Assembly (NCBI RefSeq): GCF_036669915.1
Contig: NC_089319.1
Span: 3,681,082-3,745,081, forward strand
Reading direction: 5' to 3'
DNA from: Pocillopora verrucosa
Taxonomy: Eukaryota > Cnidaria > Anthozoa > Scleractinia > Pocilloporidae
Length of the DNA: 64,000 bases
In this document: piece by piece, positions 1 to 64,000 of the stretch
Layout: each line of letters begins with the position of its first letter
Numbering within the stretch: position 1 is the stretch's first letter
Made by a program: the position numbers and the translations under genes
The notes under the pieces: model-generated
Databases searched by the model: none
What the model saw: only the letters and a program-made list of their open reading frames with translations
What the model was told of the DNA's origin: nothing

Positions 1-98
1 GCGCTCTGCTTACAGAGGAAGGCAAGTATAAGAAAACTGATATGCAACAAGAAAACTAAGGAGCTCCACCTGGAAAAGATGACACGGCCAATTTTAGA

Positions 99-1593
99 GT
101 GACCGTTTTAGGGCTGACCCAGTTTTTCATTGCTAGCCTAAACATTCTTTTGGGAATCCTGTTTGTCCTGGCGACCAAGGACTTTTGTGGAAGTGTTTTT
201 GAAACTCGAGTTGGTGAGTAAATACTTCAAAAAAACAAAAAGAAAACACCGATTCTTATACTCTCTTTCTACAGCTAATACTCACTAGAAAGAACGTTTT
301 TTTGCCTTTAAGACTATGCCTTAGTAGGTCATGTTATCCAGACGAATGAATGAATGCCAGTTAAAATGTATGGGAAATAACAGCTGTAAGTCGATCAATG
401 TTGATGGTGACAGCAAAGGAAAACGTAGCTGTGAGTTGAATAATAAAACACGGCAATTGAAGCCAGGTCATTTTAAAAAGCAGAAAGGATCTACATACTA
501 TAGCTCTGTTCAGGTGGGTTTTGGGTTAAGCAGGTTTGTTGATAACTTTCCTATCTTATTCACTGCCAAGAACAATGTTTCGGAACTACTGCTATATACT
601 AATGGAAAACTGAGAGAATCAATTGTTATTGGCTTTTAAGTGGGCGTCATCCTTGTAAACGGAACACCAGACAGTTAAAAATCTCGGGCAAACGTTTCTT
701 CAAGCGAGTCTTAACTATCTCCATCACTTTAATTTGCAATTCTGAAGATAAATGCGGACAGTCATGTTCAAGTTTCCGTGTAGCTTTTTCCCACTTTTTT
801 CAGCGTCTTAACCGGTGTGTGAAGATTAATAAACCCATCAAGATCAAACCTCATTTCCTTTCAGCTACCAGAGGCCTATATTACAATCAGCCTGGTAATT
901 CCTGTAGGGACATCCGGGACTCAGGTTTCTTTCAAAAAGACGGGGAGTTCTGGATCGACCCTGAGAAGAACGGAAGGCCACTAAAGGTCTACTGTGACAT
1001 GACAACTGACGGAGGTAAAAAATACTTTGGAAAAAAAAAGAAAATCAATGAAGGTGTTGTTACGTTACGTATATACCACAATAATAATTGGAACAGGCAT
1101 CGCATCTTATGTCCAGATTTCATTCGTTTTTTCCAGGAGGTTGGCTTCTTGTTTCCAACGTTGTGGTAGACGACCCGTCCTCGCGACAGCTTTCGATTGA
1201 GTCTTCTTACCGTGAAATCAGCAACTGTCACGACAACAAGGCGCTGTTCATCACGAAGGATGCCATGAAAAAACTGAGAACACACTTGTCCTTCACTCAG
1301 CTGAGATTTCATCGCAATAAACAAATGGACGTACAATCCACGTGACTACCGCTGCTAACAGCTCTGGTGAAGCTGTCGTCCAGTTCTTCAGCGGTCAAAC
1401 GGATTCCCGCCCCTTGTACTGTGGCTCGTTTAATAGAATGGAAGATGATAACTCCAGAGCAACTGCAAGTTGTCATCAATGGAAAGACATGAAGTGGGGA
1501 TCAGTAAAAGGTTAAACGATTTTCCTTTATATTTAGCAGGCGCTACTCACTGGTATTTGCCAAATGGGGATCAAAGATGGGAGTGCGACGGCT
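99..1593 (+). pseudogene. Decayed PAN / fibrinogen-like paralogue (upstream relic)
   Basis: Exon remnants match the intact gene at 2991-8211. Exon 1 (99-213) has GTG where the intact copies have ATG, and no ATG lies in frame between it and the upstream TAA. The PAN exon (313-515) has a small deletion that shifts the frame and creates a TGA just before the conserved ECQLKCMGNN segment. Exon 865-1014 (GLYYNQPG... YCDMTTDGG) is intact with a good acceptor and donor. The last exon begins at 1137 and keeps GGWLLVSNVVVDD, then shifts frame near 1325. It ends abruptly at 1593 where a repeat takes over. The EGF and all ILEI exons are absent between 516 and 864. Several independent lesions make a working gene unlikely. 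Confidence 0.85.
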
Positions 1594-1983
1594 AGTTCTT
1601 AAGCCCAGACCCCTCGGCCCGGAATCCAATGTGTCAACTATTTTACCACTGCCTGTGCAGGTTCAAAGCCATTTAGACTATCTGAGCTGGTGGTACTGTT
1701 TCAGGTACAACGTGCATATTTTCCCTGGCACAAATTCATAGTATGCCGGAATTATAGCTATAGAGTTAGTCTGTGCCTAAAACACAATCATACTGACTGA
1801 AAGTAAAAGAAGACCAAAATTCAAATGAATGTTATATAGCGAATAGTACATAAGCGCGTAGATGTGGAGTTTCTCTTCGAGTGTTCAACTCGATAGGTCA
1901 AAAGTAAGCGCGGCGAACGAGTGAAATGTCGAGTTCAACCCGAGAAGAGAAATTCAATATCTACAAGCAGCAATGTACTATTT
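1589..1983 (+). repeat. ~395-bp repeat with hairpin, direct copy
   Basis: Nearly identical in reverse complement to 12598-12998. It begins exactly where the upstream fibrinogen-like relic is cut off. Near its far end are two arms (about 1860-1896 and 1937-1973) that are imperfect reverse complements of about 37 nt, so the RNA or single strand could fold into a long hairpin. No ORF of note. It is probably a non-autonomous mobile element or the edge of the segmental duplication; I do not recognise the family. Confidence 0.7.
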
Positions 1984-2990
1984 TTCAGAAAACAGAAAGA
2001 AAAAGAAAAAGTTACCTTGCGGGAACATATATCATGATACACTGAATTTGTCATCAAGCATAATTTTAAACACATTCACGTCGAAGCCTCACTGGTCCTG
2101 CACAAGATTCTCCTAACATTTTCTACTCCGAAAAAATTGTTTTCACGGGAAGCCACATTTATCATTTGTGTTTGAACTTACCACAAAATAGCCAATATGT
2201 CATACCTAATGAATTTTATATCATGGTCATAAATTATGGATTATCTACATATGTTGTCAAGTTGAATTTCTAACGAGTTATCAACTGAAGGGTCGCTCTA
2301 ACATTTCCAATTGTACTCGAGTTAAAATCAGGGAGGCAGCTTTCAAATCTTCCCACTTGTCGCAAGTTCGGTCAATCTTGCTGCATTTTTCATCTGCAAG
2401 TCTTTAGCTCTTTGTTTCGTAATTGTTTACCAAAAAAAGTGTACGTTTTCGTGAGCCAAAACTTGGCTGGATTCCATGCCACCGGACAAGAGACATTAAG
2501 TTTCGTAATTTTTAACTTTTAAAGTAAAAACGAACTATAAATTAGAGGATCTCCACTCCAAAAGCCAATTAAAATTGATATTATGGGTGAAGTTCACTTT
2601 GTGATTGACAGCTGTTTTCTCGATAGCCAATCAAATACTTTGGACTTTTCCAACCATTAAGGTTGTTTCAAAATGTGAAAATTTCGATAAGTGTGCTAAC
2701 TCCTTCAAAGCTCACAATTTTATTTTATGGAAAAAAAGCCACCTTTTTAAAAAGAGAGAAAATAAGCCCTCAAAAGCAATTAAAGGACTAAAACTAAGAT
2801 GAAAAACAGCTTTTAATAATAAATAATGTTTATTTTTAATTTAAATTGTCGTCCGATAAGGAGGGGCCCTATTTGTACAGGGAAACAAATTAAGACGAAT
2901 CAAGGGAGGCTGATTTAAATGCAGAATATGTTTCTCAAGTGAAGAAGTTCCGCTTGGATAAGAAGAGCGATCATACAGAAATAAAGTAGA

Positions 2991-5900
2991 ATGACTGTTT
3001 TATGGCTGCTCCAGTTTTCCATTGTGACTCTTCAAATCGTCCTCGGAATCCTGTTTGCCTTGGCAAAAGGAGACTTTTGTGGAAGCGTTTTCGAAACTCA
3101 ACTGGGTGAGTTAAAACTCAAACTGAACGATTAGGATCTTCTTGATTCTTAGGCTTTGTTTTACATATATTCAGGTGAAAAAGCATCAGTCCATTTTTTT
3201 CGCCTTTCAGGCCATGCATTAGCAGGTCATGTTGTGTATACGACTGTTGTTGTGGACGAGTTTGAATGTCAGTTAAAATGTATGGGAAACAACCGTTGCA
3301 AGTCGATCAATGTTCACCCCGGTGACAGTATTGGACAACGTATCTGTGAGTTGAATAATAAAACGCGGCAGATGAAGCCAGAGGATTTTAGAAAAAGGAA
3401 AGGATCTACATGCTATAGCTCTGCTCAGGTTGGTTCTAAGTTTTATTGTTACCGTATTATTGTTTTTTTTCATTCTCCTTATCTATCTGAGAGCTGAGAA
3501 TAACAAGAGAGTATTTGCTTAATTTGTACAGACGTAACGTAGAACATAAGTTGAACATATGTGTTATATACCTATAACCACTGTGTTTCTGCGAAGATAA
3601 CTTGTTGAAGTACGAGTTGATGATGTCACCTGTCAATAATAACTTTGGAGCCTGATTCAAATTATTAGGTATCCTTCATCTCCTAGTCTTAGGTTGACAA
3701 TGTTTTTGGTATGTTCCCGGCATTTGTATTAACGTCCTTACTAGTTCTTTAGTTTGAAAAAATATTTTATTTTGAACGGCTATTCTTCATCAAAAATACT
3801 TTCACGTTTCTAACGTGACCAGAGCTAAATGGATGTAATCCACTTTGTACTGTATAAAGAGAACACAATTGAAAAAATTCTCCAAGAATGAGATGGATAA
3901 GCAAATTTTCTTTTTGTCTCGATGCCATGTCAATAAAGCAACGGGAAACAAATCAACTTTCCTTATTTTTGTATTAATTGTGTCAGGCTTCCTGCATGGA
4001 TATTTCTCGTGAGCAAAGGCGACCCACTAAGAGCGCTCAGTGTCATCCGGGATACCAAGGAACACGGTGCCAAATGCGTAAGTGGTCAGAACATTTTGCC
4101 TGTTACGTATTCACAGCTTTTTAGACAAATTAAACTGCATAATCATTACCGGTTGCCTCCTTTTGACAGCTCAAGGCTTAGGATAATGTTACTGACTTTG
4201 TTATAAATGAGTCATGACGTTAGCGGAACTTGTCGAGAACAAACTTAAACAAAACATAAAGTGGCGAGAGAACACATGCAGAATCTCACAAACGGAAGTG
4301 TATGTGAAGCATAAAACTGTTCTGTTGCTGTTCGGCCAGCTGGATGTTTAATTAAAGTATAACACATTGCGACTCCAAAAGTATCCAAAATTAATTCTGT
4401 GACCAAAATATTTCACCTCTGGGCAAAACATTTTTTTTCTCAGACATGCCCTTATATCCACCCAGATATAGAAATAAATATTATGAATAATACTGGGCGA
4501 TAAAGTAACATTACAAACATTACTTCTACTCACTGTATGTTGTAGCAGAGTGAAACCAAGACTCCTGTTCTTTATAATAAGTTCATTTATATTTATGGTT
4601 GAAAAAAGAAAAATTAGCTTTCATTTTTGTTTCATGATTTTAATAATAAGCTCCCGTGGTGAGAGTATTGATCCGCAGCGAAGGTTGCGACGATCTGGGA
4701 ATTACAGCAAACACTTGTGGCATTGCTTACATCAAAGTGAATGGAAAAGATTATTCTCCACACATCAGAGGCCATAACGTGGTTGTTATCAACGCTACGA
4801 CAGGTATTATAATCAAGATCGGAGATAAAGCGCGCTGTCATTTGTTGAAAGAGCGCTCTATCAGGGTACAAAAGACAGAGTTGAGTCACGCCATCCACTA
4901 ATTTGTACTATGTTCCACCATTTCCCGCACTTTTCTCTTGCTTTTTTTCGGTAATTGAAGTGAAATTTCGGAACAAACAAGCCGGCAAGTAGCAACAGGA
5001 GAGCCAAGCAAAGGTTTGTAAACATGCCAGGCGCTGCAATTGACGTTATTTTAACGTGAGCAGAGACAAATCGTCAAAGAGAAAACGAAATCGGGACAGC
5101 CTGAGTTTTGAAGGTTTTCGCTCTCAGTTAGATTACACGTAAGCTTAGTTACGTGCGGTGATAAAAACCAAACACAGCTAACACTCGTATATGATATATA
5201 GTTCCGTGTTTAAAAACGATACATAAAAAAACAAGAATGAGGAAAATTTAACCAAATCGGCATAACTGTTACAATTCATACAATTCATGACGGTCTCAGA
5301 GCGATTGCGATCATGCTGTGGTCCATCGCAGCTAGCTCATCATGGCGATCTCCGATCATCGCAGTAAAGCAAGCCTCAGAAATTACATCAGCCCCTCTTC
5401 GAGTGAACAACTAAGAGCTTGCTCTGATATCCTTTCCGATGTATTGAGTGGATGGCCACATCAGTCACAGCAGCCGAGTTTAACGGCGCTGTCATCTCGA
5501 GCAATCTTCATGTTCCTGCGAATCAGTCAGCTGTCGTTCATACATAAAACACACGCCTTGAGCAGTTTGTTTTCTAATTGTCATGACAAAAAACTTGCGG
5601 GTTTTTATGAGCCACAATTCGGCCGGATTTCACTGAATATTTCACTTTCAGATTCCGTATTAAAACTGGAAACCTTTGGCGAAAGTGTTAAATTCGACCT
5701 GCCGAAATATTTCAGGTTATGAACTATTGCAGATTGTGATCTGAGAGGGTTTGACACTTTTGACGGCTTTAGTCTTGTTCAACCACTCAAATTATTTGAA
5801 CCATTCTAACAAGGATTCTGATTGGCTTATTGTAGCATGCTTATGAGAGTATAGAGCATACTGACGACATTGATGTTTGCTTTGAAATCAAGGTTTGTTT

Positions 5901-6647
5901 TGAAAATTGAAAGTAATGCGTGGGAAATTTAAAGGATTCTTTTTATGAAACAAATAGAGAAGCCTTGACTGTGCTCTATTCTGTTGTAAAGCACTTAGGA
6001 AGCAGCTGGAGCACCCCAAAATCATTATGAAGGGTTGCTTATCTGGGGCGAAATAAAAGCAGGTACTAAAACCTTACTTCTGACGACTTTCCCGAAAAAG
6101 GCAACCTGGTGTAGGCTTTTATTTTCCGCGCATACGCCAGAAGGTAACACCGCTATCTCCCTATCGACTTCATAGTCCTAATTTAATAGAACGAGGTGCT
6201 CGGTTTTAAAGCTGCGGGGTTAACTCCAGCTCGAATAATTATAATTTTTCTAAGCTACCAGTCATCTGGAAGATGTACGTCTTCATTATAAGCTTGATTG
6301 TAGTCGAAGGAAAGGTTTATTACCATTTTTCATTTGCAGGTACTGTTCTAGGAGCCAAAGGATTTGACACTCATGCGAATAGTTTCGCTGGTATTCACCT
6401 GAGAGATTACCTTAACGAAATCAAAGGAGAGTATGTGCCACATTGACGTGCTTTTAGATATGTTCATAGAACAAAACAAAACGAAAGCTGATATGAAACA
6501 AATGTAAAGGAAGAGAATGATCATCCAACCCTCTAAAGAGGAACTGGTCTTTTACGCTGTAATCTCACTACCATAAAATGTAGCATATGATAGTTCAGAG
6601 CACAAACATCATGGATCCCACATCATTTTAAGTACATCTGCCCCAGC

Positions 6648-6709
<62 letters not shown>

Positions 6710-8211
6710 AAGAACTCATAATCTCCTAAAAGATACATATTTTTCTCTTTCTAACGACCGTTCGGGATTGTTTCCAATGTCAAACGCATGAAAATTTGTC
6801 GCAATAACTCCTATCCGAAACTGAATCAGAAATATGCTCACAAAACGAGATTCGGTTAATTCCGTGGGGAACGTATTTCAAAATATTAGCACATTAATGC
6901 CTCATAGAGGTTTTCGTTCTTGCACTTTTTTCGTAATTCGTAATAAATGTATTTGTTTGCCATTCTCACGGAAATATCGTGTTTGTTCCAATTGCAGAAA
7001 AATCGTTTTGGTCGCCATTCAAGATGAAGGCTCGACATACATATCACCAGCGATTGACGCTCTAAAAAGAGTTGGCGCCACCGATGACTTACTTAATCTG
7101 ACAGAGTTCAGAGGATCTTTTGCTTTGGTGGGATTCGCTGGTGTGAATAGACCATCTTGGATTGCACAACAAAATGCCAAGCGAGAAAGGGGACCCAGTA
7201 AGATATCTCTGACAATCCCATCATCAGAAGGTATATCTTCGTTCTATTGATACCCTATAGAGGAATTTCAGCTTTTAAATAAGTGAACGGGCCCATCATA
7301 GCGAGCCAGCCACGCATTGACTAAGCATTTTCAGGCTCTCGTGCACTCATATCGGTGTGTGTTGATTAACAAGACAAAACCACATTTTCTCCTGTAGCTA
7401 TCAAAGGCTTATATTACAATCAGCCTGGCCATTCCTGCAAGGACATCCGGGACTCCGGATATTCCGTTGGAGATGGGGAGTACTGGATCGACCCTGAGAA
7501 GAACGGAAACCCTTTAAAGGTCTACTGTGACATGACAACTGACGGAGGTGAGATGCAAATGCTCGATCATCTTAAAAAAAGTAAAGGAACTGAATTGGAT
7601 TTGAGTTTCTGAAATTCTACTTCATGATGTTTGAAACATTTAGTTCATGTTGGTTGATGTTGGCTTCGTTTTGCACAGGAGGCTGGCTTCTTGTTTCCAA
7701 CGTTGTGGTAGACGACCCGTCCTCGCGACAGCTTTGGATTGCGTCATCATACCGTGAAATCAGCAACTGCCACTGGAACAAAACGTTGTTCATCACAGAA
7801 AATGCCATGAAAGAACTGAGAACACACTTGTCTTTCACTCAGCTGAGATTCCACTGCAACAAACAAAAAGGACGAATGATCCACGTGATCACAGCTGCAA
7901 ACAGCTCTGGTAAAGCTGTAGTCCGGTACTTCAGCGGTCAGACGGATGATCGACCTTTGGCGTGTGGCTCGTTTAATAGAATGAAAGATGATAACTCCAA
8001 TATAGCTGGAGTCTGTCACCAATGGCAAGGCCAGCAGTGGGGTCACTCACCGTCGGCAAAAGGGACATTGACCGACCACGCCTTTTATGTCCCTAACAAA
8101 TATCACTGGTTGTTGGTTCCTGGAAATCAAAGATGGGAGTGTGACGACTATATTTCTAAAAGATTTTTTGCGTTGTCCTCTGGCGATTTCTGGAAAGTCT
8201 TTGTTCGTTAA
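2991..8211 (+). CDS. PAN-EGF-ILEI/FAM3-fibrinogen-like secreted protein, copy A
   Basis: Eight exons: 2991-3105, 3211-3428, 3987-4077, 4651-4803, 6340-6430, 6998-7230, 7398-7547, 7679-8211. All introns are GT-AG and the phases join to 527 codons plus TAA. Exon 1 encodes a hydrophobic signal peptide or anchor (LLQFSIVTLQIVLGILFALA). Exon 2 is a PAN/apple module (ECQLKCMGNNRCKSINV). Exon 3 ends with an EGF-like CHPGYQGTRC. Exons 4-6 form an ILEI/FAM3 domain (AYIKVNGK, RGHNVVVI, KGFDTH, ALVGFAG). Exons 7-8 form a fibrinogen/collagen-C-terminal-like domain (SCKDIRDSG, VYCDMTTDGG, GGWLLVSN). The protein is likely secreted or type II anchored, with a lectin- or matrix-like role. Related coral proteins are often labelled skeletal organic matrix protein-like; that label is from memory and function is inferred. 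Confidence 0.88.
5018..5340 (+). repeat. Intron-4 repeat shared with 10.09-10.39 kb
   Basis: This intronic stretch (starting near TTTGTAAACATGCCAGGCG) reappears diverged at about 10090-10390, directly before the inverted relic. Most of it is deleted in the second intact gene (near 16.61 kb, where a short ATGCC repeat marks the deletion). It therefore places the 10-kb relic as a piece of another paralogue's intron 4. The neighbouring 126-codon ORF (5342-5722, also 16725-17105) lies inside the intron and shows no sign of selection. Confidence 0.6.
6652..6714. repeat. (TA)n microsatellite in intron 5
   Basis: Almost pure TA dinucleotide run inside intron 5 of copy A. The same position in copy B (about 18037-18064) is much shorter, so it is a length-variable marker. 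Confidence 0.95.
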
Positions 8212-10084
8212 GGCCTGGAAACACCTACATCCGCTTCCACTTTTCCTGTGAAACTTTTCTCTGCAAAGTAAGACGTCATGATCATCGGATAACTGTAACG
8301 AGCTTTCAAACTTTTTTTATTTGTTTTTTATCATTCGAACAATTTTCGAGGTTTTCGTTTTTACATTTCGTATGTTAGTTTGTGGCCTGAACGTCTTGGA
8401 GGAGTTGGTATTTCACCTCTTATTCAAATACTACGGAGCCTTAGGGGATTAGGTAGATTGTGTTGTAAAATCCTCTGACCGACCTCTACCCCAGCCCCCC
8501 TCCCCCTTCTGGAGATACGAAATGACTGGTACTACGGACAAGCGAGTCAACACTTGACACACTTGGAAGTACCTTTGCTTTGACGTTGAGTTAAGCCTCC
8601 TTAAAATCTCCTACTACAATCATTCAGGGAGAACTTAAAGACTATTTCAATTTATCGCTCTGTTTTGATTTGCAGTTGGTTTGCTAGTTTGAGTTTGTTT
8701 TTACAACCGTTGCTTTTAGAAAAAATTGGTTGGTCAAGGTAATTTCATAACAACAGTTCACTTAGAAATGCAAATTTCATTAGGAAAACTTGGAATAGAA
8801 ATGCTGAGACAAATTTGTTAGAAGATGCAGTAACATTATTAAAAAAAAAACACGTTACAGCAGGGTTGACGTAGCCATTTCACACACGAAATTTTAAAAT
8901 AATAAATTTCAGTAGATTTTGATGTTTAAAAAGTTCAAGGTAAAACTATTTCTAAAGTGATGTTGTAAATATTTGACATGTAGATGATTATGCGCACAGA
9001 CACACACAACCTTTTCATTCCCGTTCCGTTCCCAAACTTCATTAGTATGGGTACGGAACGACTTAACTAACTGAGTACGAATGGTCTTAGCTGGGTACGA
9101 AACGACTGGCATCCGCTCGTGGTTGTCGGTGAATTTCTTTGGGTTGTTGGCGAACCGGCCTTGCATGGGATGTCGGCAAGCTGGCCCAAGTTATCAGCGA
9201 GGGCCTAAGTAATCGGCAAACTGGCCTTGGTTGTCGGCACACTGGCCTAAATCGTCGACAAACCGGCCTTGGACAAAGATACAAACACAACATCGACGAA
9301 TATTTCAATAAATCGATAGAGTTTAAGAATATTACATAAGCATAATACATAATACTGTGTTCCTAATATTCTTTGCAGTGCTTATATTGCATCTTGGTTC
9401 TTACATAATCTTATTGTAATGGTTTCTGAAAAAACCATCATTGTACGAAGCCAATAAAGTTATTACTATTATTGTCATTATTATGGATCGAAAGTCTATC
9501 TGATTTGATTAACCACATACAACTGACTCGAGGTGACTAAAGAAGGAATTATTTAAGTCAGCGCTGACTTTGATTGGTAAAAGTATGAAGACTTTGTAAA
9601 ATTCAGTTTTGTGTCCGAGACATAATCAGCAAAATTATTCCAATTAAACATGTTAGAGCTTACAATCAAACTGAACACCTTAGGTTTGACTTGATCAACC
9701 ACACTGTCTTCAATTTTTCTTGTCTACTTTATCCCAGTGAGTCGCCTGCGGACATGCGCTTTGTGTGCGCCCCGAAGCGTCAGGCGACCGAGCAGTAAAA
9801 ACGAGTAACAAAGCCGAGGACGATTGTGACGGGAAATAAGAAGCACACCAAAACTGCTGGCTGTCGGCTCTGCCGTGGGTGGGGAATATACGATCACTGC
9901 AGCACAAGGTGTACAGAGACCGTGTTTGACGAGGGTGCAGCCAAACGATTGGTTGTATGTTATATTTTTAATAAAACAGTATATTGTTTAAACTTATGAC
10001 TTTCCAATTAATACCTCGCTCAAGGTAAGTGTGATTTTTTCCCCTTTGTTATTAAGGATTATAAGAAATCGACCTTACAAAAAA
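8212..10084. other. Non-coding 3' flank of copy A with repeat fragments
   Basis: No gene recognised. From about 9005 to 9280 there is a GC-richer patch with a few degenerate 21-bp units (TTGTCGGCAAACTGGCC type) that expand into the large minisatellite at 22 kb. At 9420-9485 the sequence AATAAAGTTATTA plus a trinucleotide tail resembles the 3' end of a retroposon. At 9690-9990 a conserved block ends in an AATAAA-like signal. Block B keeps the same block at 21.49-21.79 kb, but the small ORFs in it are not recognisable proteins. Confidence 0.5.
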
Positions 10085-11741
10085 AATTTTGTAAACATGC
10101 CAAGCGCCGTAATTTACGTTGTTATAACGCAAGTAGAGACAAAAGTCCTCAAAGAGAAACAAAATGGACAGTCCGAGTTTAGAAGGTTTTCACACTCAGT
10201 TAGATTGCAAGCTTACGTACAGTAATAAAAAACAAACACGGCTAACACTCCTATACTGCACAAAGTTTTGTGTTCAAAACAAAACAGAACAAACAGAAAC
10301 GATGAAAAATATAGCCAAACTGGCACAACTGTTATAATTCATACTAATCATGAAGGTGCCAGAGCGACTGCAATCATGCTGAGGTCCAAGAAGTCAACCT
10401 CCTGGAAAAAACGAATGAAATCTGGACATTAGACGCGATGCCTTTTCCAATTTTTATTGCGGTATGTACCTAACTCAACAACAACTTCATTGATTGTCTT
10501 TTATTTTCCAAAGTATTTTTACCTCCATCAGTTGTCATGTCATAGACCTTTAGTGGCTTTCCGTTCTTCTCAGGGTCGATCCAGTACTTCCCGTTTTTGA
10601 AAGAAACGTGAGTCTCGGATGTCCTTACAGGAATGACCAGGCTGATTGTAATATAAGCCTCTGGTAGCTGAAAAGGAAATGAGGTTTGATCATAATGGGT
10701 TTATTAATCTTCACACACCAGGTAAGACGCTGAAAAAAGGGTAGAAAGCTATACGCAAACTTGAACACGACGGTCCACATTTATCTTCAGAAATGCGTTT
10801 TAAAAAGGAGTCCCCAATTGAAAATTTCCACCATCCTCATTGCACTTAATAGTCATGTATTTTGTTTGACAACGTCTACAATATAACTTTTCTATAACAG
10901 TCTCATCACTTACGTGTTTCACAATGTTTTCCTTCGTATCCTGGATGACACTGGCAGCTTTTAGTTGTTTGTTTTCGCCCGCGAGAAACACTCATGCAGG
11001 AGGCCTGATTAGTAAAACAGAAAGGTGAACTTTTTTCTTCCCGTTCTGCCATCGATTGTTGTTCAGAGTAAACAAAGCTTGTTTTCTCGTTATCAGTATT
11101 CAGACGCTTAATGTGCGATTTTTAAAAGCAAATTTGACGTTACCCTTACACTCTTGTCAACACTCAGTACATGCTATACAAGCGGAAATGAAACCTTTTG
11201 GTTCGAAGGTTGTTGCAAAACAGGAATTGCAAAGTGATGGAGATAGTTAAGACTCGCTGGAAAAACGTTTGCCCGAGATTTTAAACTGCCTGATGTAAGC
11301 CAATAACAAATGATTCTCTCAGTTTTCATTAGTATATAGCAGTAGTTCCGAAAAATTGTTCTTGGCAGTGAATAAGATAGGAAAGTTATCAACAAACCTG
11401 CTTAACCCACAACACACCTGAACAGAGCTATAATATTTATATCCTTTCTTCTTTTGAAGATGACCTGGCTTCATCTACCGTGTTTTATTATTCAACTCAC
11501 AGCTGCGTTTTCCTCCAAAACAACCGCAACTTGTCATCAATGGAAAGACATGAAGTGGGGATCAGTAAAAGTCGTACAGGAAAGGTTAAACGATTCAACT
11601 TTATATTTACCAGGCGCTAATCACTGGTATTTGCCAAATGGGGATCAAAGATGGGAGTGGGACGACTTTAAGAGGAACTCTCATACAGAATTTTTTTCGC
11701 TGTCATTTGATGATTTTTGGAAAGTCTTTGTTCGCTAAGAC
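10085..11741. pseudogene. Rearranged relic: inverted PAN/EGF/fibrinogen-like exons plus direct C-terminus
   Basis: 10090-10390 is intron-4 sequence in direct orientation. From about 10389 to 11515 the strand flips. On minus lie a PAN exon remnant (about 11416-11515, with an in-frame TAG), an EGF-like exon (10914-11004, 91 nt, CHPGYEGKHC, intact with acceptor and donor), a fibrinogen-like exon (10523-10667, 145 instead of 150 nt, frameshifted and missing the Cys of VYCDM) and the first bases of the last exon. After 11515 the plus strand continues with the end of the fibrinogen-like domain (TCHQWKDMKW... FWKVFVR, stop at 11739-11741). No ILEI exons are seen. The structure implies an inversion within the cluster. 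Confidence 0.8.
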
Positions 11742-11759
11742 CTAAAAGCGACAGTCAAA

Positions 11760-12597
11760 TACATCTACTTTCACAGCCTTGAAAAGCTCTAACAACACAC
11801 GCAGAAAAATACGATATTTTTTCAGGTGTGTTTGATATAGCCAATCAGCTGCTGACACGTCAACCGCCTTTCACGTCTGTTATTGATGAATGAACGGCAA
11901 AGTCTTCACCATTCTCAATTCAAGGTCGTTTGTCGGAATGTCCCCGGATTATGGCTGCTAAAACACTGAAAAATCCGTATCGCTGACAGACAGTGACATT
12001 CAAATTTTCCTAAAAAAGAGGAAGTAAACCAAAATACCAAAAGAAAAAACCGAAAGTTACGTATTCAGTGCCCTTGGTAATGGCATTTCTCACCGCTGAG
12101 AACGAAAATCGATTGCTGGAAGATTTGTCAACTTTTGCTGTGTACCTGAAAGATTTCTTCTGTTGGTAAGGACAAGGTCAATAACAGAGAATTTTGTAAA
12201 TTGAATATTACGCCCAATTTTGCTTTTAGAAAGATTCAACGCATTCTTTCATCTTGAGCTTTAGCGCCAACGCAATTTTCGATTTTTTCGAACTTTCTCG
12301 AATTAGGCAACTAAAACTCTAAAAAATCCGTACTGCTGACAGACAGTGAGGTTCAAACTTCCCTAGAAGAGGAAAAAAAACCGATATACAAAAATACAGT
12401 GACAGTGAGGTTTTTAGATTGAAATTACGACTATTGTTTTTTTTGTAATCATGTTTTAACGCATTTTTCCTTCCTAGGAGTTAGCGCCAACGCACTTTAC
12501 GATATTTATTAGGGGATTGTCAATTCTTTTATTTCCATTCGTTAATAAAGTCAACTTTTCTTGTCAGTAAAGAGCTATTGTGTTTATATGATAAACA
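11760..12597. other. Gene-free stretch
   Basis: AT-rich sequence without recognisable exons. A motif is repeated imperfectly within it (AAAATCCGTA-CTGACAGACAGTGA near 11970 and 12325; TTTAGCGCCAACGCA near 12260 and 12480), suggesting a diverged internal tandem duplication. Confidence 0.5.
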
Positions 12598-12998
12598 AAA
12601 TAATACATTGTTGCTTGTAGATATTGAATTTCTCTTCTCGTGTTGAACTCGACATCTCACTCGTTCGCCGCGCTTACTTGTGAGCTATCGAGTTGAACAC
12701 TCGAAGAGAAACTCTACATCTACGCACTTATGTACTATTCGCTATATAACATTCATTTGAATTTTGGTCTTCTTTTACTTTCAGTCAGTATGATTGTGTT
12801 TTAGGCACAGACTAACTCTATAGCTATAATTCCGGCATACTATTAATTTGTGCCAGGGAAAATATGCACGTTGTACCTGAAAACAGAACCACCAGCTCGG
12901 ATAGTCTAAGTGGCTTTGAACCTGCACAGGCGGTGGTAAAATAGTTGACGCATTGGATTCCGGGCCGAGGGGTCTGGGCTTAAGAACTAGCCGGGTTA
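12598..12998 (-). repeat. ~395-bp repeat with hairpin, inverted copy
   Basis: Reverse complement of 1589-1983, including the AAGAGAAA...TTTCTCTT hairpin arms. It lies just upstream of duplicated block B, as the direct copy lies just upstream of block A. Confidence 0.75.
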
Positions 12999-14322
12999 TT
13001 GTGTTCTTTTCTTTGTGCCTATCTCCATCCAGGAGTAAAACAGGTAACAACGAACTGTCAGGGATGCCTCACAAAGTGAGGGGGAACGACAGAACAGAAA
13101 CTGGGATAAGCTCCAGTCTGATTGGCTACATGACTCAAGTACAGACATTACCACTCTTTTTGAAAAAGCATTACAGATCAGAAAAACAGAGAGAAAAAGA
13201 AAAAAGTAACCTTGCGGGAACATATATCTTGATACACTGAATTTGTCATCAGGCATAATTTTAAACACATTCACGTCGAAGCCTCACTGGTCCTGCACAA
13301 GATTCTCCTAACATTTTCTACTCCGAAATAGTTGTTTTCACGGGAAGCCACATTTATCATTTGTGTTTGAACTTACCACAAAATAGCCAATATGTCATAC
13401 CTAATGAATTTTATATCATAGTCATAAATTATGGATTGTCTACATATGTTGTCAAGTTGAATTTCTAACGAGTTATCAACTGAAGGGTCGCTCTAACATT
13501 TCCAATTGTACTCGAGTTAAAATCAGGGAGGCAGCTTTCAAATCTTCCCACTTGTCGCAGGTTCGGTCAATCTTGCTGCATTTTTCATCCGCAAGTTTTT
13601 AGCTCTTTGTTTCGTGTTTGTTTACCAAAAAAAGTATACGTTTTCGTGAGCCAAAACTTGGCTGGATTCCATGACACCGGTCAAGAGGCATTAAAATCAG
13701 GGAGGCAGCTTTCAAATCTTCCCACTTGTAGCAAGTTCGGTCAATCTTGCTGCATTTTTCATCCGTAAGTCTTTAGCTCTTTGTTTCGTGACTGGTTGGA
13801 TTCCATGACACCGGTCAAGAGGCATTAAGTTTCTTAATTTTTCACTTTTAAGTAAAAACTAACTATAAATTGATGGATCTCCACTCCAAAAGCCAATTAA
13901 AATTGATATTATGGGTGAAGTTCACTTTGTGATTGACAGCTGTTTTCTCGATAGCTAATCAAATACTTTGGACCTTTCCAACCATTAAGGTTGTTTCAAA
14001 ATGTGAAAATTTCGATAAGTGTGCTAACTCCTTCAAAGCTCACAATTTTATTTTATGGAAAAAAAAAGCCACCTTTTTTCAAAAAGAGAGAAAATAAGCC
14101 CTCAAAAGCAATTAAAGGACTAAAACTAAGATGAAAAACAGCTTTTAATAATAAATAATGTTTATTTCTAATTGAAATTGTCGTCCAATAAGGAGGGGCC
14201 CTATTTGTACAGGGAAACAAATAAAGACGAATTAAGGGAGGCTAATTTAAATGCAAAATATGTTTATCAAGTGAAGAAGTTCCGCTTGGATAAGAAGAGC
14301 GATAATACAGAAATAAAGTAGA

Positions 14323-17300
14323 ATGACTGTTTTATGGCTGCTCCAGTTTTCCATTGTGACTCTTCAAATCGTCCTCGGAATCCTGTTTGCCTTGGCAAAA
14401 GGAGACTTTTGTGGAAGCGTTTTCGAAACTCAACTGGGTGAGTTATAACTCAAACTGAACGATTAGGATCTTCTTGATTCTTAGGCTTTGTTTTACATAT
14501 ATTCAGGTGAAAAAGCATCAGTCCATTTGTTTCCCCTTTCAGACCATGCATTAGCAGGTCATGTTGTATATATGACTGTTGTTGTGGACGAGTTTGAATG
14601 TCAGTTTAAATGTATGGGAAACAACCGTTGCAAGTCGATCAATGTTCACCCCGGTGACAGTATTGGACAACGTATATGTGAGTTGAATTATAAAACGCGG
14701 AAGATGAAGCCAGAGGATTTTAGAAAAAGGAAAGGATCTACATACTATAGCTCTGCTCAGGTTGGTACTAAGTTTTATGGTTACCGTATTTAATTGCCAA
14801 AATGCCGAAGATATTCGGTAAATTAATAGTTTTGAGCGTGATTGGAATGACAATTCTAGCCTCCTGAGTGCAAAAAAACGTAGCTCTTTATTTCACACAG
14901 CCATTGAATTTGGCTGTTGAGGGCGAAACAAAAATGGGTAGCTTCATTTCTTCTTGCGTTTTGAGCAAAAAACCTTCTCGATTATTTTTTTAGGTTACAA
15001 ACCAGAGAAATTCAGAACTTTATTGTTTTTTTCATTCTCCTTATCTATCTGAGAGCTGAGAATTACAAGAGAGTATTTTCTTAATTTGTACAGACGTAAC
15101 GTAGAACATAAGTTGAACATATTTGTTATATACCTATAACCGCTATGTTTCTGCGAAGATAACTTGTTGAAGCACGAGTTGATGATTTCACCTGTTAATA
15201 ATAACTTTGGAGCCTGATTTAAATTATTACGTATGGTTCATCTCTTAGTCTTAGGTTGACAACGTTTTTGGTATGTTCTCGGCATCTGTATTAACGTCCT
15301 TACTAGTTCTTTAGTTTGAAAAAATATTTTATTTTGAACGGCTATTCTTCATCAAAAATACTTTCACGTTTATAACGTGACCAGAGCTAAATGGATGTAA
15401 TCCACTTTGTACTGTATTAAGAGAACACAATTGAAAAAATTCTCCAAGAATGAGATGGATAAGCAAATTTTCTTTTTGTCTCGATGCCATGTCAATAAAG
15501 CAACGGGAAACAAATCAACTTTCCTTATTTTTGTATTAATTGTGTCAGGCTTCCTGCATGGATATTTCTCGTGATCAAAGGCGACCCACTAAGAGCGCTC
15601 AGTGTCATCCGGGATACCAAGGAACACGGTGCCAAATGCGTAAGTGGTCAGAAGATTTTGCCTGTTACGTATTCACAGCTTTTTAGACAAATTAAACTGC
15701 ATAATCATTACCGGTTGCCTCCTTTTGACAGCTCGAGGCTTAGGATAATGTAATGGACTTTGTTATAAATGAGTCATGAAGTTAGCGGAACTTTTCGAGA
15801 ACAAACTTAAACAAAACATAAAGTGGCGAGAGAACACATGCAGAATCTCACAAACGGAGGCGTATGTGAAGCATAAAACTGTTGTGTTGCGGTCCGGCCG
15901 GCTGGATGTTTAATTAAAGTATAACACATTTGCGACTCCAAAAGTATCCAAAATTAACTCTGTCACCAAAATATTTCACCTTTAGGAAAAACATTTTTTT
16001 TTTCTCAGACATGCCCTTGTATCCACCTAGATATAGAAATAAATATTAATATAGAAATAAATATTATGAATAATACTGGGCGATAAAGTATCATTACAAA
16101 CATTACTTCTACTCACTGTATGTTGTAGCAGAGTGAAACCAAGACTCCTGTTCTTTATAATAAGTTCATTTATATTTATGGTTGAAAAAAAGGAAAATTA
16201 GCTTTCATTTTTGTTTCATCATTTTAATAATAAGCTCCCGTGGTGAGAGTATTCATCCGCAGTGAAGGTTGCGAGGATCTGGGAATTACAGCAAACACTT
16301 GTGGCATTGCTTACATCAAAGTGAATGGCAAAGATTATTCTCCACACATCAGAGGCCATAACGTGGTTGTTATCAACGCTATCACAGGTATTATAATCAA
16401 GATCGGAGATAAAGCGCGCTGTCATTTGTTCAAAGAGCGCTCTATCAGGGTACAAAAGACAGAGTTGAGTCACGCCATCCACTAATTTGTACTATGTTCC
16501 ACCATTTCCCGCACTTTTCTCTTGCTTTTTTTCGGTAATTGAAGTGAAATTTCGGAACAAACGAGCCGGCAAGTAGCAACAGAAGAGCCAAGCAAAGGTT
16601 TGTAAACATGCCATGCCATGCCATGAAAAATTAACCAAATCGGCATAACTGTTACAATTCATACAAATCATGACGGTCTCAGAGCGATTGCGATCATGCT
16701 GAGGTCCATCGCAGCTAGCTTATCATGGCGATCTCAGATCATCGCAGTAAAGCAAGCCTCAGAAATTACATCAGCCCCTCTTCGAGTGAACAACTAAGAG
16801 CTTGCTCTGATATCCTTTCCGATGCATTGAGTGGATGGCCACATCAGTCACAGCAGCCGAGTTTAACGGCGCTGTCATCTCGAGCAATCTTCATGTTCCT
16901 GCGAATCAGTCGGCTCTCGTTCATACATAAAACACACGCCTTGAGCAGTTTGTTTCCTAATTGTCATGACAAAAAACTTGCGGGTTTTTATGAGCCACAA
17001 TTCGGCCGGATTTCACTGAATATTTCACTTTCAGATTCCGTATTAAAACTGGAAACCTTTGGCGAAAGTGTTAAATTCGACCTGCCGAAATATTTCAGGT
17101 TATGAACTATTGCAGATTGTGAACTGAGAGGGTTTGATACTTTTGACGGCTTTAGTCTTGTTCAACCAATCAAATTATTTGAACCATTCTAACAAGGATT
17201 CTGATTGGCTTATTGTAGCATGCTTATGAGAGTATAGAGCATGCTGACGACATTGATGTTTGCTTTGAAATCAAGGTTTGTTTTGAAAATTGAAAGTAAT

Positions 17301-19570
17301 GTGTGGGAAATTTAAAGGATTCTTTTTTATAAAACAAATAGCGAAGCCTTGACTGTGCTCTATTCTGTTGTAAAGCACTTAGGAAGCAGCTGGAGCACTC
17401 CAAAATCATCATGAAGGGTTACTTATCTGGGGCGAAATAAAAGCAGGTAGTAAAACCTTACTTCTGACGACTTTCCCGAAAAAGGCAAACCGGTGTGGGC
17501 TTTTGTTTTCCGCGCATACGCCAGAAGGTGACACCGCTGTCTCCCTATCGACTCCATGGTCTTAATTTAATAGAACGATGTGCTCAGTTTAAAATCTGCG
17601 GGGTTAGCTCCAGCTCGATTAACTTAATCTCTTTAAGCTACCAGTCATCTGGAAGATGTACGTCTTCATTATAAGCTTGATTGTAGTGGAAGGGAAACGT
17701 TTGTTACCATTCTTCATTTGCAGGTACTGTACTAGGAGCCAAAGGATTTGACACTCATGAGAATAGTTCCGCTGGTATTCACCTGAGAGATTACCTTAAC
17801 GGAATCAAAGGAGAGTATGTGCCATATTGACGTGCTTTTATATATGTTCATAGAACAAAACAAAACAAAAGCTGATATAAAACAAATGTAAAGGAAGGGA
17901 ATGATCATCCAACCCTCTAAAGAGGAACTGGTCTTTTACGCTGTAATCTCACTACCATAAAATGTAGCATATGATAGTTCAGAGCACAAACATCATGGAT
18001 CCCACATCATTTTAAGTACATCTGCCCCAGCATTTTATATATATATATATATGTATATATATAAATAAAGAATTCATAATCTCTTAAAAGATACATATTT
18101 TTCTCTTTCTAACGACCGTTCTGGATTGTTTCCAATGTCAAACGCATGAAAATTTGTCGCAATAACTCCTATCCGAAACTGAATCAGAAATATACTCACA
18201 AAACGAGATTCGGTAAATTCCGTGGGAAACTTATTTCAAAATATTAGCACATTAATGCCTCGTAGAGGTTTTCGTTATTGCCCTTTTTTCGTAATTTGTA
18301 ATAAAATGCATTTGTTTGCCATTCTCACGGAAAATTAATGTTTGTTCCAATTGCAGAAAAATCGTTCTGGTCGCCATTCAAGATCAAGGCTCAACATACA
18401 TATCACCAGCGATTGACGCTCTAAAAAGAGTTGGCGCCACCGATAACCTACTCAATCTGACAGAGTTCAGAGGATCTTTTGCTTTGGTGGGATTCGCCGG
18501 TGTGAATAGACCATCTTGGATTGCACAACAAAATGCCAAGCGAGAGAGGGGACCCAGTGAGATATATCTGACAATCCCATCATCAGAAGGTATATCTTCG
18601 TTCTATTGATACCCTATAGCGGAATTTCAGCTTTCAAATAAGTGAACGGGCCCATCATAGCGAGCCAGCCACGCATTGACTAAGCATTTTCAGGCTCTCG
18701 TGCACTCATATCGGTGTGTGTTGATTAACAAGACAACACCACATTTTCTCCTGTAGCTATCAAAGGCATATATTACAATCAGCCTGGCCATTCCTGCAAG
18801 GACATCCGGGACTCCGGATATTCCGTTGGAGATGGGGAGTACTGGATCGACCCTGAGAAGAACGGAAACCCTTTAAAGGTCTACTGTGACATGACAACTG
18901 ACGGAGGTGAGATGCAAATGCTCGATCATCTTAAAAAAAGTAAAGGAACTGAATTGGATTTGAGTTTCTGAAATTCTACTTCATGATGTTTGAAACATTT
19001 AGTTCATGTTGGTTGATGTTGGCTTCGTTTTGCACAGGAGGCTGGCTTCTTGTTTCCAACGTTGTGGTAGACGACTCGTCCTCGCGACAGCTTTGGATTG
19101 CGTCATCATACCGTGAAATCAGCAACTGCCACTGGAACAAAACGTTGTTCATCACAGAAAATGCCATGAAAGAACTGAGAACACACTTGTCTTTCACTCA
19201 GCTGAGATTCCACTGCAACAAACAAAAAGGACGAATGATCCACGTGACCACAGCTGCAAACAGCTCTGGTAAAGCTGTAGTCCGGTACTTCAGCGGTCAG
19301 ACGGATGATCGACCTTTGGCGTGTGGCTCGTTTAATAGAATGAAAGATGATAACTCCAATATAGCTGGAGTCTGTCACCAATGGCAAGGCCAGCAGTGGG
19401 GTCACTCACCGTCGGCAAAAGGGACATTGACTGACCACGCCTTTTTTGTCCCTTACAAATATCACTGGTTATTGACTCCTGGAAATCAAAGATGGGAGTG
19501 TGACGACTATATTTATGACGGATTTTTTGCGTTGTCCTCTGGCGATTTCTGGAAAGTCTTTATTCGTTAA
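14323..19570 (+). CDS. PAN-EGF-ILEI/FAM3-fibrinogen-like secreted protein, copy B
   Basis: Exons 14323-14437, 14543-14760, 15549-15639, 16235-16387, 17724-17814, 18357-18589, 18757-18906, 19038-19570. Exon sizes are identical to copy A and again give 527 codons plus TAA. The order is the same: hydrophobic N-terminus, PAN module, EGF-like CHPGYQGTRC, ILEI/FAM3 domain, fibrinogen-like C-terminus. Most of the protein differs from copy A at scattered residues, but the last 50 codons carry a cluster of replacements (for example FYVPNK to FFVPYK, ISKR to IYDG) with almost no silent change. No lesion is visible, so both copies are probably expressed. Confidence 0.87.
18037..18064. repeat. (TA)n microsatellite, copy B
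   Basis: Shorter counterpart of the intron-5 TA run at 6652-6714. Confidence 0.9.
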
Positions 19571-19775
19571 GGCCTGGAAACACCTACATCCGCTTCCACT
19601 TTTCCTGTAAAACTTTTCTCTGCAAAGTAAGACGTGATGATCATCGGATAACTGTAAAGAGCTTTCAAACTTTTTTTATTTGTTTTTTATCATTCGAACA
19701 ATTTTCGAGGTTTTCGTTTTTATATTTCGTGTGTTAGTTTGTGGCCTGAACGTCACGGAGGAGTTGGTATTTCAT

Positions 19776-19985
19776 CTCTTAAATACCATAGTAGTGACTA
19801 ACTTATAACTTCTCCATACAGTATCACCCTTGGATTAAATATTGAGGTCATAGGAATAAATGAAATGATCACCAGCCTAGAAGTCCATAACTGTCAAACA
19901 AATTCTCCTCGGCAGCACCATAGGAAATGTATAGAGAACAGAATGGTGAACATCCATACTGATGATAGGGTGTTAAGAGTTAAAA
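19776..19985 (-). repeat. Dispersed ~200-bp repeat
   Basis: Present in block B but not A. In reverse orientation it matches about 46786-46985, 48690-48820 and 50106-50310 (shared segments include AAACAAATTCTCCT and CATACTGATGATAGG-like motifs). It is probably a short mobile element. No coding capacity. Confidence 0.65.
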
Positions 19986-21230
19986 TCTTTTTATCTTTCA
20001 AGTAAACCCGACCCAAAAGATTTGTTCATCTATCTGGTTTTTTTTTCTTTACTTTTTTTCGGGAAGTCATTATTTTATTGCCGCGAAGGAGGAAGGGGGA
20101 AGGAGGGGGCGGGCGGGGCTGTTCAGAGGATTTTGGGGGGATCGCGTGGTTTTCAGGCGAAGCTGGGCCAGACTGTAGACAATCGACTGCCAATGATGGT
20201 GGGGGGGAGAAATCATTCAAATACTACGGAGCCTTGAGGGATTAGGTGGTTTCTGTTGTAATATCCTCCGACCGACCTCTACCCCACCCCCCTCCCCCTT
20301 CTGGAGATAAAGAAATGACTGGTCCCTTAGTACGGACAAGTGAGTCTTTACACCACTTGGAGGTACCTTTGCTTTGACGTCGAGTTAAGCCTCCTTAAAA
20401 TCTCCTAGTACAATCATTCAGGGAGGACTTACAGACTATTTCAATTTATTTCTCGGTTTTAGTTTGCGGTTGGTTTGCTAGTTTGAGTTTGTTTTTACAA
20501 CCGTTGCTTTTAGAAAAAAGTTGTTTAAGGTAATTTCATAACAATAGTTCACTTAGAAATGCAAATTTCATTAGGAAAACTTGGAATGGAAATGCTGAGA
20601 CAAATTTGTTAGAAGATGTGGTAGCAATTTTAAAAAAACACATTACAGCAGGGTTGACGTGGCAATTTCACACAAGAAATTTAAAAACAATGAATTTCAG
20701 TACATTTTGATATTTAAAAAGCTCAAGGTAAAACTATTTCTAAAGTGATTTTACATCAATTTATTTGCAAATACTTGACATGTAAATGATTATGCACACA
20801 GCCTTTTCATTCCCTTTCCGTACCCAAACTTCATTAGTATGGATACGGAACGAATTAACTAACTGAGTACGAATGGTCCTTGCTGGGTACGAAACGAGTG
20901 GTATCCGCCCGAGGTTGTCGGTGAACTGGCCTAGCACGGGATGTCGGCAAGCTGGACCAAGTTGTCAGCGAGCGGGCCTAAGTAATCGGCAAACTGGCCT
21001 AGGTTGTCGGCACTAGCCTAAATCGTCGGCAAACTGGCCTAGGACACAGACACAAAACACAACATCGACGTATATTTCAATAAGTCGATAGAGTTTAAGA
21101 ATATTACATAAGCATACTACATAATACTGTAATCATGATATTCTTTTCAGTGCTTATATTGCATTTTGGTATTTACATAATCTCAATGTAATGGTTTCTG
21201 AAAAAACCATCAGTGTACGAAACCAATAAA

Positions 21231-21268
<38 letters not shown>

Positions 21269-21989
21269 TATCAGTATTATCGATCGAAAGTCTATCTGAT
21301 TTGATTAACCACATACAGCTGACTCGAGGTGACTAAGAAGGAAGGATTTAAGTCAGCGCTGACTTTGATTGGTAAAAGTAAGTTTCAGTTTTGTGTCCGA
21401 GACTTAATCAGCGAAAATATTCCATTTAAACATGTTAAAGCTCACAATAAAATTGAACACCTTAGGTTTCACTTGATCAACCACATTGTCTTCAATTTTT
21501 GTTGCCTACTTTATCCCAGTGAGTCGCCTGCGGGGATGCGCTTTGTGTGCGCCCCGAAGCGTCTGGCGACCGAGCAGTAAAAGCGAGTGACAAAGCCGAG
21601 GACGATTGTGACGGGAAGTAAGACGCGCACTAAAACTGCTGGCTGTCTGCTGCGCCGTGGGTGGGGAATATACGACCACTGCAGCACAAGATGTACAGAG
21701 ACCGTGTTTGACGAGGGTGCAGCCAAACGATTGGTTGTATGTCATATCTTTAATAAAACAGTATATTATTTAAACTTATGACTTTTCAATTAATACCCCG
21801 CTCAAGGTAAGTGTGATTTTTTTCCCCTTTGTTATCAAGGATTATAAGAAATCGACCTTACTTTAAACATGCTAAACATGGAAAACAAACTTCGTTAGTA
21901 TGGGTATGGAACGACTTAACTGTGTACGAATGGTCTTAGCTGAGTACGAAACGACTGGTATCCGCCCGAGGTTGTCGGTGAATTTCTTT

Positions 21990-22915
21990 GGGTTGTTGGC
22001 GAACTGGCCCTAGCATGCGATGTCGGCAAGCTGGCCCAAGTTGTCAGCGAGCGGGCCTAAGTAATCGGCAAACTGGCCTAGATTGTCGGCACACTGGCCT
22101 AGCTTGTCGGCAAACTGACCAAGGTTGTCGGCAAACTGGCCTAGCTTGTCGGCAAACTGGCTAAGGTTGTCGGCAAACAGTCCTAAGTTTTCGGCAAACA
22201 TCCCTAAGTTGTCGGCGAACTGGCCTAATTTGACGCCGAACAGGCCTAAGTTATCGGCGAGCGGGCCTTAGTAGTCGGCAAACTGGCCATGAACACTACT
22301 GAACTAGTAGTTGAAATAAGGCCTGAAAAATAATTAGGTCCTAAGTTGTTGGCAAACTGGCTAAGGTTGTCGGCAAACTGGCCTAGATTGTCGGCGAGCG
22401 GGCCTAAGTTAAACGTCAACTGCCTGTGAACTGGCTTGGGTTGTTGGTGAACTGGCTTGGATTGTTAGTGAACTGGCTTGAATCGTTGGTGGTTAAGGTT
22501 GTCGGCAAACTGGCCTAGGTTGTCGGCGAGCGGGCCTAAGTTAAACGTCAACTGACCTGGATTGTTAGTGACCTGGCTTGGGTTGTTGGTGAACTGGCTT
22601 GGGTTGTTGGTGAACTGGCTTGGATTGTTAGTGAACTGGCTTGGATTGTTGGTGATCTGGCTTGGATTGTTAGTGAACTAGCTTGGATTGTTGGTGAACT
22701 GGCTTGGATTATTGGTGAACTGGCTTGGATTGTTAGTGAACTGGCTTGAGTTGTTAGTGAACTGGCTTGGATTGTTAGTGAACTGGCTTAGGTTGTGGGC
22801 AACTGGCCAAGGTTGTCTGCAAACAGGCTTAAGTGTAAGCAAACTTGCCTGGGTTGTGGGCAAACTGGCTTAGGTTGTCGGCAAACTTGCCTAAGTTGTC
22901 AGCAAACTGGCTTAT
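21990..22915. repeat. 21-bp minisatellite array
   Basis: Dozens of units of two main types: GTTGTCGGCAAACTGGCCTAG-like and GGATTGTTGGTGAACTGGCTT-like. The period is 21 bp, so long open frames appear on both strands (7-residue repeats such as FADNLGQ or LVNWLGL), but nothing suggests translation. Smaller clusters of the same unit occur at about 9110-9270 and 20920-21040, each preceded by the same GTACGGAACGACTTAAC-type leader. A degenerate tail follows at 23585-23710. Confidence 0.9.
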
Positions 22916-24429
22916 AATTGGGAAGAAATGGTCAAGAAATGGTCTATTGTTCCGGCTCAACTTCTTAAATTAAGTATTAAACATTGGTCCTTTTGTTATT
23001 TGTAGCGCTGAAGGACTTTGGCCGAAGCGACGCGAAAGAGTTCATGACTAATCGGAAAAATTATCGGTGTATTTAAACCTCTCTCTGCGTACTTTTTTCT
23101 TTATCAGACAGTTTGTTATCATGCTCGTGATACACAGATCGGATTTCCGCTGCGCGGTCATCCGATTTTGTTATCACTCGTATAATTACAGACCGAATTG
23201 GACTCCACTTAGTCCTGTTACTATTAACTATTATGTACACAAAGAATCAAGTCTAACTTGCGTAGCGCGCGAGATTTGAACTGCTCTCATACTGTGAAAG
23301 ATAAATCTGGGCGCGGCGAAGTCGTGATTCGATAGTCCGTCGAGCGAGAAAGTGAAAGTCTCTCCCTCCAATTTTCCCCCCTCAAATGTTCTTTTCGCTG
23401 TCTTTCCTTCAGCCCTTCTGAGCGTTTAAATTTCCCGCTCGTATGCTAATAGGAAACTTCGAAATCCCTCATGTGTTCTGAAGCTGTTGCGCCATTGTTC
23501 AAAAATGGCCTTCTAGGGTCATTATAACAAAGCCTATTGTTATCAATGTTGAGCGAGTTTCCTTGATACGTTGAAGGCCAACACGCTTGGATTGTTGGTG
23601 AACTGGCCTTGGTTGACAGCCTACTGACTGAGATTGTAGCTGACCTTGCCCAAGTTGCCAGGGAACTTATCAAGGTCGTTGGCGATCTAGCATTAGTTGT
23701 AAGCGAACTGATCTAAAGCTAAAAAACCAATTTCAACGGGGCTTATCCCTTCGTGACAATTCTTTCTACTGCTTTACAAAACTTTCTTCTCTTGGCATAT
23801 TCATCAGAAGCTGGGACCAGAATCATAAAATAAATTCTTTTGCTACTTTACTGATAGCTTATTGATACTGATTTTTTATCTTTACACAGTTTTCTTTTGG
23901 TGATAAAATAAATAGTAGTTTAGTGTGGTTCCTTGTTGACTCTATACGATATTTTCCTTTGTTCAGTTTGGTTGTTGTAATTACTTTGGTGTTGTTATTA
24001 CGACACTTCATCGCAATGCGCTCTATTTCCATATTGCAAAAAATGGATTGCATCTGATTGAATGAACAGTTAATGGTTTTTCTGATGGTCTAAATTCACT
24101 AATGATCGTAATCTCCGGCGCAGCCGTTCTTTGGGATGAGGAGAGCCTTGAAAGACGTCCTGAAGAATGGCTACGAAGGAGACTGTAACAATTGCTGTTC
24201 GCGACGTTTTGACTGCCACGAAGCCAGTCAATAAAACCATTCCTTTCGATAACCAAAGTCAAAATAGTAAGACAAACAATTGGACGATCCCGTACCTATA
24301 CCACTCTAAAGAGAACTAAGAACATCTCAGTCTCCTGCAAGTAAAACATCTTATAATACAAGCGAAATGCGACTGGGCTGAGTTCTAAGCAGATTCCTCA
24401 CTTTGTAGTTCAACGGAAAAGCTTAAGGC
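22916..24429. other. Gene-free stretch after the minisatellite
   Basis: No gene recognised. It contains a degenerate continuation of the minisatellite at about 23585-23710, separated from the main array by about 660 bp of unrelated sequence. Short ORFs have no recognisable motif. Confidence 0.5.
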
Positions 24430-24970
24430 CTTCCATTTTCCAATCACTGCCGGTCTAGGCATGACACAAATACTTCCTTCCTTGAACAGTTACACTTGAA
24501 TTGCTTCTAAGGTCTAAAATGCCTAGTTTGCAGTTGGTATCAGTCAGAGCATGACATAAGTAATTTATTCCTTTATCGTCAGCACGATTATGTCTGGCGT
24601 TTAGGCCAGACAACTTGAATGCACTGCTGGTGAATGCTGTACACAAGTGCTCAGCTTTATTCCATCGTTTCCTCTGTTATTCCGACTGACGTCTAACAAC
24701 GTTAATTGCAATTAACCGAGGTTATTGCTTCAGACAAGAGTTTCATCCCTTCATTTCCAAGAGAACTGACACAAATCCAGCCTGGGTAACTCGCAGTTAC
24801 CGCTAGTTAGGGCTTCACAAACGTGCGTGATTGCCACTGACATTAGGTCTGGTTAATTTCTTGCAATTTCTATACGTTATTGTCTTGGACAAGAGCTTGA
24901 TTCCTTGTTTCGATAAACTACTGAAAGAGAGGGTCAAGCTGTTTAGATCACTGCGACTGAGAGCTATAGA
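24430..24970 (-). pseudogene. NLR-type leucine-rich repeat relic
   Basis: On the minus strand, 24646-24455 reads as NLR LRRs (CTAFTSSAFKLSGL, GINYLCHALTDTNCKL, LDLRSNS). Upstream, LSEAITS/NC-like repeats continue to about 24970 in different frames with stops. The pattern (LC.AL....CKL..L.L..N) is that of the ribonuclease-inhibitor-type LRRs in NLR proteins. It has the same strand and order as the glycosyltransferase gene at 25.7-29.8 kb, so it may be that gene's decayed 3' end. No NACHT exon is seen between them. Confidence 0.65.
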
Positions 24971-25031
24971 GAGCTTTGGTTTATAGATTTAATGAATGTA
25001 ACCGAAGAAGTTACAATTCATAGACCAAACA

Positions 25032-25062
25032 TTTCGACACTAATGTCTAGTGCCTTCATCAG
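25032..25062 (-). ncRNA. Hammerhead-ribozyme-like core (Penelope-type)
   Basis: Read on minus: CUGAUGA at 25062-25056, then a 7-bp stem II (GGCACUA / UAGUGUC, one G-U pair) around the loop GACAU, then GAAA at 25035-25032. This is the conserved core layout of a hammerhead ribozyme. Downstream on minus, a long imperfect hairpin (GUUUGGU... GUAAC / GUUAC... AACCAAA, about 25030-24970) could be stem III. Penelope-like elements are known to carry such motifs. The same bases could also encode a protein tail (LMKALDISVEMFGL), so the ribozyme is a candidate only. Confidence 0.5.
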
Positions 25063-25143
25063 GGGTGATCTAGAGGTCCTTTCATACGATCACTAATTAG
25101 CTGCCTTTTTTCTGACGTGGTGTAAATGGGCGTCAGGAAGTAA

Positions 25144-25424
25144 GCCACCATTATCACGATTTAAAGAAGCGTGAGCGGAGTAAATATGCTAAGCTTCCAA
25201 ACGGACAGACCAAACGTCAATTTGGTACACGTTTGAAAGAGCATCAAAAAGCGGTTTTCTTTGGCAAAAAAGAAAATTCAGCTTTATTGGAGCACGTATA
25301 CCTAACTAACCATACAATTGGGTGGGAGAAGTCTAAAATTATCACCACTAATCGGCGTTACCATCAGCGCCTTGGTTTGGAAGCTTGGCATATAAACACC
25401 TTGATACAAGGGACTGTCGAATAG
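25144..25424 (+). mobile_element. Penelope-like element fragment (GIY-YIG end)
   Basis: An open frame ends with GQTKRQFGTRLKEHQ, SALLEHVYLTNHTIGWE, KIITTNRRYHQRLGLEAWHI and a TAG stop at 25422-25424. This matches the C-terminal GIY-YIG endonuclease module of Penelope-like retroelements. The first half of the module (the GIY and YIG strands) and the whole reverse transcriptase are missing. The hammerhead-like core just upstream lies on the opposite strand, suggesting an inverted partial copy, which is common at PLE insertions. Confidence 0.7.
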
Positions 25425-25662
25425 TACAAATATAAGAAATATTAAACTTTTACTTTTAAGACTAGAGCTTTGAGTTTGAGACGAAAAAAGATCCATTAGA
25501 TAAAATTCATGACGAACTTGGGCTTCAACGTTTACGTGAAACTAAATTTGATTTGAGAAAAATCTCAAAACTTTGGGGATTTTCCCAAATCAAATTCAAT
25601 AAATTGAAATAAGAAAAAATTTTCTTTTTTTAACATTAAAACATTACTCTTTAGAAACTTAC

Positions 25663-25718
25663 CACCTTCTTTCTCATCGTTGAGATCAGTGGTGGAAAAT
25701 ACCATAGAGATTAGGTAC
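25663..25718 (-). pseudogene. Decayed linker exon
   Basis: The acceptor region (TTTTCCTCTTAG/GTAC) resembles the acceptors of the linker exons at 46-51 kb, and the 3' end has a good donor (GGTG/GTAAGT). The exon is 56 nt, not a multiple of three, and meets TAA at its second codon in the expected phase. A second frame reads STTDLNDEKEG, like STTNPGEEA in the neighbouring exon. Confidence 0.4.
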
Positions 25719-26224
25719 CTAAGAGGAAAAGCACACAGACGCATTAGCTGTAATCACCTTATTGTGAAAAAAAAAAACACCTTTCCAAAACGTTACTGAC
25801 ATGTGCGCTTAACAACCTTCCACTTTCACACGCCTCACGGATCATCTCACAAAAAATGACTGGCAATAAAGCCTTACAAAATAAATAACCGTCTTGTGAA
25901 TGCAGAGAGTCTCTTTTGTCCAGTACATCATCCATGAAAACAGGTACATGTAATGACTATTGCTGTTTAATCCGTTAATGATATTGGCAAATCAAGACTC
26001 CCTTCAAGAAGAATAAAATGAGGAAAAAAACTGTGTAGAACACTCTGTGATGTTGTTTTCTCCAACAAATTACTGGAAAAAAATCGTTGAATACAGCTGC
26101 ACTGAAAAGCTGAATCAACACTCCTTTATGAGGGATAGCAGGACAAAAAAAAAACTACACTGGAATTCCTCAGCAAAATAACACCTGACATAAGATCTGA
26201 AAGCACTTTCAGTTTTAAGTTTAC

Positions 26225-26350
26225 CTTCTTCCCAAAGAAGTAAAATCTGATATTCTCCATATACTCTTTCTTCTTGCTGTTTCATTGATTTAAAAAGTTC
26301 TTGTTTTCTTTTAGAACCAGAGCTGGACAATGCAGCAGGGTACAGAGTAT
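26225..26350 (-). CDS. Linker exon, lysine/glutamate-rich (SGSKRKQE)
   Basis: 126 nt, acceptor CCCTAAG/AT, donor AG/GTAAAC, phase 1 to phase 1. It contains SSSGSKRKQELFKSMKQQEE, similar to STSGHKRKQE in the repeated exons of the second gene. Probably a flexible or coiled linker between the effector-like exons and a lost NACHT exon. Confidence 0.6.
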
Positions 26351-26615
26351 CTTAGGGCAAAAATGCACATAGAAAATTTAGCATTTAGTGCCCTAATTCA
26401 ATAAGGCTTTTTAAAAGTAGTATCAACAAGTTGTATCATCAAGATCATTAAAATATTAGTGAACTGCCACAGTTTATTCTTGATACCTGGTAGAAATACA
26501 ATAACTTTTCAAAGCAACTTTTCACTAAAAGTAAACAGTTTCCAAGTAAACCAAAAAAAATTTTTTTTTTGGTTTTCTTTCTCAATGATCAAGTTCTTTA
26601 AAGTTTGGTGTTCAC

Positions 26616-26774
26616 CTTTAGATTTCTCTGGCTGCACAGTCTCTATATTCTGCTCCCATCTCTCAAGCTCCTCTTGTCTTTGCCAACCTCCAATGGTGGA
26701 CCTTAGTAAGTGGGGCTGAGAGGCTACAGCTTCTTCTCCAGGATTAGTGGTGGAAAATGAAGAGGAATGAACAG
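26616..26774 (-). CDS. Linker exon (STTNPGEEA ... WQRQEELERWEQ)
   Basis: 159 nt, phase 1 to phase 1, acceptor TAGTAG/CT and donor AAAG/GTGAAC. It is charged and rich in Glu, Gln and Arg, likely helical. Its symmetrical phase fits the exon-shuffling pattern of the surrounding genes. Confidence 0.55.
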
Positions 26775-27138
26775 CTACTAAGCATTCATGCCTTGTTATA
26801 CATTTGATATTAACAACAGGGATGCTACCATGACACCTATGACATCTATGTATTTATTGTGTCTGGAGGGCTTATCTCCCACACAGGGACAGCAATCATT
26901 AGCTTCATCAAATATAAATTTTTTTTTTGTACATTGTATCAAACAAGTATCATAACACCAGGATGATTCTTCAAATGTTCATTGCATAAGTAGTTATTAC
27001 TATGACAAGTAGTTTTATCTAAACTGGAGCCTTCAGTACATGATCTCTCTCTGCAAATGTGGTGGTGTTGTATGTTGGAAAGGAAACATTTTTTGCAAAA
27101 AATAAATGAAAGGACCAGGTTACTCTCTTGTTACTAAC

Positions 27139-27651
27139 CTCTGGGTGCATCCTTTTTAAAAAGTGCTCTGCATGCATTGTACTCTCCCTCATCCACTGTT
27201 GTTTTCAGCTTCAGCTCAGTCAGGTTCAGTTCCTTCAAGATCTTCTTGGTGACAAAACAATCCTGAACCATCTTGTCCAAACGGTTGCATAGGTAATCTT
27301 CCCACAATTTATCCAAGCTCTGAGGAGAATCACACTCCACTCTTATCACCAAGCTTCCCATAGAAGCACCTGTGATGACAAACCCCATTTCTTTCAAGTA
27401 TTCTTTAAATTCATTACGCTCATCTCTTGACTGTGGTGGTGTAGTCTGAAGGTAGTTTATGGCAATTAAACACAAGGCTTTCTCTTTAAGTGCTGGGAGA
27501 TCATCTATTTCTGTATCAGATCTTCTTTTCCTACATGTGCCTGACTCTGTGGTTGCCCTCCGATGTAAAGCAGGCTCTGAAGCTGTGCTGTGCATGTCTG
27601 GATCTGAAGTTTTCAGGTTTTCCACATCAACATTGATATTTAATTTTGCAT
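27139..27651 (-). CDS. TRADD-N-like domain exon
   Basis: 513 nt between CAACAG/AT (acceptor) and AG/GTTAGT (donor), phase 1 to phase 1, open throughout. The start of the domain shows ALKEKALCLIAINYLQ and a helix. Then follows a core seen in many cnidarian immune proteins: GSLVIRVECDSPQSLDKLW, EDYLCNRLDKMVQDC, LKLKTTVDEGEYNACR. I read this as the TRADD-N-type domain described in metazoan death/NLR proteins, from remembered family features and not from a search. It follows the glycosyltransferase exon, so it would be the second module of that protein. Confidence 0.6.
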
Positions 27652-28550
27652 CTGTTGATTTGGAACAAAAAGTCTAAGTTAAAGTTGTACTTCAAAATTC
27701 ACTTGTAACACACATTCAGCACAAAGGATGGTTGATATTCAATATTGACCGAGGGTGAGGTCAAGATATCTGGACCCTCTTGGTCGATAAAAATGCAAAA
27801 AGAAGATGAGGTTAATAACCAGCCATCTTGACCAAACAAGCTTGGTCAATAAAACACTTATCATACAGAAAAAAGATTGCACTTTGAGAAGAATATCAGA
27901 ATCAAGAAGGACTGATTTATTTTTGAGTGCTAGGAAAGAAAGCTAATTGTGAAGGTACCTGATAGTTTTTCATCTGACAAATTAAAAATACTTGGTAATT
28001 TGACAGGTTTACAATTACCAATATTAAACATTCTAATTTTCATAAAAATAACAAATGGTGGAAGTTTGCTACCCCAAATTTTTTATTTGCATGGGATCAA
28101 AGCTGACAATCCCTTCTTGCCTGCTTGGGTAGTCAATCAGAACACAAGATTCACCTTATCTTGCCAACGGGTACTGCCAGCTTTACAATAAGATAAGGTT
28201 TAACTTCAAACATATCAGTTGGCTGTGAATGGACAATCATAGATGTAATTTTTCTGGGTCAACAATTTTGTTTCCCAACAAATGAAGTTCAAAAGAGTTT
28301 TAAAAGTGAAAAAAGAAAAACAGTCTCAATACAGTTAACATTTTGATTAAAATCATTAGCGACATTTGATTCCAGTAACAACCAGACTTCCTTGTACTAT
28401 CTACATGCATACACTTGTCCTCAACTTTGGCTCAAAAGAACAGATTGCAGATGCTAGATCTTAACAACTTCTTGTGCACTACATAAAATGAAAAGCACAG
28501 CATTTACATCACATGAGCAAATTAAAGTAAAACCAAACAACATACAGTAC

Positions 28551-29808
28551 CATTTGAAGTTTTGACCATGTTCTTGATCATTTCTTTAAATCTATCACAT
28601 TCTCCACTCCAAGAGTAAACCTTGCTGTAGTTCTCTCGAAGCTTCATTGCATTGGTTAGTCACTCCTCTGGACTTTGATTGGACAACTCTTGAATCCTTT
28701 GTGCCCATTGAGCTGCATCATCATCTGATTCAATAACTACAGACTGTCCACCCTCTACTTTATGCAAAGCTTCAGCTATTCCCGATTCGCCAGACATAAG
28801 AACAGGAACACCAGCAGAAATGGCCTCCAGGGCCACCAACCCAAAGCCCTCAGTACGGGAAGGCAGGGAAACCAAATCTGACTGATAGAACATCATCTTA
28901 AGTTCCTCTTGTTGGCTGCAGTAACTACGAATGGTTAGTTGGTAGCGCTTTATGCTGGTTTTTTCAAGAAACCACTGTTCCACTTTTTGGTGCTCACCTG
29001 GAGATGAACCTACAAAAGTCAGTTTGAACTTCCTACCAAGAGAACCAATGGCATTTGCAATTATATCGTAGCCTTTCAGGGAAAGATCATCAAAGGTTGC
29101 TCGGCCAAACATAAACACATTGAAGTTCTTGACTACTGTTCTGTCTACAGCCAACTGTGATTTATTTGAAAACTTTTCAAAGATCCCAGGAGTAATAAGC
29201 TCCACTTTAACACTAACAAGACTTCTACTGTACAACTGTTGCAGACGTGAGCCAACAGCTACAACTGCATCCGCTGCTTTACACAACTCAATTTCCATCT
29301 TGTGCTTCCTCTCGTTCTCTTCGATTGTATCTTCTGCAGCCGTGGAAGATTCTTTATATTTCCCAAGGTCCTCACAGTAGACGTGTACAAATTGGATCCA
29401 TTTACACTTTGTATTCTGAACAAGAGAATACGCTGGAATACCCAGCTTTCTTCCATGGCCTATCACCAGATGTGGGTTTGGGAGCTCTGAGGGTGAAAAC
29501 TTCAAGCACTCGAGGGGATCGGCTGAACCAGGAACATTTCGAGCTGTGATTAAATTAACACCATGTTGTTTAGCTTCTTCTCTGTCCCGATCATCGCTAT
29601 TAGAAACATAGCAGTGGATTTTCATGCTACCAGTCGTCGCTTGTGCCAAATTAATTGCAAATTCTCGATTGAAAGTTGATAATCCACCTTTCGAAGATTT
29701 CCATTCGTCACAGAGAAACATGACATCAATAAGCTTTTGTTCTTTCTGCTCCTCTTCGCTACTTGTCGCAGTCCCAACTTCAGAGTGCGCCATTGTGTGT
29801 TTTTTCAT
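28551..29808 (-). pseudogene. GT-B (GT4-like) glycosyltransferase exon with one in-frame TGA
   Basis: Start ATG at 29808 or, matching the paralogue better, at 29793 (MAHSE). The domain shows LIDVMFLCDEWKSSKGGLST at the N-terminus (GG loop of GT-B enzymes), VIGHGRKLGIPAY, and near the C-terminus SRTEGFGLVALEAISAGVPV with the E-x7-E motif of GT4-type enzymes, then GESGIAEAL. The frame meets TGA at 28662-28660 but stays open beyond it (MKLRENYSKVYSW) to a phase-1 donor at 28551. From 29793 the exon is 414 codons plus 1 nt. The paralogue at 51.7-56.8 kb has AGA at the aligned position. So this is either a truncated enzyme of about 382 residues or a gene knocked out by one nonsense change. Confidence 0.8.
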
Positions 29809-29829
29809 CCGCGCTGTTAATGATCAATT

Positions 29830-32800
29830 TGTTTTATTCTGCTACTACAATAGCCATGAGGAAGCACTCTTGAAGCTGACAAGGAGCTAAAATGATAGTA
29901 AATGAGCGTGAGTAACCTCGCACGTTCTCATATGATGGCGCTTTGCCCAAAAATGAGGTACCCTAGCAGCTCCCTTATGCCTCTGAACTCTTTACGGTTT
30001 AATTTTCCACAAATATAATTTAATTTCGTTTCTCATGGGATGAAAAGTTTAAAAGCGACCGATGTGGATAATTTAGATAGATGGAGCTAAGGTTCGATCG
30101 TGATCTGAGAACGAGTTGAGAGGTTCCTTAGCTGTGGGCACCTAAACGTGTGGAAGACTGGGTCGATAGAATCAAACATGGCGGCAGACTAGACGCACAA
30201 GTTAAGGATTTTTTTAAGGATTCAGGCAAATTTGAGGTTTTCTGCACACTAGAAATCATCGTCGAATGGATCTGCGAGATTCCTTTGGCATTATATTAGC
30301 GACAGCCAGAAGTAGAGGACAGAGTCTATTATTTCATTATCCATATTTACCGCCTTTCTGGACTGAAGGGAGAGAAAAAGGTGAGGTGCACAGTATAGAA
30401 TGGCCATGTTGCAGACGCATCACAGCAGGCCTGGAGGAAATCTAGCGTGTATAGAGCCATTTCAATTTTTCGTGGAAAGAGCATGTGCACTTGTCTCATT
30501 CTCCAGCTTCAGACTGGTTCACTATTGTAAGTTCTTAAAATTCTTGCACTGTGCGTGCGAAACTTAACTTCAGTGCATCAGTTGCCTTGCAGAAATCCCC
30601 AAGAATCGTTTCGCCTTGGGTAAAGTTGTCTCTTCTATTTGCTTATTATTATATGGGGGATTGAACACAGGGTTCATATGGGTCCTGGAAAACCTGGAAA
30701 GTCCTGGAATAGGCCATTTTACAGTTGTGTACTTAGTTGCCAAGCCTTTGATTTGGAGTGAGGCTGAAGGTGACCTTGTTGTGATAGAGACCAGTATCTA
30801 GTTAGCATGATAACAAATTAATTTGCATTTCAAAAGCAGCAAGGTTTGTATCATAACAAGGTCACCCTCAGCCTCACTCCTGTTCAAAGGCTTGGCAACC
30901 AAGCACACAACTGTAAAATGGACTATTCTGCTTTGACATTTTCCAAGTCTGGAAAGTCCTGGAAAAAGACTACAGGTCCCAGAAAATCCTGGAAATCTGC
31001 TTAACTCAAGTTTTCAGTTTGTACATTTCAGAATGTACATTAAAAGAAATGATTGTAAGACTCTAGGGAGAATTGATTTTGAAATTGTGGGAGTGAGAGG
31101 GTGTAAGGTGAAATTTGGAGTCCTGGAAAATCCATCTGAGTCTTAAAAAAGTCCTGAAAAAGTGTGTAAAATTTCTTTCTTAAAAAGGGTATGAACCCTG
31201 TGAACACCATGCAGAAGGGTGGATAAGATTTAAATATCATGCTCTTAACTTTTTGTTTCCTTCATAATGGTAAATTTTCAAAGTCCTTTTAATTTTAAGC
31301 CTATGAAATTGGCATGGCTATGCAAATCCCCAATAAGTAGCATATGTTAAATTATCATTACCACATCTGACTGTGCTAAGATGGTTCTAAGGTTTGGTAA
31401 ACTGCCAAAAAACTGCATAGGAATTTTATATCTATTGAAATTCTATCATCATATGCATTACCTACATTTCAGAAATTTTTCTGGAATCAAAGATGGTTAT
31501 CTCATTGGGTGAGTTCAATATGATTTAAAATAATTTGAGATCATTGAGATAAAACTGATTTTAGTTACCATTACAAGTACAGAAAGGGATACAGGTGTAA
31601 TGGTCTAATTTTGCACCCTTCGGTATTTTTCTTATGGCTAATTTAGAGGACATTTACCAGTTGAATAAATTTTCTGAAGTTTGCAAGTCAACTGTTTCAC
31701 AGTATTGTGGATAACCTAGTCATTGTCATTGTCACATTTACCCCCATTGTCCACTGAGCTTAACATGAAAAGATGATAACCTCCCTATGTATTAAATGAA
31801 GAATTGAAATCCTGTCTTCTAATTACTCAAAGGCTCTTAACTCCCAACCAACATTTACATGATTAATGGCTAGTCCCTTTTATACAAAGTGTTCATGTTA
31901 GTTGTCGTGGTTATGAAATCATTTTTCGTTTCCCAAGGAATCATTCTTGTACTTACTGCACTGGCCATGGTGTAATGTGTAATGTAAAGAAGCTGAACTT
32001 CATCTGATTTTGGAGTATAAATCAAAATTAATGGCAATAAAAGTCTACTTTATAACATGCTCCTGTGTGTCACTAGTTTCTTGCTCGAATTATCCTTGAT
32101 GGAACGTGACAAGAGGTCAATGTATATAATGTACACTGACAAGATGACCAAAAAGAAACTTAAACCTCTCATTTTACTTTTATAATCTGCATATATGTTT
32201 CAGTTTTACTTTCTCCAAGGTAAAATGAGCTGCAAACTCATGAGTGCATGGATATAGGAGTGCCAAAACTAAATGAACTTTGAGATAGCTGTGTAGAATT
32301 TCTCTAAGTGTGACACAAACTAAGTTGTTACATCTCGGTACAACATGTTATTCCTTGAAGTTAGGAAAAAGTGATTCTTATAGTATTCTTTTTGACAAAA
32401 TGAAGGTTCCAAATGCAATATCCTATCAAGTCCACCTCTCCTCCCTTATTCATGGACAAGTACAAAGTCACAACAATCGGCACATATTACCGTTGGTGAA
32501 CTTAAATTGCTCACATCTAACCTTGCAAATTTACACTGCAGCTGTTTCCCCTCTCCCTCGCCCACCTTGATTAAGGGTCTCCCTGTAATAAATATCCTCT
32601 GCTATATCCTGAATTGAAAATGATGTTCCTTGGACACCAATTGGAGGATTTACTGTTAATGGAAAAACCAGGCCAAAAAAGGGGATTCGACTTGTAATAG
32701 TTGACTCTATTAAATTTCACTTTGAATTTTGACCCTTCTTCTGTTATCAATAGATACATGTAGACTGAATTATTGTGCATGTTTTAAATGATCTATGAAA

Positions 32801-32890
32801 GGAAGCAATTATAGGAAAATGTCAAGTATCCAATTCTAGATGATCTTCACAGTAAAAAGTGTGTGATTTATTTCTTATTTTCTGCCTTCC
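29830..32890. other. Intergenic region with a foldback element
   Basis: No convincing gene. A terminal-inverted-repeat element occupies 30666-31202. The rest is AT-rich, and short ORFs lack recognisable motifs. Early exons of the BTAF1 copy that should precede 32.9 kb are not seen here. Confidence 0.5.
30666..31202. mobile_element. Foldback element with 13-bp TIRs
   Basis: Ends are perfect inverted repeats: CACAGGGTTCATA (30666-30678) and TATGAACCCTGTG (31190-31202). Inside, about 80 bp at 30716-30796 is inversely repeated at 30842-30921, giving a strong central hairpin. The motif TCCTGGAAA recurs several times. There is no transposase, so it is non-autonomous. No convincing target duplication was found. 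Confidence 0.65.
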
Positions 32891-35800
32891 ATTAATTTGT
32901 GGTTCTGCATTATAAGGAATGCAAGTGTCCAAAGGAAAATATTGTACAGTTAAACAAAGTTCTATCTGAACAAATTGTGTATGATAAGATAGCTATGCTC
33001 AACACAAGACTGCAGACAGATCAACAGATAAGAAACAAAGATCTTCCTGAAAGATATTATACTGTACACCGACAAAAGAATTCAAGGGACTGGTGTTGTT
33101 CTTTTCATTGCAATTTAATGTAGGTAATAATTATTCTAAAGAGGGTAAATAGTTCTGTACAAAATGCACAAATTTCAGTGTAATTTCAGAGTGTGGAGCA
33201 CAACTGACTCATTTGGATGGGGACATGATCAGACACTTGTATATGTATGTATTTCTTTAATGTTTACTTTCCTCAGGGCTTGTTAAATGCATAACAAGAG
33301 AAAGGAATTAATGCCTCAGCTGGTATCCAGCCATAGTAAGGAATGGTTGACTTAGATTTATACATCTTATGAGCACATATGCACTGTAGCCTTGACTGGG
33401 ACAATGTATAAGGAGCTATAATGGTACAATTTGCCCATGGTAAGGTACTACATATAATTTGTCAGCAGCTGTTGAAAGTTACTTCGTAGTTTTCATACTG
33501 TTGGCAATGCTGTTAAGCTTTTGCCTCAGATATCTTCATGGAAGTTTCTGAAAAAATATCATCACAGGCTCTTGAAGATTGTGCCTTTTGAAACTATTTT
33601 TACATTTTCTACTCATGCTCCCAAAGTGTATTTTGCACAAAGTTACATTATACAATTTTATGGGGCTTGAGAGAGACCTGTTGTGGTTGTTGGGGTAAAC
33701 TGATTTCTCCATGGACTTGCCAAATTTTTTCTACTCATTTTTTAATGCTTAGAAGCCACTGACATTTTAATCCTGTTCTCAAGGATTAGCCAGGTTTCAG
33801 AATTTTCCATGCCTTGTTTTTTTAAAGCAATGGCTTTTCTTTTCACATAGCATTACACAATTTATATTTAGGGTGCAGAGATGAAGAGAAGGCATTTAAT
33901 GGCAACCATAGGACAAATACAATCAGCATACCAAAAGCTACATATTAGGTATGTTTTGTTTGCACCTGCTATCAATGGTAGCTGATTTGTTCAGCTTCAC
34001 TTTTGATATGAGGATAATGGTAGGATCATCTACACAAGTTTAATTGTGTAATTCTGCTCCTCTCCTTTGTTGGCATTGGGAAAACTTGTTTATGAAAACA
34101 GAGTCATTTTTACTTCCAAGTAGATTGTTTTGTGAAAGAGCAAGTTTGGCAGGCTTTGAAATTGATAAAAATTGTTTCCATGCATTGAATTTAGTATTTA
34201 AAATAAAGTGAATTTTTAATGCACCAAAATTTAGGAAAAATTGTTTGTAAGTTTTCCCCTTTCATGCATAAAGAGTTTATTCCCGGATTAGGTGTTTCAC
34301 AAAATAAAGAAATTGGTGTTTTTTTAATTTTTTTTACAGAGTTCAGGCAAGTGTTGCAAGCACACTGATCTTTTTGAATAAACTTCCCCTTAAATCGAAC
34401 CCTATAATAAGGCCCATCATGGACTCTATCAAGAAAGAAGAGCAAACCATTATGCAGGTCTGTGTGTACTTTCCCTTTATATGTTTACTTCATATCTCGA
34501 GTAAAAGTTAATGCTATAAGTCATGGATCTCCCTGACGATTGTACACTCTGAAACTTAAATATGTACATGATAAAGCAAACTCAATGCATCGTGCAATAT
34601 GATATTCAATGTAATTACTCAACCCACTATGGAAATAAGTTGTTTTCACTTGCAGGTGTACTCTCTTTTTTTGCCTTTCTTATGCCTGTCTTGATTTAAC
34701 AATTTAAACTATTAGGAAAAGTGATGCCTGTAGGAGCCCGCGGCTATGATTATTGTCCAATTCTTATTTGAAGTCTATTAGAAGTTGTTCCCCTTTTTAT
34801 CGGCCACGGAAAGTGAAACAGGTTGCACAGGAACTTACCGATCAAACTACACCCATAGAGGCTCAAGATTCTACCATTGAACACAATTTTTTTCTCGTCT
34901 TTTCTCTTCGCAGACTACGTAACAAGGTCAAAAACCACAGTTTAGTCGTAGCATCGTACAATAGTGAATTCTTCTGGTAAGGAGAGTTACTGAAGGGTAC
35001 CGGTAATTGAAAATACACATTGTTAAGGCACAGCAGTTATTTCAAAGAAATGTCTCGTTTGTTTCGTCCGAACAGATCAGTGCTCTGGAAGTACTGTGTC
35101 CTTGACGAGGGCCATATTATAAAGAAAGGAAAAACAAAGGTAGGTTACGTTTTGGTGTTTCCTGTAGAAAGCAAACGTTGAGGAGACCGATGATAATTCC
35201 CTGACAGAAAAAAAAACCGGTGGAGACGAAGATATTGTATATTTGGTATTTTCCATGTGTTATCTCTCTCACAGGATTTAAACAGGTTCTCCTTTTTATT
35301 ACTGAAGTTTCATTGATGCTTGTTGCTTGAGAATAAATTTCGAATCGTCCGAAATGGAACAGTAGCTATGTAGTCCAGTATTCAAATTAAAGGCGGACGG
35401 TAAGAAGCTCCTACGAGTATCGGCCCCTTTAAGTAGTTAGGACGGAATCGTAAACAGGCTCTTTGTAATGCATCGTCATTGATGTCGACACGACATAGTG
35501 GGCGGCTTAAGCTCCACTTTTTTCAATTTGATTTTTTTTCTTTCCTTCTAGCTTGCTAAAGTCATTAAGCAGCTACGAGCCAGTCATCGACTTATACTCT
35601 CGGGAACACAAATCCAGGTACGAATGGAGGGGCTTTTATTAAGCAAATGAAGCTATGCGATTTAAATATGGGAAGATGACGAGTCACTGTTCCCACAGCT
35701 ATTCCACATGTAGATCTTAAAATCTTCTTCATCTACCTATGAAGAGGAGGATTAATATTTTCCTCTGCCTTGTATAATGTGAGGAAATGTCAACAGGAGC

Positions 35801-37556
35801 TTCTGTCGAACAGCAAAACGTTGTTCATGTTTCTGAAGTATTCTACGTCACAAGATTAAATATTCAGACAATTGAGACTTGCTCGTTCCAATGTGTCGTT
35901 CATTTTTGCTTCATTCTCACCATACTCCTTTGTTATGAGTTATCTTTCCGTACGGTAGCGTAATTTTGTAGTTTTTTTGTATTACTTTACCTTTTTTAGT
36001 CTTGCAAAGATTTGATACGGCGCTTTACGTTCATAACATGCTCATGTTTTATTTTCAGAGTAATGTCCTTGAGCTGTGGTCATTGTTTGATTTCTTAATG
36101 CCTGGTTTTCTCGGAAGTGAAAAGCAGTTTCAGTCTAGGTTTGGTAAACCCATTCTACAGTGTAGAGACGCAAAATCTTCCTCTAAGGAACAAGAAGCTG
36201 GTGAGTGTCCATGGATTGATTACTAAGTAGCTAACACACAACCTGCGTAGCTTTTGGTCCTTGATGAAAAATAAAGCAGTCTAGACCGTGAGTAAAATGA
36301 ACGTCAGAGCTCCAATTCTCTTTCCGTCACTCAAGAGTTCCACAAAGCCGCTAGATACACGTGTTAGTCACCTCAGCACTCTGACATCTGGCTTAGCGTT
36401 TGTTGAACAAATAAGACAATAGATGTTGTGCTTCACTAGTTAAAAAGAAAGAAACCGGCCTCTGCAAGACGCTCACACTTTTCAGCTATCATAGGATTAA
36501 TACTTCGTGTATTTGACTGAAATGTTAGATGGTTTTACCCTGAATTTCCCGCCAGTCTCACCCTTTTCATTCCAAAGACCACGCCCTAAAGAAAGTGAGT
36601 TGTCCCTCCTCGATGATGATTTTGTTGAAAAAGTAGAAAATGAAGATCCTCTAGCAGAAGACTGTTTGCCTCTCAGTAAGATTTCATAGCATTGTGGGTC
36701 ATACATGAGGTGATACCGTGGTCTGTATTTACATATGTGTCCCATTCTTAGGGGCCTTGGCCATGAAGGCCCTTCATCGTCAGGTTTTACCATTCCTATT
36801 GAGGCGCCTGAAAGAAGATGAGCTGCAAGATCTTCCACCTAAGATCATTCAAGATTACTACTGTGAACTAAGTCCGCTACAGGTCAGTCTGTTGCTATGG
36901 CCAACAATCAATGTGCGCCACTGGGTCGATGTATAATAGTTTTCGACCATATTTGATATTTCTGGACAGGAGATGAATATTCAAGCAGTTGTGCGAAAAT
37001 TTCAAGGATTTTTGTATTTAGTGGTATTTTTTATCATTTTTTATTGTTTATTTCGACTTATTTTGAATTATTCCACGAGCGCGCGTTGGATATGAAATGA
37101 CGGGCCTCGTTGGCGATAATCATCTCATATCCAACAAGGGCGAGTAGATTGACCCTTTTATCAAATATGCCCCAAACTATAAATAAATCTTCCTAACTTT
37201 ATTTTGTAAGAAAAACGGAATGTTACAATGCATAAAAACACTTCCGATTTCACTCGTCTTCATGCGCGCGCGTGATGACTCATAACTCATGATGGCTAAG
37301 CCAATGAAAACTCTTGAAATGCATCATCCAATGATCCAGTTTTTAATAACAACTTGTAGTCAGCTTTCCAATTTCCCCAAGGTGGATAGAACAGTCAACA
37401 CCTCTTTCGCGTCTTCCTTTGTTCTCAAACCTATGAAAGACATTCTCATTGTCCGCTCGTTTCTAAACCCAATTGTCAAGTGAAAACATACTATACAATT
37501 AGATATTTTATAAATTGAGTCTTCAAGTCGGACTTTTTTTTTCTGTCAGACTCCAG

Positions 37557-37561
37557 AAGTT

Positions 37562-37563
<2 letters not shown>
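37557..37563. repeat. LINE target-site duplication, left copy (AAGTTTA)
   Basis: AAGTTTA follows CTGTCAGACTCCAG, a good splice acceptor. The same 7 bp recurs at 41407-41413 after the LINE and runs into the last BTAF1 exon (KFKLNIANTVI). Without the LINE the acceptor would abut AAG TTT directly. Confidence 0.8.
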
Positions 37564-37602
<39 letters not shown>

Positions 37603-40600
37603 AGTATTTATATAGCGCTATTTCTATTGCTATTCAATAGCGCTTTACAATTCATTTATAAAAGACTGATAAAATTTATAAAAACGTAAACATCACTAAA
37701 ATATGAGTAAAAAACTAGCTAATAAAAAATCTGTAATGATGAGAGTAAAAACTGTGAAACTTATAATAGAACTAATTCACTAACTAATTAACTAACTAAC
37801 TAACTAACTAGCTGACTAACTAATTAACTAACCAACTAACTAGCGACCTAGCTAACTATAAAATAGCTAATTAACTCGCTAAGCTAATTATAAAATTTGT
37901 TAAGAAGGTTAATTATAAAATTTGTTAAAAAGGTATGTCTTTATACAGGTCTTAAAGTCTAATAGCGAGCTGCTCTCTTTTATGTTGTTCGGAAGAGAGT
38001 TCCATAGAGTCGGTGCTACAAAAGAGAAACACCTGTGACCATAACTTACTAGCTTGACAGGTGGTACTTTAAGTAAGTTTTTGGAGGAGGACCTCAGATT
38101 TCTGGTTGGTACATAAGGCTTCAGCACTTCAGTGATGTAACTAGGGGCTTGTCCGTTGAGCGCTTTGAAAGTCAAAAGTAATATCTTGTAATCTATGCGC
38201 TGGCTAACTGGGAGCCAGTGAAGCTGCTTTAAAACAGGTTTGATGTGGTCATACTTTCTTGTACGAGTGACAACACGAGCTGCAACATTCTGGACATTTT
38301 GTAGACGATCTATCAGGAATTTGGGTAATCCATATAGTAGCGAGTTGGTGTTATCTAGCTTAGATGTAATGAACGCATGAACTAGTTTTTCAGTATCTGC
38401 TAGAGATAAGCAGTCTCTTATCTTGCTAATGTTTCTAAGATGGAAGAAACAGGCTTTGCAGGTACTGGTAACATGCTTATCTAGTGACATGTGCTCATCA
38501 AAGATAACTCCAATGTTCCTTGCAGAGGGAGATGGCTCGATCCGCTCACCAGACACATCAACATACTCTATTGATGGGGGTGGACGGTGTCGTGCACTCA
38601 AGATCAATAGCTCCGTCTTTCCTCTGTTTAGTTTCAGTTTATTGCACACCATCCACGAGTCTATCTCAGAAACAAACGCCTCTATTTTTTCTATAGAGCT
38701 AGGTAGTTCGGCGGGGGTGGGCTTGAAAGAGAGATAGAGCTGGGTGTCGTCGGCGTAGAGATGGTAATTAAGTCTGTGCCGTCTAATGATGTCCACAATG
38801 GGTGAAGTGTATAATAAGTATAGAACCGGACCTAGTACTGATCCCTGGGGGACACCGTACCGAAGTTCTTTCATCTTTGACTTGTTTCCATCAATTATCA
38901 CAAACTGTTTTCGGTCTTGGAGATATGATCGAAACCATTTTAGCACATTTCCTTTTACTCCATAGCGTTTTGCCATTCTTTCCAGTAGTAGATCATGGTC
39001 GACTGTATCAAACGCCGCAGACATGTCTAACAGTAACATGACAACGCATTTTTGATTGTCTATTTCGAAGAGAATGTCATTTTGCACCCTCAAGAGTGCA
39101 GTCTCTGTGCTGTGAAAACGCTTATACGCAGACTGAAAAGATTCCTCTAGATCATTATCACGTAGGTGATCACTCAATTGACAAGAAACTGCCTTTTCAA
39201 TTATCTTTGATATAACCTTCAGATTTGAGATAGGTCTAAAATTTGAATAATCCTCGGAGTCCAGGTTGTTCTTCTTCAACTTTGGTTTGATCACTGCTTC
39301 TTTCAGTGCAGCGGGCATTGATGCTGATTGGAGCGACATGTTCACGATGTTGGTTAAGACAGGTAGAAGGGCTGATTTACATTCCTTTAGAATAGATGCC
39401 GGTATAGGATCAAGATCACAAGATTTTTTACCGATAGTGTCTACAAAACCTTCAATCTCTCTCTCTGACATCACTCTAAACTCTTTGAATTCGGCATGAC
39501 AAGGCTGTTTGTTTGCTTCGCAGGACTGGGTATTAGAAGTCGCTTCATTGGATAGCTCTGTTCTTATTGTCGCTATCTTCTTGTCGAAAAAGTCGGCAAA
39601 ATTGTTCGTAAGCTCAATCGTCGAGGGTGCGGTCGGATAGCGTCTCTCTACTTTGCGGTGTAATAGCTTGTCGACTGCGTTGAAAAGGACTTTTGGATCT
39701 GATGCATTCTCTGAAATAATAGATGAGTAGTATGAAGCCTTTGCATCCTTAAGCATTTTATTCACAACCCGGCACTGGTCGACATATATCTGTCTGTCGG
39801 CGCACAGTCTTGACGATCGCCAACGGCGCTCCAGCTTCCGGCGTTTTCTCTTAGCATCACTAATACCCTCGTGGTACCATGGTGCTGATGGGCGGAGAGT
39901 TATCACGCGTCGTTTTAAAGGGGCATGCCTTTCAAGTGTTTCCGTCAGTGTGTTTTCGTATTTTTCAATGAGACCCGTAAGATCAAGGGTGCTAGTTGAC
40001 AGAAGGTTGGACTGCTTTAGGTCATCATTAAAACTGCTCATATTTACCGAGCGCAGTTTACGATAACTAATTTCCTTTTGTTCCAGGGGTGGTTTCTTTA
40101 GGCGAAGCTTGCAGTGTATAGCAGAGTGATCGGACAGCATGGGATCCCGTATTCCAGTGCTATTTACCAGTTCGTCCTCGGCTCTAGTTATAATCAGGTC
40201 TAAGGTGGGTCCATTTACATGTTGGACAAGACCGAACGATTCTAAGATGTTGTTAAATTTGACAGTATCCAGATTGCTGATATTATCCACGTGATAGTTG
40301 AATTCACCCACTATGAGTAGGTTACCAGGGGACACAACTAACTGTTCTGCGAGAATGCAGAATTCTTCAAAGAATAGAGCACTATTTAGTTGATTTGCCT
40401 TAGATGGAGGTGGTCTATAGATGGTAAAAATCCTTGTAGACCCAGTGGAGCATGTCGTTACGATGTCCAGGTATTCGAAGGACTTGAAATTTCTTTGGGT
40501 TTGTTTCGTAACCTTCATGTGTTTCTTTATTAGGAGGCCAACTCCTCCCCCTCGTGCGTTTTTCCGAGGAACGTGGTAAAACTGGTATCCAGTGGGGCAA

Positions 40601-41406
40601 ACTTCGGCGATGGAAAAATTATAGTTTTCATTATTATTCAGCCATGTCTCAGTCAATGCGAAAAAGTCTACGTTATTTTCGACTGCATAATCCTTGATCG
40701 CAAGTTCCTTCTTATTGATTGATCTGGTGTTCAACAAACAGAAGTCAATGGGTACGAATCCATTCTGCAGTTTTTGCTTTGAGCATCTTATGCTGATAAG
40801 ATTGTGCCAATTCACTCCTCTGGGACAGCAATTTTTGGAGCCAAGGGTGGCGTTGTACAACACAGTGGCTGGCCGTAATGCATGGCTGCGTTTGGCTTGC
40901 GATGAAACAATGACCGGTATTGTTCTATTTCCAGAGGGCCCGGGATTGAGCTTAAATGTCAGATCGCCAATTAGTTCCATGTTGAAAGCGGCGGAGCTGT
41001 TGGGATAATAAAAGCATGGTCTTTTGTGTCTTTTCGTCCTGCGCCGCTTTGATAAATTCCTGTGCAGAAACGAACCAGTGATTGTGTAGCAATTCGTCCA
41101 GCGATGTGAAATGCTCGTTGTGAACAAAACATCTTTGTTAGAGTAATTAGATGTATTGTGAAGCAAGATTCCGGCAGCTTTGTGGGTCGAACGGAAATGC
41201 GACGGTGGATAGAAAAAATCCCTTCTAGGAGGCAGAATATTCAGCGTTGAGTCGCATTTTGGAGGCCAGTTTGTAGATTCGTAGCTTCTGTAATGTCTTC
41301 CGTTCAGAAATGGTTGGTTGGTCCAGTAGAGAGCGAAGTAGAGGAGAAAGAGTGTAGAGCGATCACATGCACGTCTTACCCGCATTATGCAAATCAATAA
41401 AAAAAA
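37564..41406 (-). mobile_element. Full-length L2-like LINE
   Basis: About 3.84 kb, minus strand, 7-bp target duplication, 3' end with (TTA)n tail (plus 37564-37601). The 3' UTR holds a perfect 9-bp hairpin (AGCGCTATT 37614-37622 / AATAGCGCT 37636-37644) and an ACTA-type tandem repeat at about 37775-37870. It carries one uninterrupted ORF (37909-41385). The target duplication and intact ORF suggest a recent insertion. Confidence 0.88.
37909..41385 (-). CDS. LINE ORF: endonuclease-reverse transcriptase with N-terminal NPGP
   Basis: Likely start at 41385 (MRVRRACDRS), giving 1158 codons. The open frame extends to 41445 only by reading into antisense BTAF1 sequence. Order: hydrophobic/basic N-terminus; 2A-like GDLTFKLNPGP ending at residue 150 (genomic 40936); AP-type endonuclease (LLNTRSI, ALTETWL, GGGVGLL, YRPPPS, SDHSAIHC); reverse transcriptase (NFRPISNL, LLLDMSAAFDTVDHD, GVPQGSVLGPVLY, YHLYADDTQLYLSF); C-terminal LINE tail (WLPVSQRIDYKI). 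The endonuclease motif usually written GDFN reads GEFN here (IVGEFNYHVD), so the catalytic Asp may be changed. Confidence 0.9.
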   Translation of the reverse strand: MRVRRACDRSTLFLLYFALYWTNQPFLNGRHYRSYESTNWPPKCDSTLNILPPRRDFFYPPSHFRSTHKAAGILLHNTSNYSNKDVLFTTSISHRWTNCYTITGSFLHRNLSKRRRTKRHKRPCFYYPNSSAAFNMELIGDLTFKLNPGPSGNRTIPVIVSSQAKRSHALRPATVLYNATLGSKNCCPRGVNWHNLISIRCSKQKLQNGFVPIDFCLLNTRSINKKELAIKDYAVENNVDFFALTETWLNNNENYNFSIAEVCPTGYQFYHVPRKNARGGGVGLLIKKHMKVTKQTQRNFKSFEYLDIVTTCSTGSTRIFTIYRPPPSKANQLNSALFFEEFCILAEQLVVSPGNLLIVGEFNYHVDNISNLDTVKFNNILESFGLVQHVNGPTLDLIITRAEDELVNSTGIRDPMLSDHSAIHCKLRLKKPPLEQKEISYRKLRSVNMSSFNDDLKQSNLLSTSTLDLTGLIEKYENTLTETLERHAPLKRRVITLRPSAPWYHEGISDAKRKRRKLERRWRSSRLCADRQIYVDQCRVVNKMLKDAKASYYSSIISENASDPKVLFNAVDKLLHRKVERRYPTAPSTIELTNNFADFFDKKIATIRTELSNEATSNTQSCEANKQPCHAEFKEFRVMSEREIEGFVDTIGKKSCDLDPIPASILKECKSALLPVLTNIVNMSLQSASMPAALKEAVIKPKLKKNNLDSEDYSNFRPISNLKVISKIIEKAVSCQLSDHLRDNDLEESFQSAYKRFHSTETALLRVQNDILFEIDNQKCVVMLLLDMSAAFDTVDHDLLLERMAKRYGVKGNVLKWFRSYLQDRKQFVIIDGNKSKMKELRYGVPQGSVLGPVLYLLYTSPIVDIIRRHRLNYHLYADDTQLYLSFKPTPAELPSSIEKIEAFVSEIDSWMVCNKLKLNRGKTELLILSARHRPPPSIEYVDVSGERIEPSPSARNIGVIFDEHMSLDKHVTSTCKACFFHLRNISKIRDCLSLADTEKLVHAFITSKLDNTNSLLYGLPKFLIDRLQNVQNVAARVVTRTRKYDHIKPVLKQLHWLPVSQRIDYKILLLTFKALNGQAPSYITEVLKPYVPTRNLRSSSKNLLKVPPVKLVSYGHRCFSFVAPTLWNSLPNNIKESSSLLDFKTCIKTYLFNKFYN

Positions 41407-41661
41407 AAGTTTAAACTGAACATCGCCAACACAGTGATCTCGCAAGACAACTCAAGCCTATTGACCATGGATACTGGACAACTCCTGGATCTCTTTTCAG
41501 TCGACCAAGCAAAGAAGAGAGAAAAACCAAGCGCACAACAGTCGAATGCAACTGGGAAGACTTCGCTCAAAACTATGATTGAAAATTTGGGAGAGCTATG
41601 GGACGAGGAACAGTATGAAACAGAATACAATTTAGACAACTTCATTGGTTCGCTGAAGTGA
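41407..41661 (+). pseudogene. BTAF1: Last exon of the BTAF1 copy
   Basis: Reads KFKLNIANTVISQDNSSLLT, then QLLDLFSVD and ends LWDEEQYETEYNLDNFIGSLK plus TGA, the conserved C-terminus of BTAF1. The frame is intact, but its splice acceptor is now 3.85 kb upstream (37555-37556) on the far side of the LINE, so normal splicing is broken. Listed apart from the main entry because it marks the insertion site. Confidence 0.85.
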
Positions 41662-42660
41662 AAAATAGTATGCGTCATTTTGGGATAGATGATTGTCAGG
41701 TTGAAAACCTGGCCCTATGTCTGCGTTGGTGGAGACGAAGTCGCTCTGGTCATTGAAGTTTACCTTGGAGCAGCCATAACGATTCAAAAAGGAGAACCGA
41801 GGTTAATAGAAAGGTTAAACACCTTCTTGGGTCGTTGCCCCGCATTTTGCGAAAGGAAGTTGGAAATTCAAACATTGCTTAGGAAGTGACAAAGAAAACA
41901 AGTAAGGAAACAGACAACCAAAACAAATTTTGATTTGATATTCTCAAATTAAAAATGCCTCAGAAAATTGACGGTGATGTAAACATTTTGGAGGTAATAG
42001 GCTGAATTTCATAAAGTTAGCTCGCCTTTGCATATTAGTAAAATAATAAGAACACATTCAGAGTAATTTGAACGTAGCTAGCGTATATTCGGGCATAGGA
42101 TGTCGCGCTCTAGGAAAGACACTTTCCTTTGTTTGATTTAGATCAAATTCCCACTTACGAAACGAAACATCTTTGGTGATGGCAATTAGGCATGTGGTGA
42201 AATAAAGGTTTTCACTCTGTTATAGTTGTATTGTTTTGTTCCTTTTTTCCGTTATGTTAAAGCTAGGAGAGGAAGAGGACTGTTGGTGGGTTTTATTAAT
42301 AGACTGGTCATCACAATTCTCCTGAACTTTGAACAAAATCAGGAACTTTTTTTTGTGATTAGTACCCGTAGTATCCGTTTGAATCTTGAGTAAGAATAGC
42401 TATAATCTAAGCATTTGGATATCAAGTTCAAAAAGTTCTACTCGATTAGGAGTAAAAGACTTAATGAATCCCAGTTAAACGATGACTAGACCTGGGTAAG
42501 GGCTGTCTAATGACTGAGACATGTGAAACCCTAACTACTCCGGCAACAGCACAAAGGAAGGCGACCGAGCCAGTAAGATATGATACGAAATAAACTCCAC
42601 TAAGAGGAAAACATAGTTTAGCATATACATTATTAACAGATAATCACGTTTTTCCTCGTA
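41662..42660. other. Gene-free stretch
   Basis: No recognisable exons. A 66-codon ORF at 41689-41889 has no known motif. Confidence 0.5.
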
Positions 42661-42668
42661 CAATTTGC

Positions 42669-42826
42669 TTAGGGCTAGGGCTAGGGCTAGGGCTAGGGCT
42701 AGGGCTAGGGCTAGGGCTAGGGCTAGGGCTAGGGCTAGGGCTAGGGCTAGGGCTAGGGCTAGGGCTAGGGCTAGGGTTAGGACTAGGACTAGGGCTAGGA
42801 CTAGGACTAGAGTTAGGGTTAGGTTA
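42669..42826. repeat. Interstitial TAGGGC/TTAGGG-like array
   Basis: About 18 uninterrupted GGGCTA units, then variant units (AGGACTAGG, GGGTTAGG). These differ by one base from the animal telomere repeat TTAGGG. The 62-codon Arg-Ala ORF across it is an artefact of the repeat. Confidence 0.93.
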
Positions 42827-43042
42827 GTTAAATCAACAACCGTATATTTTTAAAGAACTAAAAAATTTTACACGCCTTAAGGGTTCGTGTAATTTGGGTA
42901 GCCTTTGAACAGTTCACTTGTGCTAATTTTCCCCAAGTTGTACTTAAAATCTTGTGATTTTCTTATGAAAATCTATAATTCATATAAATATTAAGTAATA
43001 AATGCATTTTAAGAACAACAAAAAGATAAAGCGTTAACAGTT

Positions 43043-45402
43043 TTAAAAAACGTTCGCTATTGACATATTCCTTGTGTACCCTAAAATATTGTTAAGACGG
43101 TTCATAGCGGCATCGGTGATTTGATTCATCTCCATATTAAGTTTTGTAACTTTACACGTTGGTGCCTGTAATGCTTGACATAGACTGACAACACCGGCAT
43201 CGGTGATGTGATTAAAACCCAGATCAAGTTCGGTTACTTTACATGTTGGTGCCTGTAATGCTTGACATAGAGTGGCAACACCGGCATCGGTGATGTGATT
43301 AAAACCCAGATCAAGTTCGGTTACTTTACATGTTGGTGCCTGTAATGCTTGACATAGACTGGCAACACCGGCACCGGTGATCTGTTTAAAACCCAGATCA
43401 AGTTCGGTTACTTTACATGTTGGTGCCTGTAATGCTTGACATAGACTGGCAACACCGGCATCGGTGATCTGATTACCACCCAGACGAAGTTCGGTGACTT
43501 TAGATGTTGGTGTCGGTAATGCTTGACATAGACTGGCAACACCGGCATCGGTGATCTGATTACAACCCAGATCAAGTTCGGTGACTTTACATGTTGGTCT
43601 CTGTAATACTTGACATAGACTGGCAACATCGGTATCGGTGACCGTGCAAGAAGCCAGTTCAAGTGTGGTGATTGTATTCCATTCAGATTCCTTCTCTTCA
43701 CTGAGTGCACCTAAAACATTTAATGTAAAAGACACAGCAGGACAGTCCACATCCCCCATCCTAGAGCCAGAAAGACCAAAATATCCATTTCTTATGTCGA
43801 ATACGTCGTGAAATCTCTTTACTATTCCCTTGGCAAACTCAATGTCTTCGTATCTTAGGAGACATTTAGAAATTAATTCCCCCTTTTTGGCTTCTTTTTC
43901 CCATAAGTCGTCGCTGAGAAATGTGTGGATAATCATCTTCTCCTCAAATTCGTTGTCTTTTTGCTTGGACAAAATACCAGACATAAACAGAACTACTTCT
44001 GTAGACACATGTTTGGGGGGGATAGTTCTTGTCTCTACAAACCAACGCGCCGCCAAGTACTCTTGAAGAGTCAAATGTGTAAAACAAAAATGTTTAGTCG
44101 TCTCAGAAAAAGATTTTCTGAAAGGAGGACCGCAATGAAGAAGACCGCTTCCACACAGAATCAGTTCAACCTCATGTAAGTTCAAAGTTTTCAAATCCTC
44201 TTTAAAGAAAAGAAACTTTCTCTCCAGAAGAAGTTGAGCTGCCAGCTTTGATAATTCATCCAGAGTCTTCTTGAGAGAGGCTCTTTTCTTTGTATCGTGT
44301 CTTCGCACGAACATGTTGACCACTCCATCATAAAGGTCACTTGTTTTCACCGGGAGAGGATTATTCTTCTTTGGTTGCTGTAGAGTATATTCGAAGTAGG
44401 AGCACATAAGAAAACAGAGCACAGGAATGTGGGCAAAGCTGACAAGATTGTCATTCTTTGTAATGTGGTCCATTACAATGTTTTTCATTCGGTCGTTGTT
44501 TTTGAAATACTTTCCAATGTATTCTTTTACCTGTGGCTCGGAAAACCCTATAATTTCAACGTATCTGTCAAAATAGATGTCTTTGGCTTTCATTTCGTCA
44601 GATTCGTCGGGTCTTGACGTGATCATGACAACCGAACCTCTCAGTATTTTTCCTTTGATAAGCTTGGCACACAGTGCTGCTACTGGCATCTTCTCTTTGG
44701 CGTTATTTGGGTACTTTTCATCCGAATCACTAGCGATATACTCTCGTTGTGAACACTCGTCATACCCGTCGATGATAATCAAAATTTCTTCGGAATGATG
44801 AAGAATGTACTCAAATATAGAGTCGTCGATATTTGAGTAGTCATCCAGCGCTGAAGATCGGTTTAAGATATCCTTTAAGGTAACAGGGTCGTCCCCAAGT
44901 AGGTTAAGCTGACGGAACGTGAGCAAGTATGCGAACTTAAAATCAGGTAATTCTGCATTTGCTCTGGATCGAAACAATTTGTTGTCAGCCCAATCTCTGA
45001 TCAGCTTTTGACAAAACAGTGTTTTACCGATGCCTGCCTTTCCAGCGACAAGAACAGATTTTGGATGTTTCCCATCGGTTGGGATGAAAATTTCTTGAGA
45101 GCTTTTAATTTTCTTTCCTTTTATTTGACCGTACTGGCGAAGGCGTTTTTTTCGTTTCCCATCGGTTGGGATGATAATTTCTTGAGAGCTGTTTATTTGC
45201 TTTCCACTTATTTGACCGTACCGGCGAAGGCGTTCTTTTCTTTTCACATGAGGATCTTCGACTGGTTTTCTTCCATGTTGCATGAGAATGTTGGTGAATA
45301 TGTCATCTGTTCTTACTTTGGACATGGTCGGTAAGGCCTGAACGAGGTACTCGGTGTGGCTTTTTATTGATTCTTTCAACGCATCGGAGTATTCCGCTAC
45401 AA
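43043..45402 (-). CDS. NACHT-LRR exon (NLR core)
   Basis: A single large exon after acceptor CCTTTCAG/TT (45402), phase 1, ending in a stop at 43045-43043. The first residues (VAEYSDALKESIKSHTEYL) precede a 29-residue tandem duplication (45241-45068; both halves contain RRYGQI/RQYGQI and SSQEI.IPTDGK). Walker A is GKAGIGKT, followed by FCQKLIRDW. Walker B is ILIIIDGYDEC. The NACHT winged-helix region follows (FTHLTLQEYLAARW). The C-terminus has seven LRRs of 28 residues (TELDLG.N.ITDAGVASLCQA) that are nearly identical to each other. No effector domain lies in this exon; upstream exons supply it. Confidence 0.88.
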
Positions 45403-45409
45403 CTGAAAG

Positions 45410-46103
45410 GAAAACCGTTACCTTTATTTATTTTGATAAACTATTCATTTAGTAACTTTTCCGATACTCGACGAAGAGTCATTGATCTGCCTGACTTGTA
45501 ACGCGATTGGTTATCACGCTAGCAGAGTTTTGCTTTAATTAGGCTTTCTGAAAAGTGCAAGTTAATCTTGAATCCGTTCGCAATTAATTGACACCAAATG
45601 CCAAATGCCAAATTTAGATTAATCTTTAGCTGACTCTCACCCTGTGAACACCTCGCTATTACAGACACCATGCCACAGTGGACAAGAGCCAACCCCTGAG
45701 GAAACGCGTAAAGAAATGACTGAAATAGATTCCCTTTGAACTCTTGCTGTTGCTATAAAGTTTTACTTATTTTATCTCTTGCTATAGCAGACACTTCAAT
45801 ACTTCATCCAAAATCCTGACTCACATAATATAAAGCAACTTTATGATAAAGGAAAACAAAGAAACCATTCTTCAGTTGGGTGCAAACATTTGAATTTCTA
45901 TCGTACCCTTTTATTACGGACTCTCACTACTGCAGACACCATATCACCCCCCACCCCCCATGGTGTCTGCGGTAACAGCAGTTGACTGTGCTTGGAAAAG
46001 TAACAACTGACATAACTGTTAAAAGAATTTAAGAACATTCTAATTATCACCTAAGAATTTTAATTTTGATAAATCCTTAGCTTCAGGGTCTCTTTTCACT
46101 CAC
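45410..46103. other. Intron before the NACHT exon
   Basis: No exon recognised. Contains inverted copies of an ACAGACACCAT-type motif (about 45932-45946 and 45959-45973, stem of about 15 bp with one mismatch), a possible small foldback. Confidence 0.45.
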
Positions 46104-46193
46104 CTTTCTTTTCCTGAAGTTTCACAGTGCTGTGTCCTACTTCCTGTTTTCTTTTGTGACCAGAAGTGGACAGTAAGGTGGAGGGTGAAGTAC
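46104..46193 (-). CDS. Linker exon type 1 (STSGHKRKQE), fourth copy
   Basis: 90 nt, acceptor CCTCTCAG/GTACTT, donor AAAG/GTGAGTG, phase 1 to 1. Reads GTSPSTLLSTSGHKRKQE then a Lys/Glu tail. Last linker before the NACHT exon; same exon as 47618-47707, 48519-48608 and 49428-49517. Confidence 0.7.
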
Positions 46194-46546
46194 CTGAGAG
46201 GAAAAGTACAAAGAGCAATTCATGGTGTTACTTTAAATAGCGACATGAAAACAGGTCAAATCAACATGCAATTAACTGACATACCGTGTCACGACGTCAC
46301 CGTCGGTTGTTTGAGTCATAATTTAAGATCAATATTGAAAACACCCAGTTTATCATTATATACTGTTTCACCAACCCCAGCCTCTACCATCTCAATATTC
46401 CCTTATAGCAAAACACAGAGAGAGGGAAAACTAAATTGGGTATAACTGCCTTAAAAAAAACATTTTTAATGAGAACTAAATGTATTTAAAAGTATTCTTA
46501 GATCAGTTTTACCATGAAATTCAATTTAACAGCATCATTTATTCAC

Positions 46547-46630
46547 CTTCCATTCTTTGGAGTTTCATACGTGGCTCTTCTAGTTCTTCTTCAGGATCAA
46601 AGGTGGAAGATCCAGGAAGAGGCAACATGC
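46547..46630 (-). CDS. Linker exon type 2 (GMLPLPGSSTFDPEEE), second copy
   Basis: 84 nt, acceptor TTTTTAG/GC, donor GAAG/GTGAAT, phase 1 to 1. Acidic (FDPEEELEEP) then basic (MKLQRME). Near-identical to 49868-49951. Confidence 0.7.
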
Positions 46631-47278
46631 CTAAAAATAAAGTTATACAGAGAGATATTAGCAATTCTACTAATAAATAGTTAGAAACAAACAATTACCA
46701 ACTTGTAGTTAAAGATAGATTTAAAAAAGGTGCTCAAAACATCTATTTGATATTCACATATATATCTCATGTATATTGTCTTAACCCTTTACATCCTATC
46801 ATCAGTCTGCATATTCTCCACACTGCTCCTTATACATTTCCTAGTGTGCTGAAAAGGAGAATTTGTTTGCCAATCAAAAGTTTCCTTCTCAGTTGACCAT
46901 GTCCTTTATTCTCATCACCATCATGAGCAATTCAGGAGTGATATTGTGGGAGAAATTAGATGCTGGTCACTCTTAGGGTTTATTCCACAAACCAACTCAA
47001 ATTACTTTCACATGAGTAGAGAATCAGGCACAATCATATCTGGAATAATTTACATTATTTTACATTATTTACAGCAATATATGTATTTATGGTGTTATTT
47101 TTCTTTGATAAATAATAATTAACACAGCAAACCAACATGTGACCATATGTATATAAGTGCACAAAATTTATCCAAAATACATCACCAATGTCAGTTTTTC
47201 AATACATAATTTATGATTAAGGTTGGGGAAAAACCTTCATTATACTATTATTATACTATTATTATGATTATGATTATA

Positions 47279-47310
<32 letters not shown>

Positions 47311-47617
47311 GATCATTTTATTATTATTATTAAAACTGTTTTACCATCTACTGCCACTGATCTAAAAATAGATAAATAAATTGGGTTTTAATTCCTCTCA
47401 AATTAATCTTTTTAATGAAGAACTGAAAGTATTTCGAATAATTGTCAGTTTACTTTTACCCTTCAGACCCTAGCAACCTTAAATGTTTAATCCCAAAAGC
47501 ACACTTCTTTATACTTGACATCATGGCTGAACACACTGAACATATTCACTTAAGAAATTAATTCAAACTGAGCTTCCTCTTCACCTTTTCTTGGCTTCAA
47601 GGTCTCTTTTCACTCAC

Positions 47618-47707
47618 CTTTCTTTTCCTGAAGTTTCACAGTGCTCTGCCTTACTTCCTGTTTTCTTTTGGGACCAGAAGTGGACAGTAAGGTGGAGGGT
47701 GAAGTAT
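47618..47707 (-). CDS. Linker exon type 1, third copy
   Basis: 90 nt, phase 1 to 1. Begins AT (not GT) after CTCAG, changing the first residue from Gly to Asp. Otherwise as 46104-46193, with one change (GPKRKQE). Confidence 0.68.
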
Positions 47708-48518
47708 CTGAGAGGAAAAGTACAAAGAGCAATTCATGGTGTTACTTTTAATGGCAACACGAAAACAGGTCAAATCAACATGCGATTAACTGACATACTG
47801 TGTCACTATCAGTTGTTTGAGTCATAATTTAAGATCAACATTGAAAACACCCAGTTTATCATTATATACTGTTTCTGTCACCAACCCCAGCCTCTACCAT
47901 CTTAATATATTTCCTTATAGCAAAACACAGAGAGAGGGAAAACTAAATTGGGCATCACAATCATATCTGGAATAATTTACATTATTTTACATTATTTACA
48001 GCACTATATGTATTCATGGGGTTACTTTTCTTTGAGAAATAATAATTAACACAGCAAACCAACATGTGACCATATGTAAAGAAGTGCACGAGATTTATCC
48101 AAAATACACCACCAATGTCAGTTTTTCAATACATAATTTATGATTAAGGTTGGGAAAAAACCTTCATTATACTATTATTATACTATTATTATGATTATGA
48201 TTATAATTATTATTATTATTATTATCATTTTATTATTATTAAAACTGTTTTACCATCTACTGCCACTGATCTAAACATAAATAAATAAATTGGGTTTTAA
48301 TTCCTCTCAAATTCATCTTTTTAATGAAGAACTGAAAGTATTTCAAATAATTGTCAGTTTAGTTTTACCCTACAGACCCTAGCAACCTTAAATGTTTAAT
48401 CCCAAAAGCACACTTCTGAATACTTGACATTATAGCTGAACACACTGAACATATTCACTTAAGAAATTAATTCAAACTGAGCTTCCTTTCCTTGGCTTCA
48501 AGGTCTCTTTTCACTCAC

Positions 48519-48608
48519 CTTTCTTTTTCTGAAGTTTCACAGTGCTCTGCCTTACTTCCAGTTTTCTTTTGTGACCAGAAGTGGACAGTAAGGTGGAGGG
48601 TGAAGTAC
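48519..48608 (-). CDS. Linker exon type 1, second copy
   Basis: 90 nt, phase 1 to 1, same borders as the other copies. Reads STSGHKRK then a Lys/Glu tail. Confidence 0.68.
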
Positions 48609-49427
48609 CTGAGAGGAAAAGTACAAAGAGCAATTCATGGTGTTACTTTTAATAGCAACATGAAAACAGATCAAATTAACATGTGCTGAAAAGGAGAATT
48701 TGTTTGCCAATCAAAAGTTTCCTTCTCTGTTAACCCTGTCCTTTATTCTCATCACCATCATGAGCAATTCAGGAGTGATATTGTAGGGAGAAATTAGATG
48801 CTGGTCACTCTTAGGGTTTATTCCACAAACCAACTCAAATTCCTTTCACATAAGTAGAGAATCAGGCGCAATCATATCTGGAACAATTTACATTATTTTA
48901 CATTATTTACAGCAATATATGTATTCATGGGGTTACTTTTCTTTGAGAAATAATAATTATCACTGACAGGAAACCAACATGTGACCATATGTATATAAGT
49001 GCACGAGATTTATCCAAAATACATCACCAATGTCAGTTTTTCAATACATAATTTATGATTAAGGTTGGGAAAAAACCTTCATTATACTATTATTATACTA
49101 TTATTATGATTATGATTATAATTATTATTATTATCATTCTATCATTATTAAAACTGTTTTACCATCTACTGCCACTGATCTAAACATAAATAAATAAATT
49201 GGCTTTTAATTCCTCTCAAATTCATCTTTTTAATGAAGAACTAAAAGTATTTCAAATAATTGTCAGTTTAGTTTTACCCTACAGACCCTAGCAACCTTAA
49301 ATGTTTAATCCCAAAAGCACACTTCTTTACACTTGACATCATAGCTGAACACACTGAACATATTCACTTAAGAAATTAATTCAAACTGAGCTTCCTTTCC
49401 TTGGCTTCAAGGTCTCTTTTCACTCAC

Positions 49428-49517
49428 CTTTCTTTTCCTGAAGTTTCACAGTGCTGTGCCTTACTTCCTGTTTTCTTTTGCAACCAGAAGTGGACAGTAA
49501 GGTGGAGGGTGAAGTAC
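49428..49517 (-). CDS. Linker exon type 1, first copy
   Basis: 90 nt, phase 1 to 1, same borders. Reads STSGCKRKQE; otherwise like the copies at 46.1, 47.6 and 48.5 kb. Confidence 0.68.
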
Positions 49518-49867
49518 CTGAGAGGAAAAGTACAAAGAGCAATTCATGGTGTTACTTTTAATAGCAACATGAAAACAGGTCAAATCAACATGCAATTAAC
49601 TGACATACCATTTCACTATGTTACTGTCAGTTGTTTGAGCCATAAGATCAACATTGAAAACACCCAGTTTATCATTATATACTCTTTCACCAACCCCAGC
49701 CTCTACCATCTTAATATTCCCTTATGGCAAAACACAGAGAGAGGGGAAAACTAAATTGGGTATAATTGCCTTTAAAAAAAACATTTTTAATGAGAACTAA
49801 ATGTATTTAAAAGTATACTTAGACTAGTTTTACCATGAAATCTAATTTAACAGCATCATTTATTCAC

Positions 49868-49951
49868 CTTCCATACTTTGGAGTTTCATAGGTGGCTCTT
49901 CTAGTTCTTCTTCAGGATCAAAGGTGGAAGATCCAGGAAGAGGCAACATGC
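49868..49951 (-). CDS. Linker exon type 2, first copy
   Basis: 84 nt, phase 1 to 1, acceptor TAG/GC and donor GAAG/GTGAAT. Nearly identical to 46547-46630. Confidence 0.7.
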
Positions 49952-50901
49952 CTAAAAATAAAGTTAAACAGATAGAGATTAGCATCTCTATTGATAAATA
50001 GTTAGAAACAGCCATACCAACTTGTAGTTAAAGATACTGTAGATTTAAAAAAGGTGCTCAAAACATCTATTTGATATTCACATATATATCTCATGTATAT
50101 TGTCTTAACCCGTTACATCCTAACATCAGTCTGCATGTTCTCCACACTGCTCCTTATACATTTCCTAGTGTACTGAAAAGGAGAATTTGTTTACCAATCA
50201 AAAGTTTCCTTCTCTGTTGACCATGTCCTTTATTCTCATCACCTTAATGTGTGATTCAAGAGTGATATTGTAGGGAGAAATTAGATGCTGGTCACTCTTA
50301 GTGTTTAAAGGGTTTATTCCACAAACTCAAATTCCTTTCACATAAGTAGAGTATCAGGCACAATCATATCTGGAATAATTTTCATTATTTTACATTATTT
50401 ACAGCAATATATGTATTCATGGGGTTACTTTTCTTTGATAAATAATAATTAACACAGCAAACCAATATGTGACCATATGCATATAAGTACATGAAATTTA
50501 TCCAAAATACACCACCAATGTCAGTTTTTCAATACATAATTTATGATTAAGGTTAGGAAAAAACCTTCATTATACTATTTTTATACTATTATGATTATGA
50601 TTATGGTAATATTTATTGTTGATATCATTTTATTACTATCAAAATTTTTTTACCATCTCCAGCCACTGATCTTAACATTCCTTGAGAGAAAAATAAATTG
50701 GGTATTAATTTCTTTCAAATGAATCTTTTTGATGAAGAACTGAAAGTATTTCAAATAATTGTCAGTTTAGTTTTATCCTACAGACCCTAGCAACCTTAAA
50801 TGTTTAATCCCAAAAGCAGACTTCTTTACACTTGACATAATAGCTAAACACACTGAACATATTCACTTTAGAAATTAATTCAAACTTAGCTTCCTGTTCA
50901 C

Positions 50902-50976
50902 CTTTCCTTCCCTGTGCTCTTCCAATAAGTTCTAATCCATGACCAGTGGTGGGTATTACAGTGAGGGGTGAAGTAC
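50902..50976 (-). CDS. Linker exon after the glycosyltransferase exon
   Basis: 75 nt, acceptor TTCTTAG/GTACTT, donor AAAG/GTGAAC, phase 1 to 1. Reads GTSPLTVIPTTGHGLELIG, a diverged relative of the type 1 linker. Confidence 0.65.
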
Positions 50977-50999
50977 CTAAGAACAAAAAGTACAGGGAG

Positions 51000-51690
51000 A
51001 GATGGAATTTAGAGGATAAGGCACCTAAAATCAGATTTAAAAGAAAACAAATAATGAGGCAACCACTAAATGCTGACATTCAAAACCATACAACACACCT
51101 CAAATCATTTTTATAAAAACCCACACACAAATACAGTTAACATTTTCTTTTATAGCTCCTCCAACTAAAATCTTGCCAATTTTTATTTTAGCTTGTTTTA
51201 TTTTATTTATATTTGGAGCCAAAGATAAATACAACCAGACAGAAAGGGAAATATACTAGGAAATGACTTGAAAACAAATCACTTCTAGCTGCAGATTGTC
51301 ATTGCATACATAGTCAGCATGAGCTTAGTCATGAAACAATTGGTTCTATCTTGGTGAAAACCTGGACCCCCCTCTACACCTCTGTTAACCCTATGGTGCA
51401 CCATGTTGAATGAGTTATGTGTTGTGTTCTCAATCTTTTGTAACATGACAAATTTCATATCTGCAAGGACACAAGAAAGAGGGAAAAAGTTAATAGTGCG
51501 TGAAAGGGAACTGTTACAGCTGGTTTACTCATATCAAAACATTAACAGAAAGAAATCATGCAATCTGGATGTGCTATCTACATGTACCTGCATTTAGTCT
51601 TTTACACAAGGTTTCTATATTTCCAAATACAGTAGGTTAAAGTAACATCACCTACACCTAAAATTTAAGCAAAGATAAAATCATTGAACA
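51000..51690. other. Intron between the glycosyltransferase and first linker exons
   Basis: AT-rich. No exon or repeat recognised. Confidence 0.5.
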
Positions 51691-51693
51691 TAC

Positions 51694-51884
51694 CATTTTC
51701 CACGACTTTCTCAATCAGCCCTTTAAACCTCTCACATTCTGCTTTCCAAGAGTACACCTTCCTGTAGTTCTCGCGAAGCTTCACAGCATTGGCTTCTCTC
51801 TCTTCCGCACTTTCTTCATACATCTCTCTGATCCTTCGTGCCCATTCACCTTCATCTTCATCCGATCCAACAATGACAGTGTCT
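51694..51884 (-). pseudogene. Glycosyltransferase exon, 3' part after the LINE
   Basis: Reads TVIVGSDEDEGEWARRI, then EEREANAVKLRENYRKVYSW and ends at a phase-1 donor (AATG/GTATGT). It continues the reading frame of 55705-56759 once the LINE and one copy of the 9-bp target duplication (51876-51884) are removed. Confidence 0.82.
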
Positions 51885-54800
51885 TTATTTTTATTTTTTT
51901 TATTTTTTTTTATTTATTTATTACAATTTAATGGCACATATAACTTACTACTTACTTACATACTTACATTAATAGATAATAATACAAAAGAGTAAAAGGA
52001 AAGGTGCCATAAGGATGGTCCGCAAAAGAGATAAATCCCCATGCACGGCAGACCACCTTTAACAAAAAAAAAAAACAAATCCAAACTAAAATCAATCAGA
52101 TCTTGCAGTCAAGTAATCCCTTACACCCCTTTTAAAACAAGAAACACTTGGAGCCTGACGGACCGATAGTGGCAGCCCATTCCACATGTGGACAATCCTA
52201 TTAAAATAGCAAAACTTAAAAGTATTAGTCCTCGCGTAGTTCTTTTTTAATTTAAGTTCGTCCTTACCCCTCAACGAGTATCTTTCCGAATGCGAATAAA
52301 ATTGGATATAAGAGGATATATCTATATTAATATACCCATTAAGAACTCTATAAAAAAATAGTACATCAAAAAAGAAGCGTCTGTCCTCTAGAGATAACAG
52401 GTTCAGTTGTTCTTTACGAGTGTTGTAATCATCATCAGTTTTTAGAATAAACTTGGTGGCTCTTCGCTGAATCCTTTCCAATCTGTTAATGTTTCTAGCC
52501 GTGAAGGGTGACCAGACAATAGTACAGTATTCCAATTGGGACCTTACCAAAGCACAGTACAACCTTCTTAACGTGTTAACATCTTTCATACCCTTGCATG
52601 TCCTTTTAATAAGGCCAAGAATCTTGTTAGCCTTGCTTGATATCTTATCAACATGAGCATTCCAGGACAACTTGTTACTAGTAACTAATCCAAGATCACA
52701 GAATTCAGATGTTTCTTCCAGAGAGCTCTCATTCAGCTTAAGGTCAGAACGAAAAGGCATACTTTTTTTCGTGATACGCATCAGTTTGCATTTCTTTACA
52801 TTAAAATCCATTAGATTTCGCTGACTCCAGATGTGTAGATTATTCAGGTCAGATTGAAAATCATGTTGGTCTGATGTACAGTTTATCAGTCTTGATGTTT
52901 TACAATCATCTGCGTACAGTGCGATTGTGTTTCCAGGCATAACCACATTAGGCAAATCACTAATGAATATTACAAAAAATAATGGCCCTAGTAGGGAGCC
53001 CTGTGGTACACCGGATGGGATGACAGACCAGGCAGAACTCTGTCCCTCAATAACAACCCTTTGCTCTCTGTGGGTCAAATAATCCTCGCACCATCTCAGT
53101 AGGCTACCAGAGATGCCGAAATTACACAACTTCAGAAGGAGTATATCGTGTGATACTCTGTCAAATGCCTTAGAAAAATCTAAGAACACAACATCCACCT
53201 GTAGTCCATCATCCAAGGCCTTTGTCCACTGATGGTGTGTTAATACCAACTGGGTAGCACACGAGCGACCCCTTATGAAACCATGTTGCCAATCTGTCAG
53301 GTAAGGGGCCACATGAGGATATATGGCATTATATACAATCTTCTCTTGGCATTTACTTGGAATCGATAATAGGGATATAGATCGATAATTCTCTACCACA
53401 TCTTTAGCATCTGATTTAAACACAGGAGTGACATTAGCTCTTTTCCATGAAGAAGGAACTCTCCCACACCTGAACGACAAGTTAAACAGTAGAACCAATG
53501 GGTAAGATAGCTCCTCTGCACAGTCCCTCAATATCCTCGCAGGAATGCCGTCTACTCCAGTTGCTTTATTAATGTCTAAGTTGCAGAGGATATTCTTTAC
53601 TTCACTGTACGAAGTGAATACATCCATCAATAAGTTAGGGTTGATCACATCAACATGAGAGCTGTCAGAGTTTGATGTTTTTGTAGAGAACACGGAGCTG
53701 AAGAATTCATTGAACAGGGAAGCTTTTTCCACAGGATCTTTAGCAGACCTGGCTTTGCCAGAGTAAGTTATTACTTCTGGCAGTCTCTTGCTCTTGGATT
53801 TAAGAGAATGAAAAGACCAAAACTTCCTTGGATTAGTCTTCAGCTTATCCGATAGAGACTTTAAGTACTGGAAATACTTAAAGGAGATAAGACGTTTGGT
53901 CTGTTTCCTAAGAAATTTAAACTTTGTTGTCACCTCAAGAGAAGCATTGGCCCTTAAACGCTTCCACAAGACTTTCTTTTTCCTCACTAACTTTAAGACC
54001 TCTTTATCTATCCATGGAGGTCTTGGCTTGCGTCTAAGCTTCATCTTTGGTACATGTTGATTGACTGCCGCGAGAACAAGATCTTGGAAATTCACCGTAC
54101 CTGAGTCAATGTCCTCACAAGATATATAGGAATCCCATAAAATGTGAGAGAATGTATTTCTTAGACCATCAATGTCAGCTTTATCATATCGGTAAACTAA
54201 TCTTTGACTGTTTTTGGGCCTGTTGAACTTTTTCTTGATCGCGAAACAGACTGGGAAATGGTCTGAATCAAATCCATTTGGGTGCACAGTAGTTCCTTCG
54301 ATGAGTGATTCATGATTCGTCAACACAAGGTCTAAGATGTTACCAGATGATAAGGTATTAGTGGCACTGGGACGGGTGATATATGGGTTTGTTTGGGTGA
54401 GAAAATGGTCATCCAGGATTTCACAAAAAGTTTCAGTCAAATTGTCTAAACTAGTTGGTGATCCAGTAGACCAATCGACACAGGGAAAATTAAAATCGCC
54501 AGTGATAATTAAATCAGCGATTCCTGTACCAGAAGCTTTATTGAGAAATCTCCTGAATTCATCCAAGAACGTCTCTTCGACGTCTGGTGGTCTGTAAAAA
54601 ACTGCAAATAATAGACATCGTGTATTACTGGTCTTTAATTCACAGGCTAGCATCTCCGCATTTACCTCAAGATCGTGTCTCCGTACACATGGCAGGTGTG
54701 ATTTAGTTGCGAGCAACACTCCTCCACCACGCTTACCACGTCTATCCCGACGATGGATACTATAACCCTCAAGATGTAGATCACGGTCATCAAATTCATT

Positions 54801-55704
54801 GTCTAACCAAGTCTCCGTCAAGGCAACAATGTCAAAGGAGTCCATTAATAACAGAGCATTTAGGTCGTTGATCTTGTTTCGAATACTCCTCGTATTTAAT
54901 AGTAAGCACTTAGAGAAGCCATTAGCAGAGCGAGGAGAAGATTCCGCAGAGACATCAGAGCTTAAGCTTACATTCTGCCCAGTTGAGAAGGACGATTCAA
55001 AGAATGAATCAGTGAAGTTAAAAGGCCACCCACAATTTTTGTCACAGAACCACTGCTCATCAGAAGACCCCAAGTCAATATAAGCCTGTAGATCCATGGT
55101 AATGCACTTTAGGTGGAACCATTTGTTACAACCATCGCAGAGAATCCCTTTCTGATTGGAGCGAACCGGCTTCGTACATACATCACAAGGGCACTTCCAA
55201 AGAGGTTTTTTGCGAGTTGTGGATAATCCCGGAGATAATGACTGTCCTGGTCCAGGGTTTATTTCGATGTCTCCACATTGTACCAATCTTGAGATATTAA
55301 ATGTAGAAACAGAATTGGGATATCGAGTTAGGTCTGTACCAAAATATCCCTTCGCACGTGTTCCAAGATGGCGGACTCGCGATGTCAGTGCAACAAAGAA
55401 GTTTCGAGTCGTCTCCAAGCCTATGACGCCTCCAACAGGATGCAGACAAGTCTTGGGATGAGATAGTCGTATTTTGAAGAAAGTAAAACTATTGCAGGCT
55501 AAGAGACAAACTAAAAAAACGGTAAAGACAGGAGAGAGGGAAAACTTACAACCAGCCGCCATGACTACCGCTGACAGCCCACAGTACTCAGTCTATAGTT
55601 TGATTTTGCACCAACGCATACTGATAATACTACCAAACATTTTAGATCTTTCTTCTGCAGGTGTTAGCGATGTTAAAGTAAACAAAATATGTACAGGTCT
55701 CTGT
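51885..55704 (-). mobile_element. Full-length CR1/L2-group LINE inserted in a coding exon
   Basis: About 3.82 kb, minus strand. Flanked by ACAGTGTCT at 51876-51884 and 55705-55713 (9-bp target duplication). A 3' A-rich tail of AATAAATAAA type runs at plus 51885-51930. One uninterrupted ORF of 1156 codons. The exact duplication and intact ORF point to a young insertion, possibly polymorphic. Confidence 0.92.
52092..55562 (-). CDS. LINE ORF: signal-like leader, 2A motif, PHD finger, endonuclease, reverse transcriptase
   Basis: 1156 codons. Residues 1-30 are hydrophobic and signal-like (FTVFLVCLLACNSFTFF). GDIEINPGP ends at residue 105 (genomic 55248) and fits the D-x-E-x-N-P-G-P 2A consensus. 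A PHD-type Cys/His cluster follows (CPCDVCTKP, ILCDGCNKWFHLKC, WFCDKNC). Endonuclease: LLNTRSIRNKIND, LTETWL, GGGVLLA, YRPPD, ITGDFNFP, SDHFPV. Reverse transcriptase: NYRSISLL, VVFLDFSKAFDRVSHD, SGVPQGSLLGPLFF, IALYADDCK. The usual catalytic motifs are all readable. Jockey-superfamily, CR1/L2 group; exact clade uncertain. Confidence 0.92.
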   Translation of the reverse strand: MAAGCKFSLSPVFTVFLVCLLACNSFTFFKIRLSHPKTCLHPVGGVIGLETTRNFFVALTSRVRHLGTRAKGYFGTDLTRYPNSVSTFNISRLVQCGDIEINPGPGQSLSPGLSTTRKKPLWKCPCDVCTKPVRSNQKGILCDGCNKWFHLKCITMDLQAYIDLGSSDEQWFCDKNCGWPFNFTDSFFESSFSTGQNVSLSSDVSAESSPRSANGFSKCLLLNTRSIRNKINDLNALLLMDSFDIVALTETWLDNEFDDRDLHLEGYSIHRRDRRGKRGGGVLLATKSHLPCVRRHDLEVNAEMLACELKTSNTRCLLFAVFYRPPDVEETFLDEFRRFLNKASGTGIADLIITGDFNFPCVDWSTGSPTSLDNLTETFCEILDDHFLTQTNPYITRPSATNTLSSGNILDLVLTNHESLIEGTTVHPNGFDSDHFPVCFAIKKKFNRPKNSQRLVYRYDKADIDGLRNTFSHILWDSYISCEDIDSGTVNFQDLVLAAVNQHVPKMKLRRKPRPPWIDKEVLKLVRKKKVLWKRLRANASLEVTTKFKFLRKQTKRLISFKYFQYLKSLSDKLKTNPRKFWSFHSLKSKSKRLPEVITYSGKARSAKDPVEKASLFNEFFSSVFSTKTSNSDSSHVDVINPNLLMDVFTSYSEVKNILCNLDINKATGVDGIPARILRDCAEELSYPLVLLFNLSFRCGRVPSSWKRANVTPVFKSDAKDVVENYRSISLLSIPSKCQEKIVYNAIYPHVAPYLTDWQHGFIRGRSCATQLVLTHHQWTKALDDGLQVDVVFLDFSKAFDRVSHDILLLKLCNFGISGSLLRWCEDYLTHREQRVVIEGQSSAWSVIPSGVPQGSLLGPLFFVIFISDLPNVVMPGNTIALYADDCKTSRLINCTSDQHDFQSDLNNLHIWSQRNLMDFNVKKCKLMRITKKSMPFRSDLKLNESSLEETSEFCDLGLVTSNKLSWNAHVDKISSKANKILGLIKRTCKGMKDVNTLRRLYCALVRSQLEYCTIVWSPFTARNINRLERIQRRATKFILKTDDDYNTRKEQLNLLSLEDRRFFFDVLFFYRVLNGYINIDISSYIQFYSHSERYSLRGKDELKLKKNYARTNTFKFCYFNRIVHMWNGLPLSVRQAPSVSCFKRGVRDYLTARSD

Positions 55705-56759
55705 ACAGTGTCTCCACCTTTTACTTTTTGCAAAGCCTCAGCTATGCCAGATTCACCAGAGACTAGAACAGGAACACCAGCAGAAATGGCTTCGAGGGCA
55801 ACAAGCCCAAATCCTTCGGTACGGGATGGCAGAGCAACCAAATCTGACTGATAGAACATCACCTTGAGTTCCTCTTGTTCACTGCAATACTGACGGATGG
55901 TTAGTTGGTTGCGTTTGATACACGTGTTGTCAAGAAACCATTGCTCAACTTTTCGTTGTTCACCGGGAGATGCGCCAACAAATGTCAACTCAAAGTTCTT
56001 ACCAAGAGAACCAATGGCATTTGCAATTATATCATAGCCTTTCAGGGAAAGATCCTCAAAGGCAGCTCGGCCAAACACAGACACATTAAAATTCTTTACT
56101 ACTGATCTGTTTACGGCCAACTTTGATTCATTGCAAAACTTTCCAAAGATCCCAGGAGTGATAACCTTCACTTCAACATTAAGGAGACGTCTGCCGTACT
56201 TCTGTTGTAGACGGGAGCCAACGGCGACAACTGCATCCGCTGCTTTACACAAATCAATTTCCATCTTATGCTTCTTCTCGTTCTCTTCGATTGTATCTTC
56301 TGCAGCCGTGGTAGATTCTTTATATTTCCCAAGGTCCTCACAGTAGACGTGAACAAACTGGATCCATTTACACTTTGTTGACTGTACAAGGAAATATGCA
56401 GGACTACCCAGCTTTCTTCCATGGCCTATTACCAGATGTGGGTTTGGGAGCTCTGAGGGTGGAAACTTCAAGCACTCGAGGGGGTCGGCTGAACCAGGAA
56501 CACTTCGAGCTTTGATTAAATTGACACCATGTTGTTCAGCATCTTCTCTGTCCCGATCATCGCTATTAGAGACATAGCAGTGGATTTTCATACTACCAGC
56601 CGTCGCTTCTGCCAAATTAATAGCAAATTCTTGATTGAAAGTTGATAATCTACCTTTCGAAGATTTCCACTCGTCACAGAGAAACATGACATCTATAAGC
56701 CTCTGTTCTTTCTTCTCCTCTTCGCCACTGTCAGCAGTAGATGCGCTCGAACACGCCAT
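55705..56759 (-). pseudogene. Glycosyltransferase exon, 5' part before the LINE
   Basis: Start ATG at 56759-56757 (MACSSASTADSGEE). Paralogue of the enzyme at 28.6-29.8 kb: LIDVMFLCDEWKSSKGRLST, VIGHGRKLGSPAYFLVQ, SRTEGFGLVALEAISAGVPV (E-x7-E), GESGIAEAL. The N-terminal GG of the GT-B loop is GR here, which could affect donor binding. The frame runs into the LINE and ends at 55593, giving a 388-residue hybrid. Without the LINE the whole exon is 1237 nt, ending in phase 1. Confidence 0.85.
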
Positions 56760-57370
56760 TGTTAATATCGTTCTAATTTCTCACAGCAAGTAATAAGTTT
56801 CACTCCACTAAATATCACATTCAAAGTAAATTCGTAAAGAACGTTCACGTTCGACTCCATTTAGCACACCTTGATCATCTAACGTTGATGGTTCATGTTA
56901 CAGAATGGTAAGACTGTCTCACGGGATTCCAAAGGATCGTATCACGGAAGTTGGGAGTTACTACATCACTAACGACGAGTGGGGAAAGAAAAAAAGACCC
57001 CAATACGAGTGGTCAGCGGTAAGAACAAAAAAGTGGCACACGAGGCGCAGCCGAGTGTGTCACTGATGTTTTTACCATATTTTGACGTCCTCTGTGATCT
57101 ATTACTGAACAGACGCACGGCAACTTGGAATCTATTTGTTTTATATAATAAAGAATTAAAAAAAGTTTTGATGATGACATCATCTATCGTCTGTCCTCCA
57201 ATAGATCATAAGTGAGAACCAATAAAAATGCGTGCATAACTGAGCTTATTATATAAATATTGACATATCATTTGTAGTTGCATAAAACAATCGTGTTGTA
57301 AAGTCGAAATGTAAACAGTTTACTTCACTAAATAAAATGTTAAGCAATTTTTCAAAAGTATTAATAGTAC
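56760..57370. other. 5' flank of the glycosyltransferase-NLR gene
   Basis: No exon recognised; probably holds the promoter, but no motif can be assigned. Confidence 0.4.
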
Positions 57371-57377
<7 letters not shown>

Positions 57378-57413
<36 letters not shown>

Positions 57414-60400
57414 TACAGTATTTGTAGAGCGCTAATTCCCAATGGTCCAAAAGCGCTTTACATAATAAAAATAACAAAATCCTAAACCTACAAAACTACA
57501 TTGTCATTCTATAAAAATTCCCAATGGTCCAAAAGCGCTTTACACAATAAAAATAAGAACAAAATCCTAAACCTACAAAACTACAAAACTACATTGTCAT
57601 CCTATAAAAACATCATCATTCTATACAACTTCATAACCAATTTTAAAAATCCACATCTTGAGCTTAGATTAAAAGAAGAAAGGGAATTACAAGATCTAAG
57701 TTCGAATGGAAGTGCATTCCAAACAGAAGGTGCAGCAATAGTAAAAGACCGGCCACCATAAGTTTTAAGATTAAATTTAGATGTAGAAAGTAAAAATTGA
57801 TTGGAGGATCTAAGAAGTCTACCAGGCTACCAGGTGTATAAGGCTTGATGAGATCAGTGATATAGCTTGGTGCAGCACCATGAAGCGCCTTAAATGTAAT
57901 TACTGCAATTTTGAAAGTTATTCTTTGTTTAATTGGTAGCCAATGAAGTTGAATAAGCAACGGCGTAACATGCTCATATCTACTAGTAAGGTGAATAAGC
58001 CTAGCAGCACTATTTAGGACACTTTGTAAACGTTTCAAGATACATTTAGGCTGACCGTAGAGCAGTGAGTTACAATAGTCGATCCTTGCAGTAACAAAGG
58101 CATGAATTAGAGTTTTACATGTATCGTAAGAAAGAAACTTGCGAATCTTAAAAATATTGCGTAAATGAAAAAACGAAGACTTGCAAACAGCAGTAACGTG
58201 CAGCAATATCGATAGAGAGTTATTAAAAATAACTCCAATATTTTTAGCAGTAGTTGAACATTCAACAGTGTCAGAGGCAATCACCAGGTTTGTTAACGCC
58301 GGACGTGGGCGATAGGAGGATGAAAAAACTATAATTTCAGTCTTCCCACTGTTCAGCTTCAGCTTGTTATTTAACATCCAAAGGTCAATATCTTTAACAC
58401 AATCTTCAAGAGCAGATGTACATGTTGACATATCCTCAGGCGATGACGTTTCAAAAGATAAATATAGCTGTGTATCATCAGCATAAAAGTGATAAGATAG
58501 ACCATGAGATCTTGCAATATCACCTAAAGGGGAAGTGTACAAAGAATACAACAAGGGGCCCAAAACGGAACCCTGAGGTACACCATAAGGTAAGGCATGC
58601 ACACCAGAAGAGACATCTTGGATTCTGACATACTGAGTGCGATCAGATAGATATGAACGAAACCAGTCCAGTGCCTGGTCACAAATGCCAAAACGGGTAG
58701 ATAGTCTAGCAAGGAGAAGAGAATGATCAAATGTATCAAAAGCAGCAGAAAGGTCCAGTAGAACCAAAACAACAGATTTTTGATTGTCAATGGACATAGC
58801 TATATATGTCATTGTAGACTCTGAGAAGAGCCGTTTCGGTGCTATGGTGAGCACGGTAGGCAGACTGAAAGACTTCACACAGGCCATTGTTGTCAATGTC
58901 AATGTCATACCTAGGTATGAGACAGTCACCTATGGCAAGCACTCTATTAGATATTTAGGGCCTAGGCTATGGACAAAACTACCCAAGAGTATCAGGGACG
59001 TCACAACCCTAACGTCGTTTAAAAGCAAGATACGCCAACTCAATATAAGTGAACTTTTAGATGATGGCTGCGCAGGCTGTAGCCTTTGTTCATTTTGACT
59101 TCTGTGTATTTTTACTATAAATCTCTTAATGAGTTAACTATAGATATTTTACCTACTACTGTATATAGTTTTTTTTTTAGTTTGTATATTCTCCCCTAAT
59201 TGGTGTCCCCAAATTAGTAAGGGATTTTTTCCCTGGCTAGACGGTTTTTGACACTTTAATAAAGTTTCTATCTATCTAATGTAGTCAACAAGCTGCAAAG
59301 CCACTACTTTCTCAATGACTTTGGACAAGAAGGTGAGGTTAGAGATCGGTCGAAAGTTCTTAAATTCTTGATAATCAAGACTCGGCTTTTTCAACAAAGG
59401 ACGAATTACAGCTCGTTTAAGTTCAGTGGGCATGACAGAGGTCTCCAAAGACAGCTTAACAATTTTCCAGATCACAGGGCAAAGGAGATCAAGACAACCA
59501 AGGAGTATTCTAGAGGGGACAGGGTCAAGTTCACAAGACTTTGATGCCAAAGGGTGCACAATCTGAAGTAAGGTCGAATATGAAGGACAGCTCAAACGAT
59601 GGAGTCTAGTTGTTGCTACTGTGGCTTCATTAAATAAATAAGTTCCCTGCATAGGGTTCGATTCCAGTTCATGTCGAATAGTAATAATCTTCTCACCAAA
59701 AAAGCCAATGAATCTATTTGCAAGATCCGCCACGGAAGAGCAAGATGGATACTGCGGTGCAGGACTCCGATGTAACAACTTACCGACAATGCCAAACAGT
59801 TTCCTCTGATTAAGGCAATTATCATCAATAAGTTTGCTGTAATATTGTGAGCGGACAGAGAGTAATAGCTCATTGACAATACGATTTTGTTCAATAAGAC
59901 GCAGACGATCTTCGGGCAATCTAGTCCTACGCCATCTCCTTTCCAGTCGGCGACGAACTCTTCTCTCCAGTTTAATCTCCTCACTAAACCATGGAGCAGC
60001 GGGACGAATGGTAACCATGTGCGATTTTAATGGCGCATGCTTATCCAAAACACTAGATAACTCCGAATTATACAAGTGAAGCAGCGTAAGTAAATCATTG
60101 GATGATTCAGACAAAAGAGGAGACATTGCAACATCTTGTCGAAAATGCTCCAAGCTGATGGCTTTTAATTTCCGACCACAAATACGCTTTCTTTCCCAAT
60201 TAGGCTTAACAAAACGAAGATCAGCACAAACAGTGTAATGATCCGATATCTCTGTGGAATTATCAACTGAAATAGCATTTAAAATATATTCAGCATCACG
60301 AGTGATGACCAGATCCAAAGTATGTCCAGCTCTGTGGGTGCAACTACGAACATGTTGTTGTAGATCAAATGACTCCAATAAGCTCAGGAAATAAGCCGCC

Positions 60401-60830
60401 GCAGTATTAGTTGTATCATCAACATGAAAATTAAAATCACCAGCGATTACAAGTGAACCAGTTTAAGTGATATAGGATTCTAACAGCGACGAAAATTCAT
60501 TCATAAAAAGCTCAGTTGAAAGATTGTTTCCAGATGAGGGTGGAGGACGATAGACAATAAGGATGGAAACAGATTGCGAAAAAATCTTAACTTCACTTTC
60601 GATGGCTTCAAAGGAAATGAAGGTGTCCAGATAGACCTTTGATGTCTGCTTAACTGGCAACGAACTTTTGAAAAGCAATCCGACGCCACCACCTCTTCCA
60701 TCACGAGCAGAGTGTAAAAAGCGATAGCCATTTGGGATAAGACTTCCGATTACTAAATTATCATAATCCCATATATCTTTTAATGCTTTGATAAACAATG
60801 AAGGCATCAGTGGCATCTGAGAGGCACCAA
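57378..60830 (-). mobile_element. Decayed L2-like LINE
   Basis: (TAA)n tail at 57378-57411, then a 3' UTR with AGCGCT pairs (57428-57433, 57452-57457) like the LINE at 37.6 kb, and a tandemly repeated UTR segment (about 57433-57500 and 57519-57600). Reverse transcriptase pieces at 57664-58800 (LLDLSAAFDTFDHS, GVPQGSVLGPLLY, YHFYADDTQLYLSF) and 59280-60378 (NFRPISNLTFLSKVIEK). Endonuclease piece at 60463-60816 (GGGVGLLF, YRPPPSSG). Frameshifts near 58.80 and 60.46 kb and a nested insertion break the ORF. Confidence 0.85.
58914..59273 (+). mobile_element. Nested 5'-truncated LINE tail
   Basis: Plus-strand ORF end (GKHSIRYLGPRLWTKLP, LTSFKSKIRQLNISELLDDG) with stop near 59098, a 3' UTR with AATAAAG and a short CTAT repeat tail. 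It interrupts the minus-strand LINE; AATGT on both sides fits a 5-bp target duplication. Confidence 0.7.
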
Positions 60831-61214
60831 GAAGAATTTAAATTTACGTTTTGTAACGTGCTGCGTGACGAAAAAAAGGGTATCATGATTTCCGGTTGTC
60901 AAAAATGTCAATCAAATTTGGCGCGAGCTTGGTTTTCGCTCTCTAGGCCCGGGTCGCACTAGGTAAGTTTTGATCAATAATCCGTCAAAAAAAGGTTGTA
61001 GTCTGTCATCACAACGCGTTTCCTTATGCGACCGGTGTTCCACAAATTTCTACGGAAAGTCCGAAGAAACTTCAAAGACACCGAAGTGTATGGGAGGGCC
61101 AGGTAGATTTTGAAAAAATCGAAAAAAACAAGACACCGTTAGATATGACCTGCAGTTAAACAACTCAATCGGCGGGAATTTTAATGTTCATCCGCTAACT
61201 TTCTCCTTTTTATT
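60831..61214. other. Possible promoter/5' UTR of the Myb/SANT-like gene
   Basis: Higher GC than its surroundings near 60920-61080. No element can be assigned with confidence. Confidence 0.3.
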
Positions 61215-61568
61215 ATGCGCCGGGATCATTCCCAAGCTAAAAATTTGCGTCATTTCCAACCTAAATCGGCTGGACCGATCTTAGATCACGCGCGACCCAA
61301 CGGAATTTTGCTTAATCGGTCCGATAGTCCGGCAAGTGTGATAAGTGAGAGCGATAGCCCGAACAGCTCCGGGTCAGTCGAAGGTTTGGCAGAAAACGAC
61401 AAAAAACAATACGATAAATGGCCGCAAGAAGAGCAAAGGGCTCTAGTAGGCCTATGGGCAGAACGTCCTGAGCTACTAGAGAGCAAAGACGCACGAAAAA
61501 TGTGGGAAGAAATTGCGCGTGAGTTAAATCGCAAGTTTGGAACCAAGCGCACAGGCGATAAATGTTAA
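61215..61568 (+). CDS. Myb/SANT-like DNA-binding protein, short or truncated
   Basis: 117 codons. Basic N-terminus, Ser-rich stretch (SPASVISESDSPNSSGSVEG), then a Myb/SANT (trihelix-like) module: YDKWPQEEQRALVGLWAERP, MWEEIARELNRKFG, TKRTGDKC. In such modules K-x-K-Y-L usually follows DKC; here the frame stops at once. Another frame stays open from 61563 (MLKEDDEEWCTYKAQHEF), so a one- or two-base error, an unseen intron or a pseudogene are all possible. Related modules occur in host regulators and in PIF/Harbinger partner proteins. Confidence 0.6.
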   Translation: MRRDHSQAKNLRHFQPKSAGPILDHARPNGILLNRSDSPASVISESDSPNSSGSVEGLAENDKKQYDKWPQEEQRALVGLWAERPELLESKDARKMWEEIARELNRKFGTKRTGDKC

Positions 61569-62001
61569 AAGAAGATGACGAGGAATGGTGCACGTATAAG
61601 GCGCAACACGAATTCTACGTAAATGCCGTCGTCTTCTTAAAAAAGCGACATTCACGATATGCATGTAATCATTTATTCATCTCTAATACAGCGTGAAAAA
61701 GGCAAACATTTGCTACTGTTGCATGTCGATAATTTGTAGAAGTAGAATGGCAAATGCAAAGCAAAATGCCTGATTTGGGTTCATGTTTATTACCGCATAA
61801 AACGCGTCAGAAATGAAATCTGATCAACTGTGTTTATTTTGACCTATTCTTGTATTTCGGTAGTGTGACCCAAAAATTGTGACATTTTTCGGCACTTCCG
61901 GTTGCGGTTTCAACTTTTCGAAAATTTTTTGGCTGCCTAATTTTTGGTTTGGGCTATAATGCGACCTAAGCCCTAGTTTGCCTTTTCCGGAAGATTTTGC
62001 C

Positions 62002-63938
62002 ATGGATGAAGACCAAAAGCCAACAACGTTAAGAGATTTAGAAATCGACTTTTTGAAAGAACAGCTCAATGGCTTTTCTGTTGAAGGCGACTTAAGTTTT
62101 GGATATTTCAAGGGAAACAGAGCAGAGATGGATGATCTGTTAGTTTCATTTCAGGTGTTGAACTCCACGTGTTGTTATGTACTTACAGAAAGCCATTCAA
62201 AAGAGCAAAACCACAACAGATTTTCTCAAACAGGTATATAATCTCTCATTGTTTTAAAGTGCACGGATACCGGTTTCCTAACTGATTCTCCTAATTCAGT
62301 GATAATTTAAGTGCCGCTCTCGCTAAGAGCGGTCCTCTCGACTTCCCGTCGGGAAAAAGTTTTCTTTTATTTTTTTGCCCATGAATAGGCCTAGGGTTTA
62401 GGATAAATGTTTCAAAAACAGTTTAGTTGGTCTCCAATTCTCTTTTTTTGCATCGCCAGAAGCCAAAAGTGTAAATTTCAAAGATTTTGTCCAGCGCGCA
62501 GCGACTGCAACAATGTAGCTCACGGAATTCTATCTTGCTACAAGTTACAAGATGTCTTCAGTTAGTTCACAGACAAAATATGGAAACTTCAGCTGAAATA
62601 ATTTTCATACCAGCGTGATCAGAGGAGACCCTTCTCTTCGACCTTAATTTGCATATCAAAACCTCATTAATTTGTACGAAAGAATTCTCAAGATGCAGGC
62701 GTTAATCGGCCTGAAAATATATCAGTGCATAGTTTATACACCAATGAGGTTACGGATTGCCTCAAACCCGCGGGTATATCTCTAGCTTCCATCCACCAAC
62801 ATCGTAAAAACAACGCAAATCTATGTGTTTGCTCAATTGCGCACACGTCAAAGATCATTTGCATGATTCTGAAAATTGACCAAAATCTCCTTTTGACCGT
62901 TCAAACTTCGTTCATTTATCTTCTACGTTGAGGATGCCGAGTTGTCCTGAAACGTTGCGTAAACGTGATCGGTCGTAACGCTTGCGCGCTTGCGTGACTT
63001 ACAAAGTAGACAAAGGTGATCGGAAGACGCCTTCTCGATAATTTACGTTGAAATATCAGGTCATGAAATACGCACAGTGTGGAGGAGATCAAAATTAAAG
63101 AATGAAATTTGGCACTCTGGCTTAAAAGGACACAAAAACAAGGTCAAATAGGTTACAGTGTTTATATTTACAAAACAACACGCACACACTCTGAAACGAT
63201 TCTTGCAGTTTCTCCCGAGACCCGATGAACTAGCCCTCCTTCCTGCAAATTTGTTTCCGTCATGAATGATGTTACGCTCTTATGGACCACGACAGTCTTG
63301 AGCGAAAAAACTCAACATTTCCCTGCGACCATCAAAATCAGTTGGACAAACTCAGCTTGATGTATTGCGTGACGTGGTTGTGTAAACTTTTCTCTTTGTC
63401 TTACGACCTGTTTCGCTGGTTCTACAAGTTGGAACCAAAATTAGTTAGTTAAGCAACCCTATTCATGGGCAAAAAATAAAAGAAAACTTTTTTCCGACGG
63501 GAAGTCGAGAGGACCGCCCTTAGAGAGAGCGGCACTTAATAGAGAAGAATCGCTGTCTCTCAGAGTTTATGGTAAATTTCTTCGAAGGCAGTCTTACGCG
63601 ATTTGCAAGATGCTACGTCTTAACTTGCCTATATCTGTATATTATTTCATTTCAGTTTCTTTGTGTTTGTTGTTATTGCTGTTGTTATTAATTTTTATCG
63701 ATTTATCTCTACCTAAATGGTCTATTTGGTTTAGAAGCAGCCAACAGTGGCTTTGGTTGAAAGGTTTGGGTCAAAGGTCTGGTTCTTATTGCCACTTTTG
63801 CACGTAAACCGGAAATAAGACATGTTGCTTAACAACTCTATCTGATTTCATTTGACAGCAACTCCCGTACTTGAAAAACAACCGCGGAAATGTCCCCATA
63901 CAGTTGTTTGGCCATCCCTTTTCAATCTCTGGCAGTGA
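62002..63938 (+). CDS. Unrecognised two-exon gene candidate
   Basis: Exon 1: 62002-62233, ATG in good context (TTGCCATGG), donor ACAG/GTATAT, 77 codons plus 1 nt. It is acidic with LRDLEIDFLKEQL and DDLLVSFQV. Exon 2: 63859-63938 after TTTGACAG, phase matching, reads KCPHTVVWPSLFNLW to TGA. That gives 103 residues. The intron contains a DNA transposon (62310-63536). A different frame of exon 2 stays open to a donor at 63970, so the 3' end is uncertain. I do not recognise the protein. Confidence 0.35.
62310..63536. mobile_element. Non-autonomous DNA transposon with ~80-bp TIRs
   Basis: Left end AGTGCCGCTCTCGCTAAGAG and right end are inverted repeats over about 80 bp (to 62388; from 63457). 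TA dinucleotides flank both ends (62308-62309, 63537-63538), fitting a TA target duplication (Tc1/mariner-type) or part of a TWA site. The left arm has its own small hairpin (CCGCTCT/AGAGCGG). There is no transposase in the 1.2-kb interior. Confidence 0.8.
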
Positions 63939-64000
63939 AGCTCGACATTGTATACATGGATCTTCAAAGGTTGGTTACAATTACAGTAAATGAATTAACA

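Follow-up and report, generated by a model that had tools for sequence, protein, structure and literature searches.

A probable GT4-NACHT-LRR receptor gene of the coral Pocillopora verrucosa with an apparently swapped head and a LINE insertion

Introduction

Does a glycosyltransferase encoded upstream of a NACHT-LRR exon in the coral Pocillopora verrucosa belong to the same receptor gene and, if so, where did this head come from? We addressed these questions in a stretch of 64,000 nucleotides (the window; contig C8, 3,681,082-3,745,081) together with searches of the genome (353 Mb, 52 contigs). A preliminary description of the window had joined the two parts into one protein and had pointed to a similar pairing reported for coral NOD-like receptors (NLRs), which is correct. 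In the parts of the papers available to us, GT group 1 heads occur with NACHT and LRR in Acropora tenuis and Acropora digitifera (PMC12314368), NACHT is found with glycosyl transferase in cnidarians (PMC8260672) and in work on the coral virome (PMC5013795), and Hamada 2013 is credited with coral GT-NACHT-LRR proteins (PMC13133943). GT-NACHT-LRR receptors have therefore already been described in corals, and the gene studied here belongs to a known kind. The accessible parts of related work also describe GT4 as a conflict effector and a GT4-TRADD-N-LRR architecture (PMC8195603), an expansion of GT4 heads in Acropora (PMC12314368, PMC8195603) and, in zebrafish NLRs, shuffled N-terminal repeat exons of ~30 aa (PMC4852459). 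As far as these texts could be consulted, they propose a role for the GT4 head rather than test it. New here are the apparent head swap via linker introns, the comparison of motif-intact with motif-poor heads and the recent break of the gene; a partial search of the coral NLR literature, covering titles and the starts of abstracts, found no description of a head swap through linker introns.

Results

A chain of nine exons

On the minus strand, exon 1 (56759-51694, interrupted by a LINE), seven linker exons and a NACHT-LRR exon form a chain of nine exons with phase-1 junctions. In the following, GT-I denotes the GT4 family of the GT4-TRADD-N-LRR loci and of the window head, and GT-II the diverged GT4 heads of the neighbouring local NLR units. 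The features, all on the minus strand, are:

55705..56759, minus strand: 5' part of exon 1, GT4-conflict head (PF20706, 2.3e-75; Glycos_transf_1, 3.3e-15), starting with the ATG at 56759 and ending with the first target-site copy
51884..55704, minus strand: LINE insertion in exon 1, with an open reading frame for PHD, endonuclease and reverse transcriptase (52092-55592) and an A-rich 3' end
51694..51883, minus strand: 3' part of exon 1, end of the GT4 head, with the second target-site copy (51883-51876) and a phase-1 donor at 51693
50902..50976, minus strand: linker A0, 75 nt, phase 1-1, the last exon of GT-I-family origin (splice borders, informative sites)
50721..50910, minus strand: interval in which the sequence crosses over from the GT-I family to the local NLR family (informative sites)
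49868..49951, minus strand: linker B1, 84 nt, phase 1-1 (splice borders, copy alignment)
49428..49517, minus strand: linker A1, 90 nt, phase 1-1 (splice borders, copy alignment)
48519..48608, minus strand: linker A2, 90 nt, phase 1-1 (splice borders, copy alignment)
47618..47707, minus strand: linker A3, 90 nt, phase 1-1 (splice borders, copy alignment)
46547..46630, minus strand: linker B2, 84 nt, phase 1-1 (splice borders, copy alignment)
46104..46193, minus strand: linker A4, 90 nt, phase 1-1 (splice borders, copy alignment)
43043..45402, minus strand: NACHT-winged-helix-LRR exon with phase-1 acceptor and stop codon (NACHT, 1e-28; LRR_6, 5.3e-31; NOD2_WH)

Re-measurement gave the same nine exons at 43043..56759, with GT-AG borders, phase-1 junctions and a total of 4200 nt, as had been described. 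This total, a multiple of three, is the sum of 1237 nt (exon 1 without the insert), 603 nt (linkers) and 2360 nt (NACHT-LRR exon); it was obtained by adding up lengths and subtracting the LINE and one target-site copy, and is not the length of an assembled insert-free sequence. Outside the LINE, the pieces totalling 4200 nt are free of stops and frameshifts. AG and GT border all seven linkers, and the donor of exon 1 and the acceptor of the NACHT exon likewise fit the consensus. When the 6.3 kb between exon 1 and the NACHT exon were scanned for exons of 60-130 nt with plain acceptor/donor consensus, a length divisible by three and an open phase-1 frame, exactly the seven linkers were returned (11 candidates without the frame filter). 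Dinucleotide shuffles of the same 6.3 kb (n = 300) gave a mean of 0.07 candidates and a maximum of 1, and none of the 300 reached seven. The linker exons are real, and the gene structure proposed initially is real and correctly placed. By contrast, the exact closure of the reading frame, which had been regarded as hard to get by chance, loses its weight. Since a few units, each divisible by three and phase 1-1, recur in tandem as the linkers, any subset of the linkers closes the frame; the total of 4200 nt therefore represents few independent coincidences, and we ruled it out as strong proof of a single gene.

The LINE in exon 1

The LINE (55704-51884) is flanked by two copies of the 8-nt target site GACACTGT at 55712-55705 and 51883-51876. 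A 1-kb probe from it has four other full-length matches in the genome at 99-100% identity and, thus, the LINE moved recently. Translation of the sequenced allele runs for 388 codons from the ATG and stops at 55593 within the LINE; consequently, this allele cannot yield the 1399-aa protein unless the LINE is lost or spliced out, and it lacks the uninterrupted coding exons expected of a coral GT-NACHT-LRR fusion. The break is recent and perhaps polymorphic, and chromosomes that lack the LINE possibly exist. More LINE frames, one long and one broken, flank the gene on the same strand (window 37909-41451 and 57664-60462).

A motif-intact GT4 head

Profile searches confirmed the GT4 and NACHT domains proposed for the gene. 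The head passes PF20706 (GT4-conflict) with 254 bits against a cut-off of 26. The stretch beyond the LINE corresponds to model positions 331-384 (E 0.0016, under the curated cut-off), and its DNA (51694..51883) is 92% and 93% identical to the corresponding place at two GT-I loci that lack the LINE, 86% identical at a third and ~76% at the two others. GT4 matches are abundant in the genome, at least 116 and at least 102 in two overlapping listings.

In GT4 enzymes, the E-x7-E and donor-site R/K motifs bind the nucleotide-sugar. The E-x7-E and FGR..KG motifs are intact in all six GT-I heads, i.e., the window head and five paralogs. All four GT-II heads, by contrast, have E-x7-K and lack FGR; aligned to MshA, the GT-II Lys lies opposite the second Glu. 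GT-II is therefore likely a pseudo-enzyme head that has lost GT4 motif residues. At residue 37, the second Gly of the loop, the window head has Arg, and the five other GT-I copies keep the Gly. Over 348 codons, the dN/dS of the window head against the five paralogs is 0.19-0.32, and it is 0.16-0.35 among GT-I heads (15 pairs), values that point to purifying selection on the GT4 head. Structure models of the head reached a pLDDT of 40 from the single sequence and of 66 from a six-sequence alignment. With the latter, the best Foldseek matches were BshA, sucrose-phosphate synthase and MshA (~1e-12, with TM-scores of only ~0.4), which is only suggestive of the GT-B fold of retaining GT4 enzymes.

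Linker exons accompany GT4

Two or three units, copied in tandem, make up the linkers. Neither gaps nor stops occur in the 16 A and 9 B local copies (25 in all); the A set of 16 is without A0, and the two A and three B linkers of the GT-I loci are also left out of these counts. Their divergence is 0.046-0.047 in the exons versus 0.064-0.110 in the flanking introns, and pN is not below pS (0.054 vs 0.023 for A; 0.050 vs 0.038 for B). The linkers are conserved in length and frame, not in sequence. Splice sites are largely kept: both AG and GT are present in 17 of 17 array A copies (A0 included), and array B copies have GT in 9/9 and AG in 8/9. At GT-I loci, both A copies have both splice sites; among the three B copies, one is intact, one is without both splice sites and one continues into a RING exon (L023:6637-7038), so that a RING finger is a further domain attached at a linker.

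Across the genome, linker A DNA is matched at 28 places. Compared with 146 distinct GT4 places among the matches listed, 27 of the 28 begin downstream of a same-strand GT4 match, 0.8-14.4 kb from its start, and they belong to 14 GT4 loci; the exception is a copy on contig C14 with no GT4 within 30 kb among the matches listed. NACHT lies within 30 kb downstream of 16 of the 28, among the NACHT matches listed. Linker exons accompany GT4 genes rather than NLR genes as such, and we rejected the idea that they are NLR exons in their own right.

The NACHT-LRR exon and its neighbouring units

The NACHT-LRR exon matches NOD2_WH just above the cut-off (23.5 vs 23.1 bits), and its best relatives in the PDB are NLRP proteins. 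It is 77-81% identical in protein sequence, over ~770 residues, to the corresponding exons of three neighbouring units; NACHT exon dN/dS is 0.61-0.95 (six pairs). These three units lie at 3.745-3.875 Mb of the same contig, on the same strand and in the order GT-II, linker array, NACHT-LRR; the GT-II heads are ~36% identical to the window head, their donor is in phase 1, and the NACHT acceptor is in phase 1 as well. Among the matches listed across the genome, 4 of 94 NACHT matches are preceded on the same strand by GT4 at a distance of up to 30 kb, all four in this array; the three GT4 copies of 36% identity beside local NLRs are missing from the list of at least 116 GT4 matches and were found by reading the loci. 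Having arisen by local duplication, the supporting units represent few independent events.

A HEPN_DZIP3 exon that ends in phase 1 lies upstream of many NLRs of the local family. Of nine fetched NACHT copies that lack a GT head, eight have this exon (one of them in part; for the ninth, none within 2.6 kb), and it occurs in only one of the four GT-headed units, unit 3 (6.5e-59). The nine copies come from 58 scored candidates; four of the nine were read over 2.6-2.7 kb only, and one flank was part-masked. This pattern fits the replacement of a HEPN head by GT4 plus linkers. In unit 3, the HEPN_DZIP3 exon has its own ATG and lies between the GT-II linkers and the NACHT exon (L011:6560-7312). Unit 3 is possibly an intermediate or a two-promoter gene; its gene may have two alternative heads, and its NLR could start at the HEPN ATG. 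A TRADD-N or HEPN exon concealed in the window gene was also considered, and tblastn found neither, TRADD-N being absent from window 43-57 kb at E 0.05. The space between the linkers and the NACHT exon holds no LRR exon of the kind that ends GT-I genes.

The proposal that GT4 and NLR form one protein is therefore upheld by the layout, with three neighbouring units in the same order and the HEPN exon absent from three of four GT-headed units, but not by the sequenced allele itself, which stops at 388 codons.

Two families meet just past the first linker

We compared the gene in 150-nt windows with the three local units and with GT-I loci fetched from contig C8 (3.997, 4.534, 4.669 and 3.92 Mb). 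In the head (20 windows) and in 51,883-50,933 (20 windows), all 40 windows matched a GT-I locus better, with median identities of 95% and 93% and minima of 90% and 78%, respectively; local units matched at all in only 5 of these 40. In the linker region, local units were better in 105 of 106 windows (medians 96% local, 84% GT-I), and in the NACHT-LRR exon in 49 of 49, GT-I loci giving no match. Informative sites, i.e., positions at which two GT-I loci differ from the three local units, locate the switch. From 51009 to 50910 (n = 25), 20 are of GT-I type, 2 local and 3 neither; these sites set the first linker against the local A linkers, exons paralogous to it, and the first few fall in intron that aligns poorly. 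From 50721 to 50370, in homologous intron, 14 of 14 are of local type.

Among the fetched loci, a TRADD-N exon and LRR sequence are present at five of five other GT-I loci examined, with degenerate LRRs in the window's own second copy. At the four fetched GT-I loci, a NACHT-LRR query found the LRR exon alone or, at one locus, no match longer than 120 residues. The borders of TRADD-N, plain-LRR and GT-I modules are also in phase 1 where read. These sequence comparisons show that the head and the first linker derive from the GT4-TRADD-N-LRR family, whereas the other linkers and the NACHT-LRR exon are those of the local tandem family of NLRs; the crossover lies at 50,721-50,910, in the intron that follows linker A0.

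Discussion

Here, we describe what is probably a coral NOD-like receptor gene with GT4-NACHT-LRR architecture, with a head derived from a GT4-TRADD-N-LRR gene, a local NLR body and a LINE that splits the head. Before the LINE arrived, and on any LINE-free chromosome, a single transcript would run from the head through the LRRs, which the exon layout makes likely. In the protein, the LRRs would detect danger signals inside the cell, the NACHT module would oligomerise, and the clustered GT4 heads would use a nucleotide-sugar to glycosylate a molecule of the invader or the host (cf. PMC8195603). The usual head of the local family, GT-II, has lost GT4 motif residues, so the swap put an enzyme-like head in place of a likely pseudo-enzyme. 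Several observations weigh against this reading: the stop within the LINE, the Arg in the head loop, linkers whose pN is not below pS, the splice sites lost by some B linkers, the HEPN exon of unit 3, the origin of the supporting units by local duplication, the NACHT dN/dS of 0.61-0.95, and the small number of NACHT matches, among those listed, with GT4 upstream.

A different reading holds that there are two genes, a GT4-linker gene that lost its 3' part and an adjoining NLR gene whose start is either an ATG inside the NACHT exon or an unseen first exon. An in-frame ATG does lie early in the NACHT exon, the NACHT frame of units 1-3 is open upstream of the acceptor and contains an ATG, unit 3 retains a HEPN exon that brings an ATG of its own, and the examined GT-I loci terminate in LRR exons without NACHT. 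We nevertheless consider two genes unlikely: the window linkers have kept their splice sites and frame with no other coding exon found for them to join before NACHT, the three units without an exon between linkers and NACHT are precisely those without the HEPN exon, and the Acropora annotation, in the part of the paper available, contains GT-NACHT-LRR proteins (PMC12314368). That the mosaic is an assembly artefact joining two loci is very improbable. Dense tandem arrays of similar linkers do assemble poorly, and a single assembly was used; however, the contig is 23.8 Mb long, the informative sites switch cleanly past 50910, and kilobases of single-family similarity lie on either side.

The possibility that the locus has decayed, so that the exon chain is a functionless relic of a pseudogene, deserves more weight, although we favour it less than a receptor gene with a young LINE. 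The LINE in exon 1, the Gly-to-Arg change in the head loop, the stop in the neighbouring GT4 copy and the relaxed dN/dS of NACHT all agree with decay. On the other side, no stop or frameshift other than the LINE was met in the 4200 nt, the LINE is young and the break recent and perhaps polymorphic, and the head dN/dS is low.

If the gene is a GT4-NACHT-LRR receptor, as we prefer, its relation to described architectures can be stated, within the parts of the cited papers that were accessible. It resembles the Acropora GT group 1-NACHT-LRR proteins (PMC12314368) in its GT head, middle NACHT, terminal LRRs and tandem clusters, and here the exon-level anatomy, the mosaic of head families and a LINE-broken allele are added. 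With GT4-TRADD-N-LRR (PMC8195603) it has the GT4-conflict head family in common, and GT-I loci carry the same linker types, but in the window gene NACHT-LRR replaces both TRADD-N and the plain LRR exon. Its NACHT-LRR exon is of the same family as in the HEPN_DZIP3-NACHT-LRR NLRs of corals (PMC8260672, PMC10236652), and the HEPN exon of the local NLRs ends in phase 1 as well; unlike in those receptors, the head consists of GT4 plus linkers, and HEPN is absent. Zebrafish NLR-B30.2 proteins (PMC4852459) similarly have N-terminal repeat exons of ~30 aa, of two main types that are shuffled between NACHT groups; however, they are vertebrate proteins with no GT4 head reported in the available text, and the repeats are alike by description only.

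We tentatively suggest that the symmetric phase-1 linker arrays are a recombination platform, in which unequal crossovers in linker introns swap heads in frame and give coral NLRs a germline combinatorial diversity. Head swaps would keep the frame because the GT-I, GT-II, TRADD-N, HEPN, NACHT-LRR and plain-LRR modules examined all join in phase 1. If linker arrays indeed act in this way, a pseudo-enzyme head could be replaced by a catalytic one. The locus offers a sequence-readable example of a GT4 head moved onto a receptor body, and with motif-intact and motif-poor sister heads on nearly the same body, the question of effector or decoy becomes testable by comparison.

Other features of the window

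A second GT4-conflict copy on the minus strand (window 24400-29823) has an in-frame TGA; TRADD-N, a weak linker-like exon and degenerate LRRs come next, and the whole is a broken GT4-TRADD-N-LRR gene adjoining the receptor gene. On the plus strand, 7594-8211 and 18953-19570 are open frames of 205 codons for which a Pfam search returned no family above cut-off; they are nearly identical, lie 11.36 kb apart and represent a recent duplication. Directly downstream of the NLR stop, at window 42650-42830, is a long AGCCCT hexamer tract, and parts of this region also align near other local units.
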